From an uncultured Latescibacterota bacterium (GTDB lineage Bacteria > Latescibacterota > UBA2968 > UBA8231), in assembly GCA_958295495.1 (NCBI GenBank), contig OY282352.1, positions 682,001-746,000 of the forward strand: a DNA stretch of 64,000 bases, read 5' to 3'. Shown piece by piece: positions 1-64,000 of the stretch. A model generated the notes under the pieces. It was not told where the DNA came from. It saw only the letters and a program-made list of their open reading frames with translations, and did not search any database. A program made the position numbers and the translations under genes. Numbering within the stretch: position 1 is the stretch's first letter; every line of letters starts with the position of its first letter.

Positions 1-517
1 CCTTGGCCATCGCCTGAAAGACCTCCTGTAGGACCGGGGCTTGGCCAATCAGGTCGCCAAAGGGCTGGTCGAGGTCGGCGGACAGCCGCTGCTGGCGGGA
101 GCGCAGGTTGTGAGCTTCCCGGCGCGAGCGGTGCAATTCCACGGCCGCGGACAGGGTGGCGAGCAATTTCTCGTTCTGCCAGGGTTTGAGCACAAAATCG
201 ACGGCCCCTTCCTTGATGGCGCGCACGGCCATCTCCACATCGCCGTACGCGGTGATCAGCAAGACGACGACGGTCGGGTCTAGCTCGCCGATTTGCTGGA
301 GCCAGTAGAAGCCCTCTCTACCGCTGGTCGCCTCCTGCGTAAAGTTCATGTCGAGGAGGACGACGGCCGGCGACTCCTGTTTGAGGGCACTCGGAATGGC
401 TTGGGGATCGGTCTTGGTGCGGACTTGGTAGCCCTGCTGCTTGAGGAGCAAGCGGGCCGCGACGAGGACGTCTTGGTCGTCATCGACGACGAGGATGCGG
501 GCGGCGTCAGCAGGCAT
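1..517 (-). CDS. NtrC-family response regulator, N-terminal part (cut by window edge)
   Basis: The first 172 residues are visible and the gene runs off the left edge. The receiver domain starts at once with an acidic pocket (D12-D14 in 'ILVVDDDQD'), a phospho-acceptor D56 in 'VVLLDMNF', the conserved 'LLITAYGD' and the 'VLKPW' lysine. After a linker the frame reads 'FGDLIGQAPVLQEVFQAMAK', which is typical of the start of a sigma-54 AAA+ activator domain ('LIGxSxxmqxv'). The AAA+ core and Fis-type HTH lie outside the window. It should activate sigma-54 promoters after phosphorylation by a histidine kinase. Two matching sigma-54 promoters with upstream tandem boxes lie just beyond it, so it is the obvious candidate regulator of the MacB-like array. 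ATG at 515-517; it overlaps the preceding small gene by 11 bp. Confidence 0.9.
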   Translation of the reverse strand, partial: MPADAARILVVDDDQDVLVAARLLLKQQGYQVRTKTDPQAIPSALKQESPAVVLLDMNFTQEATSGREGFYWLQQIGELDPTVVVLLITAYGDVEMAVRAIKEGAVDFVLKPWQNEKLLATLSAAVELHRSRREAHNLRSRQQRLSADLDQPFGDLIGQAPVLQEVFQAMAK

Positions 518-779
518 GTTGCGCGGAATGCTCCGTACCGCCGCAATTGGGAATCAAGTCGGTGCCAGCAGTCCGAACGGCCTTTAGCTCAATGTCGTCA
601 ATCGCCGACCGCACCGCCTCGACAAGACTCGCCGCTTCGCGGTCGAAAACGATGAATTGAACGTCATCTGACCGGCCAACCGTTCCGTCGTCACAGCCGT
701 TCTCGAAGAGCACATCGATCACAACTTCATCCTGCACGTCGGGTCCCTCGACGATCAGCGCAAAGTGGTAGGTTTGCAT
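507..779 (-). CDS. Small conserved-type hypothetical protein, probably C-terminally truncated
   Basis: A 90-residue acidic protein starting MQTYHFALIVEG, with a good ribosome site (AAGGAAG about 7 bases upstream). The body ('VLFENGCDDGTVGR', 'FDREAASLVEAVRSAI') resembles small hypothetical proteins I have seen in many bacteria, often beside DNA-binding or toxin-antitoxin genes; I cannot name a function. Such proteins often continue into a helix-turn-helix-like tail. Here the tail turns into 'PNCGGTEHSAQHAC', which looks degenerate, so the gene may be a truncated relic. It overlaps the response-regulator start by 11 bp, so the two could be translationally coupled. Confidence 0.5.
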   Translation of the reverse strand: MQTYHFALIVEGPDVQDEVVIDVLFENGCDDGTVGRSDDVQFIVFDREAASLVEAVRSAIDDIELKAVRTAGTDLIPNCGGTEHSAQHAC

Positions 780-1110
780 CTCGCGTCTTCCTTGCGGTTT
801 ACTCATGCGGGCATTTATGCACCATGCGCGGCAGATGCTTGGCGTGATTTTGAGGATTTCGGGGTGTGGACCAGACAGAATACTGACATCCTCGACGACT
901 GGATTCTGCACATCGCATCACACCTCACCGATGTCCAGACTTTGTAATCGCGACCGTCCATCCTGCCGATTCTGCATTAACTGGTGCCTCTTCAGTTTCC
1001 TTATTCAGATGCTTCGCCCGCGACATGTTGAGTTGATACGATACAGTGATTCCGGCCCATTAGCAACATCACATCCGGGCAGCCCATCCTCCTAAGCCAG
1101 CGGACGAGCA
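780..1110. other. Intergenic region without a convincing gene
   Basis: About 330 bases between the small minus-strand gene and the tandem activator boxes. A minus-strand frame stays open from about 911 to the small gene but has only a GTG start directly behind a stop codon and no ribosome site. A degenerate third copy of the box core (ccagcgga) is present near 1097-1104. Confidence 0.5.
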
Positions 1111-1112
1111 GG

Positions 1113-1150
1113 TGTATCGCCAGCGGACACCCTTGTATCACCAGCGGACA
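1113..1150 (+). promoter_or_regulatory. Two tandem activator boxes (putative sigma-54 enhancer sites)
   Basis: Two copies of tgtatcRccagcggaca (TGT-N11-ACA) start at 1113 and 1134, exactly 21 bp or two helical turns apart. They lie roughly 70-105 bp upstream of the -24 element. This geometry is what is known for enhancer-binding activators of the NtrC/NifA class. The partial response regulator at 1-517 is the likely ligand (inference). Confidence 0.75.
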
Positions 1151-1217
1151 CCCATTCTAATGTCGGCCAAGAGGCCGATTCAACGTATCTCATTGTTTTT
1201 CAATAGTATATAGAATA

Positions 1218-1233
1218 TGGCATACATCTTGCT
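1218..1233 (+). promoter_or_regulatory. Sigma-54 (-24/-12) promoter
   Basis: tggcatacatcttgct matches the TGGCAY-N5-TTGCW consensus with the invariant GG and GC separated by 10 bases. It lies about 110 bp upstream of the permease at 1342, is repeated with identical core sequence at 3975, and is preceded by tandem activator boxes. Confidence 0.85.
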
Positions 1234-1279
1234 TTTCTTTTGGATAAAAGGCCATGACGAGACAAGGACGCAAGTAGCT

Positions 1280-1351
1280 ATGCCTGCATTGAGTCAGCAT
1301 CACATCAGACGGAAGGCAAATGCAAGAAAGGCGAAAGCATCATGCGAATGA
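1280..1351 (+). CDS. 23-codon leader ORF overlapping the permease start
   Basis: ATG at 1280 sits in the same repeated context as the start codon of the adaptor gene at 4034 (MPALSQ here, MPANIQ there). It encodes a basic 23-residue peptide ending at TGA 1349-1351, so it overlaps the first codons of the permease (ATG 1342). It may be a relic of the duplicated adaptor start, or may couple translation to the permease. Expression is unproven. Confidence 0.35.
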   Translation: MPALSQHHIRRKANARKAKASCE

Positions 1352-3822
1352 TCGGCAATTACTTACAGATCGCCGTGCGCATCCTGCGGCGGCACAAGCT
1401 GCTGAGCTTCATTGAAGTGGGCAGTCTGTCGCTGGCCTTTGGCTTCTGCGTCCTAGCCTATATGCTGGTGTCGCACGAGTGGAGCTACGACCGCTTCCAC
1501 GAGAACGGGGCGCACCTATACCGAGTAGTGCTCAGCGCCAAAATCCCGGGCTATGATCGCAGGGGAATGGGGGATGACACTCCGGTCGCCATGGTCGAGG
1601 CGATCCAGAACGTCGTGCCTCAGGTCGAGGAAACGGTCCGGTTGGTTTCCGGTCGCAGCGCATCTCTGGAACTGCGGCGAATCCGTGTCCGGTCGGGCGA
1701 TACGTGGAACGACGAGCCGTTTTTGCTGGTCGATGAGAATTTCTTCGAAGTATTCACCTTCCCTCTTGAAGCGGGTGATCCGCGAACAGCCCTGAAGGTA
1801 AAAGACGGCGTCGTCGTCAGCCGCGACTTCGCCCGCCGCTACTTCGGCGACGAGCCGGCAGTGGGTCAGGTGGTGCGGATTGATGTGGGGTGGCCCAAAT
1901 CTGAGAGCAAGGAATACACCATCCAAGCAGTGGTCGCCCCATCGCCGGCTAACTCGTCGATCCAGTTGAATATCCTGTTGCCCTTTCACAACTCGGAGCC
2001 ACTGTGGCGCTGGATTGACGACTTCTGGGACCGGAAGTGCATCCTATTTGTCCGGCTACGGGAAGACGCCAACGGCGATGACCGGGAGCAGGCTGAAGCG
2101 TTGATGCGGCAGTTGATGCTTGAAAACACCCCCTCCGAATCAATCGACAAAATGCGAGCCCGCAAGGTGGAATTTAGCTTGGAGTTGCAACCCCTGTCGG
2201 CCCTGCACACAGACACCGACGTGACGCAGAGTAAAGGATACGACGGCATCGCGCTGCCGCACGACCCGCTGGAAACCTATATCGTCTTGGCCATCGCCGT
2301 GCTCCTGCTGGCCGTAGCCGTAGTCAACTACGTCAACCTTGCCACGGCTCGGGCGAGTACACGCGGGCTGGAAGTCGGTGTGCGCGTCGCCTTGGGAGCC
2401 ACGCGTCGGCAACTGCCAGTGCAGTTCTGGATGGAAACGGTGGTGGTGTGTGGCGTGTCACTGGTGATCGGCTTGGCTCTCGGCGCGGTGCTGCTGCCGG
2501 CGTTCAACTCGGTGTTGGGTCAAGACCTGCGCCTCTCCTACCTTGACCCCCCCTTCATCGTTGGCGGGTTAGTCTTGTTGGTGCTCACTAGTCTGCTGGC
2601 TGCTGCCTATCCCAGTCTAATTCTTGCGCGGACCAACCCCAGTGAGGCCGTGCGCGGGACCAGTTTGCTCAGTCGCCGTTCTGCTTTGGGCAGCGCCTTG
2701 GTGGTGATGCAGTTCGCCGCCTGTGCTGGGCTGGCGGGCACGAGCTTGGTGATGGCTCGTCAACTGCACCACCTGCACGCCTTCGATCTGGGCTTTGCGG
2801 CCGACGATGTGCTGATGCTCAACACTGATGCGTTGCCGGAGGCCATTGACAAGACGCTCCGGCAGCGACTCAAGGAGGGGCTGCTCGCCCATAGTGGAAT
2901 CAAGTCGGTGGCTCTGAGTGAGGATCATTTCCTAGAGACGGGAACGCCGCGGCTGCGAGAGACGATATTGCCCGGTGAGGATCGCTCCATCCGGGCGCAG
3001 TGCCTAAGGGTGGACTCGAGTTTTGTCGAGACGCTCGGCCTCCAACTCGTGCAGGGGACAGATTTGGGCCCGGACCAAGCAGGCATTCTGGTTAATGAGA
3101 CCTTTGTCGCCCGAGCCGGTTGGGACCAACCCATCGGCCAAGTCGTGAAGTTTACTGGACGTCTAGGCCGCCGCATGCCTAATGGAGAGGGTCGAGTCGT
3201 AGGTGTGCTGAGCGACTATTACTTCTATTCCTTGAAAAGCGGCGTCGAACCGGGTGTGCTCTTGCTCGACTCTAACATAAAAGATCATGAATTGCTCTTC
3301 ATACGCCTCGACCCCAAGGCGGGCAGCGAGGCTCTTGAGCATATCGAGCGTGCGTGGAAAGCCATAGCCCCGGACGAAGTGCTGTACCTGTCGTGGCTCG
3401 ATGACCACTTGGCCGCGTACTACCAAAACGACCGGAGCTGGCTACGGGTCGTCGTTGGGTCCGCTCTCTTGACCATGCTCATCGCCGCGCTGGGAGCCTA
3501 CGGCCTGACGGCAATCACGGTGTCCCATCAGCGGCGCAATATCGCCTTCATGCGAACCGTGGGCGCACAGGGTCGGCATGTGGCCAGCCTGTTGGCGCGG
3601 CGACTGCTGTGGCTGGTGCTGGCCGGGTGCGTGCTGATAGGGCCGGTGGCGCACCTCGGCGTCGAAGAGTGGCTGAGCCATTTCTCGCAACGAATAGACG
3701 ATGGGTGGGTGTTCCTCGCGCTGGGCAGTTTGGCTGCGGCGGGCACGGCCGGTGCGGGGGTGTTGTTGCACACGGTGGCCCTGATGCGGGAGCCGATCAC
3801 CAAAGGCTTGCGGAGCGAGTAG
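1342..3822 (+). CDS. MacB/FtsX-type ABC transporter permease (826 aa)
   Basis: Large permease with the duplicated FtsX architecture: a signal-anchor helix (about 22-42), a first periplasmic MacB-type core (about 50-290), helices near 313-335, 366-388 and 403-425, a fifth helix near 451-471, a second periplasmic core (about 480-690) and C-terminal helices near 703-723, 757-773 and 788-813. The cytoplasmic 'GVRVALGATRRQL' and 'AFMRTVGAQGRHV' segments match the coupling-helix signatures of this family. Such proteins move substrates from periplasm or inner membrane rather than across it, powered by a MacB-type ATPase. It lies directly behind a sigma-54 promoter and before the adaptor gene, which has its own copy of that promoter. 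No ATPase is adjacent, so it probably shares one from 5434 or 8621. An in-frame ATG at 1348 is an alternative start. Confidence 0.88.
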   Translation: MRMIGNYLQIAVRILRRHKLLSFIEVGSLSLAFGFCVLAYMLVSHEWSYDRFHENGAHLYRVVLSAKIPGYDRRGMGDDTPVAMVEAIQNVVPQVEETVRLVSGRSASLELRRIRVRSGDTWNDEPFLLVDENFFEVFTFPLEAGDPRTALKVKDGVVVSRDFARRYFGDEPAVGQVVRIDVGWPKSESKEYTIQAVVAPSPANSSIQLNILLPFHNSEPLWRWIDDFWDRKCILFVRLREDANGDDREQAEALMRQLMLENTPSESIDKMRARKVEFSLELQPLSALHTDTDVTQSKGYDGIALPHDPLETYIVLAIAVLLLAVAVVNYVNLATARASTRGLEVGVRVALGATRRQLPVQFWMETVVVCGVSLVIGLALGAVLLPAFNSVLGQDLRLSYLDPPFIVGGLVLLVLTSLLAAAYPSLILARTNPSEAVRGTSLLSRRSALGSALVVMQFAACAGLAGTSLVMARQLHHLHAFDLGFAADDVLMLNTDALPEAIDKTLRQRLKEGLLAHSGIKSVALSEDHFLETGTPRLRETILPGEDRSIRAQCLRVDSSFVETLGLQLVQGTDLGPDQAGILVNETFVARAGWDQPIGQVVKFTGRLGRRMPNGEGRVVGVLSDYYFYSLKSGVEPGVLLLDSNIKDHELLFIRLDPKAGSEALEHIERAWKAIAPDEVLYLSWLDDHLAAYYQNDRSWLRVVVGSALLTMLIAALGAYGLTAITVSHQRRNIAFMRTVGAQGRHVASLLARRLLWLVLAGCVLIGPVAHLGVEEWLSHFSQRIDDGWVFLALGSLAAAGTAGAGVLLHTVALMREPITKGLRSE

Positions 3823-3870
3823 GAAAGGCCGATGGGGGTGTGCTGGTTTTCGTCAAGTGAGCGCAGCAAG

Positions 3871-3908
3871 TGTATCGCCAGCGGACACCCCTGTATCACC
3901 AGCGGACA
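3871..3908 (+). promoter_or_regulatory. Two tandem activator boxes (putative sigma-54 enhancer sites)
   Basis: tgtatcgccagcggaca at 3871 and tgtatcaccagcggaca at 3892, again 21 bp apart. The distance to the downstream -24 element (83 bp from the second box) is within one base of copy A (84 bp). Confidence 0.75.
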
Positions 3909-3974
3909 CCTATCTTGAATCGGCCAAGAGGCTGATTCAACGCATCTCGTTGTTTTTCAATAGCATATAGAAGA

Positions 3975-3990
3975 TGGCATACATCTTGCT
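3975..3990 (+). promoter_or_regulatory. Sigma-54 (-24/-12) promoter
   Basis: tggcatacatcttgct, identical to the element at 1218, about 44 bp upstream of the adaptor start codon. It should drive the adaptor-ATPase-permease run that follows. Confidence 0.85.
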
Positions 3991-4033
3991 ATCTCGGAGA
4001 TAAGGCCATAACAAGACAAGGACGCAAGTAGCC

Positions 4034-5380
4034 ATGCCCGCAAATATCCAAATTCTCTCCAAAGACCACCCCCCCGAATCCAGCCCTAGGAGCACCCGTC
4101 TCGGCGGCGGAGTGGGCATGGACCGCAAAATCGAAAAGCCGCGGTTCACGCCCAAGCGCATCGCCCTAGGAGGGGCTGTTTTGCTGTTGGTCGGGCTGTG
4201 TGGATACGCCCTGCTGGCGGATTTCGGGGTACGCAAACTGAATGTGGGGCGCGACCGGCTGACGATCTCGACGGTCGAGTCCGGCCCGTTTCAGGAATAC
4301 ATCCCAGTGCGCGGCACCGTGCTGCCGCTGCACACCGTGTACCTCGACGCCCTAGAGAGCGGCCAAGTGCAGCAGGTGTTCGCCGAAGAGGGGGCCGCCG
4401 TGGCCGCGGGCGATCCGCTGCTGCGCTTGGCCAACCCCGATCTGGAACTGACCGTCCTGCAACAGGAGGCCGAACTAGAGCGCAGCCGGGAGGCGTTGCG
4501 CAATGGCCGACTGACCATGGAGCAGGAACTGCTGCGCTCGCGTAAGGCACTGATGGAAATAGAGTACCAGCTAGCGATCAACAAGCGCAACTTCGAGCGT
4601 TACGAGAACCTGTCGGCGGAAGATTTGACGGCTATTCTGTCGCGGCAGGAGTACGAGCGGCTGCGCGACGAATACCAGTACAGCGTCCGCCGCATGGCCC
4701 TGACCCAAGAGACCCAGACCCAAGACTCGCTGCTGGCGTCGAGCAAAGTGGTACAGCTCGTCTCGGCTGTGGAGCGCATGGAACGCAACTTGGAAATCGT
4801 CGGCCGCCGGCTCGACAACCTGACGGTGCGGGCCCCGGTGTCCGGGCAGCTAACCATGCTCGAAGCCGAGGTCGGCGAGAGCAAGGGGGCGGGCGGGCGT
4901 CTGGGCCAGATCGACATGCTCGACGGCTTCAAGGTGCGCGCCACCATTGACGAGCACTACATCGACCGCGTGGGCCGGGGTCAGCGCGGCCAGTTCGACA
5001 ATGGCGACGAGCCGTACACCTTGGTAATCCACAAGGTCTATCCAGAGGTAAAGGAGGGCCGTTTTGAGGTTGATCTGGTGTTCGAGGGAGCTGCACCCGA
5101 GGGCATCCGGCGCGGCCAGACCCTGCACATCCGCCTCGAATTGGGCGATCTGGATGAAGCAGTGCAAGTGGCGCGAGGCGGATTCTATCAGGCGACCGGG
5201 GGCCACTGGGCCTATGTGCTCGACGCGGCGGGCGAGCGGGCCACGCGGCGGGCTATTGCCCTAGGACGCCAGAATCCCCGCGTGTACGAAGTGCTGGAGG
5301 GGCTTGAGCCGGGGGAGCAGGTGATTACTTCGAGCTATGAGACCTTTGGCGAAAACATGGACGTGTTGGTGTTGCGCTAG
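4034..5380 (+). CDS. HlyD/MacA-type membrane-fusion adaptor (448 aa)
   Basis: Periplasmic adaptor of a tripartite efflux or export pump. It has a long N-terminal cytoplasmic stretch, one membrane anchor (about 48-70), a lipoyl/barrel half ('GQVQQVFAEEGAAVAAGDPL'), a long helical hairpin (about 140-265, with many Glu/Arg/Leu), the returning lipoyl half ('LTVRAPVSGQLTMLEAEVGE') and C-terminal barrel parts ending 'GLEPGEQVITSSYETFGEN'. This matches the MacA/HlyD family fold order and length. It is followed 53 bp later by a MacB-type ATPase and should bridge the permeases to an outer-membrane TolC, which is not in this operon; the nearest is at 32061. The start at 4034 lies in the duplicated control region. 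An internal ATG near residue 29 (MDRKIEK) is possible and would shorten the cytoplasmic tail. Confidence 0.9.
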   Translation: MPANIQILSKDHPPESSPRSTRLGGGVGMDRKIEKPRFTPKRIALGGAVLLLVGLCGYALLADFGVRKLNVGRDRLTISTVESGPFQEYIPVRGTVLPLHTVYLDALESGQVQQVFAEEGAAVAAGDPLLRLANPDLELTVLQQEAELERSREALRNGRLTMEQELLRSRKALMEIEYQLAINKRNFERYENLSAEDLTAILSRQEYERLRDEYQYSVRRMALTQETQTQDSLLASSKVVQLVSAVERMERNLEIVGRRLDNLTVRAPVSGQLTMLEAEVGESKGAGGRLGQIDMLDGFKVRATIDEHYIDRVGRGQRGQFDNGDEPYTLVIHKVYPEVKEGRFEVDLVFEGAAPEGIRRGQTLHIRLELGDLDEAVQVARGGFYQATGGHWAYVLDAAGERATRRAIALGRQNPRVYEVLEGLEPGEQVITSSYETFGENMDVLVLR

Positions 5381-5433
5381 CAATGCCTAAATGAAATGTG
5401 GTCAGTGGCCACTACTAACCAAGGAGCGAAATC

Positions 5434-6165
5434 ATGACTGAGCACGCACCGAACACTGAAAATGGCCACGCGCCCCTGATCCGCACCGTCGGGCTGCGCA
5501 AGCTGTACACGACCGAGGAAGTGGAAACGACCGCCTTGGACAACGTCAACCTCGAAATCGCCGAAGGCGAATTTGCCGCCATCATGGGGCCGTCGGGCTG
5601 CGGCAAATCCACGCTGCTCAATCTGCTGGGCCTGCTCGACAATCCGAGCGAGGGGGAATACTACCTGCTAAATGAGGAGGTGGCCACCTACTCGGAGCGC
5701 TCGCGGGCCAACCTGCGCAAGGGGACGATCGGCTTTGTCTTTCAGTCGTTCAATCTGATCAACGAATTGACCGTCCACGAGAACGTCGAGTTGCCTCTGC
5801 TCTACATGGGCATGCCGGTCAAAGAGCGCAAGCAGCGGGTGCGGTCAATCCTCGACCAGATGCAGATCACCCACCGCGAGAAGCACTTTCCGCTTCAGCT
5901 TTCCGGCGGCCAGCAGCAGCGCGTCGCCGTGGCGCGGGCCTTGGTCGCGGAACCTAAGCTGGTGCTGGCGGATGAGCCGACCGGCAACCTCGACTCGCGC
6001 CACGGCGACGAGGTCATGGAGATGCTCACCGAGATGAATAAAAACGGCACGACGGTGGTGATGGTGACGCACTCGCCGGCCTACGCCGACTTTGCACACC
6101 GGATCATCCACCTGTTCGACGGCAAGATTGTGACCGAAAACATCGAGAGGGAGCAGGAAGCGTGA
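5434..6165 (+). CDS. MacB/LolD-type ABC ATPase (243 aa)
   Basis: Complete nucleotide-binding domain: Walker A '[15 protein letters not shown]', Q-loop '[10 protein letters not shown]', signature '[15 protein letters not shown]', Walker B '[13 protein letters not shown]' and an H-loop '[10 protein letters not shown]'. The 'DEPTGNLD' form and the size are typical of the MacB/LolD/FtsE group, which powers FtsX-fold permeases. The ribosome site (aaggagcgaaatc) is good. It stands between the adaptor and a permease, 89 bp before the latter, with a perfect hairpin in the gap. It probably energises the 1342 and 6255 permeases (inference). Confidence 0.95.
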
Positions 6166-6212
6166 GCGGCGAATCCCGCGTTGCAGCAGACACCCATGGC
6201 CAATCAACCATC

Positions 6213-6238
6213 TAGGGGCGGCTTGCGAACCGCCCCTA
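6213..6238. repeat. Perfect 9-bp hairpin (REP-like) between ATPase and permease
   Basis: taggggcgg, eight-base loop, ccgccccta: a perfect stem without a following T-run. It is therefore more likely a REP-type palindrome or mRNA-stability element than a terminator. It lies 17 bp before the next start codon. Confidence 0.7.
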
Positions 6239-6254
6239 TGCGAAAGGAACTATC

Positions 6255-8600
6255 ATGCTGGGCAACTATCTGACGACGGCGCTACGCCTCCTGTGGCGGG
6301 AGCGCGGGTACGCGGCGATCAACATTTTCGGCTTGGCCATTGGCTTGGCCCTGTGCCTGCTGATCGTCCAGTTCGCCGCCTATCAACTCGCGGTTGGCGA
6401 TTTCCACGAGAAAAAAGACCGGGTTTTCCGCGTGCTGGGACCTGACTTCTGGGGTGGGGCCCAGTACACAGGATCACTGCCGGGACCGCTGGGGCCGACC
6501 CTCAAGGAGCAATTGCCCGAAGTCGAGGAGGCGATCCGCTTTGGCTCGGTTTGGCCGCGGCTGCTTCGGGTCAGGGACGAGGAAGGAATATATGAAAAGG
6601 TTAGTGGGGTGGAGACGGGCGTTTTCGACATGTTTAGCTTGCCGCTCCTGCGCGGCGACCCCAAGACGGCTTTGTCGCGTCCCTACACTATGGTACTGAC
6701 CGAGCCGTTGGCCCGCAGGCTCTTCGGCGAGAGCGATCCCATCGGACAGGTCGTCCACGTCGGCGAGAAGTTCGATTGCGAGGTCACCGGCATCGTCGGC
6801 CAGCCGCCCGCCAACTCATTGCTCCAGTTCTCAGCGCTGCTCTCCTTTGCTACGAACTATAAGGAGAACCAGGAAATGATGGGCTGGAACACTTCTGCTT
6901 TCAAGACCTTCGTGCAGCTAACGCCCGGTGCCGACGCGGCGGCGGTAGCTGCGCGCATTTCCGGCATCGTCAAGGAAGCCATGGGGTCGTCCGAAGCGAC
7001 CGATTCCTACGCGCTACAGCCCCTGAAATCGATCTACTTCGACACGGAGGTGCCCAGCACCCTCGGCCCAAAGGGCAACCTCATGTACCTCGCTCTGTGT
7101 GCCATCTTGGCGGTGGTGGTCCTAACGATCGCCGGCGTCAACTACGTGAACTTGGCGACGGCGCGGGCCGGGCGACGGATTCATGAAATCGGCGTACGCA
7201 AAGCTCTCGGTGCTCATCGCGGCCAACTCATGCGCCAACTCCTGAGTGAGTCGGTGCTGTTGAGCACTGCGGCGACGGTGCTGGGCGTTGCCATGGCAGA
7301 GGTCATGAGTCTGCTTCTGCCCGTCATTACGGGGTCCGATTTTGAGTTGCCTTACTTGCACTGGACGATTTCGACCTACGCCGGGGCCGCGGCGCTGGCG
7401 GTGGGGGTCGGACTGGTCGCGGGTGCGTACCCGGCGTGGGTCGTGGCGCGCTTTCAACCGGCGACCGTAGTGCAGAAAGGCCGCGTGGGCGGTGTACGCC
7501 TTCGTCGGGGTTTGGTGGTGACGCAGTTGACAGCCACTACGGCGTTGCTGACGATGACGCTGCTGATGTGGCATCAGCTCGATTACATCCAAAACCTCCT
7601 CCGCGAGGACTCCATCTTGAGGTCGGAGCCAGAACAGGTTGTGGTGATCAATAACCGCGGTCTGACCTTGGATCAGGCTCGATCCTTCAAGACGGAGTTG
7701 CTTCAGGACAGCCGCATCGCTGCGGTGAGCCTCTCTATGACAGTACCAGGTGAGGGTACGAAAATGGCGCATAATACAGCGGAAGGGCAAACGATAAGAA
7801 GGTATCAAGCAGATAGTGACTTCGTCGCAATCATGGGCTTGCGCATGGCCCAAGGACGCCCCCTGACCGACGAACCAGCCGATGCCGAAGCGGTCGTCAT
7901 CAACGAGACCGCGGCGAGGATACTGGGGTTGAAGGAGCCGCTGGGCAAGACGATCAACGCCGCTAGGGGAGACTCACGCGTCGTGGGCGTGATTGAGGAC
8001 TTCCACTTCGACGGTCCGCGAAGTAAGGTAGAGCCACTGATTATAGAACAGGTCGCTGGATGGGTGGGCGTCATTCTCGTGCGGGTGCGCCCGGGCCATC
8101 TCGACGCGGCCCTCGAGGTGATCGACGACCAGTGGGCCGCCGTTTCGCCCTACCGCCCCATCCAGCGCAATTCCCTCCAAGAGGTCGCCGCCAGCCTCTA
8201 CTCTGAGGAGCTGATGATGGGGCGTGCGCTCACGGCCTTCCTCTTTTTAGCTATCGCCGTCGCCTCGGTGGGACTCTTCGGCATGGCGGCACACGCCGCC
8301 CAAGAGCGCACCAAAGAAATCGGCATCCGCAAGGTGTTCGGTGCTTCTCCCGGCGGCCTCACCGCCATGCTGGTGCGCGACTTTGCCAAGCCGGTTGCCA
8401 TCGCCTTCCTCCTCAGCGTACCCATCGCCTACGGCTTGGCCAACCACTGGCTACAGGAGTTTGCCTATCGCGTGGAAATCAGCGTAGGCCTGTTCCTGCT
8501 GTCGGGTGCTCTGTCCTTCCTGATCGCCGGGCTGACGGTAGGGCACCAAGCGATGCGGACAGCCCGGACCAATCCGATAGAAACGCTGCACACCCAATAA
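6255..8600 (+). CDS. MacB/FtsX-type ABC transporter permease (781 aa)
   Basis: Same duplicated FtsX layout as its neighbours: N-terminal helix about 20-42, periplasmic core to about 270, helices near 279-298, 335-356, 376-396 and 420-440, second core to about 650, and terminal helices near 657-679, 714-732 and 745-763. The cytoplasmic motifs 'GVRKALGAHRGQL' and 'GIRKVFGASPGGL' are the family's coupling segments. It lies between two ATPase genes (5434 and 8621), with 20 bp to the second. The substrate is unknown; related proteins export peptides, lipids or lipoproteins. It is clearly paralogous to the permeases at 1342, 9298 and 36734. Confidence 0.9.
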   Translation: MLGNYLTTALRLLWRERGYAAINIFGLAIGLALCLLIVQFAAYQLAVGDFHEKKDRVFRVLGPDFWGGAQYTGSLPGPLGPTLKEQLPEVEEAIRFGSVWPRLLRVRDEEGIYEKVSGVETGVFDMFSLPLLRGDPKTALSRPYTMVLTEPLARRLFGESDPIGQVVHVGEKFDCEVTGIVGQPPANSLLQFSALLSFATNYKENQEMMGWNTSAFKTFVQLTPGADAAAVAARISGIVKEAMGSSEATDSYALQPLKSIYFDTEVPSTLGPKGNLMYLALCAILAVVVLTIAGVNYVNLATARAGRRIHEIGVRKALGAHRGQLMRQLLSESVLLSTAATVLGVAMAEVMSLLLPVITGSDFELPYLHWTISTYAGAAALAVGVGLVAGAYPAWVVARFQPATVVQKGRVGGVRLRRGLVVTQLTATTALLTMTLLMWHQLDYIQNLLREDSILRSEPEQVVVINNRGLTLDQARSFKTELLQDSRIAAVSLSMTVPGEGTKMAHNTAEGQTIRRYQADSDFVAIMGLRMAQGRPLTDEPADAEAVVINETAARILGLKEPLGKTINAARGDSRVVGVIEDFHFDGPRSKVEPLIIEQVAGWVGVILVRVRPGHLDAALEVIDDQWAAVSPYRPIQRNSLQEVAASLYSEELMMGRALTAFLFLAIAVASVGLFGMAAHAAQERTKEIGIRKVFGASPGGLTAMLVRDFAKPVAIAFLLSVPIAYGLANHWLQEFAYRVEISVGLFLLSGALSFLIAGLTVGHQAMRTARTNPIETLHTQ

Positions 8601-8620
8601 CCAAGACGCGGAGGCACATC

Positions 8621-9295
8621 ATGATCGAGATGCACGACATTGAGCGGTACTACCAATCCGGTCCTCGCAAAACCTACGTGCTGCGGTACGCAACCCTGAA
8701 CGTCGCCGAGGGCGAGTTCGTGTCGATTATGGGGCCGAGTGGTGCTGGCAAATCAACGCTGCTGCACATCATGGGGATGCTCGATGAGCCGACGGCCGGC
8801 TCGTATCGGTTTCTCGGCGAAGAGGTGAGCGGGATGGGGGAGAAGGAGCGCACGGAAGTGCATCGGCGACACATTGGTTTCGTCTTTCAAGCCTATCACC
8901 TGATCGACGAGCAGACGGTGTACGAAAACTTGGAGATGCCGCTGCTCTACCAAAAGGTGAAAGGCGCCGAGCGCAAGGGGCGGGTGAGCGAGCTGCTCGA
9001 CCGCTTCCAGATGGTGGCCAAAAAGGACCTGTTCCCGCACCAGCTTTCCGGCGGCGAGCAGCAGCGCGTCGGCGTGGCGCGCGCCCTGATCGGCCAGCCA
9101 ACGCTGATTCTCGCCGACGAGCCCACGGGCAACCTCAACTCCAAGCAGGGGGAAGAGGTGATGGCCATGCTGCAGGAACTGAACAACGAGGGCACGACGA
9201 TTGTGCAGGTGACGCACTCGGAGAAGAACGCTGGCTACGGCAGCCGAGTGGTGCATCTGTTGGACGGCAAGATAGAGCAGGAAGGAAGGTACTAA
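8621..9295 (+). CDS. MacB/LolD-type ABC ATPase (224 aa)
   Basis: Second complete ATPase of the array: Walker A '[15 protein letters not shown]', Q-loop '[10 protein letters not shown]', signature '[15 protein letters not shown]', Walker B '[13 protein letters not shown]' (Asn in place of the more common Asp of the D-loop 'NLDS') and H-loop '[10 protein letters not shown]'. It follows the 6255 permease by 20 bp and precedes the 9298 permease by only 2 bp, so ATPase and permease are probably co-translated. Ribosome site 'gaggcacatc' is weak-to-moderate. Confidence 0.94.
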
Positions 9296-9297
9296 CC

Positions 9298-11649
9298 ATG
9301 CTACGCAACAACCTGATCGTTGCTTGGCGCAATCTGCGCCGCTACCGGATGTACACCGCGATCAACGTGTGTGGGCTGGCCGCAGCCTTCGCGGTGACCA
9401 TCTTCGTCGGCCTGTACGTACATAGTTTGCTGACGTGGGACCGCTTCCACGCCAAGGGCGAGCAGATCTATCAGGTCTGCATGATATGGTCGGCCGCATC
9501 GAAAGAAAAGGCCAGTACGTCGGTGCCAGGAGGCCTCGGCCCGGAGATGGTGGCCACACTCCCCGCTGTGCTGCGCTCGGTGCGGACGCAAGACGAGTCT
9601 GGACTGCTGAGCTATCGGGGGCAAGAGATCGCGGCGACGGGACAGTTCGCCGACCCCGGATTCTTCGAGCTGTTCAGCTTCCCGCTGATCGCGGGCGATC
9701 CGGGCACGGTGCTCGACGAGCCGAACTCGATTGTGCTATCGAGGCGGCTGGTGCAGCGGCTGTTCGGCGACAGCGACCCCATGGGCCAGACCCTGCTGCT
9801 GGGGGGCCGCGGTATCAGCGGGGATTTCGTCGTCACCGGGGTCGCCGAGAACGCGCCGTCCGAGTCCAGCCTAGAGTTCGACTGGGTGATCCCCTTCGTC
9901 CACCGGGAAATCCAGACTGCATATACCGACGGCTTCGAGAACGGCCCAAGCAAGACCTACCTACAGATCGCCGATGCCGCGGGCGTGGAGTCGGCCTTGG
10001 CCTTTGAGGTGGCCCGGTACATGGAGGTGCCGGAGGGCAATAGGCTCGTTATCGTGCCGCTGTTCGACAAGCGGCTGCACCCCCAACTCAGCGGCGGGAG
10101 GGCGGCGAGGGCGGCGCTCTACAACGTCGGATTCGTCGCCTTCCTCGTGCTGCTGCTGGCGTGCATAAACTACGCCAATCTGGCCGCGGGCATGTCGCTG
10201 ACGAGGGCGCACGAAGTGGGTGTGCGCAAGGTGGTCGGTGCCGGACGGGGACAGCTAATGCGCCAGTACTTAGCCGAGTCCCTGCTGCTCAGCTTCGCCG
10301 CCCTAGTGCTGGCCGCGTTGCTGACAGAGCTCTTGCTGCCGGGCCTGAATCGTCTGATGACACTGCCCGGAGAGTTTGGACTCGGCCTCGACTTACAGTA
10401 CACGCCGTGGACGGTGGTGGCCCTAGCCGGGTTCGGCGTGGTCATGGGGCTCGTGGCGGGCGCGTACCCGGCGCTGGTGCAGTCGCGGATGCAGCCGGTC
10501 GAGATTCTGCAGGACAAGCTCGAGGTGCGAGGCCGTGCCGGTCGCATCCTAGTGGTCGTGCAGTTTGTGGCCTCCACGGTGTTCCTGACCACGGCCCTCG
10601 TCGTGGGCCGACAGGTCGATCATTGGGCGTCTCTGGACCAAGGCTACGACCCGCGGCTCGTGGTCTGCATCCCGACGTTTGCGGGCTACTCGCCCTTAGA
10701 CGGCGTACATGAGTCGCAGCGCTTCCTCGAGATTTTCCGCCGGGAGGTGCTCCCCCATCCGGGCGTGCTCGCCGTGTCCGGCTCCAGTGACTTCCCCGAT
10801 GGCTCCAGTGACTTTCGCTTCGACGACCGGGAGCGACCAGATGCCGCGGAGATCGAGGTCGATCCGCATTTCCTACGCACCCTCGGCTTGGAGTTGGTCG
10901 AGGGTGAGGACTTCCCCCCGGACCTGCTGGCCAGCGGTCGGGTAGCACTCGTCAACCAGCAGCTAGCGGCCAAGCTGGAGGGACCGGTCGTCGGCACCCA
11001 CCTCGAAGGCATGCACCATCCGCGGATTATTGGCGTAGTCTCCGACTTCCAGCACGATGATCCCAACAACTTTGTACCGGAACTCGTGCTCAGCGTCCGA
11101 CCGGATCGTCCCATTGAGACGGTACTGGTGCGGATGCGACCCGAGGGGGCGACCGAGACCCTTGCCGAGTTGCGCGAGGCTTGGGAACGGCTGTCGCCTG
11201 GGGTGCCCTTTAGCTATCGCTTTCTCGACGACCATATTGCCGAGCGCTTCTTTTTTCAAGCCGAGCTCACTAGCCTGCTGCGCTGGCTAGCTGGGTTCCT
11301 GATTCTGATCGCCTGCCTCGGCGTCTTTGGCATGGCTTCCCTCGCCGTCAGCCGACGCACCAAGGAGGTGGCCGTGCGCAAGGTCCTCGGTGCCTCGACA
11401 GCGAGTGTAGCCGTGCTGCTGTCGTCGCAGTCCACGCGGCTCGTACTGGTCGCCGTGGCCATCGCCATGCCCCTCGCCTACCTGCTCTCTGAGCAGTTTC
11501 TCCACAGAGGGGCGAACCGCATTGAGCTCGACCTGCTCAGCTACTCGGCTGGTGGCTTGATCGCCTTGGGTCTGACTTGGCTAGTGTCGGGATACCACGC
11601 GATTCGAGCGGCGCGGGCGAATCCGGTGGACTCGCTGCACAGTCAGTAG
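9298..11649 (+). CDS. MacB/FtsX-type ABC transporter permease (783 aa)
   Basis: Third permease of the array, with the same two-core FtsX layout and eight predicted helices. The coupling motifs are 'GVRKVVGAGRGQLMR' in the first half and 'AVRKVLGASTASV' in the second. The ATG directly follows the preceding ATPase stop, with GGAAGG as ribosome site. The C-terminal 'NPVDSLHSQ' resembles 'NPIETLHTQ' of the 6255 protein, so the pair stems from a recent duplication. It is likely the dedicated partner of the 8621 ATPase. Confidence 0.9.
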   Translation: MLRNNLIVAWRNLRRYRMYTAINVCGLAAAFAVTIFVGLYVHSLLTWDRFHAKGEQIYQVCMIWSAASKEKASTSVPGGLGPEMVATLPAVLRSVRTQDESGLLSYRGQEIAATGQFADPGFFELFSFPLIAGDPGTVLDEPNSIVLSRRLVQRLFGDSDPMGQTLLLGGRGISGDFVVTGVAENAPSESSLEFDWVIPFVHREIQTAYTDGFENGPSKTYLQIADAAGVESALAFEVARYMEVPEGNRLVIVPLFDKRLHPQLSGGRAARAALYNVGFVAFLVLLLACINYANLAAGMSLTRAHEVGVRKVVGAGRGQLMRQYLAESLLLSFAALVLAALLTELLLPGLNRLMTLPGEFGLGLDLQYTPWTVVALAGFGVVMGLVAGAYPALVQSRMQPVEILQDKLEVRGRAGRILVVVQFVASTVFLTTALVVGRQVDHWASLDQGYDPRLVVCIPTFAGYSPLDGVHESQRFLEIFRREVLPHPGVLAVSGSSDFPDGSSDFRFDDRERPDAAEIEVDPHFLRTLGLELVEGEDFPPDLLASGRVALVNQQLAAKLEGPVVGTHLEGMHHPRIIGVVSDFQHDDPNNFVPELVLSVRPDRPIETVLVRMRPEGATETLAELREAWERLSPGVPFSYRFLDDHIAERFFFQAELTSLLRWLAGFLILIACLGVFGMASLAVSRRTKEVAVRKVLGASTASVAVLLSSQSTRLVLVAVAIAMPLAYLLSEQFLHRGANRIELDLLSYSAGGLIALGLTWLVSGYHAIRAARANPVDSLHSQ

Positions 11650-11711
11650 GGAGTAACGATCGTTATCCCTACAAGTCGCACTGATTTAGCGCGAGAAGGA
11701 AGGTACTAACC

Positions 11712-12430
11712 ATGCTCAAGAGCTACCTGCACATCGCCGCCCGCCATCTAACCCGCCACCGGCTCTACGCGCTGACCACTCAGGCTCTCTGCGGCGCGGC
11801 ATCCAACCGGTCGTCATGCAGCTATGGCCGTGGCACAACTATCTGCTCATTCGCTTTCGCGCCCATTCCCTACAGCACATCGTGCAGCAGGTCGAGGCGG
11901 TGATGGCAGAGTTAGATCCCGTCCACCCCTTTGAGTATTCCCTGCTCGACGACCGCTTTGCCGCCATGTACCGAAGCGATGAAAGACTGGGGACGCTGTT
12001 CGCCGGCTTTAGCGGGCTGGCCCTGCTCGTCGCCGGCGTGGGGATGTTCGGTCTCGCCTCCTTTGCCGCGGAGCGCCGGCGCATGGAGTTTGGCGTACGC
12101 AAGGTTTTGGGTGCCACCGGGGTAGAGATCGGCCGCCTGCTCGCCGGCGAGCTTACGCGCTTGGTGCTGGTGGCCAGCTTGCTCGCCTGCCCGATCGCCT
12201 ACTTTGGCATGGCTGCGTGGATGGAGCAGTTCAGCGAGCGCGCCGCGGTCGGTGCCGCTCCGTTCGTCGTGGCGGTCGCCGCTTGGGTGAGCGTCGCCTA
12301 CCATGCCGTCAGGACGAGTCGGATCGATCCAGTAGAAGCGCTGCGCTGTGAGCTGGATGTCCCGCCTAAAGGCGCGGTGAAGCCCGCTTTCGCGGGAATG
12401 ACTTCTTATAGGCAGAAAAGACCGGGTTGA
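11712..12430 (+). pseudogene. Internally deleted MacB/FtsX permease
   Basis: The start is intact (about 20 codons, MLKSYLHIAARHLTRHRLYA, with the same AAGGAAGGTACTAACC leader sequence as the 9298 gene). The reading then jumps with a frame change to the last ~200 residues of a permease. The remainder holds 'FEYSLLDDRFAAMY', a helix, the 'GVRKVLGATGVEIGRLL' coupling motif, two more helices and 'IDPVEALRCE'. About 1.7 kb of the middle of a normal paralogue is missing. The end runs into a REP-like palindrome (12383-12396), so the last ~20 residues are not original. Confidence 0.85.
12383..12396. repeat. Short GC-rich palindrome (REP-like)
   Basis: cccgc-tttc-gcggg within agcccgctttcgcgggaatg, a palindrome type common as dispersed extragenic repeats. 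It lies in the tail of the broken permease. Confidence 0.5.
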
Positions 12431-12722
12431 TGAACATTCCATGCTTTCAAGTCATTTAGGACTGCTATGTATAGCACCGTTATATGTCAAGTTCGCGCTG
12501 GCCGGCATGGGCGTTCTCGTCGTCGCGCTGGCCGGCGGCAGCGGCAGCCCATAGAGGCAGCATTATGGGTTTGTGGGAAAGCCTGAACAGGGTTCGATGA
12601 GTACGCCCCTTCAAGATTGGCTGCGGAAGGAGGGTTTTCAAACAGCCTCTTAAAAAAAGTGTCTGGGCCTTTTTAATTTTGCCTCCGCTGAACGTCTTTA
12701 TTTATAAAAGGGTTGAATACCT
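12431..12722. other. Intergenic region before the ECF sigma gene
   Basis: No convincing gene. A 37-codon hydrophobic frame at 12441-12554 has no ribosome site. From 12669 onward the sequence is duplicated at 29129 and includes an AT-rich stretch (tctttatttataaaagg) just before the sigma gene start that may hold its promoter. Confidence 0.5.
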
Positions 12723-12840
12723 ATGGACGACTTCCATTCCGAAAACTTCGTCGAGCGCTGCTTGGCGGGAAACGCGCAAGCCTTTGAGCCGCTCGTCCGG
12801 CACTACCAGAACGCGGCCTTTGCCACGGCGCTGGGCCATG
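12669..12840 (+). repeat. Direct repeat, copy 1 (ECF gene upstream region and first ~39 codons)
   Basis: Matches 29129-29290 at most positions, from ttttaattttgcctccgct through the start codon to the codons for 'AAFATALG'. This copy leads into the intact gene. The two copies bracket the RiPP island. Confidence 0.9.
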
Positions 12841-14564
12841 TGCGCTCTCGGGCCGATGCCCAAGACATCGTGCAGGACGCCTTTGTTGCGGCGTATTGCC
12901 GCTTGGGGCAACTGCGCGATAGGAAGCGATTCGGTGGCTGGTTGATGCACATCGTAGCCAATCGCTGCAAGGACTGGCTGCGCGACCGCAGTCGGACGCA
13001 GCCGTTGGATTCAGCGGCGACGGCTCTGGAGAATGCGGCGGTGGTAGAGCACGCCGACCAGATGCGGCGGCTGGATTTGCAGGAGGCCATCGATCAGTTG
13101 CCCGACCACTACCGCTCGGCCTTGCGGATGTACTACCTGAGCGGCCTGTCCTACCGGGAAATCGCCGAGGTGATGGAAGTCCCCCTGAGTACGGTGTGTG
13201 GCCGCCTGCAACAAGGACGCATCCGGCTGCGCCAGCTATTGGACGAACACGAGTTGATTGCCATGAAGCCAATCAACGTGACTGAACAGGTTCAGGAGGT
13301 GGTGTGCCAGATCGCCACCCAACAGGTGCAGCAGACGATTCCGCTGGAGGACACCGAGCACATCGTCTTCTACTGCGCCATTGACGTGGATCTCGAGATC
13401 CGCCAAGCCGAGGGCGACGACGCCGTGCTCAAAGGAACGCTCAGCGCAATCGGGTTGACGCGGGAAAAGGCCCGCGAGAGTGTCGAAGGGATCGAGATCG
13501 GGGCTGACCAAGTGGACAATTTCCTCGAGAGCGGTCCGCACGAGGGCGAGGTGTTTGTGGCAACCCGCCGACAGCAGAACGGCCAACTCGAAGCCGAGTC
13601 GAGGGGTAGCGGACAGAAGTGGAGAGACGATGTGGAGGGAGGCTCTTATCCGTGGGGTGTGGAATGCGGCGTTAAGACGACGGATGTATTTCCCCAGATG
13701 CAGGCCTACGCCGGCAATCTGCCGGCTGCTATGCACACGGGGTTGGGGCGGACCACGCGGATAACGGTCTATCGCGAAAAGCTTGAAGACATAATCCTGC
13801 CGCCCTCGGCTCTTACGGCGGAAGTTGAGGCGGTCTTTCGCCCCAACAGGTCGTCGAAAAGGCTCCATGGACCGGTGGGCTCCGCCAGCTTGGTGTTACT
13901 GGTGCCCAAGGGCAAGCGCGTGACCATTATCAGAGGCCAAGTCCGCGCCTACGGTTTGCAGGGCTCCATCGGTTTTATCGCCTCAACCTGCGAGGAGGTG
14001 GCCGATATCGAGGGCGATGTGGAACTCTTCGACAGCGCGCTGGAGACAGCGCACCATATCCGCGGCAAACTCTACCAGCGCTACTACCGAGCCTTTGACG
14101 TGAACAGGAAGGACAGCGAGACCCGCGGCAGACGCCAAGTAGCAGAAAATTGTCGTCTGGAGGATATTCGCGGCGGCGTGGATATCGACGTGGGCGGTGT
14201 GCAGATCGAGGCCACCCGGTTGGCGGGTCAGGTGCGGATCTACAACCGCTTTGGCCAAACGCAGCTACACCAGGATCAACTCACCGCGGACAGCCGCATC
14301 GAACTGGAATCGTGCGGCGGCGACATCCGCCTCTCGCTCAAAGAGACCCTGCTGGACGAGGCGTACCTGACGGCGTTCACGCTGTGCGGTCGGATCCAGT
14401 GTATGGCCTTTGAGGACAGGGATGACGACATGGATCTCTTCACGTCCAACAACACCGCGATGGTGGTGCTGTCGAAAACACCACGTCGCGGCTCAGAGAT
14501 ACTAGCGGCAGATTTTATGCTCAAAAGCGAGGCGGGCGCGATTGTTATCGAGAAGGCGAATTAG
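12723..14564 (+). CDS. ECF sigma factor fused to a large beta-rich C-terminal region (613 aa)
   Basis: Residues about 13-85 form sigma region 2 ('QDIVQDAFVAAYCRL' and 'GGWLMHIVANRCKDWLRD') and about 120-172 form region 4 ('LPDHYRSALRMYYLSGLSYR', 'STVCGRLQQGRIRLRQLL'). A normal ECF sigma ends there. This one continues for about 430 residues, starting 'MKPINVTEQVQEV', with short repeated beta-strand patterns and phrases such as 'GVDIDVGGVQIEA' and 'SRIELESCGGDIRLSL'. These resemble the DUF4097/bactofilin-like beta-helix type seen in putative adhesins. I see no membrane helix. The C-terminal part may sense a signal or hold the sigma part inactive (inference); no separate anti-sigma gene is adjacent. 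An internal ATG at residue 181 could give the C-terminal part alone. It precedes the S41 gene by 10 bp, so it may control the peptide island. Confidence 0.88.
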   Translation: MDDFHSENFVERCLAGNAQAFEPLVRHYQNAAFATALGHVRSRADAQDIVQDAFVAAYCRLGQLRDRKRFGGWLMHIVANRCKDWLRDRSRTQPLDSAATALENAAVVEHADQMRRLDLQEAIDQLPDHYRSALRMYYLSGLSYREIAEVMEVPLSTVCGRLQQGRIRLRQLLDEHELIAMKPINVTEQVQEVVCQIATQQVQQTIPLEDTEHIVFYCAIDVDLEIRQAEGDDAVLKGTLSAIGLTREKARESVEGIEIGADQVDNFLESGPHEGEVFVATRRQQNGQLEAESRGSGQKWRDDVEGGSYPWGVECGVKTTDVFPQMQAYAGNLPAAMHTGLGRTTRITVYREKLEDIILPPSALTAEVEAVFRPNRSSKRLHGPVGSASLVLLVPKGKRVTIIRGQVRAYGLQGSIGFIASTCEEVADIEGDVELFDSALETAHHIRGKLYQRYYRAFDVNRKDSETRGRRQVAENCRLEDIRGGVDIDVGGVQIEATRLAGQVRIYNRFGQTQLHQDQLTADSRIELESCGGDIRLSLKETLLDEAYLTAFTLCGRIQCMAFEDRDDDMDLFTSNNTAMVVLSKTPRRGSEILAADFMLKSEAGAIVIEKAN

Positions 14565-14574
14565 GGACGTAGGT

Positions 14575-16548
14575 ATGAAGATCGCTAATAAAATCGCATG
14601 CATCCTCCTCGCGGGGATAATGGTAGGGCCAACGTACGGAGCGGCAAGTTGGCAACTAAAGACATCTGGCTATGCAACTTCCAAGGTAAAGTATTCGATT
14701 TTCGGCGAAGGCTTGGAAGAGCACCAAGGATACTACTTTCCCGAATACTTGCCCGCAGACCAAGTGCTGCATATCGGGTTCAGGCCTATTCGCTTCCAGA
14801 ACATGTCCGCCTTGGCCGAAGTGCTCGGTGCGAAAAATAAAAAAATCCACGCTTGGAAAACCGAATTTGAGTCTCCTATCAGGTGTTTAGATCAGGTCAC
14901 GTTCTTGTATCGCCGCATATATACTAGAGATGTAAGTGAATACACCATTTACCTCCAATCCAGTCGGACAGAACAATGGTACAGAAGAAAGATAAAAATC
15001 CCTTCTGAAGGGTATCAGATTCCCTCATACGATGTGATTTCGCTCTGGGAACCGTTGATAAACGATGGCACCAGAGAGGGAGCTTGTTTTTTGGATGCGC
15101 TCAATGATTCCGATAAAATTGGCCAATTGGTGATCGTGGTGACTCCTGCGGACACAGACTTCGATTTCGTTATCGGCGACTTGCGAATAGTGGATCGGGA
15201 AATCGGCCATCGAGATTTCCATCATCCTTTTTTTGACCCGATTTTGAGCGAAAACTCCGCCCAGCACATCGAAAAAGATCCCTTTTACGGTGCCCCAGGT
15301 ATCCCCGCCCTGCTCCTTCCCATCAGTTGGTATTCCATGCGCGGGAATTACGGGCCAATTTTCCACTTTGACCCAGGGCCTCGAGAAGTGGATGCTAGAG
15401 ACATCAGGGACCTAAAAGTCAAAGTTATCAAGCGAATATTAGACCTGTATCCATTCTATGAAGAACAAGGATTGGATAGGAAAAGTATACTGAACCGGTT
15501 CGCCTCTATCGAAAATTACGGGCTAGAGAGGGAGGCTTTCGAGGACAGTGTCAGTGCCTTATTTGCAGGTTTTCAAGATGCCCATCTAGCTGTAATAAAA
15601 AAGAAGCGGGGCAGATGCGCTTTTAGCCATCCATTAGCACTGTATAATATCGGCAGCAGAGTCTACGTGGCCGCGGTGTTTGACTCCTTGCTCGCGGACG
15701 AGATAGAGGTGGGTATGGAGGTACTCGAATTTAATGGGGCACCAGTGATTGAAGCGATAGATAGGCAAAGCGAGCGTTACAGAGGCAGTAGCAAAATAAA
15801 AAAGAGAAAAGCAACGAGAGACCTGCTCACATGTAGGCGAGACGAACGGGTAAAATTGAAAGTCTTATCTGTTTACGGATCCGTTGAAGACGTCCTAATT
15901 GAAGACAGAAAAGTACGGATTCCGCCGGACTTCGTGCCGCGACACGGAGAATTCAGGATAGACGAAAATGGGATAGCGTATTTTCGCATTCGCCAATGGA
16001 CCTATGACGTGTGGATTCGGTTTCTGAATCATGCGGATGAGCTCGAAAGCGCGAAAGGGCTGATCATCGATTTGAGATCCAATGGTGGGGGGGATGGCAG
16101 CACCGTTCTTAGGATGGTGTCGGCGTTCATAGACGAGAACGTGCTATGTGGGAATGAGTACTGTCCCGCTGATGGCAGGATCGAGAGCTTGGTTATAAGA
16201 CCCAACGACAAATTTCATTTCGATCTGCCCGTCGTCATCCTAGCAAATGAGGCGACTGCCTGTGCAAGCGAGAACTTCATCGATATAATGAGATATACCA
16301 ATCGGGCCACCATGGTTGCGGATAGTCACACACAGGGCCTTTTCTCGTCTAGGATCGAGCTGGTATTCCCGGATGGGATGAGAGTCTATACCAATAGCTT
16401 ATCCAAACCGTTGAGCCCCAACGGTTCTTCATATGAAGTGAAGGGGCTCGAACCAGATATCTGGATACATTTGAATACCGTTGATGACTTAGCGCATCGC
16501 GAGGACAAGATGCTTCGGACCGCTAAGCACCTGCTAGAAGCGCACTAG
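14575..16548 (+). CDS. Secreted S41-family (C-terminal processing) peptidase homologue, atypical active site
   Basis: 657 residues from the chosen ATG, which gives a clean signal peptide (MKIANKIACILLAGIMVGPTYG). The long N-terminal half is unassigned. The C-terminal S41 domain shows 'GLIIDLRSNGGGDGSTVL' (oxyanion-region motif), 'VVILANEATACASENFIDIM' and 'MVADSHTQGLFSSRIEL'. In S41 enzymes the nucleophile sits at the third position of 'T-x-S-A-[SA]-E', which is Cys here, and the usual 'GK' lysine is replaced ('QGLFS'). It may be a cysteine variant or non-catalytic. The position, 53 bp before the precursor gene and in the same direction, suggests a role in leader removal, immunity or processing outside the cytoplasm. 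Base composition is visibly AT-richer than the upstream genes. Confidence 0.8.
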   Translation: MKIANKIACILLAGIMVGPTYGAASWQLKTSGYATSKVKYSIFGEGLEEHQGYYFPEYLPADQVLHIGFRPIRFQNMSALAEVLGAKNKKIHAWKTEFESPIRCLDQVTFLYRRIYTRDVSEYTIYLQSSRTEQWYRRKIKIPSEGYQIPSYDVISLWEPLINDGTREGACFLDALNDSDKIGQLVIVVTPADTDFDFVIGDLRIVDREIGHRDFHHPFFDPILSENSAQHIEKDPFYGAPGIPALLLPISWYSMRGNYGPIFHFDPGPREVDARDIRDLKVKVIKRILDLYPFYEEQGLDRKSILNRFASIENYGLEREAFEDSVSALFAGFQDAHLAVIKKKRGRCAFSHPLALYNIGSRVYVAAVFDSLLADEIEVGMEVLEFNGAPVIEAIDRQSERYRGSSKIKKRKATRDLLTCRRDERVKLKVLSVYGSVEDVLIEDRKVRIPPDFVPRHGEFRIDENGIAYFRIRQWTYDVWIRFLNHADELESAKGLIIDLRSNGGGDGSTVLRMVSAFIDENVLCGNEYCPADGRIESLVIRPNDKFHFDLPVVILANEATACASENFIDIMRYTNRATMVADSHTQGLFSSRIELVFPDGMRVYTNSLSKPLSPNGSSYEVKGLEPDIWIHLNTVDDLAHREDKMLRTAKHLLEAH

Positions 16549-16601
16549 AAACCATAGACACGTTTTTGGAAGACGACAAACTGTAAGAAAGGAGGAACGC
16601 C

Positions 16602-16760
16602 ATGAAAGAACTCGTTAAGCCCAACCTGACCGAGGAGGAGTACGAAGAAAAGGAGAACGTCACGGGCTACTGCGACCATGATGGATGCTCCAAGATTTGC
16701 TTCCTTGGCAATTGCAGTCCTGTTTCGGGTGATGACGACTCTGGGGACATTCTGTTCTAA
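16602..16760 (+). CDS. Cys-rich RiPP precursor peptide (52 aa, Clo7bot/CLI_3235-like)
   Basis: Short gene with a very strong ribosome site (AAAGGAGG, 5-6 bases before ATG). The leader begins MKELVKPNLTEEEYEE; an 'LVKPN'-type start followed by acidic residues recalls the leaders of clostridial Clo7bot/CLI_3235 peptides (from memory). The putative core follows 'NVTG' and holds Cys24, Cys29, Cys33 and Cys38 with the pattern YC-x4-C-x3-C-x4-C, then an acidic tail 'SGDDDSGDILF'. There is no Arg anywhere. It lies between a secreted protease homologue and a SPASM radical SAM enzyme, the classic position for a substrate. The Cys residues could become thioether or other crosslinks, or disulfides after export; which residues are modified is unknown. 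Confidence 0.85.
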   Translation: MKELVKPNLTEEEYEEKENVTGYCDHDGCSKICFLGNCSPVSGDDDSGDILF

Positions 16761-16761
16761 T

Positions 16762-16846
16762 TGCCAATTGTCCAATAGAGGCATGAATAACGGTCGCATT
16801 CCTTGGTGGCCGCTGTGATTTATGGCGCTTCAAAGGACAATTCGCA
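16762..16846 (+). other. Putative long-range stem-loop between precursor and maturase genes
   Basis: tgccaattgtcc (16762-16773) pairs with ggacaattcgca (16835-16846) over 11 of 12 positions, directly after the precursor stop codon. No T-run follows. It could protect the precursor mRNA or attenuate read-through to the maturase, as expected when much more precursor than enzyme is needed (inference). Confidence 0.4.
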
Positions 16847-16945
16847 TAAGACACGTCCCATTCGATTCATCTTGATCGTTTGACACCCTAGCTAGTTTTT
16901 CGATCAGTTTGTCGTCTTCCATATCCCTTAAGAAAGGTGAATGAG

Positions 16946-18427
16946 ATGTTTAAATTGAGCTATTATACCTTTATCATCCCAATAACGGAGAAGGGGGTGT
17001 ATCTCGCCTATAATTCATTTACCAATGCGTTGCTAGAATTGGAGGAACATGAAGGCGAGCAGATGCTGGAGTGGAGCAAGAAGGATGCCATTCCGTCTTC
17101 GGAACTCGACAGTGAGGCAAAGCGCTTTATAAACGCTTTGCTCGACAACCACTTTCTGGTAGACGAGGGAGTTGACGAGAAAGAGCGGTTACATCGCCGC
17201 ATTTCCACCCAGAAAGAACGGTTCTGGAGAGAGCCAGCGGCCATGGTGCTCACGATATTACCGACTATCTCATGCAATATGGGTTGTTCCTATTGCTTTG
17301 AGGGGCACAAGCCGTTCGGCAAGGTCATGAGTGATGAGGTGATGGACGATGTGGCCAAGTTCGTGGAGAGGGAACTCAAGCACAGTACTGTCGTCGATTC
17401 GTTCAAAGAAATATCCGTCCATTGGTACGGTGGGGAACCCCTCCTGCAACCGCAGGTCGTCGAGAGGCTCGCGAAAAGACTGTACCAGATCGCCGATGAA
17501 AACCAAATCCCCTATACTTCAATGATCATTACGAACGGAACCTATCTAACGGTTGATGTATGGGGTCTGTTAAAGGAAGCGAGAATTAATCGAGTACAGG
17601 TGACCCTCGATGGCCATAGGGAATCTCACAACAAGCAACGCCCCCTCACCTTGCCGATAGTTGGCCAAGACATAGAGGAGGGGAGCTATGATACCATATT
17701 GGAAAACCTGAAGTCTCTTCCGAAGGGAATGGCCTTGAATATCAGGATAAATTCGGATAGGACTATAATCAATTCCTTGGATGATCTCTTGGACGACCTA
17801 GAGAGAATCGGTCTGTGGCCGCAGCAGGCAGATCGTGTCAGTCTGACCCTCGCCCATAAGGAAACTCCTTATGAAGAGTCGGGGGTAGTAGACATCGAGT
17901 CTCAGTACTTGAGCCTCAAGCAGCAAACCAAGGCGCAGAAGCTATTTCAGGACATGAAGTTTAATCACTATAACAATTGGGCCGCCAAAAATAACAAGGG
18001 TATGGCTAGGAAGCGTCTTGCCTATCCTGAACCCGCGACGTTTATATGCGGGACCGCGTCTCTGCCCTATAGTTTTTCCGTAAGCTACGACGGGCACATT
18101 CACCAGTGTATGGAGCAAGTCAACGACCCCAAAGCTAAATCGCATTACATTGCCGATACTTACGATATCCAAGACCCCTTGCGGCAAATTTTCCTAGCAT
18201 GGGATAAATTTCGCCACCATCCGATGTGCACTGATTGCAAGGTACTGCCGATATGCAACATGGTTTGTCCTCACAAGGATCCGCCTGCAGCCTGCTGTGA
18301 TTGGAAGGTAGATCTTAAATCGCGGTTAAAGGAGCAGTATATCACGTCCATTGATACGCCCCACCTAATTGAGTCTTTCGATGAAGTGGAACGACAGAGG
18401 CAGAGAGATTTCACCCTTGTGATATAG
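16946..18427 (+). CDS. SPASM-domain radical SAM peptide maturase (CcpM-like)
   Basis: 493 residues. The cluster motif 'SCNMGCSYCFEG' (Cys110, Cys114, Cys117) binds the [4Fe-4S] cluster that cleaves S-adenosylmethionine; 'WYGGEPLL' and 'MIITNGTYLT' are further core motifs. The C-terminal SPASM region supplies the auxiliary-cluster cysteines in 'FICGTASLPYSFSVS', 'HIHQCMEQV' and 'HPMCTDCKVLPICNMVCPHK'. The first ~95 residues, before the barrel, probably recognise the precursor leader. It most resembles the maturases of Cys-rich clostridial peptides (CcpM), judged from motifs and context only. It should install carbon-carbon or thioether crosslinks in the 16602 peptide. ATG 16946 is preferred over the in-frame GTG 16937 because AGAAAGGTGA lies just upstream. 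Confidence 0.9.
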   Translation: MFKLSYYTFIIPITEKGVYLAYNSFTNALLELEEHEGEQMLEWSKKDAIPSSELDSEAKRFINALLDNHFLVDEGVDEKERLHRRISTQKERFWREPAAMVLTILPTISCNMGCSYCFEGHKPFGKVMSDEVMDDVAKFVERELKHSTVVDSFKEISVHWYGGEPLLQPQVVERLAKRLYQIADENQIPYTSMIITNGTYLTVDVWGLLKEARINRVQVTLDGHRESHNKQRPLTLPIVGQDIEEGSYDTILENLKSLPKGMALNIRINSDRTIINSLDDLLDDLERIGLWPQQADRVSLTLAHKETPYEESGVVDIESQYLSLKQQTKAQKLFQDMKFNHYNNWAAKNNKGMARKRLAYPEPATFICGTASLPYSFSVSYDGHIHQCMEQVNDPKAKSHYIADTYDIQDPLRQIFLAWDKFRHHPMCTDCKVLPICNMVCPHKDPPAACCDWKVDLKSRLKEQYITSIDTPHLIESFDEVERQRQRDFTLVI

Positions 18428-18587
18428 CGTCCCAATAGCTTCTATGGCTGCTATTGAGGACTGCATAATCAAAGTCCTAGTCTGATGGATAGTGGAGCAT
18501 GCTTGACGAACGCTTGTCACAGATGCTGTTGGGTCTGTAAGAAACCCTGATCTGGAACGAGCCTAACGCTTTAAAAGGAGGATTACT
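18428..18587 (+). other. Intergenic region with a short Cys-rich frame
   Basis: Holds a 21-codon frame (18485-18550) reading MDSGACLTNACHRCCWVCKK plus Pro, with five Cys. It has no leader-like sequence and no ribosome site, and a stop lies 9 codons upstream in frame. Probably chance, but the Cys spacing in a peptide cluster is noted. The ribosome site of the next gene (aaaaggagg) lies at the right end. Confidence 0.3.
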
Positions 18588-19328
18588 ATGCATCGCATTA
18601 GCCGAAATTCAGACAAATCGCTCTTAGTTACAGCTAGAGAACCCGATTTTGATCTTGACGCTTTTTCCCGACGCAAGTTCCTTCGCTTAGGAGCCATGAC
18701 CACGACAGTAATGACGATCTTGCCGATTGCTCTGTTTACTCAAGAAGCAAAGGCAGGTTCTATATTATTTCCTTGGATTGCATGGACTGGTAGACAGGCT
18801 TTCGCCGCTGGAATTAGTTGGCTTGTCAACCGCGTCCTTGATAAGATATTTCTTGAAGACGACCCTAAGATCGCTGATAGGCTCGATGTGCGGAGTATAA
18901 CTCCAAGGCCAACGGGGGATAGCTTCCACGACTCCCACGCTGATCCTTATGCCGTGATGAACTCGCATTACCACTTTGATGCAGAGTATTCGAGCGAATT
19001 TGAATACTATGTTGAGCTAAGTGCCTATCTCCGTTTCGACAAAGCTAATCCAATAGCGGATTCCAAGGATTTGTCGACTTTGGAAATCAAGCGACTTGCA
19101 AAAGAAGTGAAGTATTACAGGACAATCCTTTTCCCTTGTGGGCTACGGGAACGCCCGTCTAAAGACCATCGTGATGGTTACCACAGCACCTGCACTGAGT
19201 ATAACGTCCATCCCGATCTCTTGGAACTTGAGTATGTACGTCCTTTCAATGATGGACGCGATTTATATTCAGCCTACGGAGTTAAGATCATAAAAACTGG
19301 AGAAAAGGATCTTCTCATTTCAGTATAA
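18588..19328 (+). CDS. Tat-signal hypothetical protein (246 aa)
   Basis: Strong ribosome site (AAAAGGAGG). The N-terminus carries a twin-arginine signal: 'FSRRKFLRLGA' at about residue 25, followed by the hydrophobic 'MTTTVMTILPIALF' and a possible cleavage after 'EAKAG'. A second hydrophobic, possibly amphipathic stretch follows ('WTGRQAFAAGISWLVN'). The rest is polar with His/Tyr-rich segments ('SHYHFDAEYSSEFEYYVEL') and two Cys (in 'LFPCGLRE' and 'YHSTCTEYN'). I recognise no family. Tat export suggests it folds, perhaps with a cofactor, before leaving the cytoplasm. It lies inside the peptide island and in its direction, so an immunity, receptor or late-processing role is possible but unsupported. 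Confidence 0.7.
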   Translation: MHRISRNSDKSLLVTAREPDFDLDAFSRRKFLRLGAMTTTVMTILPIALFTQEAKAGSILFPWIAWTGRQAFAAGISWLVNRVLDKIFLEDDPKIADRLDVRSITPRPTGDSFHDSHADPYAVMNSHYHFDAEYSSEFEYYVELSAYLRFDKANPIADSKDLSTLEIKRLAKEVKYYRTILFPCGLRERPSKDHRDGYHSTCTEYNVHPDLLELEYVRPFNDGRDLYSAYGVKIIKTGEKDLLISV

Positions 19329-19403
19329 GAGCCTCTATCAAAACGTCTTGCCGGTGTCGAGTTCGACAGCGGTTGACAACTATTTGTAGGAGACGAGGCA
19401 TTG

Positions 19404-19446
19404 AGAGCGCGGATGTCCTGTCCGCAGGCTCGGGAAGCAGGCGTCT
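19404..19446. repeat. REP-like palindromic element, copy 1
   Basis: agagcgcggatgtcctgtcc then gcaggctcgggaagcaggcgtct. Ends pair (agagcgc / gcgtct) and an inner cgga...tccg pair exists. Related copies lie at 28930 and 29297. It sits in the gap between the Tat protein and the subtilisin fusion. Confidence 0.7.
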
Positions 19447-19523
19447 AGGTTTTGATAGGCACTCTTAATCGAAACGAAGGAAGTTCGCTTTGGGCGATAC
19501 TTCTTTTATTTCCCTTTAGACCA

Positions 19524-21422
19524 ATGAGAATAGCAATCGTAGACAGCGGCATAGATGTGGGGCACAAGCGTCTCAAGGATTGTGCGTGTAGCGGCGTTTC
19601 GCTGCGGTGTGATGGAGAGAACGAACTCACCCTCACCAACGAATACGGCGACAGCCTCGGTCATGGGACCGCCTGTGCGAGCCTCGTGCATAAGGTAGAC
19701 CCGCAGGCGGAAATAGTGGCAGTGAAAATATTCCACTGTGATCTATCTGCCAAAGAGGGGTTGCTCAGTGAGAGCATCAGATGGTGTTTGGACAACGACA
19801 TCAACATCATCAACCTGTCCCTCGGCATCCAGACGGATAGTCCCTCGCAAGCCCTGATTGGCCTTCTCGAAGAGGCATTTGAAAAAAACGTCGTCGTCGT
19901 CTCGGCGGCGCATAACGACTTGAGGCTGGAATGTTACCCGGCGCATTTCCACACTGTGTTCGGTGTGACATGGGGAAAGGTGGACCATCACCGCTTATAT
20001 GGTTATCTGCCCGGCTCGCCCATCGAATTTATCGCCAAGGGAACGATACAGCGGGTCGCATGGAAAGATGGGGGATATTCCATATTGAGCGGGACGAGTA
20101 TGGCATGTGCCTATTTCACCGGCATAACGGCGGGCGTATTAAGGCAGAGCCCGTCAATGTCGGTCAGAGAACTCAGGAGTCACCTGATCGGGAACGCGGA
20201 TGCGACTATTCGGGCGTTGCAACTAGGCAGCAACATCCAGGGGGCCTTCCCGAGGATCATCAGCGGCGATCTGGACAAGGCGGGACGGAGGCTATTCCGC
20301 CAGGGGGAAAAGATGGATTGGCTGGGGAACCTAGCGCTTTTCCCGGCCAGCGAAAAGGAGATGAGCGGCTTTGTCGAGTTTCCCGGCTATTGTACGCAAA
20401 AGATAGCCAAGTACATTGACTATCCGAGAAACATGAAGATGCCGCACCAAAACGGCAGAGGCAAAAGCGCTTCTATCAAAATATACGACAAGATGCTGGA
20501 CACGGCGGATTGCGGAGACTTCGACACGATGGTCTTGGGGTATTTTTACGATCAACTCTTTGAAGCGAATATCCGGTTCGGTAACGACTTGCTGGACGTA
20601 TGCATGAAGGCCCAAAAGAACCTCTACGTATATGACTCTAGGTTAAAGGCCCATATCGAGTGCTTGAACGGGGATGTAGAGCCTTTGTTTCGGCTGTATA
20701 TGCCGGAAGTCAGCAGCCGGCTGCACGACCGCGTCATGCAGTTTCGTCATCTGCCCAAGGTGCGAGTGCCCGTCATGGCGGTGATGGGCACGAGCAACCG
20801 ACAGGGGAAGTTCACCGCGCAACTCCGTCTCAAATACATCCTCAAAAGAGAGGGGTACAAGGTCGGCCATGTCTCCACCGAGCCCCAAGGTGAGTTGTTC
20901 GGAGCGGATTTCAGCTTTCCCTACGGGTACAACGGGACGGTTTCAATCGGCCGCGAAAAGTGGTCGATGTTTCTCCGCACCTTGCTCAAAGGCGTCCAAG
21001 AATACAACGATCCCCATATCATCCTAACCGGGACGCAAGGCATGACGGTTCCCCGAGTACGCAACCAAGCCCCGCTGGGCAACGAATGCGATAGCTTGGA
21101 ATTCATGTACGGCGTTCAGCCCGATGCGTTAGTTTGCGCCATAAATCCCCAAGATCCTATTGAGCTGGTCGTCAACGTGTGCCAAGCGGCCCGGATATTT
21201 TGCGGGGCGAAACCGTTGTTCTTCATAATGACTCCCTGGATGAGAGACTACATGCGGGCTAGCAACGGCCGAAGAATAAGCCGACACCGATACCTGAATA
21301 AGGACGAGATGGCGGAGAAAATGGACCATTTCCAAGAGGAATTGCAAAAGCCGGTCATCGATATCATGGATGTGAACAACGACGGGCTCATCTTAGACGC
21401 CATCCAGGATTTCTTTTCGTGA
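19524..21422 (+). CDS. Subtilisin-family protease fused to P-loop peptide-maturation domain (632 aa)
   Basis: Residues 1-~210 form a compact S8 peptidase with the full triad: D7 in 'AIVDSGID', H47 in 'LGHGTACASL', S192 in 'ILSGTSMACAYFTG', and oxyanion N131 ('SAAHND'). No signal peptide or propeptide precedes it, so it acts in the cytoplasm. After a linker region (~240-400), residues ~415-600 form a P-loop domain with 'MGTSNRQGKFTAQLRLKYIL' (G422-K429, GxxxxxGK type), 'STEPQGELFGAD' and 'GVQPDALVCAINPQDPIE'. This resembles DUF1611 and the clostridial peptide-maturation protein TIGR04066 (from memory). The fusion ties a leader or follower protease to a nucleotide-dependent partner. ATG 19524 is chosen because catalytic Asp7 requires a start here; upstream in-frame codons lack a ribosome site and look non-coding. 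Confidence 0.87.
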   Translation: MRIAIVDSGIDVGHKRLKDCACSGVSLRCDGENELTLTNEYGDSLGHGTACASLVHKVDPQAEIVAVKIFHCDLSAKEGLLSESIRWCLDNDINIINLSLGIQTDSPSQALIGLLEEAFEKNVVVVSAAHNDLRLECYPAHFHTVFGVTWGKVDHHRLYGYLPGSPIEFIAKGTIQRVAWKDGGYSILSGTSMACAYFTGITAGVLRQSPSMSVRELRSHLIGNADATIRALQLGSNIQGAFPRIISGDLDKAGRRLFRQGEKMDWLGNLALFPASEKEMSGFVEFPGYCTQKIAKYIDYPRNMKMPHQNGRGKSASIKIYDKMLDTADCGDFDTMVLGYFYDQLFEANIRFGNDLLDVCMKAQKNLYVYDSRLKAHIECLNGDVEPLFRLYMPEVSSRLHDRVMQFRHLPKVRVPVMAVMGTSNRQGKFTAQLRLKYILKREGYKVGHVSTEPQGELFGADFSFPYGYNGTVSIGREKWSMFLRTLLKGVQEYNDPHIILTGTQGMTVPRVRNQAPLGNECDSLEFMYGVQPDALVCAINPQDPIELVVNVCQAARIFCGAKPLFFIMTPWMRDYMRASNGRRISRHRYLNKDEMAEKMDHFQEELQKPVIDIMDVNNDGLILDAIQDFFS

Positions 21423-21442
21423 ACGGGCATAAGGACTGCACC

Positions 21443-21736
21443 ATGCGAGGAGACATCAAGAAACGACTGTACGAGTTGATAGAGACTTTTGGGGACCAAC
21501 CGCTCGACTTTTCTGTCGAGGGCGACGTACGGCGGATGCTCCATATCATCTTGAGCGAGTCCATGCAGGCGATGGAATTCGTCATCGCCCTTGAGGAAGA
21601 ATTCGAAATCGAGTTCGACGACGAAGACATCTCCATTGAATTCTTCCTCGACCTGGATCATATCGTCCTATCCGTGCTGAAGGGGCTGGAGCAGAAGGAG
21701 GCGGATGACCTAGTACAACCAAGTGCCGTCATCTAA
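21443..21736 (+). CDS. Acyl-carrier-like peptide maturation protein (97 aa)
   Basis: Small acidic helical protein with the carrier-protein pattern 'SESMQAMEFVIALEEEFEIE' followed by 'FDDEDISIEFF'. Aligned with true carriers ('DSLDxVELVMALEEEFxIEI'), S40 sits at the phosphopantetheine site, although the normal 'DSL' is 'ESM'. Clostridial Cys-rich peptide loci carry an 'acyl carrier-related' protein (TIGR04069, from memory) that this resembles. It may carry an acyl group for the BtrH-like protein at 27865, or may only use the fold as a protein partner. ATG 21443 has AAGGA upstream; an in-frame GTG at 21419 overlaps the preceding stop and is the alternative. Confidence 0.8.
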   Translation: MRGDIKKRLYELIETFGDQPLDFSVEGDVRRMLHIILSESMQAMEFVIALEEEFEIEFDDEDISIEFFLDLDHIVLSVLKGLEQKEADDLVQPSAVI

Positions 21737-21747
21737 AGAGGCTTGCC

Positions 21748-23148
21748 ATGTTCAAGACCATTCTGTTCAAGGAAATCAAGGGGCACTTAGGCACAGTGAC
21801 GTTCATTGTATGGCTTAGCGTCTCGTGCTTTCTGGTATGGATGGTCTTAGAGAGCGGCTATTCAAGATATGAGCAAAAGCATCAGCACTACCTCGATATA
21901 GGAAGGGAAACCAAAGACGGCTCTAGCAAAGAATACAATCCTTTTATGCCGGACGAGGAGCAATTCCGGGTGCTGCGCGAGCCGTCCATATTGAGCACTA
22001 TCGTCTACGGACTAGAAGGCGAGATGCCGGTCTATATGACCATCACCCCCAACGGCGTCCGGTCTGGGTCGGTGGGCACAGGAGAGTCCGTATTGAGCCT
22101 ATTCGGGGAGCTGGATTTTCTCTTGGTCATCGAGTTGGTGCTCGGGCTGATGGCCGTCGTGCAGGCGTCCAGTCTGATATCTTCGGAAGGGGAAAACGGC
22201 ACCCTGAAGCTGATATTAGCCAACCCGGTCTCGCGCAGTACCGTCTTGCTGGGCAAGGGGTTGGGCGGATACGTTATCGTCGCCTTTGTCTTTGTATTTT
22301 CCACCTTTATCGGGCTTTTGTTTCTGTCGATCAGGGGATTTCCGCTCTTTGACTCGGCGGTGCTCGCGCCGATAGTCTTGATTTTGGTGGGGAGTCTGGT
22401 CTATCTGCTGGTCACCTTTCTGGTGGGGTTGTTCTGTTCCATCCTGTTCCTCAATTCCCAAGTGGCCTTGGTGCTGAGCGTCTCGGTCTGGGCCGCGATG
22501 TCTTTGCTCTTGCCTAAAAGCGCCTGGACGGCGGCGGAGTTGCTCCGCCCGGTAGAAGATGAACGGACCGTTTACTTGCGTCAAAAGCATGCCCGTGAAG
22601 ACCATTTAAGGGCTCAGCACGAGGAAATGAACAAGCATTACCCCCAGCAGTTAGATGATACGGAATGGTTCATGGCCAACTTCGCCAACCTGTCGGAGGA
22701 AGGCGCGGCGGTTTGGTCAAAGTACAGCGACCGGATATCCAAAGACTTGGCCACCATCGCCGAGGGCCATCACCGGGAGAAGCAAGAACAGGAGTCCCTC
22801 GGTAAGGTACTGTGCCGGGCATCCCCTGCGGGCAGTCTCCGACTGCTGTTGGCCAATGTGTCCGGTACGGGCGACCAGATGAGGTGGCGGTTCTTGCAGG
22901 CGGCTTGGAACTACCAAAATGCGGTCAATGACAACGTTTTTGTAAAAAAGCCCGTGCTCGCTATCCAGAATAGGAGTTGGGTCCATGATATGGGTGCAGA
23001 GGACCCGCCGCCCCCGCCTCTAATCAAGGCACTGTCCTTCGGCAGTGTCTTAACAGAATCAGCGCTAGACATAGCCTTATTATCCGTCTATGCCGTCTTG
23101 CTCTTCATGCTGGCCTATATGCTTTTCATGCGTCGCTCCATAGTGTAA
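21748..23148 (+). CDS. ABC-2-type transporter permease (466 aa)
   Basis: Integral membrane protein with one N-terminal helix (about 15-35), an outer segment, a middle group of helices ('LDFLLVIELVLGLMAVVQAS', 'VIVAFVFVFSTFIGLLFLSI', 'VLILVGSLVYLLVTFLVGLF', 'ALVLSVSVWAAMSLLLP'), a soluble loop of about 150 residues, and a last helix ending 'YMLFMRRSIV'. 'SSEGENGTLKLILANPVSRS' is the typical cytoplasmic coupling element of the ABC-2/NosY group. No stand-alone ATPase gene is adjacent, which is unusual for this class. It may borrow an ATPase from elsewhere. A role in peptide export or immunity is likely from its place between the carrier-like and UPF0489 genes. Confidence 0.85.
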   Translation: MFKTILFKEIKGHLGTVTFIVWLSVSCFLVWMVLESGYSRYEQKHQHYLDIGRETKDGSSKEYNPFMPDEEQFRVLREPSILSTIVYGLEGEMPVYMTITPNGVRSGSVGTGESVLSLFGELDFLLVIELVLGLMAVVQASSLISSEGENGTLKLILANPVSRSTVLLGKGLGGYVIVAFVFVFSTFIGLLFLSIRGFPLFDSAVLAPIVLILVGSLVYLLVTFLVGLFCSILFLNSQVALVLSVSVWAAMSLLLPKSAWTAAELLRPVEDERTVYLRQKHAREDHLRAQHEEMNKHYPQQLDDTEWFMANFANLSEEGAAVWSKYSDRISKDLATIAEGHHREKQEQESLGKVLCRASPAGSLRLLLANVSGTGDQMRWRFLQAAWNYQNAVNDNVFVKKPVLAIQNRSWVHDMGAEDPPPPPLIKALSFGSVLTESALDIALLSVYAVLLFMLAYMLFMRRSIV

Positions 23149-23186
23149 CCCACCGACCCCCGAAATAACAGCAAAGGATGGATGTC

Positions 23187-24092
23187 ATGGTAAAAACCGT
23201 AGTCGTCGAAGAGCATAACGAAGCTTTTTTTCTTTGGCATTGGGCGAAAAATCAGGGCCTTATTCCCAGCAGGGACAATTACCTGCTGCACATTGACGAG
23301 CACGCGGACATGTCTGCGCCCAGACTCCGCCAGTCTATCAAGGATCTGAACGGTGATTTCATCGATGTTGTAGACTTCACCTACCGCGAGTTATCCATTT
23401 CCTCGTTTATAATCCCCGCGGTGTACCAAGGCCTCATAAACGAGATATACTGGGCCAAGCAAAATCATAAGGGGAGCGAAAAAAAAGAAAGAGTAGAATT
23501 CGTTCGCTCCTACAACAGCCAAGGCAAATTTATGATCAGAATGCCGTGCAAGGGAGAAGAAGATGTAGAGAAAATTTCGACAATTGAGGACGACGATAGG
23601 AAACAGCTCAATATCTATTTGGGTGCGGAAGAGGATATTCCGGAGCAGCGGGAGGTACTTCTGGACATTGACCTAGATTACTTTTCGGCTATTGAGCACC
23701 CGAGTGAATACCAGAGCCTGCGGATCGCGATCACACGGGAGGAGTACGAGCGATTCATAAGCGACAAGTACCATTCCCTGAGATTCGTCGGTCCAAGGTT
23801 CGAGGCTAAGGAAGCAGACGGTCAATTTTACTATGAAATCAACGAAACCGACGAGATATATGCAGCCAAGCTCAAAATCGACGAAGGCTCGATCGCGGTC
23901 AGGGTCCAAGAACTGATCGATTCGCTCAAGGCAAAGGATATCCAGCCGCAACTGATCAGCTTATGCCGATCAAAGATCAGCGGGTACACACCAGAAGACC
24001 AATGCGAGTTTATCCAAGAACTACTGGTGAACGGCTTGGACAGAATTTACGATATGGACATCTGCCACGTTGAGGATATCCTGAAGGGATAG
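23187..24092 (+). CDS. UPF0489-family protein (peptide-arginase-like metalloenzyme)
   Basis: 301 residues. Acidic/His motifs of an arginase/deacetylase-like metal site are present: 'LLHIDEHADM' (H35, D37, H39, D41) near the N-terminus, 'LLDIDLDYFS' (D160, D162, D164) in the middle and 'LISLCRSKISGYTPEDQ' near the C-terminus, the order known for UPF0489. A family member, OspR of the landornamide pathway, removes the guanidine group of Arg in a precursor to give ornithine (established, from memory). The precursor found here contains no Arg, so the substrate or reaction must differ, or another substrate exists. ATG 23187 is preferred over ATG 23178 because AGGATGG lies 8 bases upstream. Confidence 0.8.
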   Translation: MVKTVVVEEHNEAFFLWHWAKNQGLIPSRDNYLLHIDEHADMSAPRLRQSIKDLNGDFIDVVDFTYRELSISSFIIPAVYQGLINEIYWAKQNHKGSEKKERVEFVRSYNSQGKFMIRMPCKGEEDVEKISTIEDDDRKQLNIYLGAEEDIPEQREVLLDIDLDYFSAIEHPSEYQSLRIAITREEYERFISDKYHSLRFVGPRFEAKEADGQFYYEINETDEIYAAKLKIDEGSIAVRVQELIDSLKAKDIQPQLISLCRSKISGYTPEDQCEFIQELLVNGLDRIYDMDICHVEDILKG

Positions 24093-24168
24093 GCGCGGCC
24101 GTTCCTGTCCCATTGCGTGAGGACGAGGTGAGAGTGTATGAAACGCGCGCCCTGACTCGGAAACCAGA

Positions 24169-25890
24169 ATGATGCTCAGAACCACACTAAAGCGAATCGG
24201 ATTATACCGGGCGATTATGGCCAACGGACTGTATATACTGCTCCTGTGTCTTATCGCCGCTGCAGTCGTGGCCTTGACCATAGCTAAGCCCATCGTGTTT
24301 TCTAGGATAATAGACGAGGGAATTCTCAGTGAGGATTGGGGGGTGGTCCAGTCGCACTGTATCTACTTCCTCATAATCGCATTGGGTTTGAGCCTGTTCG
24401 GGTTGGGTCATGTCCTAGTCGCGTCAATCATATACAACAAAATATCCCTGATAATCAAAGAGGTGATCTTAGACCGAATCTCCCTCTTGGACGCCGAATT
24501 CTTCCATACGAACAAGACGGGAGACGTGATCACCAAGCTGGACAACGACGTATCGAGCATCCAGACGTACATCATGTCGGTCCTGAACACCTCCATGAGC
24601 AATTTCCTGAGCTTTCTAGGGGCGATGATCTATATCGGCTACGTGCAATGGAGGATGTTGGTCGTCGGGTTCTTGGTGACCCCGTTCGTGGGATTGGCCA
24701 TTTATGCCTTTCGCAATGTGTTATACTCCAAGGACAAGAAGGCTCGAGAACTGAAATCCGACGTAAATGACGCGATAATAAACGCCTTCGACAATCAGCT
24801 TTACCTGAGGAAGGTCGGATTGGACTTGAGAGCACTGTCGAAATGCAAAACGACCTTGGATCAGTATCGGATCGCGTCCATATTCAACGATGTATGGCGC
24901 GGCGGCAGCGGGTCGCTAAACAAGCTCCTGCTTGCCGTGGGCTATATCGTTACAATTGGCTACGGGTCGTGGCTAGTCTTCGAGGGCATGCTGAGCATCG
25001 GCAATCTTTTTGCGTTTCTCACGTTGCGCACCATGTTCCTAGCCCCGTTGTCGTTTTTCGAGGAGATTTACAGAGGGTACTTTTCGACTAAATCCGCGTT
25101 CAAGCGCTTGGACGATTTCTTCTGCCACCAGATCGAGGAGGGTTTGGATCGCACGGACAACTCGAAACCCGAATCGATCGAGACGATCTGTTTGAGCAAC
25201 GTATCGTTCTCCTACCCAAGGCAAGACCGTCTCCTGAACCGCATTGACGCGCAATTCGGCAAGGGTTGGAACGTCTTAGGGGGTAGGAACGGTGTTGGTA
25301 AATCGTCGTTGATCGACCTGCTCATGAAAATTTCGTCCCCGAGTAAAGGTCGCATCCTAATCGACGGCGTGGATATCGCCCCGATCAACAATCGGTCTTG
25401 GCGGTCCAACATCAGTGCCATGCCACAAACCACGTATCTGTTCAAAGGGTCGTTGAGGGAGAATATCCGTCTGTACGACGAGCGGGTAACCGATGATCGC
25501 ATTCAGTTCGTGCTAAACAACTTGGGCTTCGATTTTGATGCCGAAGACTTGCCAGCAGGACTTGATACGAATATCGCGGAGGGCGGGAGCAACTTTTCCG
25601 GTGGCCAGAGCCAGAAAATCGCGATCGCCAGAGCCGTCGTCAAAGATACTCCTATCTACATTTTCGATGAACCCCTGTCTAATCTGGATGTGCGTTCGCG
25701 CGGTCTGGCCTTAGCGTACTTAAAAAATGCACTCAAAGGCAAGATCGTTTTAATCGTTTCACATGATGATATAGGTGAATACACAGACCGGGAGTACGAA
25801 ATAGAAGACGGGACCATCGTGGCCACCGCCGCAAACGGGTTCGAGCGTGTTCCAAAGGATGGTTCCAACACTTTGCATCTATCGGTTTGA
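24169..25890 (+). CDS. ABC exporter with fused membrane and ATPase domains (573 aa)
   Basis: Half-transporter of the MsbA/LagD fold but without an N-terminal C39 peptidase. Six helices lie within residues ~20-300. The ATPase domain has Walker A 'GGRNGVGKSSLIDLL' (371-379), signature 'FSGGQSQKIAIARAV', Walker B 'IYIFDEPLSNLD' and H-loop 'VLIVSHDD'. It should act as a homodimer and export the matured peptide. Lack of a C39 domain means cleavage must be done elsewhere, which fits the subtilisin fusion at 19524. The next gene follows by 38 bp. The second codon is also ATG (24172). Confidence 0.92.
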   Translation: MMLRTTLKRIGLYRAIMANGLYILLLCLIAAAVVALTIAKPIVFSRIIDEGILSEDWGVVQSHCIYFLIIALGLSLFGLGHVLVASIIYNKISLIIKEVILDRISLLDAEFFHTNKTGDVITKLDNDVSSIQTYIMSVLNTSMSNFLSFLGAMIYIGYVQWRMLVVGFLVTPFVGLAIYAFRNVLYSKDKKARELKSDVNDAIINAFDNQLYLRKVGLDLRALSKCKTTLDQYRIASIFNDVWRGGSGSLNKLLLAVGYIVTIGYGSWLVFEGMLSIGNLFAFLTLRTMFLAPLSFFEEIYRGYFSTKSAFKRLDDFFCHQIEEGLDRTDNSKPESIETICLSNVSFSYPRQDRLLNRIDAQFGKGWNVLGGRNGVGKSSLIDLLMKISSPSKGRILIDGVDIAPINNRSWRSNISAMPQTTYLFKGSLRENIRLYDERVTDDRIQFVLNNLGFDFDAEDLPAGLDTNIAEGGSNFSGGQSQKIAIARAVVKDTPIYIFDEPLSNLDVRSRGLALAYLKNALKGKIVLIVSHDDIGEYTDREYEIEDGTIVATAANGFERVPKDGSNTLHLSV

Positions 25891-25928
25891 CCGCAAACGA
25901 CGCCAAAGAACATCTAGGAGATCCGCTT

Positions 25929-26999
25929 ATGGCAGAGCTTGCCGTTTTTCAGAATATAAACCGGGAGATCACGGAGAGGCTGAGAGGTCTCGACGGTATA
26001 AACATCGACGATATCTGGCAATTGAATCAAGCATTTCCAGATATCGCGACTGAAGTGTTGCAGAACGCGGCCCTCAATGGCGATACAGATGTAGCGGAGA
26101 TTGTGGACTGGGTCTGCGGGCAAGACAGCCTGACCAGTCAGAGGACACTTGAGTTGGCATTTGGACAGCCGGCTTTGTGCCTATATAAAGCCGCCCACTT
26201 TTACCTCGAGCTTTTATTTTGGTTCCCTAGCCGGACCGCAATCCATTCGCATAATTTCACCGGTGCATTCCGTGTGCTTCAGGGTTGCTCGCTCCAGATC
26301 GAGTACGATTACCGAGTCGAGGAAGAAGTCTGCCGTCACGTCTATTCCGGCGACCTACGCCCAAGGCACATTGATCTGCTGTCGCCTAGTGACGTGTATG
26401 CCATACGGAGACATGATGCTTTAGTCCATACAGTGGCCCACATGGGCAATCCCTCTCTCACCCTAGTCGCCCGGACGTACTCGGCGAGCAAGACCGTTCC
26501 CCAACTCAACTATTATCGCAACGGCTTGGCGATCGACACTTTCCGTAACCAAATATCGCTGCACCGACAAGCGATGGCACTTGAGGCGCTGTCCAAAGCG
26601 GGACACCCCGACTTTCGGACTCTCTTGCTTCAGTTCCTCCAGCGCGGAGATTTCAATAGGTATTTCCAGACCGTAATGAATCTATCCCACCTCATCAACC
26701 AAGAACTGAAAGAGGAGATTCTGGCGGTCACAGACCCGCTATGGGGGACTTACGGCGAACAGGTCTTCGAGGTTTTGGAGGACAACAGACGGACGAAACA
26801 GTTTTGGGCTAGCGTACCGCGTTTTTCCGACCCCCGAAAACACCTCGACTTAGCCCTTACAGAACTGTTCCGCTCACGGGAAGATCTGATCTGGCTTATG
26901 GAAGCTTGTTATCCCGGCAGGGAAAGCGAATCGCTGTTTGAGGAATGGGGAAAAAAAATGGAACTGTCCTTCGCATCAGGTTTCTGTCGAGCCGTTTGA
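25929..26999 (+). CDS. Cupin-like (cysteine-dioxygenase-type) protein, possible C-terminal frameshift
   Basis: 356 residues. The cupin half-motifs are 'IHSHNFTGAFRVLQG' (H106, H108) and, about 80 residues on, 'LVHTVAHMGNPSLTLVAR'. They resemble the metal-binding beta-barrel of cysteine-dioxygenase-like proteins, with Glu of motif 1 replaced. The C-terminal half is helical and unassigned. It might oxidise Cys or a cofactor of the peptide pathway (inference). ATG 25929 is chosen for the ideal ribosome site (AGGAG, 8 bases upstream). Near the end, an eight-A run (26951-26958) precedes 'MELSFASGFCRAV'. A shift at that run would instead give 'WNCPSHQVSVEPFEFYFKLD' and about 20 more residues, which looks more protein-like, so slippage or a sequence error is possible. 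Confidence 0.7.
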   Translation: MAELAVFQNINREITERLRGLDGINIDDIWQLNQAFPDIATEVLQNAALNGDTDVAEIVDWVCGQDSLTSQRTLELAFGQPALCLYKAAHFYLELLFWFPSRTAIHSHNFTGAFRVLQGCSLQIEYDYRVEEEVCRHVYSGDLRPRHIDLLSPSDVYAIRRHDALVHTVAHMGNPSLTLVARTYSASKTVPQLNYYRNGLAIDTFRNQISLHRQAMALEALSKAGHPDFRTLLLQFLQRGDFNRYFQTVMNLSHLINQELKEEILAVTDPLWGTYGEQVFEVLEDNRRTKQFWASVPRFSDPRKHLDLALTELFRSREDLIWLMEACYPGRESESLFEEWGKKMELSFASGFCRAV

Positions 27000-27238
27000 G
27001 TTCTACTTCAAATTGGATTGGCCAGCAATCTTGGGGAAGGGAGAAGGCGAGACGGTTACATCTTGGCCATGCTCTATACGCTAAAAGGGAGCGACAAACG
27101 TGCCTTCTATTGCGGATTAGTCCGCGAGGCCGCCCTTTATTTGTACAAAGGGTCGTTGCGGGAGAACATCTACTGTCGGACAAAGAATTACGAGAACATG
27201 CCAATCGAAACCTGTCGATTTCAAATATGTAACCAATT
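27000..27238 (+). other. Intergenic region, possible decayed coding sequence
   Basis: About 240 bases without an acceptable gene. The first ~85 bases may be the frame-shifted end of the upstream gene. A short stretch near 27140-27170 encodes 'LYKGSLRENI', close to 'LFKGSLRENI' of the 24169 ABC exporter, and may be a fragment of a second exporter gene or chance. Confidence 0.4.
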
Positions 27239-27868
27239 ATGCTAGACCCTTACAAGCTGGACCTATCGCCTCATCTCAACAATGCCGGCATCGCCTCGGC
27301 TGGACACCGGACCACTGACGGCCTCGACGGGTTGGGCACGACCTTCTGCGTCGAGAGCCTCCCGGCCTCGGGGACGACCATCACCTGCCAGGGAACGCCG
27401 TTTATCTTTCCCGATAAAGGCGATGGCCTAAACGACAACATCGCCTGCGAGGCCCAAGAAATTGCGCTGCCCATAGGAACCTATCGCGCTCTCCACATTC
27501 TGGGCATGTGCGACTGGCGGGCCTTTGAGGAGCCCCTCCGACTAAAAGCTCTCAATGGCACCTACATAGAAACACCCCTCGGGCTCAGCGACGCCTCGCA
27601 CTATCAGGGACTCCAATACGGCGAACACGAGGCCTTGGCCTGTCCGTTGGTCACCCCCGATAGCCTCATTCCCCATGTGGTCCTCTTTGGCATTGACCTA
27701 CCGGATGCCGGCTATGAGATGATGGAAACCCGCATGGACGCTGGAATTTGGCATCAGGTGATTCCCGTAGAGCCACCTCGACCACTTGTGGGCCTCGTGC
27801 TGCCGGATAATCCATCCATGCATCTGTTCGCTTTGACCGTAATCGCGACCGATGAGGCGTCTCTATGA
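27239..27868 (+). CDS. Hypothetical beta-sandwich (jelly-roll-like) protein (209 aa)
   Basis: Cytoplasmic-looking protein starting 'MLDPYKLDLSPHLNNAGIAS'. The phrases 'LSPHLNNAGIAS', 'FIFPDKGDGLNDNIACEAQE' and 'ALPIGTYRALHILGMCDW' recall the jelly-roll module often found at the N-terminus or between domains of glycoside hydrolases ('HFNNDGIS ... PFxFP ... DNV ... LPxGxYxxLHLL'). As a stand-alone protein it may bind a sugar or a peptide part. No catalytic motif is visible. The ribosome site is weak. It overlaps the next gene by 4 bp (ATGA), so the two are translationally coupled and probably act together. Confidence 0.65.
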   Translation: MLDPYKLDLSPHLNNAGIASAGHRTTDGLDGLGTTFCVESLPASGTTITCQGTPFIFPDKGDGLNDNIACEAQEIALPIGTYRALHILGMCDWRAFEEPLRLKALNGTYIETPLGLSDASHYQGLQYGEHEALACPLVTPDSLIPHVVLFGIDLPDAGYEMMETRMDAGIWHQVIPVEPPRPLVGLVLPDNPSMHLFALTVIATDEASL

Positions 27869-28863
27869 AAAAGCTCATTGACGGCATCCCCTTCTGCACC
27901 AACCGGCACTACAACTGCGTCTACGTAGTGTTGGATAGCTTGTTGCGCTTCTATGGCTACGAACCCACCGTGCTCTGTTTTCCCCACTGGGATTTTATCT
28001 ACCTCAAAGACGAGCCGTCTGCCATCCAAGGCCGGAAAATCCCCCTTCCCAAGATACTCAACGCCTTTGGTATCTCACTATTCAACCACAGCGCGAATGA
28101 GGGACCAAGCGCGTGGAATACAGTAAAAAAGTTAATAGATACAGACACCCCTGTGGCCGTCAGCGTAGACGTGTTTCCGCTGGCTCAGGCCGACCTATTT
28201 CCCCGTCAGCACCATGCAGACCACCAGTATATCGCCGCCGGGTACGACGATGAGGCGGCTACTGTCTACCTAGTTGATCCCTCGCCTTGGCAGCCTTCCG
28301 CACGAAGTATCCCACTCAATCTGTTCCTCACCAGTTGGGACACGAGCGCGATTCTTGGGGGGGGACAGGATCGATACAACTGGACTTGGCTGAAGGTGCC
28401 GGCTCAGCGTCGTACTTTAAATCCTCGACAGGTGTCTGCTATCTTGCAGCGCAATCTCAAAAGCATGTCGGCCTCCAGCGACCAAACACATCTCTTCGTG
28501 GGCCTGAAAGGGATTGAGCAACTCGCCGAGGCTACTAGGGTCTGGGCGGGATACGAAAAGCCGCTCCTCAAAGTACACCTGAGGCGATATGGGAAGCAAC
28601 TCTTAGAGATCGCCTTGATCCGCGAAGGCCATGGCCACTTTCTTCGCCATATCAGTCCGGTCTGCGACCACCCGGGTTTGGTGTCCCTAGGTCGGGAATT
28701 CGGGGTGATTTCTCAAAGCTGGTTTGTGGCGAAAAACTTGTGCTTCAAAGGCGCGGTTAAAGAAACGGCCAGCGTAGTGCCTCGCATTCAGGCCCGGCTC
28801 CGCGAAATCGCCGCCCGGGAACGGACAGCCTTGGCAACCCTAACAGAAATGATGGGCCTGTAG
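27865..28863 (+). CDS. BtrH-like acyltransferase (butirosin biosynthesis H N-domain type, 332 aa)
   Basis: Starts with a papain-like segment: Cys18 in 'HYNCVYVVLDSLL', His120 in 'HHADHQYIAAGYDDE' and Asp138 in 'VYLVDPSPW', the layout of BtrH and related C39-like proteins. In the butirosin pathway BtrH transfers an acyl chain from an acyl-carrier protein to an aminoglycoside (established, from memory). The helical C-terminal half (about 180-332) corresponds to the usual partner domain. With a carrier-like protein at 21443 in the same run, acyl transfer to the peptide or a linked sugar is a plausible role (inference). It is the last intact gene of the island; a REP-like palindrome and gene fragments follow. 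Confidence 0.75.
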   Translation: MKKLIDGIPFCTNRHYNCVYVVLDSLLRFYGYEPTVLCFPHWDFIYLKDEPSAIQGRKIPLPKILNAFGISLFNHSANEGPSAWNTVKKLIDTDTPVAVSVDVFPLAQADLFPRQHHADHQYIAAGYDDEAATVYLVDPSPWQPSARSIPLNLFLTSWDTSAILGGGQDRYNWTWLKVPAQRRTLNPRQVSAILQRNLKSMSASSDQTHLFVGLKGIEQLAEATRVWAGYEKPLLKVHLRRYGKQLLEIALIREGHGHFLRHISPVCDHPGLVSLGREFGVISQSWFVAKNLCFKGAVKETASVVPRIQARLREIAARERTALATLTEMMGL

Positions 28864-28929
28864 ACGAGTTGGTCCCCGACTACTAGACAAATCCCCTTCA
28901 CCTCGGGATAGTAAACCTCTAGGAGCTTG

Positions 28930-28967
28930 GGAACGCGGATATCGCAGGCTCGAAAAGCAGGCGTTCC
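28930..28967. repeat. REP-like palindromic element, copy 2
   Basis: ggaacgcggatatcgcaggc then tcgaaaagcaggcgttcc; the ends (ggaacgc / gcgttcc) pair perfectly over 7 bp. Almost identical to the element at 29297 and related to 19404. Confidence 0.8.
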
Positions 28968-28973
28968 GTTTTT

Positions 28974-29112
28974 CATTCACGTCCACCCCAACGGCCGCTT
29001 CTTCTACGGGTCCAACCGCGGCCACGATTCCATTGCCGTCTATGCCATCGACCAAGACACCGGCCAGCTCACGCCTACCGGCCACAAGGCCGAAGTCGGC
29101 ACACCCGTGTGC
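28974..29112 (+). pseudogene. Fragment of a lactonase (6-phosphogluconolactonase-like) gene
   Basis: An open stretch encodes '[20 protein letters not shown]' followed by '[19 protein letters not shown]'. This is the typical repeated blade of the seven-bladed lactonase family ('[18 protein letters not shown]'). Only about 45 residues of a ~350-residue protein remain, with no start, directly abutting the REP-like element on the left and the ECF-gene repeat on the right. Confidence 0.75.
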
Positions 29113-29128
29113 CACAAGTTCATTCCGG

Positions 29129-29290
29129 TTTTTTAATTTTGCCTCCGCTGGACGTCTTTATTTATAGAAGGGTTGAATACCTATGGATGACTTCACACTT
29201 CGTCGAGTGCTGCCTAACAGGCAACGCGCAAACCTTTGAGCCGCTCGTCCGGCACTACCAGAACGCGGCCTTTGCCACGGCCTTAGGCTA
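29129..29290 (+). pseudogene. Direct repeat, copy 2: truncated, frameshifted start of the ECF sigma gene
   Basis: Copy of 12669-12840. It keeps the upstream sequence, the ATG and codons for 'NAQTFEPLVRHYQNAAFATA', but lost 8 bases just after the start (frameshift) and stops matching after about 40 codons, where a REP-like element begins. It cannot encode a sigma factor. With copy 1 it brackets the 12.7-29.1 kb segment. Confidence 0.9.
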
Positions 29291-29296
29291 CGCTTG

Positions 29297-29334
29297 GGAG
29301 CGCGGATATCGCAGGCTCGAAAAGCAGGCGTTCC
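29297..29334. repeat. REP-like palindromic element, copy 3
   Basis: ggagcgcggatatcgcaggc then tcgaaaagcaggcgttcc; one base differs from the 28930 copy (G-T pair in the stem). It is followed by 'gtttttgatagg', as is the 19404 copy (ggttttgatagg), so the repeat unit may extend beyond the palindrome. Confidence 0.8.
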
Positions 29335-29385
29335 GTTTTTGATAGGTATTTGAAGAGGCCCTAACCCAACGGAAGGAGGACGCAC

Positions 29386-29520
29386 ATGGAGGGGTATCGC
29401 CACAACAACTGGAAAAGCTGGTTCGCCGACGTGGGATTCATCTACCTCATTGTCGTGGGCGTCGTGAGCGTGAGTTTTCTGCTCTTGGGATGCTTGCAGA
29501 TGTTATCGCCCGTGTTTTGA
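29386..29520 (+). CDS. Small single-helix membrane protein (44 aa)
   Basis: MEGYRHNNWKSWFADVGF followed by a hydrophobic helix ('IYLIVVGVVSVSFLLLGCLQ') and a short tail. The ribosome site is strong (GGAAGGAGG about 6 bases upstream). No family is recognised. It lies alone among decayed genes. Confidence 0.5.
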   Translation: MEGYRHNNWKSWFADVGFIYLIVVGVVSVSFLLLGCLQMLSPVF

Positions 29521-29526
29521 GGTACC

Positions 29527-29928
29527 CTTGGTTGATTGAGCCGACCCTCGAACGGGTCGCCGTGCCGCGCAAAGGACGGGGGCGGCCCCGGAAAAAGCCG
29601 CGCCGGTTGATCTACAACAAGGCCGCCGATTCCGACCCGCTGCGAGCACGCTTGGCACGATGGGGGATTGAGTTGATCTGCCCGCATCGGAAAAACGAAA
29701 AAAGTCGCCGACGCAAGACGGACGACCCTTGCGCCGCTACAAGAGACGATGGAAGGTCGAACGCACCTTCGCATGATGGAAAAATTTCCGACGACTGGTG
29801 GTACGATGGGAATATCATATCAAGATGTATCAAGCCTTTGTCAATGTCGCCTGTCTGATGGTCATACTAAGACAGTTACGAAACCGCTTCTACTCACTCT
29901 CGGAGCGGCCTGGAAACCCATGCCCTTA
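29527..29928 (+). pseudogene. IS5-family transposase remnant (3' part)
   Basis: Encodes '[20 protein letters not shown]' and 'ICPHRKN', then after a frameshift near 29700 '[14 protein letters not shown]', an in-frame TGA, then 'WKNFRRLVVRWEYHIKMYQA' and 'FVNVACLMVILRQL'. This is the C-terminal catalytic region of IS5-type transposases ('[16 protein letters not shown]'). The 5' half, frame and inverted repeats are lost. Confidence 0.85.
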
Positions 29929-29968
29929 ACCTCACTGCCTATCCCCACCTAAATAAGGAGACTATGTC

Positions 29969-31060
29969 ATGAAGCATGAAGCATTTATTGCTTTTTTAGC
30001 TTGGCTTTTCTTGATCCTAGCCTGCAAGGATTATGGAAAAAAGATAAGCGGCCCAGAATATCCACAGATAGTAGTTCGGGCCCGCCTGTATTGGGAAATT
30101 GACGGAGGCATCACCGAAGGTGCCGACCTTAACATTAGAGTCGGTCAGCAGGCGAAGATGGTGGCGGTGTTCGATGCCCGCCCATCCGGCACGTTTACAT
30201 TCAAGGTCTACGAGGCGGACTGGGATCCGTCTGGTGATCAGCTTATAACCGACGACACGGTTCCTCCAGAGACCGTATCGACATCTGCTGCCAACGTAGA
30301 GCAAGATGGCAGCCAATACAAACTGTCGGTGTGGTGGACAGCTGTCTTTCAGGTCGGGGAAGAGATAGTTTCTCCTGATCAGGCGGACTACTATTTCACC
30401 GTTGAGCAAGATGGGCAGGTGCTTCGGAGCATGTTGGAGGACGCTAACGCACGTACTGACAACAAGGTGGCTCCTTTGCTCAATGTAGACAATGTAGAGC
30501 TAGGTGTTGGTGAGGCAGCCAAAAAAGACCGGATATTAGAGGTGTTGTTCCGTTTAGGATCAGGTGAAGCTGACGCAAAGACCAACCATGATTACAATGA
30601 CTATGGGAATTGCCCTCCTATGTTCAATTGTGATAAAGATACGGGCTTCAAAAGCTATCGAGGCGGTCATTCAGGATGGGACGTCGAGAATAACGTAAGA
30701 AACGCACGGTTTTATTCTTTGACAGCCGGGGAAATTGTTAATGTAAGCGATCTGAACACCATCGCTATTTACGACGCTACGAATCGCAAGACCACAGTGT
30801 ATCTTCATGCTTCAGAGGTGGAACAAAGTATCAAAGACAAAGCAGAGTCCACACAGAAAGGCTCTGTTCGTGTAGGTGATTTTTTAGGAAGACAGGGAGA
30901 AAAAGGGGTTGCTACTGGCCCTCATGTGCATATTGAAGTCAGAGAGGGAAAAACAAATCTTGGATCTTTCGGCGCTGGTGCGACTGATGACGCTGCGCGG
31001 AAGAACCCAAGCATAGATCCAATTGATTATCTCTACGAATCGGTGCAGGAGGCAAAGTAG
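29969..31060 (+). CDS. Lipoprotein with M23 (LytM-type) peptidase domain (363 aa)
   Basis: Lipoprotein signal 'FLAWLFLILACKDYG' with Cys19 as the lipidation site. Residues ~30-190 are beta-rich and unassigned. The C-terminal ~130 residues form an M23 zinc peptidase: 'GGHSGWDVEN' (H234, D238), 'VYLHASE' (H280) and 'ATGPHVHIEVREG' (H319, H321), with 'FYSLTAGEIVNVS' and 'VRVGDFLGRQGEKG' as the usual strands. All zinc ligands and the catalytic His are present, so it may cut peptidoglycan cross-bridges or other peptides at the envelope. Ribosome site (aataaggag) is good. Codon usage is AT-richer than the flanking transporter genes, and it sits between two transposase remnants, so it was probably acquired. 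Confidence 0.87.
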   Translation: MKHEAFIAFLAWLFLILACKDYGKKISGPEYPQIVVRARLYWEIDGGITEGADLNIRVGQQAKMVAVFDARPSGTFTFKVYEADWDPSGDQLITDDTVPPETVSTSAANVEQDGSQYKLSVWWTAVFQVGEEIVSPDQADYYFTVEQDGQVLRSMLEDANARTDNKVAPLLNVDNVELGVGEAAKKDRILEVLFRLGSGEADAKTNHDYNDYGNCPPMFNCDKDTGFKSYRGGHSGWDVENNVRNARFYSLTAGEIVNVSDLNTIAIYDATNRKTTVYLHASEVEQSIKDKAESTQKGSVRVGDFLGRQGEKGVATGPHVHIEVREGKTNLGSFGAGATDDAARKNPSIDPIDYLYESVQEAK

Positions 31061-31109
31061 CAGAGCCCAGGGCCGACCGCCGTTGAAGAAGATGGTTCTT
31101 TGCTGATTA

Positions 31110-32018
31110 ACTGACGTTACGCAGCTCATCCTTTTCGGTTATCTTGCCGGTATGGACAAACAACTCTTAGAATTGTACAGCGATTATCTGCTCAGTTCGT
31201 TTGGGGCCCCTACCGCGACCGGCTTATCGGCGTTGGTCGAAGGGGCGGTCAGCCATGATCAGGTGACACGCTTTCTTTCGAGTGCGGACTATGATGCGAA
31301 AATCCTGTGGCAGCCGATCAAGCCGATGGTACGGTCCATCCAACAGGACGATGGGTGCTGCTCTTCGATGATACGATCCAAAGAAAAGCCCCATACTTAT
31401 TGAGCGTAGCCGAAATACCGATGAGAATGACGTAATCTGTTGGCACTATGATCATAGCCAAAACCGTTCGGTCAAGGGCCTCAATCTCCTCCTTCATTCG
31501 CCAGACCCTCCATACACACTTCGTCGTCGCCCTCGAATCCAATAGGACCGTCGCCTTGAGCTATGAACAGAAACGTCAAGGGGCCTTCGCGCGCATAGAT
31601 GCCTGCGATTTGCCCGAACACCATCCGGTGCAAGGCTGGATAAAAGGCTTGGATTTTCCCGTCCTTTTACACCGGCAGGTTTTTACGAACAAAGACGGAA
31701 GCACCGGCACACTGTATCTGGCGTGCAGTGATCTAACCTGTGATGGACCCACCCTCGAAGCAATCTACCAGAAACGGTGGAACGTCGAGACGTTTCATAA
31801 AACGCTCCAGTCCCATGCCGCCTTAGCTAAGTCGCCGACGAAACGCGAACGTACGCAAAGCAATCACTGTTTTATGGCCCTATATGCGGCCGGTCGTTTG
31901 GAGAGCTTGCGGATCAAACATCGACTCAATCACGTTGCCTTGCGGTCTCGACTCTATCTCAAGGCCATTCGATGTGCCTTCGATGAACTACAAAGGCTGA
32001 AAACTGCGTAACGTCAGT
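31110..32018 (+). mobile_element. Defective insertion sequence with 15-bp perfect inverted repeats
   Basis: actgacgttacgcag at 31110-31124 and ctgcgtaacgtcagt at 32004-32018 are perfect inverted repeats. They flank a broken DDE transposase gene. The element is about 0.9 kb, shorter than an intact element of this type would need for a full transposase. No clear target duplication is visible. Confidence 0.85.
31152..32011 (+). pseudogene. IS4-like DDE transposase, frameshifted and internally deleted
   Basis: N-terminal part 'MDKQLLELYSDYLLSSFGAP' to 'QPIKPMVRSIQQDDG', then two frame changes ('LLFDDTIQRKAPY', 'TDENDVICWHYDHSQNRSVK'), a deletion near 31480, and an intact C-terminal part with 'AIYQKRWNVETFHKTLQSHA' and 'TQSNHCFMALYAAGRLESL'. 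The Y-x2-R-x3-E pattern is of the IS4-like group. The middle of the catalytic core is missing, so it cannot transpose on its own. Confidence 0.85.
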
Positions 32019-32060
32019 GGGTAAGAAAACAAGCTTTCAGGTCGCACAGGAAAATCATAG

Positions 32061-33395
32061 ATGCACAGAATATCGTATGGGGTCTGGGCTTTCTTCTTGG
32101 CTTTGACCGAGGTCCGAGCCGAAACCACCCTCGACTTACCTTATTGCCTCGACGAGGCGATGGGACGCAACCGGGCACTGCTCCAAGCCCGCGAGGCCAT
32201 CCACCAAATCGAAGGCCACCGGATCGTGGTTCGTTCGCGCTTTATGCCCCACCTCGACTTGACCGCCTCGTACGACGCCCCGCGCCCCAGCCTCGCCGAT
32301 AGCACGACCGACGACCAATTTGGCAGCACCCTGCGCTTTTCTCAGCGCCTGTTCGAGTTCGGCCCGCACTTTGCCCAGGAAGTGCAAGTCCGCGAGGCCC
32401 TGCGTCAGGCGGTCTATGCGTACGAGGCTTTAGTCTATCAGGAGCTCGCCCAAGTCTGGGCGCTCTTTCACCTGATCGTACTCCAGGACCGCCAACTCGC
32501 CCTCCGCCGCGCGTCGCGCGACGACTTCCAAGCCGCTCTCGTCCGCGAGCAAGCCCGCTTTGACCGCCAGCTCGCCACGGAAAGCGACCGGCTTAACGCC
32601 CAGCTCAACGTGCTCGACGAAGAGCTGGCCATCAACAACCTCGAACGCGCCCAATTCAACAACAAAATGGATCTCTTGCGCCGGATCGGTCAGCCCATTG
32701 GCACCGATATTCACCTCGCGGGCGCTGCGGTGGAATGGGCCATTGAGCAAGACCGCGCCGTCGAGTTGGCCCTGGCAAACAGCGTGGCCCTAACCCTAAC
32801 CCGCGCGCAGTTCAAGGAACAAAAACGGGTGGTGCGCGAAGTCGCTTGGGAATATGCTCCCGATCTTACTCTCAACGTCGGCGTCCAAGATGGCGCAGGC
32901 CAGCGCAAGGCCCAGCTAGCGCTCGACAAGCAAGGCCCCACGTGGGGCCTAGACCTATCTTCGGAGTTAGCCCTGCGCGACAGAACGCCGCCCGCTGTGG
33001 CCGATGAAACGCGCTGGTCAGCCCACGTCGAAGCGCGGCTCCCCATTTTTGCCGGTGCGCGGTTCGGTCGCAAGGTGCAAGAAAAAGCCCGCCTGCGCCA
33101 GCTTGAAATCGCCCTGCGCGCCCTGCGCGCCGAGACCGAGCTCAACGTGCGCCAAGCCTACCAGCAGGTGCTCGAAGCCGAGGGCCGCCAGCGCATCCAA
33201 GCCGAGCGCGTCAAAATCGCCCGCCGCCGCCTCGAAATCAGCCAGATACTCAAGGAGCAAGGGGACGTAAATGAGCATTTGCTCGAAACCTTCCGCAATC
33301 AATTTTTCGCCATCCAAGATCAGCTCTTTAAGAACCAAGAGACCTTCATACGGCGCCGTGCGGCCTTGCGGCGTCAGATGGGGCATTTTGAATGA
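32061..33395 (+). CDS. TolC-family outer membrane efflux protein (444 aa)
   Basis: Signal peptide 'ISYGVWAFFLALTEVRA', then the TolC start 'LDLPYCLDEAMGRNRALLQA'. Two repeats of long coiled-coil helices with beta-barrel segments follow ('DQFGSTLRFSQRLFEFGPHF' and 'VEARLPIFAGARFGRKVQEK'). The length and duplicated structure match the TolC/outer membrane factor family, which forms trimeric channels. It starts a tight operon: the next gene overlaps by 4 bp. It is the only outer-membrane factor in the window and could serve both the local permease (36734) and the adaptor-based pump at 4034. Confidence 0.92.
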   Translation: MHRISYGVWAFFLALTEVRAETTLDLPYCLDEAMGRNRALLQAREAIHQIEGHRIVVRSRFMPHLDLTASYDAPRPSLADSTTDDQFGSTLRFSQRLFEFGPHFAQEVQVREALRQAVYAYEALVYQELAQVWALFHLIVLQDRQLALRRASRDDFQAALVREQARFDRQLATESDRLNAQLNVLDEELAINNLERAQFNNKMDLLRRIGQPIGTDIHLAGAAVEWAIEQDRAVELALANSVALTLTRAQFKEQKRVVREVAWEYAPDLTLNVGVQDGAGQRKAQLALDKQGPTWGLDLSSELALRDRTPPAVADETRWSAHVEARLPIFAGARFGRKVQEKARLRQLEIALRALRAETELNVRQAYQQVLEAEGRQRIQAERVKIARRRLEISQILKEQGDVNEHLLETFRNQFFAIQDQLFKNQETFIRRRAALRRQMGHFE

Positions 33396-34903
33396 GTCGC
33401 CGCGCCCAACTTTGCGTTCTGCTGGGCATCCTGTCTGGCGCGATGGTCCAAGCCCAGACGCTGACCCGAGAGCAACAGCTCAACAAACTCCGCCTGCGCG
33501 AAAGCCGGCTTCAGCTTGAGGAGCGCCGCGTCCGCTTGCAGAGCCACCGCCGCGAACTGACCGCGACCAAGGAGCTTTTCGACCAAGGCTTTATCGCGCT
33601 GCAAAAGTACAAACAGACCCTCCATCGCTTTGAGCAAGCTCACCTCAATTTTGAAGAAGCCCAAATCCGGCTTGAGCAGGTCAAGCTCGATCTGCTCAAA
33701 AACGCCACCCACCTCGTGGTTGACCAAGCCCGCAAATACAAGACCGCAGACGGCAAGAACAGGGTCGATTTGATCCTCGGCAACGAGTCGGATACCCGCG
33801 ACGCTCTGTTGGTCGATGCATCGCTTTCGGAAGCCGAGGTACGCACCTTGCTCAAGGTCGAAAACATCTACGTCTCGCTCCGCAACGGCCCCATCGTCGG
33901 CGAGCCGTATGAGAGCCGCATCCCCTCCCTCGGCGTCGGCGAGCGCAAGCACCTGACCTTTCGTCTGCTCCGCGATGTCGAAGCCATTTACGTGGGTCTC
34001 CACTACCTCGACATCCACGACAGCAAACCCATCCTCCTCAAAAAGGGTAGCGTACAGGATTTGCCCCGCATCAACTCGTCGCAGTTTTCTCAGGAGGGCG
34101 CGCTCAACGAGACCGTTTCCTTTGGCCTGACCCTGCAACGGCTTTCCGACGAGGAGCGCAACTTCGCCTTGGTTGCGGTCGGCCTGCCCAAGCGCATTGA
34201 CTACGCTTTTGTCAACGAGGGGGCCAAGGTCAATCAAGTCAAATTCGATGAGACCACCTCTACGGTGCAACTGCGGTTGCAACTGGAGATTCCCGAAAAG
34301 CTGGACGAGCGCTTCATCGGCCGCACCCGCTCCTTTTTCGCATTAGTCACCCAGCCCACCCAGTACGCCCCAATCAACGCCCTGCAGAGCCAATACGGCG
34401 ACGAGCCCATTCCCGAGTCGGCCATCCAGACCCTCCAGGGCAACTATGTCGAGCTTGAGTTGATTCCCCAGGGCATTGGCAAGCTAGAGGTCCTCGTCTC
34501 CAACCGCTACGAGGAAATCAAAGTCGCCGAGGTGCTCCAACTCCGCGTTGAGTTCCTCAACCGGGGCACCGTCGCCGTGCAAAACATCAAGGCCGCGCTC
34601 GACGTGCCGTACGAGTGGCAAGAAGAGGTCGAGCCGGCCCTGATCAAGAGGCTCGATCCGGGCGCACGCGCCCCGATCCATATCTCGGCCCAGCCGCCCG
34701 AAGACATCGCTGTCGGCGACTACGAGATCGGCCTTGAGGCCCAAGGCCAAGTCGGCACCGAAAATATCGAGTCGCTCGAAAAAAACATCACGGTCCGCGT
34801 CGGGGCCCGCTCGAATATCGCCGGCAACGCCATGCTCGTCATCCTCCTAGTGGTGTTGGTCTGCGCCATTGGCCTCGCCAGCGTCAAACTTAGCCGTCAA
34901 TGA
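33392..34903 (+). CDS. Membrane-anchored coiled-coil/NEW3-like protein (503 aa), paralogue 1
   Basis: Signal peptide (ending about 'GAMVQAQ'), then about 90 residues of charged coiled coil ('LRLRESRLQLEERRVRLQSH'), a beta-rich middle part (120-390), a C-terminal Ig-like module ('ILRVEFLNRGTVAVQ'-type strands ending 'NITVRVGARS') like the NEW3/NPCBM-associated fold, and a last membrane helix ('AMLVILLVVLVCAIGLASV') with a short basic tail. The coiled coil recalls a TolC or adaptor hairpin. It overlaps the TolC gene and the next paralogue by 4 bp each. I infer an envelope-spanning accessory of the TolC-based exporter. No exact family is recognised. Confidence 0.75.
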   Translation: MSRRAQLCVLLGILSGAMVQAQTLTREQQLNKLRLRESRLQLEERRVRLQSHRRELTATKELFDQGFIALQKYKQTLHRFEQAHLNFEEAQIRLEQVKLDLLKNATHLVVDQARKYKTADGKNRVDLILGNESDTRDALLVDASLSEAEVRTLLKVENIYVSLRNGPIVGEPYESRIPSLGVGERKHLTFRLLRDVEAIYVGLHYLDIHDSKPILLKKGSVQDLPRINSSQFSQEGALNETVSFGLTLQRLSDEERNFALVAVGLPKRIDYAFVNEGAKVNQVKFDETTSTVQLRLQLEIPEKLDERFIGRTRSFFALVTQPTQYAPINALQSQYGDEPIPESAIQTLQGNYVELELIPQGIGKLEVLVSNRYEEIKVAEVLQLRVEFLNRGTVAVQNIKAALDVPYEWQEEVEPALIKRLDPGARAPIHISAQPPEDIAVGDYEIGLEAQGQVGTENIESLEKNITVRVGARSNIAGNAMLVILLVVLVCAIGLASVKLSRQ

Positions 34904-36429
34904 TGGTCTGTTTCCTCATCGCCCTTGCGGCCCTCAGCGCGACCCACGCCGCGACCCAAGACAAGGATCTGCGCACCAAGGAGCAACGGCTCTATGAGAT
35001 TCAGCTCCGCGAGGCCCAGTGGCAAGTAGATAACGCCCAGCTCGACATGGAAACCCGGCTCAGCGACTACGAGGAGAACAAAGACCTTTTCGACCAGCGC
35101 ATCCGCACCCTCGACGAGCTGAACCGCTTTCGCCTCGCTTACCAGAAGGCCAAGCTCGCCTACGACCAAGCGGTGATCGCCTTAGAGGAGACCCAGCTTT
35201 CCTTCCTGCGGCAAGCCACCCATATCACCATCCTCGAAGCCAAGAAGTACCGCACCCCCCAAGGCTACCGCAACGTCGAAATCGCCATCCAAAATGATTC
35301 CAACCTCGACCAAGCGCGGTTGCTCAATCCCGATAAATCGGCCGACCAAGTCCGGGCACTGCTTGAAGTCCAAAACGTCGCGGTGACCATCGAGCGCACC
35401 GATAACCTGATCGTCGGCGACCCTTATGAGCAGCTCATTCCCTCGCTCAAACTCAAAGAGCGAGTGATACTCACCTTTCGCCTACTTGCAGACCTCGACG
35501 ACATTACTGTGGTGATGACCACGCGAGACGGTCCACGCGACGAGTTCCCCATCGTCTTGCGCAAGGAGTCGCTTAGCGACCTTCCCACGATCCACTCGGT
35601 GCAGTTTTCTCAGGAGGGGGATCTCAACAGCCGGGTCCGCTACGACCTGATACTCGAGCGGCTCGCCGAGGATGAAAAGACCTTCCGTTTAGCGGTGGTC
35701 AACCTGCCGCGCGAAATCGACGTGGCCTTCCTCGATCCGGCCACCAACGCCAGCCTCACCCAACTCAAGTTCAGCGAGGACGTCACCCGCCAGCAGCTAG
35801 AGCTGGAATTGCAAATCCCCGAAAAGCTCAGCCGCCATTTCGTCGATCAGACCGTGGAGTTCTACGTCTTCGTCACGGAGCAAGAAGGCTTTGAGCAGAT
35901 CGGCCAACTCAACCGCCAGTATGGCGACGAGCCGGTGCCGTTAGAGGCCATCACAGCCACCAAGGGCCATAAGGAGCGCTTCGAACTGATCCCGCGGGGC
36001 AAGGGGGCCCTTGAGACCATCCCCGCGAACCGCTACCAAGCGGTCAAAATCGCCGAAGACGTCGCAGTCCGCGTTGATCTACTCAACACCGGCACCCTTG
36101 AAGTCGAGGGGGTGCATCTGAACATCCGGCCGCCCATGGGCTGGCGCTACGAGACCACCCCCGACACCCTCGCCGGCATCCGGCCCGGCGAGAAGGCGTC
36201 AATCACCCTCGCGCTCTACCCCCCGGCGGGGCTGGGCGTCAGCGAGTACGATGTCCGCGTTGAGGCCGTCGGCTGGGTCGGCAACGAGAAGGTCGAAGCC
36301 CAAGAAAAGGACATCACCATCCGCGTTGAGGCTCGCGCCCGTATCGTCCGCAACGCCTTGGTCATTGGCGGCGTCATCGCACTAGTCATTGGCGTGGCCG
36401 TCGTTAGCATTCGGGCCAGCCGCAGGTAG
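34900..36429 (+). CDS. Membrane-anchored coiled-coil/NEW3-like protein (509 aa), paralogue 2
   Basis: Same layout as the preceding protein, with about one third of residues visibly shared: short signal peptide, coiled coil ('LYEIQLREAQWQVDNAQLDM'), beta-rich middle with the shared phrases 'SVQFSQEGDLNSRV' and 'LQIPEKLS', a NEW3-like module ('VRVDLLNTGTLEVEG', 'EKDITIRVEARAR') and a C-terminal helix ('LVIGGVIALVIGVAVVSI'). The ATG overlaps the upstream stop (ATGATGG). The tandem pair probably forms a hetero-oligomer with the TolC-like protein (inference). Confidence 0.75.
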   Translation: MMVCFLIALAALSATHAATQDKDLRTKEQRLYEIQLREAQWQVDNAQLDMETRLSDYEENKDLFDQRIRTLDELNRFRLAYQKAKLAYDQAVIALEETQLSFLRQATHITILEAKKYRTPQGYRNVEIAIQNDSNLDQARLLNPDKSADQVRALLEVQNVAVTIERTDNLIVGDPYEQLIPSLKLKERVILTFRLLADLDDITVVMTTRDGPRDEFPIVLRKESLSDLPTIHSVQFSQEGDLNSRVRYDLILERLAEDEKTFRLAVVNLPREIDVAFLDPATNASLTQLKFSEDVTRQQLELELQIPEKLSRHFVDQTVEFYVFVTEQEGFEQIGQLNRQYGDEPVPLEAITATKGHKERFELIPRGKGALETIPANRYQAVKIAEDVAVRVDLLNTGTLEVEGVHLNIRPPMGWRYETTPDTLAGIRPGEKASITLALYPPAGLGVSEYDVRVEAVGWVGNEKVEAQEKDITIRVEARARIVRNALVIGGVIALVIGVAVVSIRASRR

Positions 36430-36733
36430 CGCGTGCCATTTTATGTAACCAATGGCGCTAGTGTTTTACAAGTTGAACTGGGCGATGGCCAGCTTGACGA
36501 ATCTGTTTTCATCCGGTTGCAGCCCGTGCCACTGCGCCAGCATGAAGGCGGTCCCGGCCAAGCTGAGATGGGCGGTAAAATAAGCCCATGCCGATGGGTG
36601 TCTGGTGCTTGATCCTTCGGCAGGCTCAGGAACCACCGGCCGATGCGGGTCAGCATCGTAGGAGCTGGTGCCTATGGGGCGGTGGCATGTATGAGATGGC
36701 TTCTAGTCATGTTCAAACGCAAGGAGATTCAAG
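36430..36733. other. Intergenic region with a minus-strand coding remnant
   Basis: Minus-strand 36466-36600 reads 'HPSAWAYFTAHLSLAGTAFM' and 'LAQWHGLQPDENRFVKLAIA' to a stop, a plausible C-terminal end of a lost gene without a start. It abuts a 'gatccttcggcaggctcagg' sequence that resembles dispersed repeats. No sigma-54 promoter of the kind found at 1218/3975 is present before the permease. Confidence 0.4.
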
Positions 36734-39175
36734 ATGCTTCGCAGCTACGTCGCAATCGCACTCCGCAACCTGCTGCGCGACAAAGTGGTGACCAGCATCA
36801 ACATCGTGGGCTTGTCCGTCGCCATCGCAGTTAGTGCCATCCTCGGTCTTGGCGTACACGGTGCTCTGACCGCGGATTGGAACCTCCGCGAGGACGACCG
36901 CCTCTTCCGCGTGGTGACGCGCGAGATTAGCGCTTCGGGCCACGTACAGCGCCCGGCGTACCAGCGCGAGGATCTCGCGGCGGCGCTTGCGGAGACGTTC
37001 CCCGAAATCGCCAGCACCACGCGCGTCATCAAGACGAATATTCTAATGACGGTCGGCGCACGCCATCTCGAACACGAGGTGGTCGAGGTCGATCCCCCGT
37101 TCCTACAAATGTTCCACTACCCACTCGTGGCCGGTAATCCGGCCACGGTGCTAGATGGCCTCAATCAGGTCGTCGTTTCCAAGCGACTGGCCGAGCGGAT
37201 GTTCGGAGGTGAATTCAGGGACTACCCGGCGCTCGTGGGCCGGCAGATCGTCTTGCACGGCAACGAGGGCCCCGAGGCATACACCATCTCCGGCGTCTTC
37301 GCCGATCTGCCGAAAAAGCGGAGCTTGGACTTTGACGCGGCGATCCGCTTTGAGAACCGAACCAAGTATGGCATGACCAGTTACTGGGGCTCTACGGCTT
37401 CTACGTACATCGCGCTTCAGCCCCTTGCCGAGCGGAAGGCGCTCGAAGCAAAGCTCCCGGCATTCTCCCGCACGTTCATCGCCCCGGTCTGGGAACGCTA
37501 CAAGGGCGTTCGCTGGAAGGACGATCCAGACGCCTTCCAACTCGAACTCCAAGACGCACGGACGATCTACCTCGACCCGCAGGTCCCGACCTATTACAGC
37601 TATGAAAACTCCGTGGACATCGAATCGATTCTCGCTCTCGTCGCCCTGATTGGCGTCATTTTGACCGTCGCCTGCCTCAACTTCACGACCCTCGCCGTGG
37701 CGGGTTCCATTGGCAGGAGCGCGGAAGTGGGCGTCCGCAAGGTGCTCGGCGCTAACAAGGCACAAATCGCCCTACAGTTTTTGGGAGAGGGCGTCTTGCT
37801 GGCCTTCTTCTCCCTGCTCGCCGGACTGGTCCTCGTGCCGTTAGGGCTGCCGGCCTTCAACGCGCATTATGGCATTGGCCACTGGTCCGGGCTGTCGCTC
37901 GGCGATTTGGGTCTGCCAATTATCGTCGGCGGAGGCGTCTTGTTGGCGGTGCTGATCGGCATTGCGGCGGGGACCTATCCGGCCCTAATCGTGGCGCGCA
38001 TGCAGCCCTCGTCTGTCGTCCGCGGGGTCGGGTCGTGGCGAAAAAGTAGGGTGACGAGTGCGCTCCTGACCTTGCAGTACGGCATGGCGGTCTTTCTGAT
38101 CTTCTGCACGATCGCGATTCGCCAGCAGTTGGACTTTGCTCAGTCGCGCGATCTGGGATACGCGGCTGAGCAGGTCGTCGTCGTCAAGCTCCGCGGTGCG
38201 GATCCGACTCGACTTGGCGAACGGTTCAAGGAGGTAGCCCTTTCCCGGCCGGGTGTGGCTAGTGTGGCCTTGGCCGATCGCGAGTTTTCGCTCGGTGCCA
38301 GCACCAATTACATCAAACGGCCGGACGGGGAGCGCGTGAGCGTGTATGTATATGCCGTTGACCCCGATTTCTTCACCACCTTCGGCATTGACCTCGCAGC
38401 CGGCCGCTCCTTTGCAGCCGGCCGGCTGGCAGACCGGACGGAAAGTGTCGTCGTCAATCAGCGCCTTGCGGAAGTCTTTGGCTGGGGGGGAAATGCCGTT
38501 GGCGAATTCCTACCGGAGTACGGGGCCTACGGCGTGAGCAAAACGCCTACCGTCATCGGCGTCACACCGGACTTTCACTTCCGCTATCTTAGGGAGCCGA
38601 TCAAGCCCGCCGTGTTCCACTATGGGCCGGAAGTGCCCTTTGAGCGGGCACTGGTGAGGCTGAATACACGCGAGGTGAACGACGCCCTCGCCGGCTTGGA
38701 GCAGCTATGGGAAAAGGTGGCACCCGAACAACCTTTTGAGTACGAGTTCCTCGACCGGGCTTTTGCCCGTCAGTACGAGAACGACGAGGAGATCAGCCGC
38801 ACCGTTACCCTCGCATCCGTCGTCGCCGTTCTCATCGCCTGCATGGGCTTGTTCGGCCACGCGACCATCGTCTTGCAGCGGCGCACCAAGGAGATCGGGG
38901 TCCGCAAAGTGCTCGGCGCTACGGTGGCAGAGATCCTCGCTCTCTTGTCGCACGACTTGGCGAAAATGGTTGCCTTGGCCTGCCTGCTGGCGTTTCCGCT
39001 GGCCCACTTCTTGGTCGGCCAATGGCTGTCGCAATACGCCTATCAGTTCGGATTGGGACTGACTACCTACCTCCTCTGCGGGACGGTCGCCTTTGCGATT
39101 GCACTGGGCACGGTGGCGTACACAGGCGTCCGCGCCGCACGCGAGAACCCCGTCAATGCCCTGCGCAATGAGTAG
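36734..39175 (+). CDS. MacB/FtsX-type ABC transporter permease (813 aa)
   Basis: Fourth full-length member of the paralogous permease set: N-terminal anchor helix, periplasmic core (to about 290), three helices plus one, a second core (about 460-680) and three terminal helices. The coupling motifs are 'GVRKVLGANKAQIALQ' and 'GVRKVLGATVAEILALL', and the tail 'ENPVNALRNE' matches the '[ND]P[IV]xxLxxx' ends of the 6255 and 9298 proteins. Ribosome site 'aaggagattcaag' is good. No ATPase or adaptor lies beside it, so it must share these, most simply with the 4034-9295 genes. The TolC-like operon is just upstream. Confidence 0.9.
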   Translation: MLRSYVAIALRNLLRDKVVTSINIVGLSVAIAVSAILGLGVHGALTADWNLREDDRLFRVVTREISASGHVQRPAYQREDLAAALAETFPEIASTTRVIKTNILMTVGARHLEHEVVEVDPPFLQMFHYPLVAGNPATVLDGLNQVVVSKRLAERMFGGEFRDYPALVGRQIVLHGNEGPEAYTISGVFADLPKKRSLDFDAAIRFENRTKYGMTSYWGSTASTYIALQPLAERKALEAKLPAFSRTFIAPVWERYKGVRWKDDPDAFQLELQDARTIYLDPQVPTYYSYENSVDIESILALVALIGVILTVACLNFTTLAVAGSIGRSAEVGVRKVLGANKAQIALQFLGEGVLLAFFSLLAGLVLVPLGLPAFNAHYGIGHWSGLSLGDLGLPIIVGGGVLLAVLIGIAAGTYPALIVARMQPSSVVRGVGSWRKSRVTSALLTLQYGMAVFLIFCTIAIRQQLDFAQSRDLGYAAEQVVVVKLRGADPTRLGERFKEVALSRPGVASVALADREFSLGASTNYIKRPDGERVSVYVYAVDPDFFTTFGIDLAAGRSFAAGRLADRTESVVVNQRLAEVFGWGGNAVGEFLPEYGAYGVSKTPTVIGVTPDFHFRYLREPIKPAVFHYGPEVPFERALVRLNTREVNDALAGLEQLWEKVAPEQPFEYEFLDRAFARQYENDEEISRTVTLASVVAVLIACMGLFGHATIVLQRRTKEIGVRKVLGATVAEILALLSHDLAKMVALACLLAFPLAHFLVGQWLSQYAYQFGLGLTTYLLCGTVAFAIALGTVAYTGVRAARENPVNALRNE

Positions 39176-39209
39176 TAAGGTCGCGATTTTCTCACTGCCC
39201 TCAACGAGA

Positions 39210-39836
39210 ATGCACAAAGCACCTGCGGACTTGAGCGTGATCCTCATCGGCGGTTCATCCCACGTCGGAAAATCGACGCTGGCCGCCGCGCTGGCCGCAA
39301 AGCTGGGCTGGACCCAAATCTCCACGGACAAACTTGCCCGCCACCCCGGTCGTCCGTGGAAACCGGCGCAGCAGCAGTTGCCCGACTATGTGGCCGATCA
39401 CTATCTCTCGCTGTCGGTGCGCGAATTGATTGAGGATGTGCTCTACCACTACAAGGTCAATGTATGGCCGCAAGTTGAGGCGATCATCGCTGCGACTTCG
39501 ACCGATACCTCTAAGGGGCAGATAATAGTGGAGGGATCCGCTCTGTGGCCAGAATTTGTGGCGACCCTAGATGTTGCCAATCTCGCTGCTATTTGGCTTA
39601 CAGCAAGTGACGCCGTCTTTGAGCAGAGGATTCGCGCTGCGAGTCAGTATCGAACGAAATCCCAGCGCGAGAGAAGGATGGTGGATAAGTTTCTGCAACG
39701 CAGTCTGCTCTACAACGCGCAAATGATGGATGCAATTAGGCAGCATGGGCTGGTCAGTATAGATGTAAATGCAGCCAATGTGGATGCGCTGACACAGAGG
39801 TGCCTACTGGACTTGGAGCACACTGGGCCGCGTTGA
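39210..39836 (+). CDS. P-loop NTPase, small-molecule-kinase-like (about 208 aa)
   Basis: Walker A 'ILIGGSSHVGKSTLAAALAA' close to the N-terminus, then 'LGWTQISTDKLARHPGRPW', a probable Walker B 'GQIIVEGSALWPEFVA' and a helical end with Arg-rich lid ('SQYRTKSQRERRMVDKFLQR'). The fold looks like the adenylate/2-phosphoglycerate/zeta-type kinases; the phosphoryl acceptor cannot be told. The start is uncertain: ATG 39210 puts the P-loop 10 residues in, while ATG 39168 overlaps the permease stop (ATGAGTAG) and would allow coupling. Neither has a clear ribosome site. Confidence 0.75.
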   Translation: MHKAPADLSVILIGGSSHVGKSTLAAALAAKLGWTQISTDKLARHPGRPWKPAQQQLPDYVADHYLSLSVRELIEDVLYHYKVNVWPQVEAIIAATSTDTSKGQIIVEGSALWPEFVATLDVANLAAIWLTASDAVFEQRIRAASQYRTKSQRERRMVDKFLQRSLLYNAQMMDAIRQHGLVSIDVNAANVDALTQRCLLDLEHTGPR

Positions 39837-39860
39837 AGATCCGTGGGAACCAACTTTCGC

Positions 39861-40013
39861 TCAAGCGGCTGTGTTCTGTTTGATCTCCCAACCGGGGAAG
39901 ACCAGAACAGCCGGATGGCACTGCAAGGCTTGCGCTAGCACTTTGGCGCGCTCAACCCCAAGCTGTATGCGGTTGTTTTCGCTGGCTGAAATAGTAGATT
40001 CATTTTGGCTCAT
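39861..40013 (-). CDS. XRE-type antitoxin remnant or short antitoxin (50 aa)
   Basis: 'TISASENNRIQLGVERAKVL' and 'AQALQCHPAVLVFPGWE' match the second half of an HTH_3 domain and the tail common in HigA/RelB-type XRE antitoxins. The first HTH helices are missing. Its ATG (40011-40013) lies inside the end of the toxin frame with a 14-bp overlap, the usual toxin-first arrangement. Probably truncated. Confidence 0.6.
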   Translation of the reverse strand: MSQNESTISASENNRIQLGVERAKVLAQALQCHPAVLVFPGWEIKQNTAA

Positions 40014-40194
40014 CTCTTCGGTAGTCGTGTGCTGTCAGACTGACAACCTGCACGAGGATTTCGCTGGCTTCAGTTTTGTATATGACGCGATAGTAAAGGC
40101 CAAGCCGGGAGGACCTATGTCCTTTCCATTGGCCCCGCAGTGCTTCGTCGTGAAATCCTTTGATGAGCCTCAAGCCCTCGGGACCAGAGATCAC
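40000..40194 (-). CDS. RelE-superfamily toxin, N-terminally truncated (64 aa from GTG)
   Basis: 'GLRLIKGFHDEALRGQWKGH' and 'RSSRLGLYYRVIYKTEA', then 'ILVQVVSLTAHDYRR', match the C-terminal two thirds of RelE/HigB-like mRNA interferases ('LKGxWKGxRSxRLxxxYRVIY ... HDY'). The N-terminal helices are absent: the frame is open for only ~18 codons upstream before a stop (near 40250). Activity is doubtful. It overlaps the antitoxin-like frame. Confidence 0.6.
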   Translation of the reverse strand: MISGPEGLRLIKGFHDEALRGQWKGHRSSRLGLYYRVIYKTEASEILVQVVSLTAHDYRRDEPK

Positions 40195-40300
40195 GACGAT
40201 AATATGCTCACTGTCCTCAACAAGAGCACGACGGTCGCATACCGGACTTTTTTAATTTTTATATAATTGATTAATTGTCCGATTTTGAATATATTCTTTG

Positions 40301-40600
40301 GTGGAAAGCGAGGAGCCATCTTTGGGAAAGTTGGAATGCTTTCAATTGGCAGGCTTGGAATTATGGTTCAATTCCTCGGATCACGAACCACCTCATTTTC
40401 ACGCTCGCAAACCGGACAAATGGGAGATACGCGTCTTTTTTGGAGCATGTAAACGCGGAAATCTAGTTTCTAATGTGAAGTTTCCCCCTTTGAGATCAGG
40501 CCCTTCGGGCAAAGAGCGGCGGGAACTGTTAAGTCTGGTGCTTCAGCATAGAAACGCACTTTATGCCGAGTGGGAAGCCAAGGTGGATATAAGGAGCTAA
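40301..40600 (+). CDS. DUF4160 protein (about 99 aa)
   Basis: 'LELWFNSSDHEPPHFHARKP' and 'WEIRVFF' are the hallmark of DUF4160 ('FYSNDHxPPHVHV'). DUF4160 genes usually pair with a DUF2442 gene in a module suspected to be toxin-antitoxin-like; the next gene here fits. The start is unclear: GTG 40301 or TTG 40298, with a stop 4 codons further upstream. The last codons overlap the next gene's ribosome site. Confidence 0.75.
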   Translation: MESEEPSLGKLECFQLAGLELWFNSSDHEPPHFHARKPDKWEIRVFFGACKRGNLVSNVKFPPLRSGPSGKERRELLSLVLQHRNALYAEWEAKVDIRS

Positions 40601-40603
40601 GAA

Positions 40604-41416
40604 ATGTCAAAGACTGCTGAGATGACCGTCTGGGCTCAAGACCCATTTAGCTATGACATCATTCCGCCCTCTTTTACCGTTTTTCGGAAACCAGATGTGA
40701 GCAAGGTAAACGCTCGGGATATTTTCGTATTAACTTCTGTTGCCGACCTTCCTGCTGTAAGTGAGTTTGTCCGTGCTGCCAATCATCGAAACCATCTTCG
40801 AACCCTTTTCGTCCGCGAAGACGACAACGCTCAGTTTTTGCCGCAAATGCTTTATGCGGCAAAACTCAAAAGCAGCCGACATATTCTCGTGCATTCGACT
40901 AAGGATGTGCCAAAGCGCGTACTAACGGCCTGGAGTCTTGGATGTCCCGATCAACTCATTGCCGCGGCACAGGTCGTAGATGAGGAACTATTTGTCATGG
41001 CCTGTGATCTCACCTTGTTCAGAATAGGTTTTGCAGAAATGCCCGCACTCAGGCGCATTCCACCCCAACAGCGTTCTTCATTTACCATTTCGAGTGAAGG
41101 CAGTTATATGCACTGGCCTGAGGTTGATGTACATATTGACTTAGAGGCTGTTCGCTGCCTAAAAGATGACAGATGGCGTGAGAAAAAGGATCGGGAAAAA
41201 CTGATGTACGACCTCCGATTCGGAAAGGCCGTTGCCGCATTGCGCAAGCAGTGCGGAATTAAGCAAGCCGAGATACGCGGGCTTTCTGAACGCCATGTGC
41301 GAAGGATCGAAAAGGGGGAACGGACAAAGGTTGATACGCTAGCGATTTTGGCAAGAAGCCACGGATTGTCCCTTAAAGAATACCTCGATAAAATTGCCGA
41401 AATGCTCTCTCCCTAG
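40604..41416 (+). CDS. DUF2442-like protein with C-terminal XRE helix-turn-helix (270 aa)
   Basis: N-terminal ~150 residues are unassigned. 'SYMHWPEVDVHIDLEAVRCL' (about 165-185) matches DUF2442. The C-terminus 'FGKAVAALRKQCGIKQAEIR' to 'GLSERHVRRIEKGERTKVDT' is an XRE-type HTH. It follows the DUF4160 gene by 3 bp with a good ribosome site (AAGGAG). The DNA-binding end suggests autoregulation of the pair, as for antitoxins (inference). Confidence 0.8.
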   Translation: MSKTAEMTVWAQDPFSYDIIPPSFTVFRKPDVSKVNARDIFVLTSVADLPAVSEFVRAANHRNHLRTLFVREDDNAQFLPQMLYAAKLKSSRHILVHSTKDVPKRVLTAWSLGCPDQLIAAAQVVDEELFVMACDLTLFRIGFAEMPALRRIPPQQRSSFTISSEGSYMHWPEVDVHIDLEAVRCLKDDRWREKKDREKLMYDLRFGKAVAALRKQCGIKQAEIRGLSERHVRRIEKGERTKVDTLAILARSHGLSLKEYLDKIAEMLSP

Positions 41417-41437
41417 GACTTTTCCAGCCGCGTCCGT

Positions 41438-41947
41438 TCATTTTTTGCGGTCCTTGTAGCGGCGGCCCCGATCTCCGACGCGGCGCTCGCGCACTAATTC
41501 CATCACCGGGACGCCGTAGCCGCAACTAGTGCCGGTCAGTTCGACTTCGACTTCGATTACTTGGCGTTTGGTGCGCAGGTGTTCGGACTCCGTTTGCAGC
41601 AGCAACGCGGCGTGGGGCGATTCTTCGAGCGGGGTGGCCGTGGCTTTGCCGTAGAGGCGGACGATGCCGGCGTCCGCTCCGGCAAAAGAGCAGACCATGA
41701 CGGTGATCGGGCCGCCGGCCGTTGCGTGCCGCGCTGTTTCGTTGCCGCTGCCCAAGTAGTCGAGGAAGGCCACTCGGTTGGGGTCAATCACGTGGAGCGG
41801 TACGCCGCCCTTGGGCGAGAGATTGACCGGGCCGATGCCGTCGGGACCGGGTGCGAGCGCGGGGTCGGCGGAGGCGACGAAGAACAACGGCGCGTTGCGG
41901 ATTAGCGCAGCTTGGTCGTCGGTGATGGAGGGATAGTAGGTGGCCAT
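41438..41947 (-). CDS. Pyridoxamine-5'-phosphate-oxidase-like FMN-binding protein (169 aa)
   Basis: The fold phrases 'LIRNAPLFFVASADP', 'GPVNLSPKGG', 'RVAFLDYLGSGNETARHATA' and 'GPITVMVCSFAGADAGIVRL' match the PPOX-class flavin split-barrel group that includes stress-response oxidases. Such proteins bind FMN or F420 and reduce diverse substrates. The C-terminus is very basic ('RRYKDRKK'). It starts 23 bp from the divergent small gene at 41971, with a shared spacer. Confidence 0.85.
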   Translation of the reverse strand: MATYYPSITDDQAALIRNAPLFFVASADPALAPGPDGIGPVNLSPKGGVPLHVIDPNRVAFLDYLGSGNETARHATAGGPITVMVCSFAGADAGIVRLYGKATATPLEESPHAALLLQTESEHLRTKRQVIEVEVELTGTSCGYGVPVMELVRERRVGDRGRRYKDRKK

Positions 41948-41970
41948 AGGGCTTGTGTTTTTTCCTTTCG

Positions 41971-42117
41971 ATGAATCAGTTTATCACCTTGGCAGTCGCG
42001 GAGATGATGACGGTTGAGTATCTAAAAGAGTGTGCTAAGCGAGGTAGCCGCCAAAAATTTGAAGCTGTTTTGGCAAACGCGCCGGATGTAGAGCCGGAAG
42101 TGTATGCTCGATTATAG
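41971..42117 (+). CDS. Small helical hypothetical protein (48 aa)
   Basis: MNQFITLAVAEMMTVEYLKE then CAKRGSRQKFEAVLANAPDV and a short tail. The 'YLKxCAKRGSRxKFExVLAxxPDVEP' pattern looks like a small conserved family, so I think it is a real gene, although the ribosome site is weak. Function unknown. Divergent from the PPOX gene, convergent with the ABC exporter. Confidence 0.5.
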   Translation: MNQFITLAVAEMMTVEYLKECAKRGSRQKFEAVLANAPDVEPEVYARL

Positions 42118-42155
42118 TAGTAAACAAGACGCGTTTGGCCGGGGAGTTGTGCTCG

Positions 42156-43934
42156 CTAGGTGAGGGCCTCGTCGTATTGCAATTGATGCAGACGGGCGTA
42201 GATGCCGTCTTGGGCCAGCAGCTCTTCGTGGCGGCCCTCTTCGCGCAACTGACCTCGATGTAGCACGAGGATTTTATCGGCGTTGCGGATGGTGGACAGG
42301 CGATGGGCAATGACGATGGAGGTGCGGTCGCGCATCAGTTTTTCCACGGCCTCTCGAATCCAGCCTTCGGTCTCGGTGTCGATGTGGGCAGTAGCTTCGT
42401 CCAGCACCAGAATGTCCGGGTCTGCGGCTAGGGCGCGGGCAAAGGACAAGAGCTGGCGCTGGCCGGCAGACAGGGACGCGCCGCGTTCCTGCACATCGTG
42501 CTGGTAGGCATTGGGCAAGCGGTCGATAAAGCGGTCGGCGTTGACATAGCGGGCCGCCTGCGCGACCGCCTCGTCCGACAGCTCGGAAGCACCGAGGCGG
42601 ATGTTGCTGGCAATGTCGCCGGCAAAGAGAAAGACGTCCTGCTGCACCAAGCCTAAGCGCCGCCGCAGCGCTTCCACATCCCACTCGCGGATGTCGATGC
42701 CGTCCACCAAGATCTGGCCCCGTTGAATCTCATAAAAGCGGCACAGCAGGCTGACGATGGTGGTCTTGCCCGAGCCAGTGGCCCCGACTAGGGCCAAGCT
42801 CTGGCCCGGGGCCGCGCAGAAGGAAACGTCGCGCAGGACCCATTCTGCTTCTTCGTAAGCAAACCACACGCGGCGGAATTCGATGGCCCCCGCGATGCGC
42901 TCCCGGCGCACGGGACCGCCGACCGGCTCTGGCTCGGCGTCAATCAGTTCAAAGATGCGCTCGGAAGAGGCCATGGCCACCTGCACGGTGGCGTATTCCT
43001 CGGCGAGGTTGCGGATGGGCATGAAGAAGCGGGGCACGTATTGCAGCATGGCCACCAAAACGCCCCAAGCGATTTCCTCGCGCAGCACTTGGCCGACGCC
43101 GAACCACAGGACCAATGCCATCAGGGCCGCACCGCACAATTCCATAAAGGGGAAGTAGGCCGAGTGGTACAGGGTGCGCACCAAGCGGGCGTCGAGGTAT
43201 TCGTCGGTGCCCTGATTAAAGCGGCGGGTGCTGCGCGGCTCGCAGTTGAACAGTTTTACTACCTCTATACCCGACAGGGTTTCCTGCAAATCGGCGCTGA
43301 AGCGGGCAAAGCGGGTGCGGGCTTGGCGGAAGGCCCGGTAGGTGCGGTTTTGCAGCCACAGGGTGGCGGCAAAGGCCACTGGCAAAAAGGCGCAGGTGAG
43401 CAGGCCCAGCTCGACATCGAGATAGTAGAAGATGTAAAACAGGATAGAGGCGATGGTGACGGCTTCGGTCACTAGGGAGACGGCCCCGTAGGTGAAGAAT
43501 TCGTTGAGCGCATCGACGTCGCTGGTATTGCGCGCCATCAGCCGGCCGATGGGGGTGCGGTCGAAGAATTTGAGCGGCAGGTGTTGTAGGCAGGTGAAAA
43601 TGTTCAAGCGCACGTCGCGCATGATCCACTGGCCCACCATGCTGGTGATCCAGCTCTGGGCGTAGCCGACGGCGAATTGAGCGACCAATAGCGCGGCGAA
43701 GAGCAGGACGAGTTCTCCGAGGCCGTCCAGATCGCCGGGTACGATATGCTCGTCAACGGCTATTTTGGTCAGTACGGGACCGGCTTGGCGGGCCAGTGAG
43801 GCCGCGAGAATGAGCAACAAAGTCGAGACGGCCCAAGGCCAGTAGGGCCGCAAAAAACCCAACAGCCTAGCCACTAAGCGCAAGTCAATGGACTTTTGGT
43901 CTATTTCCTGCTCGTCGCGCATGGTCGGCGGCAT
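42156..43934 (-). CDS. ABC exporter half with consensus ATPase site (592 aa)
   Basis: Six-helix membrane domain (about 35-330) plus ATPase: Walker A 'VGATGSGKTTIVSLLCRF', signature 'LSAGQRQLLSFARAL' (Ala for the usual Gly), Walker B 'ILVLDEATAHIDTE' with the catalytic Glu, and H-loop 'IVIAHRLSTI'. The preceding gene (43934-45679) has a degenerate site and the two overlap by one base (TAATG), so they form a heterodimeric exporter of the TM287/288 or YheHI type. Such pumps export lipids, drugs or peptides; the substrate is unknown here. Confidence 0.93.
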   Translation of the reverse strand: MPPTMRDEQEIDQKSIDLRLVARLLGFLRPYWPWAVSTLLLILAASLARQAGPVLTKIAVDEHIVPGDLDGLGELVLLFAALLVAQFAVGYAQSWITSMVGQWIMRDVRLNIFTCLQHLPLKFFDRTPIGRLMARNTSDVDALNEFFTYGAVSLVTEAVTIASILFYIFYYLDVELGLLTCAFLPVAFAATLWLQNRTYRAFRQARTRFARFSADLQETLSGIEVVKLFNCEPRSTRRFNQGTDEYLDARLVRTLYHSAYFPFMELCGAALMALVLWFGVGQVLREEIAWGVLVAMLQYVPRFFMPIRNLAEEYATVQVAMASSERIFELIDAEPEPVGGPVRRERIAGAIEFRRVWFAYEEAEWVLRDVSFCAAPGQSLALVGATGSGKTTIVSLLCRFYEIQRGQILVDGIDIREWDVEALRRRLGLVQQDVFLFAGDIASNIRLGASELSDEAVAQAARYVNADRFIDRLPNAYQHDVQERGASLSAGQRQLLSFARALAADPDILVLDEATAHIDTETEGWIREAVEKLMRDRTSIVIAHRLSTIRNADKILVLHRGQLREEGRHEELLAQDGIYARLHQLQYDEALT

Positions 43935-45679
43935 TAGAGGTCGCTCAATTCTTCGGTGAGGTGCTGGCGGCGGTACATCTCCGCGTACAGGCCATCGCGT
44001 ACTAGCAATTCGTCGTGGGTGCCTTCTTCGACAATGCGTCCTTCGTCGAGCACAATGATGTGGTCCGCGGCCATGACGGTGGAGATGCGATGGGCGATGA
44101 GAATGGTGGTGCGCTCGGCCATGATCTGGCGCAGACGCTTGAGGATTTGCTCTTCGGTGCGGGTATCGACGCTGGCCAAGGAGTCGTCGAGGATGAGGAT
44201 TTTCGGTTGCCGCACGACCGAACGGGCCAGGGCCGTGCGCTGCTTCTGCCCGCCCGACAGGGTGACGCCGCGCTCGCCGACGATGGTCTCCAGCCCTTGG
44301 GGAAAGGTCTTGAGGTCTGCGGCTAGTTGGGCCACCTCAATGGCGCGTCCGACTTCGTCCGGGGCGGCCAAGTCGAGGGCGATGTTGTCGCGGATGCTCT
44401 CGGAGAACAGGAAGGTGTCCTGCGGCACGTAGCCGATGGCGTCGCGGAAGGCGCGCAGCGGCATTTGTTCAATGGGTTTGCCGTCGATGAGAATTTGGCC
44501 CTCGCCGGCTTGGATGAGGCGAGGGATGAGCCGGGCCAGCGTGCTCTTGCCCGACCCGACCCGGCCGACAATGGCGAGGGTGCTGCCAGCCGGAATGTGG
44601 ACATCTATGTCGCGCAGCACGGCTTGGCCATTGTACGCAAAGGAGGCGCGGCGGAATTCGATTTCGCCTTTGATTGCTAAGTCGTCTTCTCGGTGATGAT
44701 CGGCTTGGGGATCTTCTTGGAGCACGGACTCAATGCGCCGTATGGAAGCCATGGCGCGCTGGTATTCATCGACGATGCGGCCCATCATCATCATCGGGCG
44801 GCTCATGCGGATCAAGTAGGCATTGAAGGCGACAAAGGCCCCGAGGGTGAGCGTCCCTTCGACGACGCGGATGCCGCCCAGCCACAGAATGAACGCCATG
44901 GACAGGCCGCTGATGAGGAAGGTGAAGGGGAAAAACGTGCTGTAGATGTAGATCAGGCGACGGTTGCGCTCGACGTATTCGTCGTTGAGGCGGGTGAAGC
45001 GGTCGATCTCGCCGAGGCGGCGGGCAAATGCCTTGACCACGCGCACGCCCGCGAGGTTTTCCTGCAAGCAGGTGCTAATGGCGGCAAACTGTTCTTGGAC
45101 CATGCGATAGCGCTGGCGCACTTTGCCGCCGACCAAGCGCAAAATCGCGGCCATAATGGGCATGGGCAACAGCGCGTAGAGGGTCAGTTGCCAGTCGTAC
45201 AGACACATGGCTACCATGCTGAAGCTGAAGCCGAGCAGGGCACTCAGGAACATGCGAAAGCCGTGGCTGAGGCAGCGCTGTACAGCCTCGACATCGTTGG
45301 TTGCCCGCGCCATTAAATCGCCGGTGCGGGCCTGTTGGAAATAGCCGATGGGCAAGGTGAGCAGGTGGGCGAAATAGCGCTGGCGGATGTCGCGCTCGAC
45401 GCGGTAGGAGGTGGCAGCCAAGTGCCAGCGCATGCCAAAGGCCATGCTCCACTGCACCATCCCGAGCACGACGATGAGGGCGGCGTAGTACGCGAGAAAG
45501 CCCAAGTCCGGTGCAGTTTGATCCAAGCTGGCTTGGGCTTGGCCAATGGCGCGTTCGAGGACGAGGGGGATAGAAACGGAAACGAGTTGTTCGCCCAGCA
45601 AAAAGGCTAGGCCGATGGCCAAGGCCCAGCGATAGGGATGGAGGTAGGAGGCGAACGGTTTGAAGGGATTGAGGCGCAT
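43934..45679 (-). CDS. ABC exporter half with degenerate ATPase site (581 aa)
   Basis: Six-helix membrane domain (about 15-310) and ATPase domain: Walker A 'VGRVGSGKSTLARLI', signature 'LSGGQKQRTALARSV', Walker B 'ILILDDSLASVD' in which Asp replaces the catalytic Glu, and H-loop 'ILIAHRISTV'. This replacement is known from one half of heterodimeric ABC exporters. It is translated just before its partner (one-base overlap). It starts 15 bp after the stop of the sugar permease, so it may be read from the same transcript. Confidence 0.93.
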   Translation of the reverse strand: MRLNPFKPFASYLHPYRWALAIGLAFLLGEQLVSVSIPLVLERAIGQAQASLDQTAPDLGFLAYYAALIVVLGMVQWSMAFGMRWHLAATSYRVERDIRQRYFAHLLTLPIGYFQQARTGDLMARATNDVEAVQRCLSHGFRMFLSALLGFSFSMVAMCLYDWQLTLYALLPMPIMAAILRLVGGKVRQRYRMVQEQFAAISTCLQENLAGVRVVKAFARRLGEIDRFTRLNDEYVERNRRLIYIYSTFFPFTFLISGLSMAFILWLGGIRVVEGTLTLGAFVAFNAYLIRMSRPMMMMGRIVDEYQRAMASIRRIESVLQEDPQADHHREDDLAIKGEIEFRRASFAYNGQAVLRDIDVHIPAGSTLAIVGRVGSGKSTLARLIPRLIQAGEGQILIDGKPIEQMPLRAFRDAIGYVPQDTFLFSESIRDNIALDLAAPDEVGRAIEVAQLAADLKTFPQGLETIVGERGVTLSGGQKQRTALARSVVRQPKILILDDSLASVDTRTEEQILKRLRQIMAERTTILIAHRISTVMAADHIIVLDEGRIVEEGTHDELLVRDGLYAEMYRRQHLTEELSDL

Positions 45680-45694
45680 GTGTATGACGGTCTG

Positions 45695-46597
45695 CTAGCC
45701 CTTCACCGCCCCTAGCTGAATCCCGCTGATAAACCACCGCTGAAAAAAGACGAAAACCGCGATCATCGGCACGAGCATCAACACCGACCCCGCACAAATC
45801 AGCCCGTAGTCGTTGACGTACAGGTCCGACAGCTTGGCCAACCCCACCGGCAGCACCATCATCGAATCCGAATCCGTCATAATCAGCGGCCAGAGAAAAG
45901 CCCGCCAACGCCCGAGAAAAGTAAAAATCGCCAAGGCCCCCAGTGCCGGCTTGGCCAGCGGCACCACCACGTGCCAAAACACGCCCCACGCCGAACATCC
46001 GTCGATGAGTGCCGCCTCCTCGATCTCGCGCGAAATGCCCAGCAAAAACTGCCGCAGCATGAACGTCCCATAGGCGCTAAAACACCCCGGTGCGATGAGC
46101 GCGAAAAAGCTGTCCAGCCCCACCGGATGGCCGATGTAGTGACTCCCTAAGTAGAGGAAACCGCTGAAAAAATCCGTTGCTAACACCGCGTTCAGCCATT
46201 CGGGAATTTTCTTCATCAGCACGAATTGCGGGATCATCAGCACGTCGGCCGGAATCATCATCGTCGATAGATAGCCGAGAAAGAGCACGTCGCGGCCCCG
46301 GAACTGCAAGCGGGCAAAGGCGTAAGCCGCCAGTGCGCTAGTAGCAACTTGGACCGCGGTGACCGCAGTGGCGATGATCAGGGAGTTGGCGTAGTAGCGG
46401 AGGAAGGAAAAGGCGCGGAACACGCCGGCGTAATTGTCCGTTGTCCAGCGCGGCGGAATCCACCCGAGCGTCACATCGACGTTGTATTTGAAGGAGGTGA
46501 GCAAAGTCCACACCAGCGGCACCACCATGCCGCTGAGCACGAGTAGCAAGATCGCATAGATTAAGGCGGTTGATTGGTACTGATGCCAGCGCCTCAT
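45695..46597 (-). CDS. Sugar ABC transporter permease, MalG/UgpE type (300 aa)
   Basis: Six helices beginning 'TALIYAILLLVLSGMVVPLV', and the ATPase-docking EAA loop 'EEAALIDGCSAWGVFWHVVV' followed by 'PLAKPALGALAIFTFLGRW' typical of the second permease of carbohydrate importers. The start ATG at 46595-46597 overlaps the upstream permease stop by one base (TAATG). Longer frames further upstream belong to another reading frame of the neighbour. Confidence 0.92.
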   Translation of the reverse strand: MRRWHQYQSTALIYAILLLVLSGMVVPLVWTLLTSFKYNVDVTLGWIPPRWTTDNYAGVFRAFSFLRYYANSLIIATAVTAVQVATSALAAYAFARLQFRGRDVLFLGYLSTMMIPADVLMIPQFVLMKKIPEWLNAVLATDFFSGFLYLGSHYIGHPVGLDSFFALIAPGCFSAYGTFMLRQFLLGISREIEEAALIDGCSAWGVFWHVVVPLAKPALGALAIFTFLGRWRAFLWPLIMTDSDSMMVLPVGLAKLSDLYVNDYGLICAGSVLMLVPMIAVFVFFQRWFISGIQLGAVKG

Positions 46598-47541
46598 TAG
46601 GCGGCCTCCAGCCGCTTGCCGCCGTAGCGCCAGTTGAGCATGGTCGCCGCGAAAATCAGCGCGAAGAGCACCATGGAAATCGCGGCTGCGTACCCTACTT
46701 CTAGCTGTTCGTAAGCCTGGGTGTAGATGTAGTAGCTCATGGTGGTCGTCGATCCCTCGGGGCCGCCTCCGGTCATTACATAAGCGGCCTCGAAGCCGCC
46801 TTGCAGGCCGCCGATTACGCTGGTGACGAGGATGAAAAACGTCGTGGGTGCTAGCTGGGGCACGGTGATGTGGACAAGTTGCGACCACCAGCCGGCCCCG
46901 TCCATTTCAGCGGCCTCGTAGAGCTCGAGCGGGATGTTTTGCAAGCCGGCTAGGTAGAGCACCATGTTGTAGCCGCCGACGCTGGCCCAGATAAACATGA
47001 TGATCAACGCGGGCTTGGCCCAAGCCGCGTCGATTAGCCACCCCGGCAGGAGCGCCGCGGCCCGCTCGGGCGCAATCCCCAAGGCCCCAAAGACTTGCCA
47101 CAAAAGCCCGTTGACGATGCCGACGTTGGGTTCGTAGGTCAGGAGCATCTTCCAGACCATGTAGATGGCGATGCCCGTACACAGGTGTGGAATAAAGAAG
47201 AGGGTGCGGAAGAAGATGCGGCCGGGCAGTTCTTTGTTTAACAGCACGGCCAAGAGCAGGGAGCCGGCCATGGCGAGCGGGATATTGAGCATCAAAAAGA
47301 GCGTGTTGCCGAGGTACTTCCAAAAGTATGGATCGCGCGCCACCCACTCGCCGTTGACCTTTTTGAAGAGCACGAGCTCCGCAAAGTTATCCAGCCCGAT
47401 GAAGACGGGTGTGCCCGAGGCGAGCTGATAGCGGTAGAAGCCCATGCCCGCAGCCACTACGACCGGACCAAGCGCAAAGATGAGAAAGCCGACGAAATTG
47501 GGTAGCAGAAAGAAGAAGGCGGCTTTGTTTTGGCTCCTCAC
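46597..47541 (-). CDS. Sugar ABC transporter permease, MalF/UgpA type (314 aa)
   Basis: First permease of the importer. GTG start overlapping the binding-protein stop (GTGA), then 'AAFFFLLPNFVGFLIFALGP', six helices, the EAA loop 'ELYEAAEMDGAGWWSQLVHI' and the end 'GYAAAISMVLFALIFAATML'. The two permeases form the channel. No ATPase gene is in the operon, as is common where one shared MsmK/UgpC-like ATPase serves many importers. Confidence 0.92.
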   Translation of the reverse strand: MRSQNKAAFFFLLPNFVGFLIFALGPVVVAAGMGFYRYQLASGTPVFIGLDNFAELVLFKKVNGEWVARDPYFWKYLGNTLFLMLNIPLAMAGSLLLAVLLNKELPGRIFFRTLFFIPHLCTGIAIYMVWKMLLTYEPNVGIVNGLLWQVFGALGIAPERAAALLPGWLIDAAWAKPALIIMFIWASVGGYNMVLYLAGLQNIPLELYEAAEMDGAGWWSQLVHITVPQLAPTTFFILVTSVIGGLQGGFEAAYVMTGGGPEGSTTTMSYYIYTQAYEQLEVGYAAAISMVLFALIFAATMLNWRYGGKRLEAA

Positions 47542-48827
47542 AATGCGCTTTCCTCGGCGTAGATGCGCTGCAGATAGGCATTGGTTACTTGGTGGGCTTC
47601 GGCAAGGGCTTCGGCCACGCTCTCGCGGCCAGTGAGGGCTGCGTCGAGTTCGTCGAGCATCCGGCGGTAGAGGTCCTCCCACCACAATTCTTGAGGGAAG
47701 AGCCGGACCTTGTAGTCCATCGAGCGCACGAAGACCTCCTCCTCGTAGGGCGTTGCTGCCCGCGGATAGGTCCTGCGGGCGACCGAGCGTTGCGGCGGCA
47801 GGTCGCTGCCCAACTTGGCCATTTTGGTCGTCGCCTCGGCCGAGACCATATACTTGAGTACGTCCCAAGCGACTTCTGGCTCGCGCGTGCCCTTCCAGAT
47901 CGTAAAACCAACGCTGGCGTAGCGCGTCTGCCGCCCAGCCGGCCCCCTCGGAAAGAGCGCCGCGTCCCACTCGAAGCGGTCCAAAAGCTGGAAGGTCGGC
48001 AGCATCCACGGCCCCATGATGCCAATGGCGATCCGCCCGGCCTCAAAGGTGAAGGTGCTCATGGCGTTGTCGCTGCGCACCCCGGGGCGGGGCGGGCTGA
48101 CCTTGTGCTTAAAGTAGAGATCGACGTAAAACTGCACTGCTTGGGCTACTCGCGGATCGTCGAGGTTGGAGACGTAGCGCCCGTTTTCCCGTCGCAAGAA
48201 GTCGCCGCCCATGCTCCACACGTAGCTGGCGATGTCGTAAGGGGTGCAGCCATAGATGTCCGGCAGACCGTCTTGGTCTTCGTCGATGGTCAGGGCCTTG
48301 GCCTTGGCTAGGAGATCGTCGAGCGTCCAGTCGTCGGTGGGATAGCTGATGCCGTAGCGGTCGAAGAGGTCTTTGTTGTAAAAGCAGGTGATGGTGCTGC
48401 CCTTGACCGGAATGCCGTAGAGCACGTCGTGGTAGGTGTATCCTTGTAGGCCCACCGGATAGTAATCGTCGGTGTCGATCTGGTCGCGCCGCACCAAGTC
48501 GTCGAGCGGCAAAAGCTGCCCGGTGCTAGCTACTTGGGGCATCTGCCGCCAGTGCAATACGCAGATGTCCGGGGCGTGCCCGGCGTCCATGCCCGTCAGC
48601 AGCTTTTGCACGACGCTGCGGCCGGGCACTACCTCTAAGCGCAGGCGCACATTCGGATGCTGTTGGCGATACTCGGCGGCAATTTTGCGGTACAGCTCAG
48701 CCTCTTGCGGTGAGCCATATACCCATAAGGTCAGCACCTCTTTGGCCGGGTACCAATGAATGGAGAGGATGCCCCAGAGTGCCCCAACGGCCAGCGCGGC
48801 CATGATCCCGATGCGGAGTACGGGCAA
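47538..48827 (-). CDS. Sugar ABC transporter substrate-binding protein, family 1 (429 aa)
   Basis: N-terminal hydrophobic segment ('GIMAALAVGALWGILSIHW') acts as signal or anchor; no lipobox Cys. The body shows 'VLTLWVYGSPQEAELYRKIA', 'HAPDICVLHWRQMPQVASTG', 'GIPVKGSTITCFYNKDLFDR' and 'FEAGRIAIGIMGPWMLPTF', all typical of family-1 oligosaccharide-binding proteins. It delivers sugar to the two permeases that follow, with overlapping stop/start codons. The specific sugar cannot be told. Confidence 0.92.
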   Translation of the reverse strand: MPVLRIGIMAALAVGALWGILSIHWYPAKEVLTLWVYGSPQEAELYRKIAAEYRQQHPNVRLRLEVVPGRSVVQKLLTGMDAGHAPDICVLHWRQMPQVASTGQLLPLDDLVRRDQIDTDDYYPVGLQGYTYHDVLYGIPVKGSTITCFYNKDLFDRYGISYPTDDWTLDDLLAKAKALTIDEDQDGLPDIYGCTPYDIASYVWSMGGDFLRRENGRYVSNLDDPRVAQAVQFYVDLYFKHKVSPPRPGVRSDNAMSTFTFEAGRIAIGIMGPWMLPTFQLLDRFEWDAALFPRGPAGRQTRYASVGFTIWKGTREPEVAWDVLKYMVSAEATTKMAKLGSDLPPQRSVARRTYPRAATPYEEEVFVRSMDYKVRLFPQELWWEDLYRRMLDELDAALTGRESVAEALAEAHQVTNAYLQRIYAEESAL

Positions 48828-48835
48828 TGCAGCCC

Positions 48836-49702
48836 CTAGCTAGCGGCGAACAGTTTTTCGCGCAGCGGCTGTTGCAGCTCGTAGATCCCGCCGCCCCTGC
48901 GCGGCCCGGCTGGCAGGCGCGAGCGGACCGTCAGCGACGTCAGGCGAAAATCAAAGGTGGGGCTACCGCGCAGGATGCTGGCGTTAAAGGCATCCCAATT
49001 ACTCACTCCTGCCAAGGGCCAAGCATCGACAGCCGCGTACTGGTACAGCAGGAGCCGGCGCGAGCGGCCCGAGCAGTTGAGTGCCGAGCCGTGCAAGGTG
49101 CGGGCGTGGTGGATGGAAAGCGAACCGGCTTTCATCGCTAGGGGCACGGCCGACGAGAGGTCGATCTCGTCGCGGTCTGGGCTGATGGCCCCGATGAAGT
49201 AGCCGTCTTGGTGGTGATCGAGGATCGGACCTTGGTGGGAGCCGGGCACGACCATCATGCAGCCGTTTTCTTGGGTGGCGTCGTCTAGGGCAATGCCCAC
49301 GGCGCACAGATCGTCGTTGGTGTGCGGATAATGGGCAAAGTCTTGGTGCCACTCGACCGGGCTGCCGCCATCGGCCGGCTTCATGTTGAGTTTGTCGCCT
49401 TGGGCGCGAATGGCCGGGCCGATCAGGGGCGTCAAAAGGTCTAGGATGCGGCTGTCGCGCAGCAATCCGTCGAAGAAGGGGTGATAACTCGCCGGTGCGC
49501 TCAAGCGGCGCACCTTGGGGTTTTCCGGGGTGTGGTCCGGCTCTAGGTCGAAGTGGCCGCTCTGCTCGGAGACGTGCCGCGACTGCTCGACGAAGTCATC
49601 GACAAGGGCGTGTGCCTCCTCCAATTCATCTGGGCGCAACACGTCCTCGACGACGAGATAGCCATTTTCGCGGTATAAAGCGACCTGTTCCTCGGTGAGC
49701 AT
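48836..49702 (-). CDS. Phytanoyl-CoA dioxygenase (PhyH) family oxygenase (288 aa)
   Basis: Fe(II)/2-oxoglutarate oxygenase. Metal ligands are H119 and D121 in 'PVEWHQDFAHYPH' and a distal His (H204) in 'IHHARTLHGSALN'; the Arg after it ('SGRSRRLLLYQYA') should hold 2-oxoglutarate. Start ATG has an ideal ribosome site (TAGGAGG). It is the first gene of the sugar-importer operon, 8 bp before the binding protein. PhyH genes beside sugar importers are frequent in uncultured marine and soil phyla, where they may hydroxylate imported small molecules (inference). Confidence 0.9.
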   Translation of the reverse strand: MLTEEQVALYRENGYLVVEDVLRPDELEEAHALVDDFVEQSRHVSEQSGHFDLEPDHTPENPKVRRLSAPASYHPFFDGLLRDSRILDLLTPLIGPAIRAQGDKLNMKPADGGSPVEWHQDFAHYPHTNDDLCAVGIALDDATQENGCMMVVPGSHQGPILDHHQDGYFIGAISPDRDEIDLSSAVPLAMKAGSLSIHHARTLHGSALNCSGRSRRLLLYQYAAVDAWPLAGVSNWDAFNASILRGSPTFDFRLTSLTVRSRLPAGPRRGGGIYELQQPLREKLFAAS

Positions 49703-49712
49703 ATAGCCTCCT

Positions 49713-49753
49713 AAAAATTCGGGCAGGCCCCGCGTCTAGGCGAGACCTGCCCG
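49713..49753 (-). terminator. Rho-independent terminator
   Basis: On the minus strand CGGGCAGG ... CCTGCCCG forms an 8-bp stem directly followed by AATTTTTA. It lies after the CBM9-like gene and before PhyH, separating the two transcription units. The ribosome site of PhyH follows at once. Confidence 0.8.
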
Positions 49754-49782
49754 GAATGGTAGTGCGATTGAGATAAAACTGC

Positions 49783-50682
49783 CTAGAACTGGGACTTGAT
49801 CCGGCCCCAGCTACTCGCCTCGACGGACGTGGTCGCGCCCGCGCCCCAGTCGATGTTGGGATCGGCCGGGGTCAGCAGCAAGTCTTGGCCGGCGTGGCAG
49901 CACGAAATGGGATTGGTGCTCCACATGCCGATGCGGTTGTCGCCATCGCCTTCGCCGCCATCGACGTCGTTGACCGTCAGGGTGATGTGGATGACGCCGC
50001 CCTCGGTCAGGTCGTGGATCTCGACTTGGTCCTCGGTGGCCTCATCCGAGCGCGGCATCCGCTCAATCGGCAGGATGCGGAGCTCGTAGTCGTACGTGCT
50101 CTCGCCGAACTCGTCGCCCGAGAAGCTGTGGGCGATCTCGATATACTGCGAGCCACTGGTCATCCACGGCAGGTTGACGATCGGGCGATACCACTCAAAG
50201 GTCTCCTGATAGACCGGGAAGGCGAACTTGTAGCTGAAGCTGGTCGCATCGTCGCCGGGATTCAGGTCGTCGCGAGCTTGGTGTGCAGCGTTTAGCTCGT
50301 ACTCGACGCTGTCATCCCAGAAGAATTTGCCTGGGTCTTGACGCTGAGTGATGTGAAGGTTGTCGAAGACGCGGCTGGTGATGTACACGTTGTTGGTCGC
50401 GTCGTTCCAACCGATGATGTGGCGGATCTGCATTGAGCTGGCGTCCAGCCCGCCGCGATCGACGTTCTCGCCGGCAAAGCCGTGAATCGAGAACAAGGAC
50501 TCGCTGAAAATCCCGTACTGTTCGAGGGGCACGGGGCCCCACTCGCCGGGGTCGCCGTCAATGACGGGTACGTTGGCATCGGGGAAATTCACGGCGACTA
50601 ACAACTCGCCAGGAGGCTCGTGGGCTTGGGCCGCGACCACAAGTCCCAACGAGGCACAGGCGATGGTGAGAAACTTTTTCAT
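49783..50682 (-). CDS. Secreted CBM9-like (carbohydrate-binding family 9 fold) protein (299 aa)
   Basis: Signal peptide 'MKKFLTIACASLGLVVAAQA' with AHE cleavage region. 'VPVIDGDPGEWGPVPLEQYG' is the typical opening of CBM9-type domains, and 'IRHIIGWNDATNNVYITSRV' plus 'FFWDDSVEYEL' are the expected strands. Asp/Glu-rich loops ('DVDGGEGDGDNRIG') may bind calcium. It ends with a proper terminator and is preceded by an AT-rich 140-bp gap, so it is probably its own transcription unit. Confidence 0.8.
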   Translation of the reverse strand: MKKFLTIACASLGLVVAAQAHEPPGELLVAVNFPDANVPVIDGDPGEWGPVPLEQYGIFSESLFSIHGFAGENVDRGGLDASSMQIRHIIGWNDATNNVYITSRVFDNLHITQRQDPGKFFWDDSVEYELNAAHQARDDLNPGDDATSFSYKFAFPVYQETFEWYRPIVNLPWMTSGSQYIEIAHSFSGDEFGESTYDYELRILPIERMPRSDEATEDQVEIHDLTEGGVIHITLTVNDVDGGEGDGDNRIGMWSTNPISCCHAGQDLLLTPADPNIDWGAGATTSVEASSWGRIKSQF

Positions 50683-50823
50683 GGTGAAGCTACCTCCACG
50701 AGATAGGGGTGAAATGAGATAGGGGTAAAATAAAGAAGAGAGAAGATGCGGAAGCTAGGCCGCCTTCTCGGTTCAATAAAATAAAAATTCAATATACGCG
50801 CCCGTAAAAGCGTACGTCAAGGC

Positions 50824-53436
50824 TTAAATCCCCGCGTAAATGGCGAGGAAGGATTGGGTCTCGGTGCGCGATGGTGCGTCCTTGAAATTCTTGCGCTCTA
50901 GCACCAGCCCGATCACGGTCTGTAGCTTGTAGCCTTGGTAGGCCGATTCGTTCTTGAACTGAAGGCCGCCGGTCAGCGCCGTGAAGTCGTTGGCATCCGC
51001 GTCGAAATCGTCGAAGATCAGGTACTCTAGGCCCGCTTGTACCTTGGTGACCTCTAGGGCATCGGTGCCCGCCAACAGCGAGAAGAGTTCCGCTAGGGTC
51101 GTCCGGCGCTCGTCCGTGAACAGGTCGCGGCTCTGCTTGATGAATTCGCTCTTCCAGCGCGGCTCTAAATAGAGGGGGCCGAGCGCATGGCGGTAGTGGG
51201 CCTTGTTGATCATCCCCAAGAAAAAATCCGTCTCGGCTAGGCCCCAGCGCTGCCGACGCTCGGCGTTCATTAGTTGGTGAAAGACCACCCAGTTGACCTT
51301 GCTTTGGAGGCGCAGCGAAAAGGCACGCACATTGTGGCCGAGGAAGAGCTGGTTGATCCAAGTGTCGCGGGCCAGCAGCGGGTCGTCGATCTCGGTCAAC
51401 GTGCCGAGTCGCAGCGTGTTGTCGGGCGCCCACTGCAAGAGCGGGTCGGCGATGTCGTCCTCTACGCGCTTGGTCATGCCGAAGAGGAGCAAATCGCCGT
51501 AGCGCGCCCAGCTCCGGTCGAGCCGCAGGAGTGCGTACGCGCTGTGGTTTTTCTGGTTGGAAGAGATGCGGGCCTCGCGCAGGAGACCGGCGACGACCTT
51601 TAGCTGCGGGGTCAAGTAGGTGCCGACGTACGCGTTGTAGCCTTGGTGGTCGCGCTTGTAGGGATAATCCGGCTCTTGGTCGTTTTCGTATTGGTCGGTC
51701 CAGAAGTTGTTGTTCATGTCAACGCCAAAGAGGAATTCGGGCCGATCTACCGCAAAGCGCAGGAAAGGTTCTTCGTAGTCCGGGATCGAATTGGAGCGCA
51801 CTCGGCTGTCGTTTTGGTTGATGTCGGGCACGAAGTCGTTGTTCTGGTCCCAGCCCGGAAAGACTTGGCGGTCGGGGAAGGCCCAGTCGGCGCGAAAGGC
51901 GTCTGGCACCCGGTCTTGGTCGTCGTTGTCTTCCACGAGATCCATGAGGCTGCGGTCGTTTTGGTAGTCAATGCTGCCGTCGTCTCGGGTGACGAAGGTT
52001 TGGGTGGTGTAGCGCGGGTCCATCTGATAGGCTTCTCCGTAGATGAAGAAGCGGGACCACCAGCGAGACAAATTGAGCATATAGGCTGGTGCGCTGCGCG
52101 CGCCGACAATGCCGGCTGAGGTCTGGTGTTCTTCGACGAGGATGTTGGGATATTTGCGGTAGTTCCAATTGACGTCGTACTCGCCGTACAGGTCAAAGCC
52201 CATCACGTCGCTGGCCGCCACCGTACCGCCGAGGATGTGGGTGGCCGTCGGCAGCCCGGCCTCAAAGCCGATGACGCGCAAGTTGGACAAATCCTTGATG
52301 TTGCCTTGCGCTTGCGTCACCAGCAGGAGCACGGGCGCGCCGGCACTGGTCTGCTGGTCCGAGGTCATCCAGACCTGATAGTCGTTGGCTACCACTAGCC
52401 GGAATTCCACTTTGACTATTTCGGTCTTGTCGGCCGCGGCTCGGTTGATGAAACTCGCGCTGTCAAAGTCGTAGCGCAGGCGGATTTCGTCGTTGCCGTT
52501 GGCCTCGATAAAGCCCGGCCTGGGTGCGCCGCCCTCCACCACCGGTTCAAAGCGGATCTCGCGCCCCGAATCCACGCGGCCATCCCGATAGGTGATGAAG
52601 ATGTCCGAGCCGGCCGGGAAATACGCCGCGCCGCCCACGCCATCGTCTGGCGAGTCGTCCCGCAGCGCGATTTCGATGCGGGAGATGGTCCGGTTCTGGC
52701 CTTGGGTCAGCGACCCGGTTACCCAATTGCTCAACAGGGCCTCTTCCGAGAGGGAATTGGCTTGGTGCGCGTTGGCACTGTGGACGCCGAGCTCGACGAA
52801 ATCGCCGATTTGCACCTCAAAGCGCCCCCCGATCAGGGTGGTGGAATTGGTGCGGCGCAGCTCTTGATTGGTGATGCCGCGCGGGGCACTGGCCTGTGCG
52901 TAGAGGAACGTGCCCCGGTACTTATCCATGGCAAAATCGAACTGCACGCCGTCGAGGCGCGGTTTGGACAGCACCATGGGCGTCAGGGTGGTGCGCAGGT
53001 CGCTGCTGATGGTCAGTGCGTAGGCGTATTGCCCTTTTTGCTCGGAGGCCACGGCGACTTCGGAAAACCAGTTGCGGAAGTGCGGGGCCTCAAACAATAC
53101 AGTGCCGAATTCCTCGGGATTGGCCTGGGATACGTTGTATATCAGCCAGCCCTGATTGAGGAAGTTGCCAAAGGCGTCGTAGAAGTAATCCCCCTCAAGG
53201 TTGGCACTGACATATCGCTGATAGGGAGCGCGCGCGTAGTTGGTGGCACTCCACTGCCGCCAGTGGTGCTCGGCGACCAGTTCTTGGGGCACGTACCAGC
53301 GGCGCATCACCGGATCGAGGGCTTCCGCGCCTGGGGAGGCCAGCGATTGCAGCCCGATTTGGGCCGCGGCCGAGCCGCCGCTAATGGCCCACAAAAGTAG
53401 GGCGGCCTCGCAGATGCGTTTCGCAGTTCCTGCCAT
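50824..53436 (-). CDS. Giant envelope protein with Asp-rich repeats (870 aa), paralogue 1
   Basis: Signal peptide (ends about 'GGSAAA'), then a long beta-rich chain with no domain I recognise. Landmarks are 'RRWYVPQELVAEHHWRQWSA' near the start, a calcium-binding-like stretch in the middle ('EDNDDQDRVPDAFRADW', 'PGWDQNNDFVPDINQND', 'FGVDMNNNFWTDQYEND'), and a C-terminal part of alternating strands ending 'SFLAIYAGI'. This is consistent with an outer-membrane beta-barrel carrying thrombospondin-type-3-like repeats. It closely parallels the 59534 protein. Only 7 bp separate it from the upstream FlgD-domain gene. Confidence 0.7.
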   Translation of the reverse strand: MAGTAKRICEAALLLWAISGGSAAAQIGLQSLASPGAEALDPVMRRWYVPQELVAEHHWRQWSATNYARAPYQRYVSANLEGDYFYDAFGNFLNQGWLIYNVSQANPEEFGTVLFEAPHFRNWFSEVAVASEQKGQYAYALTISSDLRTTLTPMVLSKPRLDGVQFDFAMDKYRGTFLYAQASAPRGITNQELRRTNSTTLIGGRFEVQIGDFVELGVHSANAHQANSLSEEALLSNWVTGSLTQGQNRTISRIEIALRDDSPDDGVGGAAYFPAGSDIFITYRDGRVDSGREIRFEPVVEGGAPRPGFIEANGNDEIRLRYDFDSASFINRAAADKTEIVKVEFRLVVANDYQVWMTSDQQTSAGAPVLLLVTQAQGNIKDLSNLRVIGFEAGLPTATHILGGTVAASDVMGFDLYGEYDVNWNYRKYPNILVEEHQTSAGIVGARSAPAYMLNLSRWWSRFFIYGEAYQMDPRYTTQTFVTRDDGSIDYQNDRSLMDLVEDNDDQDRVPDAFRADWAFPDRQVFPGWDQNNDFVPDINQNDSRVRSNSIPDYEEPFLRFAVDRPEFLFGVDMNNNFWTDQYENDQEPDYPYKRDHQGYNAYVGTYLTPQLKVVAGLLREARISSNQKNHSAYALLRLDRSWARYGDLLLFGMTKRVEDDIADPLLQWAPDNTLRLGTLTEIDDPLLARDTWINQLFLGHNVRAFSLRLQSKVNWVVFHQLMNAERRQRWGLAETDFFLGMINKAHYRHALGPLYLEPRWKSEFIKQSRDLFTDERRTTLAELFSLLAGTDALEVTKVQAGLEYLIFDDFDADANDFTALTGGLQFKNESAYQGYKLQTVIGLVLERKNFKDAPSRTETQSFLAIYAGI

Positions 53437-53443
53437 TGCTCGC

Positions 53444-55474
53444 TCAGTAGGCCACAGCTACGGTGCCCGCGGCTGCTGAGAGGCCCTTGTCGGTAGTTAG
53501 ATCGACTTGGTAGAGGTACACGCCTGGGGCAACTAGGCCGCCCGCGGCGTGGCGGCCATCCCAAGCCGCTGCAAAGCTGCCGCTGACGGCTGGCGTGGAG
53601 ATCACCTCGCGCACTAGCCGGCCGGACAGGTCGAAAATTCGCAAAGCGATCTGGCGCGGCGTGCCGATGTTGCGCAGATCGTACGAAATCATGGTCTGAT
53701 CGTTGATCCCGTCGCCATTGGGCGTCAGGGTCGCGGGATGCGCGGTGACTTTCCGCACGAGCTCGCCGCCGACGGGCGTGCGCACCGATAGGGCGTCGCC
53801 AGCAAAGCGGAACGTCGAGTTACCGGGCCGGACTTGCTGCTTGAGTTCGGGCTCGGTGCTGTCGTACACCCAACCGGTAAATTCCGCGCCAAAGCGCAGC
53901 ACCTTGGCGTCGAAGACGACCTCGATGCGGCGCTCGTTGTCGCGCGGCGCAATAAACGGCTCAAAGCTAATGACGATGCGGTCTTCCTCTAGTTTGGGCG
54001 GGAAGCTATCGATGATTTCCCGGCCATCGATCGCGACCGAATGCACGGCTGCGGCCGGGACTTGGGTGAAAATTTCCAGCCGGTCAAAGCCCCGGTCGCC
54101 GTCTTCGAGTACGGGCCGCACCACATAGGTGAAGGTTTGCGGCTCGAAATTCTCGGTCTCAACCGGCCAGATCTCGGCGATCACGCTTTGGGCCGCGGGA
54201 TCTTCGGCAAACAGCAGGGATATTTCGTCTATGCGGGGAGCTTGGTCCCCGTCCGAAAACATGACCACCTCTAGCTGCAAGTAGCGGCTGGGGCCAGGCG
54301 AGAGGAGGGGCGTTCCGTCCGCCCAGCCCGCGGCTTGAGGGTTGCGCCGCCCGGCTGCAAAGTCGTAGGGCGTTGACCAGAAGCTCCAGTTTTCCACGTC
54401 GTACGTCGCTTGGATCTGGTTGAAGCGACCCACTTGGTAGGTCGTGGTGTACTCGTCTTTGGACACCCGCTCAAAGTTGCCGGTGCTGCCGATTTTCCAA
54501 AACAAATTGGGCTGTGGCGTGGTGCCGGTGCGCGTGCGCAACACGAGCCGAGTGCCCTCGGGCACCTCGCCCTGCCAGCGAATTTTGCTCCAAGCCACCG
54601 GGCGGCCAAAGTCCAACACGCCCGTGCGATAGGAGGTCTTGGTGACGAAGCCCTCGCCGTACACCTCCATTTCGGCGATCTCCCAAGTGCGCTCGGGGTT
54701 GATCGGGCGAATGCCTACCCAGCGCAAGTCGCGCGTGAGGAAGCGCAAATCCACGACGTGGTCGAGGTTTTCAACGTTGCGCTCTAGGATGTCGAATTCC
54801 GGGTCGTTGGTCGAGGTGAGCGAGCGGCTGATGTCGCGATACCAGCGCTTGCCCGGCGCGCGCTCTTGGGGCGAGGACATAAAAGGCGCAGAGTTGTCGG
54901 CCACGCCGATTTCGTACCAAGCCAAGTAGTTTTCCTCAAAGCCCGGGCGCGGATAGAAGCGAATGCGGTTGACCGGCATCTCGGCCCCGAGGTTGACGAC
55001 CGTGTTTTTCACGTAGCCGATATTGAGGCCGGCCAAACGCGGCGAGATATCGACCTGGCGCAAGGTCGCCGTTTCCGGGTCGCCGTCAATCATCACCTGG
55101 ACCTCTTTGGCCGCCTCGCGGGTATAGCCGGTGGAGACGCTCGTGTAGAGGTTGCCGCCGCGCACGACCAAGTTTGCGTCTAATGCGAGGTTGACCGACG
55201 GATCGACCCATATTGGTTGGATGGCGTTGTCGTCGTAGGTGATCATGGTATCGACGCCCGCTTCCTCCGCGCCGATGGCGATGGGAAGCGTGCCCAAGAC
55301 CGCGCCTTGGTCATCGACGATGTTATACTCAGTCTGCTCGTCGGTGATCAGCCCCTGCCAAGAAGCACCCGTCGCCCCGCCGATGTGAAACTCGGCCCGT
55401 CCCCAAGCCGCGCTGGTGCAACAAGCCGCGATACTTAGGCCCCGCAATAGATTTCGCCCTAGCATGATCCTCAT
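53444..55474 (-). CDS. Secreted protein with FlgD-like C-terminal domain (676 aa)
   Basis: Signal peptide, then a beta-rich body with discoidin-like strands ('VGIRPINPERTWEIAEMEVY', 'VNRIRFYPRPGFEENYLAWY'). The C-terminal ~90 residues are a FlgD Ig-like domain: 'LTPNGDGINDQTMISYDLRN', 'IALRIFDLSGRLVREV', 'AAWDGRHAAGGLVAPGVYLY', closing with 'GTVAVAY'. Such ends are used as sorting or anchoring modules in FCB-type bacteria (known for type IX cargo, though the exact end differs here). It is co-directional with and adjacent to the 50824 envelope protein. ATG 55465 is an alternative start. Confidence 0.8.
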   Translation of the reverse strand: MRIMLGRNLLRGLSIAACCTSAAWGRAEFHIGGATGASWQGLITDEQTEYNIVDDQGAVLGTLPIAIGAEEAGVDTMITYDDNAIQPIWVDPSVNLALDANLVVRGGNLYTSVSTGYTREAAKEVQVMIDGDPETATLRQVDISPRLAGLNIGYVKNTVVNLGAEMPVNRIRFYPRPGFEENYLAWYEIGVADNSAPFMSSPQERAPGKRWYRDISRSLTSTNDPEFDILERNVENLDHVVDLRFLTRDLRWVGIRPINPERTWEIAEMEVYGEGFVTKTSYRTGVLDFGRPVAWSKIRWQGEVPEGTRLVLRTRTGTTPQPNLFWKIGSTGNFERVSKDEYTTTYQVGRFNQIQATYDVENWSFWSTPYDFAAGRRNPQAAGWADGTPLLSPGPSRYLQLEVVMFSDGDQAPRIDEISLLFAEDPAAQSVIAEIWPVETENFEPQTFTYVVRPVLEDGDRGFDRLEIFTQVPAAAVHSVAIDGREIIDSFPPKLEEDRIVISFEPFIAPRDNERRIEVVFDAKVLRFGAEFTGWVYDSTEPELKQQVRPGNSTFRFAGDALSVRTPVGGELVRKVTAHPATLTPNGDGINDQTMISYDLRNIGTPRQIALRIFDLSGRLVREVISTPAVSGSFAAAWDGRHAAGGLVAPGVYLYQVDLTTDKGLSAAAGTVAVAY

Positions 55475-55520
55475 TCCTTTTTTAATCCCCTACGCGGTGG
55501 GGTGGAAAATCACATAAATC

Positions 55521-57590
55521 CTAGTACGCTACGCCGACGGTGCGCGTGCTGGCGCTAGCGCGTGCATCGCCTTCGATGTTGAGTTGGATTAGATAGAGGC
55601 CCGGGGCCACTGGCTCACCCTGATCGTTAGTCCCGTTCCACCGCAGTTGGGACAGGTTCTCCGAGCTGTACACGCCGCTCTGCCCTTCGATATTGAAAAG
55701 GCGGCGCACCCGGCGTCCCCCTAGGTCGTATATATCGACCGCAATCTGGGCCCCGCCGCCGACTGCGAGGACCTCGCATTCCATAGCCAAGACGTCGTTG
55801 ATGCCGTCGCCATTGGGCGTGATAACGGACGCGGCGAGGTCAAAGCTGCCCACTAGGCTGCCGCTGTTGACGGCCGGACTCAAGACGGTAGTGCCCGACT
55901 TAAACGAGATGTCGCCTTCGTCCAGCGCGGTGGCGTCGCCGGCTTGGACGCTCTGAAAGGCGTCTTCTTGCAACAGCAATCCCCGGCCTTCAAAGGCCGT
56001 GCTGTACGAGAGGATGCGGCTGACGAAGTGGATCTTCAACACGGTATTGTGCGCTGCTACTCGCGGGAAGCGCACTGCAAAGCTCCGCTCCGAGATCGCG
56101 GTGATGGCCACCTCGCCCTCGTCGGCGACCGCGTCTTGTACCGCAAAGTCGTGTGCTAGGAGGACCTCGCCTTGCGCGTCGATGATTTCAATGCGCTCGA
56201 TGCGATCTACCCGGCTGCCGGTGACCAGCTCGAATCCGTCGAAACCCTGCAAATCACCGCTCTCCATCTCGGCGCGCACGGCATAGACAAAGGGAATATC
56301 CGCGGCTGCGGGCACCTCGCGCGGAAAGACCTCGCCGACGAGGACATCCGCCAAGGGCGGCGTCGTAAAGCCAAAGGAAAGCTGCCGCAGGATTTTGGCC
56401 GACTCTAGGTCGTCGGACTGGAAGTCAACCCGGAACTGGAAATAGCGGCGCGGCCCGGGCGAGAGGACCAACGCGCCCTCGCTGCTGGTGCCCGCGACCG
56501 GATCGTAGGGCGAGGTCCACGGGCTCCAATTGGCTAAATCGTCGCGCGCGGGGCCGCGTTCCCACACATCGCTGGGGCCTCCCTTGGCTGGCAAGTCGAG
56601 GTACTCGTCGCGCAAGAGCGGCTGGTCGAGATTATCGACTGAGAATGCGATCTCCTCGGCGTCTTGCCGCCCCACTCGCTTGCGCGTATAGGCAAAGGGC
56701 GACGGGTCGCTACCGCTGCGGGTGCGGATGTGCATCTGCACGGCGCTCGCCTGCCCGACGGTCTCCTCCAGCCAGCGCAAGCGTCCCCAATTGGCCGGGG
56801 TGCCCATGTCGATGATCGGCGAAATGTACTGCACGGTGGGGAAGAAACCCTCGCCAAAGACCTGGAATTTCTCCACTTCAAAGGGAATGGCTGAGGCGGC
56901 GCGCAGGCGGATGAAGCGCAAAAAGCGCGGCGGGTCAATCTCTAGGGTGGCGACCGGAGCGGTGTTGTTGGTGCGCACCGCAAAGGTCTCCCAGATCGGG
57001 TTGCCGGCCTCGGTCAATACTTGGCCGTCGTTGACGTGTACCTCGAAGTTTTTGAGGAAATCCTCCTGAAAGGGCGTCGAGGGCGACGGGAAGATCGTGT
57101 TGCGCGGGAAGAAGCGGATTTGGTTGACGCCAAAGCGCGCCCCCAAATCCAACACCAGCAACGTGCCATGTACATCGCGTCCCTTGCGCTCAAAGGCGAT
57201 GCCGCTCGGCTCGGGCGACACGATCTGCGCGAGGATGTTTTGTAGCTGGGACTCGGCGAGGTCGAAAACGGTCGGGGCGCGGATGCTCCCACCGCGCTCG
57301 GCGATTTCAGCGGCGAGGTTTTGCCCCTCTTGCACTCGGCGGGGCAGGATGCTGGCGGGAAAATCCGCGCTGGCAAAGTCGACGAGATTGACCGGCGCGA
57401 CGCCGATTTCGGTGATGTTCGGATCCAAGGTGGAGCGGTACTCCGGCTCAATGGTTTGCACCGCAGCCCCAGCCTCCACTTCCCCCTCCCAGCTAATCTG
57501 GCCGTCTTGGCCGACGAGCAATAGTTGACGCCCCTGCGAATTGCTGCCGTGCAAAAGCACCATCGCACCTATGAGCAACAAGCGCTTCAT
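55521..57590 (-). CDS. Secreted protein with FlgD-like C-terminal domain (689 aa)
   Basis: Paralogue of the 53444 protein: signal peptide (MKRLLLIGAMVLLHGSNSQG), body with 'NQIRFFPRNTIFPSPS' and 'FLRFIRLRAASAIPFEVEKF' (a coagulation-factor-5/8-like outline), then the FlgD-like domain 'ITPNGDGINDVLAMECEVLA', 'DIYDLGGRRVRRLF', 'LRWNGTNDQGEPVAPGLYLI' and the end 'TRTVGVAY'. Its ATG overlaps the stop of the upstream GT-C/TPR gene by 4 bp. Confidence 0.8.
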   Translation of the reverse strand: MKRLLLIGAMVLLHGSNSQGRQLLLVGQDGQISWEGEVEAGAAVQTIEPEYRSTLDPNITEIGVAPVNLVDFASADFPASILPRRVQEGQNLAAEIAERGGSIRAPTVFDLAESQLQNILAQIVSPEPSGIAFERKGRDVHGTLLVLDLGARFGVNQIRFFPRNTIFPSPSTPFQEDFLKNFEVHVNDGQVLTEAGNPIWETFAVRTNNTAPVATLEIDPPRFLRFIRLRAASAIPFEVEKFQVFGEGFFPTVQYISPIIDMGTPANWGRLRWLEETVGQASAVQMHIRTRSGSDPSPFAYTRKRVGRQDAEEIAFSVDNLDQPLLRDEYLDLPAKGGPSDVWERGPARDDLANWSPWTSPYDPVAGTSSEGALVLSPGPRRYFQFRVDFQSDDLESAKILRQLSFGFTTPPLADVLVGEVFPREVPAAADIPFVYAVRAEMESGDLQGFDGFELVTGSRVDRIERIEIIDAQGEVLLAHDFAVQDAVADEGEVAITAISERSFAVRFPRVAAHNTVLKIHFVSRILSYSTAFEGRGLLLQEDAFQSVQAGDATALDEGDISFKSGTTVLSPAVNSGSLVGSFDLAASVITPNGDGINDVLAMECEVLAVGGGAQIAVDIYDLGGRRVRRLFNIEGQSGVYSSENLSQLRWNGTNDQGEPVAPGLYLIQLNIEGDARASASTRTVGVAY

Positions 57591-59530
57591 AAGTTTTCCC
57601 CGCGAATTTTGTCTGCCAATACCTTCTGCTCAACCTCGATCCGCTGTTGGAGTTGGGCGCGCCGCCTTTCCCGCTGATAGCGCGCCTCGGCGTCCCGCGC
57701 CTCGGCGTCCCGCCCCAACTGGCTGTACGCCCTGCTCAAGTGGCCTTGGACCCGCCAGTTATGAGGCTCTAGTTCGGCAAGGTGCAGCATGAGGGGCAGG
57801 GCCTCGCCGGGCCGTCCTTGCTCTAGGAGCACCTCCCCGAGCAAGAGCAGCCCCTCGCGGTGGTCTGGCGCGAGTGCTAGGGCTTGCGAGAGCAGGGGCT
57901 CGGCCGCTGCTGGCTGGCCATTGTGCTGCAAGAGTGCGGCCGCTTCCACCCGCGCCCGCACCCCATAGCTTGGACTGTCTAGGAGTTGGCGATAGGCTCG
58001 CTCGGCGTCTTCGATTCGCCCACTCGCAGCGTAGGCGCGCGCCAGTTGATAGCGCACCCGACTGCTGTCTGGGCTAAGAGTTAGCAGCCGTGCGTAGGAT
58101 TGTACGGCCTCATCGAGCGCGCCGCTCGTCAGTTGCGCGTCCCCCAAGCGCCCGAGTAGGGCCCACTGCCCGCCGCCGGCGACGAGCTGTTGGTAGATGG
58201 TGCGCGCTTGTTGGGGACGGCCCACCGCCATGTAGCGATCTCCAAGTGCCCGTTGCCCGCGCTCGTCGGCGGGCCAGTGCTCGACGAATGTTCGGCTAAT
58301 CCCGAGTGCTCGCTCGGGTTTGCCGTGCGCGTCGTAGAGTGCCGCCAAGGCCCAATACACGGCCTTGGCGCGGCTGCCCGCGGCCACGGCCTTTTCGTAC
58401 GCGGCAATCGCCGTAGCTGTCATACCCAATTCCTCGTAGGCGCGACCCAAATAGCGGTGCTGCGAGGCTTGCGCCGCTCGGTCCATGGCTGGTGTGCTGG
58501 CATTGACTAATGCCGCGACTAGGACCAAACCCGCCACGGCTGCCCCCTTCCACGCCCAAGACACCTGCGCCAATTGCCCGACCCCACTCACCGCAAAGAG
58601 CAAGAGCACGGGGACCAGCACCATGCGCGTCTCGGCATGGGCACCGTAGAGCGCGGTTCCGACTGCGCCGGTTGCGACAAACAGCAGAGCGAGCAAAGCA
58701 CCCCGCTCCCGCGCCGCGGCGGCAAACCCCACGCCCAATAGCGCCAGCGGCACGACCAAGCCGAAGGGAAACGCGAGCCCCCATTTCCACAGCAGGGCCG
58801 CTAAGACGGCCGAATCGCCGCGCAGATGGTACATATCCAGCGCGGGCAAGTGCTCCCCGCCGCGCACGAGGAGGTCGGGCGAGCCGCCCGCACTTGTAGC
58901 AATCCCGAGAAAATACCACAGCGCGAGCGCACAAGCCGTCCCCAGCGCACAGGCCCAGCCCGCCCGCGACCTTCCTCCTCTCCACAGCCACCACAGCACG
59001 GCCGGCGCAAAGAGCGCGACTTGCGGCGCGGCTAGCAGGCAAAGTCCTAGCAAAAGCCCGACTCCTAAAAACGCCCTCCCATCAGTCTGCCGGTCGGCCC
59101 ACAAGAGCACCGCCAACAGCACCAGCACCAGAAATACCGCGAGGACTGGGGGCAGCAAAGCATCGGTGAAGTAGATGGCCGGCCCGTACAGGGCCGCGCA
59201 CAAAGCCGCGACGAGTCCCGTGCCCGGCCCCCAGAGCGTACGGCCGATTAGGGCCAACAGCGCACAACTGACCGCGCCTAGCAGAGCTTGGCAGTATCGG
59301 GGGGCCAGCCCGGCGGCGACGAGGCCGCGCAAAAAGAGCGGGTACAAGGGGCTGGCAACCGCTGCGCCCCCCGGCCCCCTAGCGGCCTCGATGTAGGGTT
59401 GGCTCGCCGCTGTCGGCACCTCCAAGAAGGGGCTTTGCTCGACCTCATTTAGATAGGTCAGGCGCGGCCAAAGGGCCACGAGCGCGATGCCGATGACGGC
59501 GGCGCCTAAGTTGTCGCTGCGCCAAATCAC
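57587..59530 (-). CDS. Polytopic GT-C-like membrane protein with C-terminal TPR repeats (647 aa)
   Basis: About ten hydrophobic helices fill residues ~10-345. The layout ('VASPLYPLFLRGLVAAGLAP', 'LYGPAIYFTDALLPPVLAVF') resembles GT39/ArnT-like glycosyltransferases that use lipid-linked sugars, but the usual acidic pair in the first loop is not obvious. Residues ~350-630 are TPR repeats ('RAYEELGMTATAIAAYEKAV', 'RYQLARAYAASGRIEDAERA', 'HLAELEPHNWRVQGHLSRAY'). Sited between envelope-protein genes (3 bp after one, 4-bp overlap with the next), it may glycosylate the secreted FlgD-domain or envelope proteins (inference). Confidence 0.75.
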   Translation of the reverse strand: MIWRSDNLGAAVIGIALVALWPRLTYLNEVEQSPFLEVPTAASQPYIEAARGPGGAAVASPLYPLFLRGLVAAGLAPRYCQALLGAVSCALLALIGRTLWGPGTGLVAALCAALYGPAIYFTDALLPPVLAVFLVLVLLAVLLWADRQTDGRAFLGVGLLLGLCLLAAPQVALFAPAVLWWLWRGGRSRAGWACALGTACALALWYFLGIATSAGGSPDLLVRGGEHLPALDMYHLRGDSAVLAALLWKWGLAFPFGLVVPLALLGVGFAAAARERGALLALLFVATGAVGTALYGAHAETRMVLVPVLLLFAVSGVGQLAQVSWAWKGAAVAGLVLVAALVNASTPAMDRAAQASQHRYLGRAYEELGMTATAIAAYEKAVAAGSRAKAVYWALAALYDAHGKPERALGISRTFVEHWPADERGQRALGDRYMAVGRPQQARTIYQQLVAGGGQWALLGRLGDAQLTSGALDEAVQSYARLLTLSPDSSRVRYQLARAYAASGRIEDAERAYRQLLDSPSYGVRARVEAAALLQHNGQPAAAEPLLSQALALAPDHREGLLLLGEVLLEQGRPGEALPLMLHLAELEPHNWRVQGHLSRAYSQLGRDAEARDAEARYQRERRRAQLQQRIEVEQKVLADKIRGENL

Positions 59531-59533
59531 GCG

Positions 59534-62203
59534 CTATTCCAATCCTGCGTAAATCGTTATAAAGGTCTGACTCGTGATCCGCGCCTTGCCCTCTTTGAAG
59601 TCTTGGCGCTCAATGCGCAGCCCGGCTAGGGCGTGGAGGCTGTAACCCAAGTACTGAGACTGATTGGTAAACTGAAACGCGCCGGTGATGGAGTTGAAGT
59701 CGTTGGCATCGACGTCGAAATCGTTAAAAATCAGGTACTCGACGCCCGCTTGGAGCCGAGTGGCTCGCAGGACGCGGGTTTCGACGACGGCCGAAAAAAG
59801 CTCGTAGAGGCTGGTGGAATGCTCCAAGGTGAAGAGGCTGCGCGACTGCTTGCGGAACTCGCTCTTCCAGCGCGGCTCCAAGCTTAGCTGGCCCAAAGCA
59901 TAGCGGTAGCTGGCCTTGTTGATTACCCCTAAGAAGAAGTCCTGCTCGTCTAGCTCTAGGCCCTGCCGGCGGGCCTCGCTCATTAGCTGGCGGAAGCGCA
60001 CGTAGTTGAGTTTGGTCTGCACTCGATAGGAGGCCGACTGCAAGTTGTGGCCCACAAAGAGCTGGTTGACCCAAGTGTCGCGGGCCAACAGGGGGTCTTC
60101 GACCTTGGTCAACTCGCCGCCGCGTAGGGTGTTGTCCGGCGCCCACTGCAAGAGGGGATTGGGGATGTCGTCTTGCACCAATTTGCTCATTTCAAAGAAG
60201 CGCAAGCGCCCAAAGCGCGGGGAGTTGTTGTCGTAGGTCACGAGGGCGTAGGTGCTCTTGTTTTGTTGGTTAGACGAGATGAGCTCCTCGCGCAACGCGC
60301 CGACCATCACCTTGAGCTGCGGCGTCAGGTTCGCACCGCCGTACCCATTGTAACCGCGGTGGTCGCGGCGGTAGGGGTAATCGGGCTCTTCGTCGTTTTC
60401 GTATTGGTCAACCCAGAAGTTGTTGTTCATGTCCATCCCGAAGAGGAATTCCGGGCGGTCGGAATGGAAGCGCAGGAAAGGTTCTTCGTAGTCGGGCACG
60501 GCGTTGGAGCGCACGAAGTTGTCGTTTTGGTTGATGTCGGGCACGAAGTCGTTGTTTTGGTCCCAGCCCGGGAAGACTTGGGAATCGCCCTGGAGCCAGT
60601 CAAAGCGCACCGTGTCCGGGAAGCGGTCTTGGTCGTCGTTGTCTTCGACCAGCTCGACGATGCCCTCGCGCTCGCTGTCGTAGTTGATTTCGCCCGTGCC
60701 CGTGGTGACGAAAGTCCGCGTGTTGTAGAGCGGATCCATGCTGTACGCCTCGCCAAAGACAAAGAAGGGAGCGGCCTTTTTGGACGCGTTCACCATCCAA
60801 GCCGGTGCCCGGCGGCGACTGCCAATGCCGGATGCAGTGTGGTGCTCGTCGCGCAGGACGTTGGGATACTTGCGGTAGCTCACGCTCAGGTCGTATTCGG
60901 CGTACAGGTCAAAGCCCTTGTAGTCGCGCAGTTCGATGTTGCCGCCGAAGATGTGGGTAGCTGTCGGCAGGCCGTACTCAAAGCGGACGGTCTGCAAATT
61001 GGTGATGTCTTGCACGTTGCCCGCGGCTTGGGCCACCAGCAGCAGCACGGCTTCCCCGTCGCGGTTGACTTGGCGGTCGGAGGTCATCCAGACCTGGTAG
61101 TCGTTGCCCAGCACGAGCCGGAACTCGACTTTGACGATGTCCTCTTTGGGAAACGAGGCCCGATCGACAAAGGCCGGGCTGTCGAAGTCGTAGCTCAGGC
61201 GTATCTCCTCGGGGCCGTTGGCGGCGATATAGCCCTGCTGGACAAAGCCACCCTCAATGACTGGCTCGAATTGGATGTCTTTGCCAGCATCGACAGTGCC
61301 GTCCTCGTAGGTAATCAGGATGTCCGAGCCGGCCTCAAAGAAGGCGGCACCGCCCGTTTCGTCGCCTGGGGAATCGTCGCGCAGGACGATCTGAATCAGC
61401 GACACGGTCTTGTTTTGGGCCACGGTCAAGGCGCCGGAAAACGGGTTGCCCACCAAGCGATCCGCAAGCGTGTTCGACTGGTGGGCGTTGATCGCGTGTA
61501 GGCCCAATTGCAAGGCGTCGCTGAGTTGGTACGCGAAGCTCCCGCCGAAGAGCGTGGTGTTGTTGGTGCGGAGCACTTCTTGGTCTTCGGTGGTCGAGCC
61601 GCCTGGATTGCTCAAGCGCGAATAGACGAGCGTCCCTTCGTAGCGGTCGGTGGCGAGGTCGAACTGCACGCCGTCCATGCGCGGCTTGGAAAAGATCATC
61701 GGCGAAATAACCGAGCGCATCTGTGCGCTCGTCGTCAAGGTATAGAAGTATTGGCCCTTGGCGTCTGAGGCGATGACCACGTCGGAAAACCACTGTTGGA
61801 AGCGGTTGGACTTGAGCAGCGAGTTGCCAAACTGCTGGGGCTTGCTCTGGGAGTTGTTGAAGATCAGCCAGCCGCGCGTGAGAAAATTGCCGTACAGGTC
61901 GTAAAAGTAGTCGCCTTCGAGGCTGATATCGACGTAGCGCTGGTAGGGGTTGCGGGCGTAGTTGGTGTACTGCCACTGGCGCCAGTGGTACTCTTTGTAG
62001 AGTTCCTGCGGCACGTACCAGCGGCGCACCGCTGGGTCGAGGACGCCGAGCATGACGTCCGGCCCTTGGGGCGCAAAGGAAGTCTCGTCGCCCTGTTGCA
62101 GCCCTAGGCGCGAGCTGTAATCGACTTGGCCGGCCGCCTCTTGGGCTGCGCCGGCCGCGATGAGTAGCGAAACGACGCTTATTCTGATGGTAACGGTGTG
62201 CAT
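59534..62203 (-). CDS. Giant envelope protein with Asp-rich repeats (889 aa), paralogue 2
   Basis: Clear paralogue of the 50824 protein along its whole length: 'VRRWYVPQELYKEYHWRQWQ', 'VDISLEGDYFYDLYGNFLTR', the Asp-rich stretch ('EDNDDQDRFPDTVRFDW', 'PGWDQNNDFVPDINQNDNFV', 'FGMDMNNNFWVDQYENDEE') and the end 'TFITIYAGLE'. Signal peptide 'ISVVSLLIAAGAAQEAAG'. Probably an outer-membrane barrel. It lies 18 bp after a FlgD-domain gene and 3 bp before the GT-C/TPR gene. Confidence 0.7.
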   Translation of the reverse strand: MHTVTIRISVVSLLIAAGAAQEAAGQVDYSSRLGLQQGDETSFAPQGPDVMLGVLDPAVRRWYVPQELYKEYHWRQWQYTNYARNPYQRYVDISLEGDYFYDLYGNFLTRGWLIFNNSQSKPQQFGNSLLKSNRFQQWFSDVVIASDAKGQYFYTLTTSAQMRSVISPMIFSKPRMDGVQFDLATDRYEGTLVYSRLSNPGGSTTEDQEVLRTNNTTLFGGSFAYQLSDALQLGLHAINAHQSNTLADRLVGNPFSGALTVAQNKTVSLIQIVLRDDSPGDETGGAAFFEAGSDILITYEDGTVDAGKDIQFEPVIEGGFVQQGYIAANGPEEIRLSYDFDSPAFVDRASFPKEDIVKVEFRLVLGNDYQVWMTSDRQVNRDGEAVLLLVAQAAGNVQDITNLQTVRFEYGLPTATHIFGGNIELRDYKGFDLYAEYDLSVSYRKYPNVLRDEHHTASGIGSRRRAPAWMVNASKKAAPFFVFGEAYSMDPLYNTRTFVTTGTGEINYDSEREGIVELVEDNDDQDRFPDTVRFDWLQGDSQVFPGWDQNNDFVPDINQNDNFVRSNAVPDYEEPFLRFHSDRPEFLFGMDMNNNFWVDQYENDEEPDYPYRRDHRGYNGYGGANLTPQLKVMVGALREELISSNQQNKSTYALVTYDNNSPRFGRLRFFEMSKLVQDDIPNPLLQWAPDNTLRGGELTKVEDPLLARDTWVNQLFVGHNLQSASYRVQTKLNYVRFRQLMSEARRQGLELDEQDFFLGVINKASYRYALGQLSLEPRWKSEFRKQSRSLFTLEHSTSLYELFSAVVETRVLRATRLQAGVEYLIFNDFDVDANDFNSITGAFQFTNQSQYLGYSLHALAGLRIERQDFKEGKARITSQTFITIYAGLE

Positions 62204-62221
62204 GGCGCTCTCTTTTCGCCC

Positions 62222-64000
62222 CTAATAGGCTACCGCGATAAGGTGGGATCGCCGTTGTCCGGCGCTGTCTTCGACGTCGATTTCTACATCGATCTGGCAG
62301 ATGTAAAGCCCGGGCGGCACGACGCGGCCGAGGTCGTCCTTCCCGTCCCAAGTAAAGCGCTGGTGACCGCCTTGGGCGGTGCCCTCTAGCAGGCGCATGG
62401 GCCGGCCGTCGAGTGCCCATATACGGACGGCGGCCGGCCGCTCAGCATAGACCTTGAACAGCGAAAAATCGATTTGGGCGACGTCGTTTACAAGGTCGCC
62501 GTTGGGCGTGAAGGGATTGGGCGCGACCGAGATGTCGGCGACGATTTGCACGGCACCGAGCGCGGCGATCGACAGGGTTTGCGATGGTCGCAGCGCGGTG
62601 GCGTCGCCGGCGTCGGCGGGCTGATAGGGCGTGCTGGCCGCTTGGTTGCGCACCGCCACCTTCAGCTTGGTGCCGTGCAGGAAGACCTCGGCTGCAAAGC
62701 GCAGGCGCACGAGTCGGCCGCGGCCGACGACCCACCCTCGGGCCCGGCCTAGTCGGTTGTACTGGGCCGCGCTGAGCGTGTCGCCGGCCTCGTCGAAAAG
62801 CGTCTGGCTGCCCAAACCTACTACCTTGCGAAAGTAGCGCACCGGCCCTTGGGACGCAGGCGGCAGCGCGTCGTAAGCAGCCCGATCCACTTCCTCGCCG
62901 GAACTGCGGAAGTAGCGCACCGCGCCGCGCACGGGGTCTGGCAGCAGGGCGTGCGAGGTCGCAGTCAAAAGCTGGTCGTCGTTGCCGGTGGGTACTTCCT
63001 CGCCATCGGCAGCCGTGCGGAAGTATAGCTGCGGTAGTTCGTCGGTGGCGCTGCGGGCGACCTCCGGGAGTCGCACTAAGAGCGAGTCGCCTTGCAGTAT
63101 CTGGCCGTCGGTGCTCGTGAGGTCCAACAGCACTTGCGGCGCTCCAGCTACAAACTGCTCCTCGGAGCCTATTGCCACATCAATAAGCTGCATATCGAGG
63201 CCCGGATCGGCGCTGATGAGCACCTCGTCGAACCCGAGGCTGCGGATTGAGGTGGGCCGCTCTAGGAACTGGGGTTGGACGAAGATCTCGAAAGTGTCCA
63301 GAACCCCCACTTGGGCCTCGGGCGGCCAGACTTCGGCTTGCAGCCCGAGGGCGACTGGAGTGTGCAACTCTACGGAGATGCTCTGTAGCGCTGGTTCGAT
63401 CTGGCGGTCCTCGCTGAGCAGACGGGCCTCGATTTGCATGAACTTGCGCAGGCTGGGCGACGTTACCGGGTCGCCGGACTGCTGGTATTGCTGGCTCCAA
63501 GCACTCCAGCCCGGGCCTATTGCGAAGGATGTGTCAATTGGCCCTTTGAGGAAGGCGAGGAGCTTTTTGTGTTCGGCTGCGGTCTTTTCGATGCCATTGC
63601 TGTCGTAGAAGCGCACCCGCTGGATGAGTTGGTTGCCGGTGCGGGTGCGAAGCTCGACCTTGGTGCCCGGTGGCGCGTCGGCCTCCCAGTGGATACTGCC
63701 CAAGGTCACCAGCCCGGGCAGTTCAATCAGATCGGATTCCAGCCCGATTGCCGCCGGCACGCCTTCGGCAAAGAGCATCAGCTCGCTGAATCGAGACCAG
63801 AAGCGGTCCGAGCGGTTCTCGGTATCGCCGATGAAGTTGGCGAGGGTCAGCAGGTCGAGGAAGCGCACCTTTCGCACGGGATCTTGCACATCGTTGAGGT
63901 ACCCAAAGAATCCGTTATCGACGTTGGTCACCCGCTCCGGCGGGGTAATTGCACGCCAGCGCAACTTGCCTTGGGCGTCTCGTTCCCCGGTGGACGACCG
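62222..64000 (-). CDS. Secreted protein with FlgD-like C-terminal domain (partial, start beyond window)
   Basis: At least 592 residues; the frame is open to the right edge ('RSSTGERDAQGKLRWRAITP'). The body has beta-rich segments, an inner repeat around 'VRYFRSSGEEVDRAAYDALP' and 'VRYFRKVVGLGSQTLFDEAG', and the C-terminal FlgD-like domain 'FTPNGDLVNDVAQIDFSLFK', 'VRIWALDGRPMRLLEG', 'FTWDGKDDLGRVVPPGLYIC' ending 'SHLIAVAY'. It is the third member of the VAY-ending set and the most upstream gene seen in this operon. Confidence 0.8.
   Translation of the reverse strand, partial: RSSTGERDAQGKLRWRAITPPERVTNVDNGFFGYLNDVQDPVRKVRFLDLLTLANFIGDTENRSDRFWSRFSELMLFAEGVPAAIGLESDLIELPGLVTLGSIHWEADAPPGTKVELRTRTGNQLIQRVRFYDSNGIEKTAAEHKKLLAFLKGPIDTSFAIGPGWSAWSQQYQQSGDPVTSPSLRKFMQIEARLLSEDRQIEPALQSISVELHTPVALGLQAEVWPPEAQVGVLDTFEIFVQPQFLERPTSIRSLGFDEVLISADPGLDMQLIDVAIGSEEQFVAGAPQVLLDLTSTDGQILQGDSLLVRLPEVARSATDELPQLYFRTAADGEEVPTGNDDQLLTATSHALLPDPVRGAVRYFRSSGEEVDRAAYDALPPASQGPVRYFRKVVGLGSQTLFDEAGDTLSAAQYNRLGRARGWVVGRGRLVRLRFAAEVFLHGTKLKVAVRNQAASTPYQPADAGDATALRPSQTLSIAALGAVQIVADISVAPNPFTPNGDLVNDVAQIDFSLFKVYAERPAAVRIWALDGRPMRLLEGTAQGGHQRFTWDGKDDLGRVVPPGLYICQIDVEIDVEDSAGQRRSHLIAVAY

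Follow-up and report, generated by a model that had tools for sequence, protein, structure and literature searches.

The gene row at 14575-28863 of the window, as we call the whole 64,000-nucleotide stretch of Latescibacterota DNA that was analyzed, belongs by its sequence, as an outlying branch, to the DD(I/V)LF (flm/ohk) type of RiPP clusters, is predicted to make a small peptide rich in cysteine, and is not a Clo7bot pathway. The DD(I/V)LF type was described recently, and its products are unknown (PMC12703449, 2025). The reading that we favor, and consider moderately probable, is that a DD(I/V)LF-type cluster was likely acquired by transfer and that its peptide arginase has likely been left without a target, because the sole precursor found has no arginine. 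The following features are new here: (i) an arginine-free precursor beside an intact arginase, (ii) the co-occurrence of a P-loop domain with a carrier serine, and (iii) a division of the clusters between BtrH-type and JmjC enzymes.

Gene content, kinship, and origin of the cluster

All genes of the row lie on one strand (Table 1), and the domain scores bear out most of what a sequence-only reading had assigned, namely the S41 peptidase, Cys-rich ORF, radical SAM enzyme, subtilisin/P-loop fusion, carrier-like protein, permease, UPF0489 protein, exporter, and BtrH_N protein. As for its Tat protein, the SRRKFL Tat-like motif is present, the TAT model stays under its cut-off, and a homolog was not found in relatives. 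The labels "cupin-like" and "jelly-roll-like" found no backing among Pfam and NCBIfam models; a single-sequence structure model of the former protein had a mean pLDDT of 40.6 and was discarded.

Table 1. Features of the cluster and of the segment that contains it
Feature	Position	Strand	Evidence
Segment missing from two genus mates, likely insertion	14565..36720	.	22.2 kb
S41-family peptidase	14575..16548	+	PF03572 76.6 bits; N-terminal signal-like sequence (by eye)
Precursor ribosome binding site AGAAAGGAGGAA	16586..16597	+	rated strong
Precursor peptide, 52 aa	16602..16760	+	4 Cys, Arg-free, ends in GDILF
Radical SAM/SPASM peptide maturase, FlmE/OhkG-like	16946..18427	+	NF052473 389.4 bits, cut-off 500
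Protein with twin-arginine (SRRKFL) signal-like motif	18588..19328	+	TAT model 14.3 bits, under cut-off 16.7
Subtilisin-like (QhpE-like) peptidase fused to TIGR04066/DUF1611-type P-loop domain	19452..21422	+	PF00082 72.3, PF07755 34.5 bits
Carrier protein, phosphopantetheine-type serine (SESMQAMEF)	21419..21736	+	PF00550 17.7 bits, under cut-off 20.8
ABC-2 type permease	21748..23148	+	PF12679 76.3 bits
Peptide arginase (UPF0489)	23178..24092	+	PF12640 63.3 bits, cut-off 27; OspR 8BRP E 7e-64
ABC exporter (membrane + ATPase)	24169..25890	+	PF00664 109.4, PF00005 90 bits
"Cupin-like" protein of the sequence-only reading	25887..26999	+	no Pfam or NCBIfam match
Second ABC exporter gene, likely remnant	27138..27170	+	88% identity to 25435-25467 over 33 nt
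"Jelly-roll-like" protein of the sequence-only reading	27239..27868	+	no Pfam or NCBIfam match
BtrH-type acyltransferase (BtrH_N + DUF4872-like)	27865..28863	+	PF14399 45.6 bits, cut-off 29.7; PF16169 26.4, cut-off 28

The radical SAM enzyme, whose C-x3-C-x2-C motif is unchanged in all 27 aligned rows, has the FlmE/OhkG model NF052473 as its best family match, though below the cut-off; the same model gives 404 and 374 bits for the enzymes of loci L007 and L003, and 809 and 773 bits for those of flm and ohk. Its closest relatives are P0001-P0006 (83-89%). Two of these are on long contigs (4,846,116 and 822,211 bases), and among the 120 of 131 arginase matches listed, from which the window's own protein is absent and from which its cluster-mates may be absent as well, none is on a contig of either length; no weight was given to this. 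The closest ones with a labeled genome are Latescibacterota- and Gemmatimonadetes-labeled and join the window (support 97/99) in a clade of 8 database rows, in a tree built without Clo7bot or CLI_3235 rows.

The precursor combines the leader MKELVKP with the tail DDDSGDILF, in which DILF is retained and preceded by G instead of D (flm precursors end in EDILF, NDILF, SDILF, or DDILF). Other precursors share this leader and tail; P0122 and the L007 precursor are the nearest of them. The FlmA model NF052472 scores 15.0 bits (cut-off 30), compared with 20.9 for P0122, 17.2 for L007, 74.1 for one flm precursor, and 50.4 for one ohk precursor.

The cluster had been called Clo7bot-like, which holds for the leader, common to six motif-picked Clo7bot-like loci, and for a weak match to the precursor model TIGR04333 (16.4 bits, cut-off 31), and fails for the radical SAM enzyme, with 197 bits against TIGR04334 (cut-off 600) versus 389 against FlmE/OhkG. 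The set of precursor, radical SAM, P-loop, and carrier genes had likewise been ascribed to Clo7bot; it belongs to the CLI_3235/TIGR04065-04069 system (PMC10731318, PMC4573289). Among the models that the earlier reading had named for checking, those for UPF0489 and BtrH_N exceeded their cut-offs, TIGR04066 and TIGR04068 (86.1 bits for the radical SAM enzyme, cut-off 500) remained below theirs, and TIGR04069 gave no match. That a Clo7bot or CLI_3235 (TIGR04065-04069) pathway moved here from Firmicutes is extremely unlikely: the shared leader motif, the weak TIGR04333 match, and a P-loop/carrier/subtilase/exporter set like that of CLI_3235 clusters speak for such an origin, but every TIGR score is far under its cut-off and the closest labeled radical SAM relatives are those named above.

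The genome itself fits the Gram-negative, non-clostridial setting proposed earlier, and is of FCB type. Its rpoB shows 62-63% identity to the counterparts in Zixibacteria-, FCB group-, and Latescibacterota-labeled genomes and so points to no single phylum. The idea of an acquired RiPP pathway also gained ground, since the surrounding 22-kb segment is missing from two genus mates. In both G001 and G007, only 3 bp separate the homolog of the sigma-factor gene that ends at window position 14564 from the homolog of the sequence from 36721 onward; in G007 the next gene matches at its start and end only. The segment is likely an insertion. The G+C content of the cluster is 0.48-0.55, versus 0.57-0.65 in the preceding 14 kb and about 0.59-0.62 at 32-40 kb; a further dip (0.52) occurs at 39-42 kb.

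Decay of the whole cluster, which would then make nothing, is improbable. The likely exporter remnant, a copied piece of the sigma gene (29130-29288), and transposase pieces around 31-32 kb are what decay might leave behind, but all main genes have open frames, the catalytic motifs of the radical SAM enzyme, the fusion, and the arginase are intact, and the ribosome site of the precursor is strong.

Peptide arginase and core arginine

The UPF0489 gene had been taken as a sign of chemistry not yet described; the family is already known as that of the peptide arginases, of which FlmR and OhkR convert arginine to ornithine and use free L-arginine weakly (PMC12703449). The window enzyme is predicted to carry out the same conversion. 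It scores 331.1 bits against the FlmR/OhkR model NF052474, under the cut-off of 350, as do the L015 and L017 enzymes, and its metal-binding motifs DEHAD, EEHNEAF, and LDIDLDYFSA are intact; A stands in place of the last C of the motif, a position that is not among the metal ligands.

For comparison, we used a DD(I/V)LF set of 20 loci, selected for the genes they contain and for a precursor with the motif (L003-L017, L020, L051, and L075 from 80 radical SAM loci, plus L100 and L101). Core arginine is present in at least one precursor of all 11 arginase-positive relatives (L004, L006, L008, L009, L012-L017, and L020), including L014, where the arginase lies on another contig of the same genome with a stop within the match, and L017, whose precursor ends in DILV. 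Six of the seven arginase-negative relatives with a precursor lack core arginine, the seventh being L075 with arginine in one precursor out of five. These counts do not take in L005, where a precursor was not found, or L051, whose small ORF has no DD(I/V)LF tail. The window, with no arginine among the 52 residues of its precursor, is the sole case without core arginine among 12 arginase-positive loci and offers a test of the rule that arginase genes mark arginine-bearing precursors. On the tree, where L075 was entered as "no Arg" despite its one precursor with arginine, the rule gave three contrasting pairs, computed before the L017 precursor was found: two agree, and one, presumably that of the window, shows no difference. 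The number of independent events behind the rule is small.

When the precursor is aligned with P0122, over a short stretch with gaps, its Lys31 stands opposite an arginine. It is very doubtful that arginine is truly present and that the arginine-free reading reflects an oddity of assembly or strain: only one assembly of the strain was seen, and the closest other precursor has arginine at this position, but the cores of L003, L007, L100, and L101, on the same branch as the window, are also arginine-free, though these loci have no arginase.

An arginase that acts on another target, whether a precursor that the profile misses, some other protein, or free arginine, is unlikely but would explain why all metal-binding motifs are retained, and the weak use of free L-arginine by FlmR and OhkR agrees with it. 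One candidate substrate is a 21-aa ORF at 18485-18550, downstream of the radical SAM gene, with five Cys and one Arg (translated by eye); it has no leader motif, however, and does not appear among the ORFs that have both Cys and a ribosome site. Moreover, two profile searches of the genome, the second with a six-row profile, found no second precursor, the next matches having E ~0.9. The favored reading of an arginase without a target must in turn accommodate the intact frame and motifs and the full-length relatives P0124 and P0125 (74-75%), which would be odd for a mere relic. In favor of this reading, the metal-binding DIDLDYF segment is missing from a closer relative, P0123 (87%); as one predicted protein on one 4.3-kb contig, it may be an assembly artifact.

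P-loop domain, carrier, and proposed pathway

The fusion probably starts at the ATG at 19524. Its residues D31, H71, S216, and G452-K453-x-T455 are invariant in 12 rows, and the P-loop domain scores 55.6 bits against TIGR04066 (cut-off 200). The structure model (pLDDT 82.5) has a subtilisin fold, and a fold search with it returned only subtilisin-type proteases among the best 50 of 1498 matches, which left the P-loop fold unplaced; when the P-loop half was compared by sequence with solved structures, the matches were chance-like only. In the carrier, SESM falls in the alignment column of the attachment-site motif, which we take to mark the phosphopantetheine serine.

This serine is present in 13/13 loci having both a P-loop domain and a carrier. 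Among the six loci without the P-loop domain, the carrier lacks the serine in four and was not found in two (L004 and L016, scored as "no Ser" on the tree); L014, whose contig ends before the carrier, and L051, whose contig ends early, were left out. On the tree, the pattern amounts to three pairs (sign test p 0.25). In the flm locus L008, a holo-ACP synthase gene is the neighbor of the carrier gene, and in L005 one lies 3.7 kb away. Searches of the 62 radical SAM loci that are not part of the DD(I/V)LF set with the P-loop and carrier profiles gave no matches.

BtrH_N-like genes lie beside the cluster in 5/5 non-Bacteroidota loci, and JmjC hydroxylases occur in 12/16 Bacteroidota loci; the genomic BtrH_N genes of L010 and L011 sit outside the cluster loci. 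The BtrH-like proteins of L003, L007, L100, and L101 score just under the Pfam cut-off (23.7-28.7, cut-off 29.7) and resemble that of the window weakly (22-34% over 47-262 residues, E 6e-5 to 1e-3). Among the paper titles listed (15 of 317 and 15 of 46), none named a BtrH-type enzyme in RiPP pathways, which is no proof of absence. An S41 peptidase homolog is present in 19/20 loci of the set, L005 being the exception.

From the gene content, motifs, lack of arginine, additional 22 kb, and co-occurrence patterns observed in the sequence, we infer the following chemistry: (i) the radical SAM/SPASM enzyme would read the MK-x-L-x-KP leader and cross-link cysteines, likely as thioethers by kinship to PapB, Clo7bot, and QhpD, (ii) the subtilisin half of the fusion would remove the leader, (iii) the P-loop half would use ATP and act jointly with the carrier's phosphopantetheine arm, (iv) the BtrH-type acyltransferase would move a group from the carrier onto the peptide, and (v) export and trimming on the outside would fall to the ABC exporter and to the S41 peptidase with its signal-like sequence. 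A Lys or Arg side chain cannot be the general acyl target, since the core of the BtrH-bearing locus L101 has neither. The arginase would convert arginine to ornithine, as FlmR and OhkR do; here Lys31 already provides a side-chain amine, and so the arginase would likely be idle on this peptide. Tentatively, these steps could be combined into a carrier-borne RiPP pathway, in which the fusion cuts off the leader and uses ATP to load a group or the freed peptide onto the carrier, the BtrH-type enzyme finishes the product, and, in this strain, an encoded lysine has replaced enzyme-made ornithine, stranding the arginase; we hold this full scheme to be possible rather than probable.

The link between P-loop domain and carrier serine, together with the BtrH-or-JmjC division, suggests testable roles for genes that have so far had little beyond names, both in clusters of the DD(I/V)LF type and in those of CLI_3235 in Firmicutes. 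An arginase without arginine also makes it possible to ask, in a natural example, whether lysine encoded in the genome can substitute for enzyme-made ornithine.

Comparison with known systems

With flm and ohk, the window shares the precursor leader and tail, an FlmE/OhkG-like radical SAM enzyme, arginase, S41 peptidase, subtilisin, carrier, and exporter. It differs in its arginine-free precursor with four Cys, in a BtrH-type acyltransferase and no JmjC hydroxylase, in scores under the family cut-offs, and in an organism outside Bacteroidota. The clusters of CLI_3235/CcpM (TIGR04065-04069; e.g., the SacP23 cluster) bring together a radical SAM enzyme, P-loop protein, carrier-related protein, subtilase, and ABC transporter (PMC10731318, PMC4573289). 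The window holds the same gene set, whereas its P-loop and subtilase are fused, its HMM scores are far under cut-off, and arginase and BtrH are added.

Clo7bot (TIGR04333/TIGR04334) has in common with the window an MK-x-x-x-KP leader, a Cys-rich core, and a distantly related radical SAM enzyme; in the six Clo7bot-like loci, the profiles found neither the P-loop domain nor the carrier, and L052 has a subtilase. BtrH of butirosin transfers an acyl group from a carrier onto an aminoglycoside; the window protein has the same BtrH_N domain, whereas its proposed substrate is a peptide. Finally, OspR of landornamide (8BRP) belongs to the same peptide arginase family as the window enzyme and, unlike it, works on an NHLP-type precursor that contains arginine (PMC12703449).

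Precursor and family placement of the radical SAM enzyme

The row comprises 12 genes, all on the same strand, and includes a precursor, MKELVKP...YCDHDGCSKICFLGNCSPVSGDDDSGDILF, with four cysteines and no arginine. Two of its proteins, called cupin-like and jelly-roll-like in the sequence-only reading, matched no Pfam or NCBIfam model. Of the small ORFs in 14500-29000 that encode two or more cysteines, only the precursor showed a seven-base ribosome-site match. A 21-aa ORF with five cysteines and one arginine, located downstream of the radical SAM gene and before the Tat-like gene, lacks both the leader motif and a ribosome site; it is perhaps a chance ORF or a worn second precursor.

Coordinates of features in the window and in related loci (L, related radical SAM loci)
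Feature	Coordinates	Strand	Remarks
Sigma-factor gene start and upstream stretch	12670-12836		
Gene row	14575-28863	+	
Precursor ORF	16602-16760	+	52 aa; preceded by AGAAAGGAGGAA
Radical SAM gene	ATG at 16946	+	downstream of precursor
21-aa ORF	18485-18550		
52-nt repeat	28925-28976, 29292-29343; weaker at 19405-19456		near-palindromic parts
Copy of sigma-gene stretch	29130-29288		89-95% identical
Transposase pieces	31096-32032		imperfect 29-nt inverted repeats
Efflux protein and NPCBM_assoc genes	32061-36429		G+C like flanks
MacB-type permease gene	36734-39175		starts just after 36721
L007, L100 related genes	16766-18016; 15068-16246		within arginase-free clusters
L008 holo-ACP synthase gene	18426-18794		flm locus
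L005 holo-ACP synthase gene	10904-11296		
L075 locus	4171-13622		Bacteroidales

The top NCBIfam model for the radical SAM enzyme is FlmE/OhkG (389.4 bits; cut-off 500), followed by TIGR04463 (209) and Clo7bot (197; cut-off 600). The FlmE/OhkG model scores 809 bits on a true flm enzyme, 773 on a true ohk enzyme, 404 on L007 (genome labelled Gemmatimonadetes), and 374 on L003 (labelled Latescibacterota). A radical SAM tree with 29 rows groups the window enzyme with L003, L007, L100, L101, and eight database proteins, separately from every Bacteroidota row (support 97/99). Because the named-family cut-offs are missed and given this tree position, we assign the cluster, judging by sequence, to an outlying DD(I/V)LF-type branch, outside the named families. 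The paper describing FlmR and OhkR supplies this precursor type name and reports 57 such precursors beside 30 arginases (PMC12703449).

The L075 locus encodes five DD(I/V)LF precursors and no arginase. Its radical SAM enzyme is at a similar distance from FlmE/OhkG (236 bits) and Clo7bot (198), making L075 a possible link between the two.

Arginase, tailoring genes, and carrier

UPF0489 is the peptide arginase family; the window protein scores 331 bits with the FlmR/OhkR model (cut-off 350) and matches OspR (8BRP) with E 7e-64. By whole-genome search, 11 of 18 relatives have the arginase; searches of two further genomes, those of L100 and L101, found none. In a pattern that, like that of the carrier serine, rests on few independent events, all 11 arginase-positive relatives have a core arginine in at least one precursor, and core arginine is missing in six of the seven arginase-negative relatives that have a precursor, the exception being L075 (one arginine, in one of five precursors). 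The window goes against this rule: its arginase motifs are intact, and its precursor is arginine-free. The nearest known precursor, P0122 (63% identical by BLAST), shares the leader and tail of the window precursor, and its arginine aligns with window Lys31. No second precursor was found by a profile search of the entire genome that holds the window, and P0123, a close arginase relative, lacks the metal-binding segment. Together, these observations suggest that the window arginase has lost its target; Lys31 would supply the amine otherwise given by ornithine.

Tailoring varies with branch. A JmjC/Cupin_8 hydroxylase gene was found in 12 of 16 Bacteroidota loci, and the five non-Bacteroidota loci yielded none. 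The Bacteroidota loci without a hit are L075 and three on contigs of 5.7-11.7 kb (L005, L014, and L051). Each of the five non-Bacteroidota loci (window, L003, L007, L100, and L101) has a BtrH_N-like gene adjoining the cluster, the match being partial and below the Pfam cut-off in four. In Bacteroidota, a BtrH_N gene occurs in 6 of 15 genomes searched (L051 left out), always outside the cluster locus. BtrH has a role in butirosin, and PapB and QhpD are known for thioether chemistry.

The L007 and L100 clusters contain related genes; a model scan of the L100 gene identified an EryCIII/UDPGT-like glycosyltransferase. The product of these clusters may be glycosylated.

Phosphopantetheine is normally attached to a carrier serine. 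This serine is present in the carriers of 13 loci having the P-loop domain. No such domain was found in L009, L012, L013, and L020 (ohk kind), whose carriers have no such serine; searches of L004 and L016 detected neither the domain nor a carrier. On the tree, the pattern amounts to three independent contrasts, all in agreement and too few for significance. In the flm locus, a holo-ACP synthase gene lies directly behind the carrier gene; in L005, the two genes are 3.7 kb apart on opposite strands. This co-occurrence and the nearby synthase genes suggest that the P-loop domain works with the phosphopantetheine arm of the carrier.

Origin of the 22.2-kb segment

In the genus mates G001 and G007, the homologue of window position 36721 begins 3 bp after the sigma-factor gene, which in the window ends at 14564. 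The MacB-type permease gene is matched in full in G001; in G007 the match covers just 138 bases at its start and 62 at its end. Because the two sites nearly abut in these genomes, the intervening 22.2 kb was either inserted here or lost from both mates, a comparison resting on G001 and G007, as the sigma gene fell below the threshold used in five of seven genus mates searched. The arginase was found in 1 of 60 related genomes and the radical SAM enzyme (E 1e-60) in 1 of 64 genomes of the phylum, in each case the window's own; given these distributions, insertion appears simpler than double loss. The low G+C of the cluster fits insertion.

Several further features were observed. The sigma-factor gene start is copied 16.5 kb downstream, within the extra segment. 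The 52-nt repeat has copies with identities of 96% and 62% and may be an element dispersed in this genome. The transposase pieces, which are enclosed by the 29-nt inverted repeats, are probably a worn insertion sequence. An outer-membrane efflux protein and two NPCBM_assoc proteins, encoded in the same segment, possibly represent a separate event.

Comparison with CLI_3235 and Clo7bot systems

The S41 peptidase, precursor, radical SAM enzyme, subtilisin (often fused to a P-loop domain), carrier, and ABC exporter recur across the relatives. Sources on CLI_3235-type clusters of Paenibacillus and Roseburia describe TIGR04066 P-loop, TIGR04069 carrier, subtilase, TIGR04068 radical SAM, and ABC transporter together (PMC10731318, PMC4573289), the same set as in the window's relatives. 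Profiles found neither P-loop domain nor carrier in any of six Clo7bot-like loci (L023, L040, L042, L052, L062, and L071), which were chosen by the MK-x-x-x-KP motif and not by model. Therefore the sequence-only reading, which proposed a Clo7bot-like pathway, placed two distinct systems under a single name; the resemblance that it recognized is real, and the MK-x-x-x-KP leader is common to these loci and the window.
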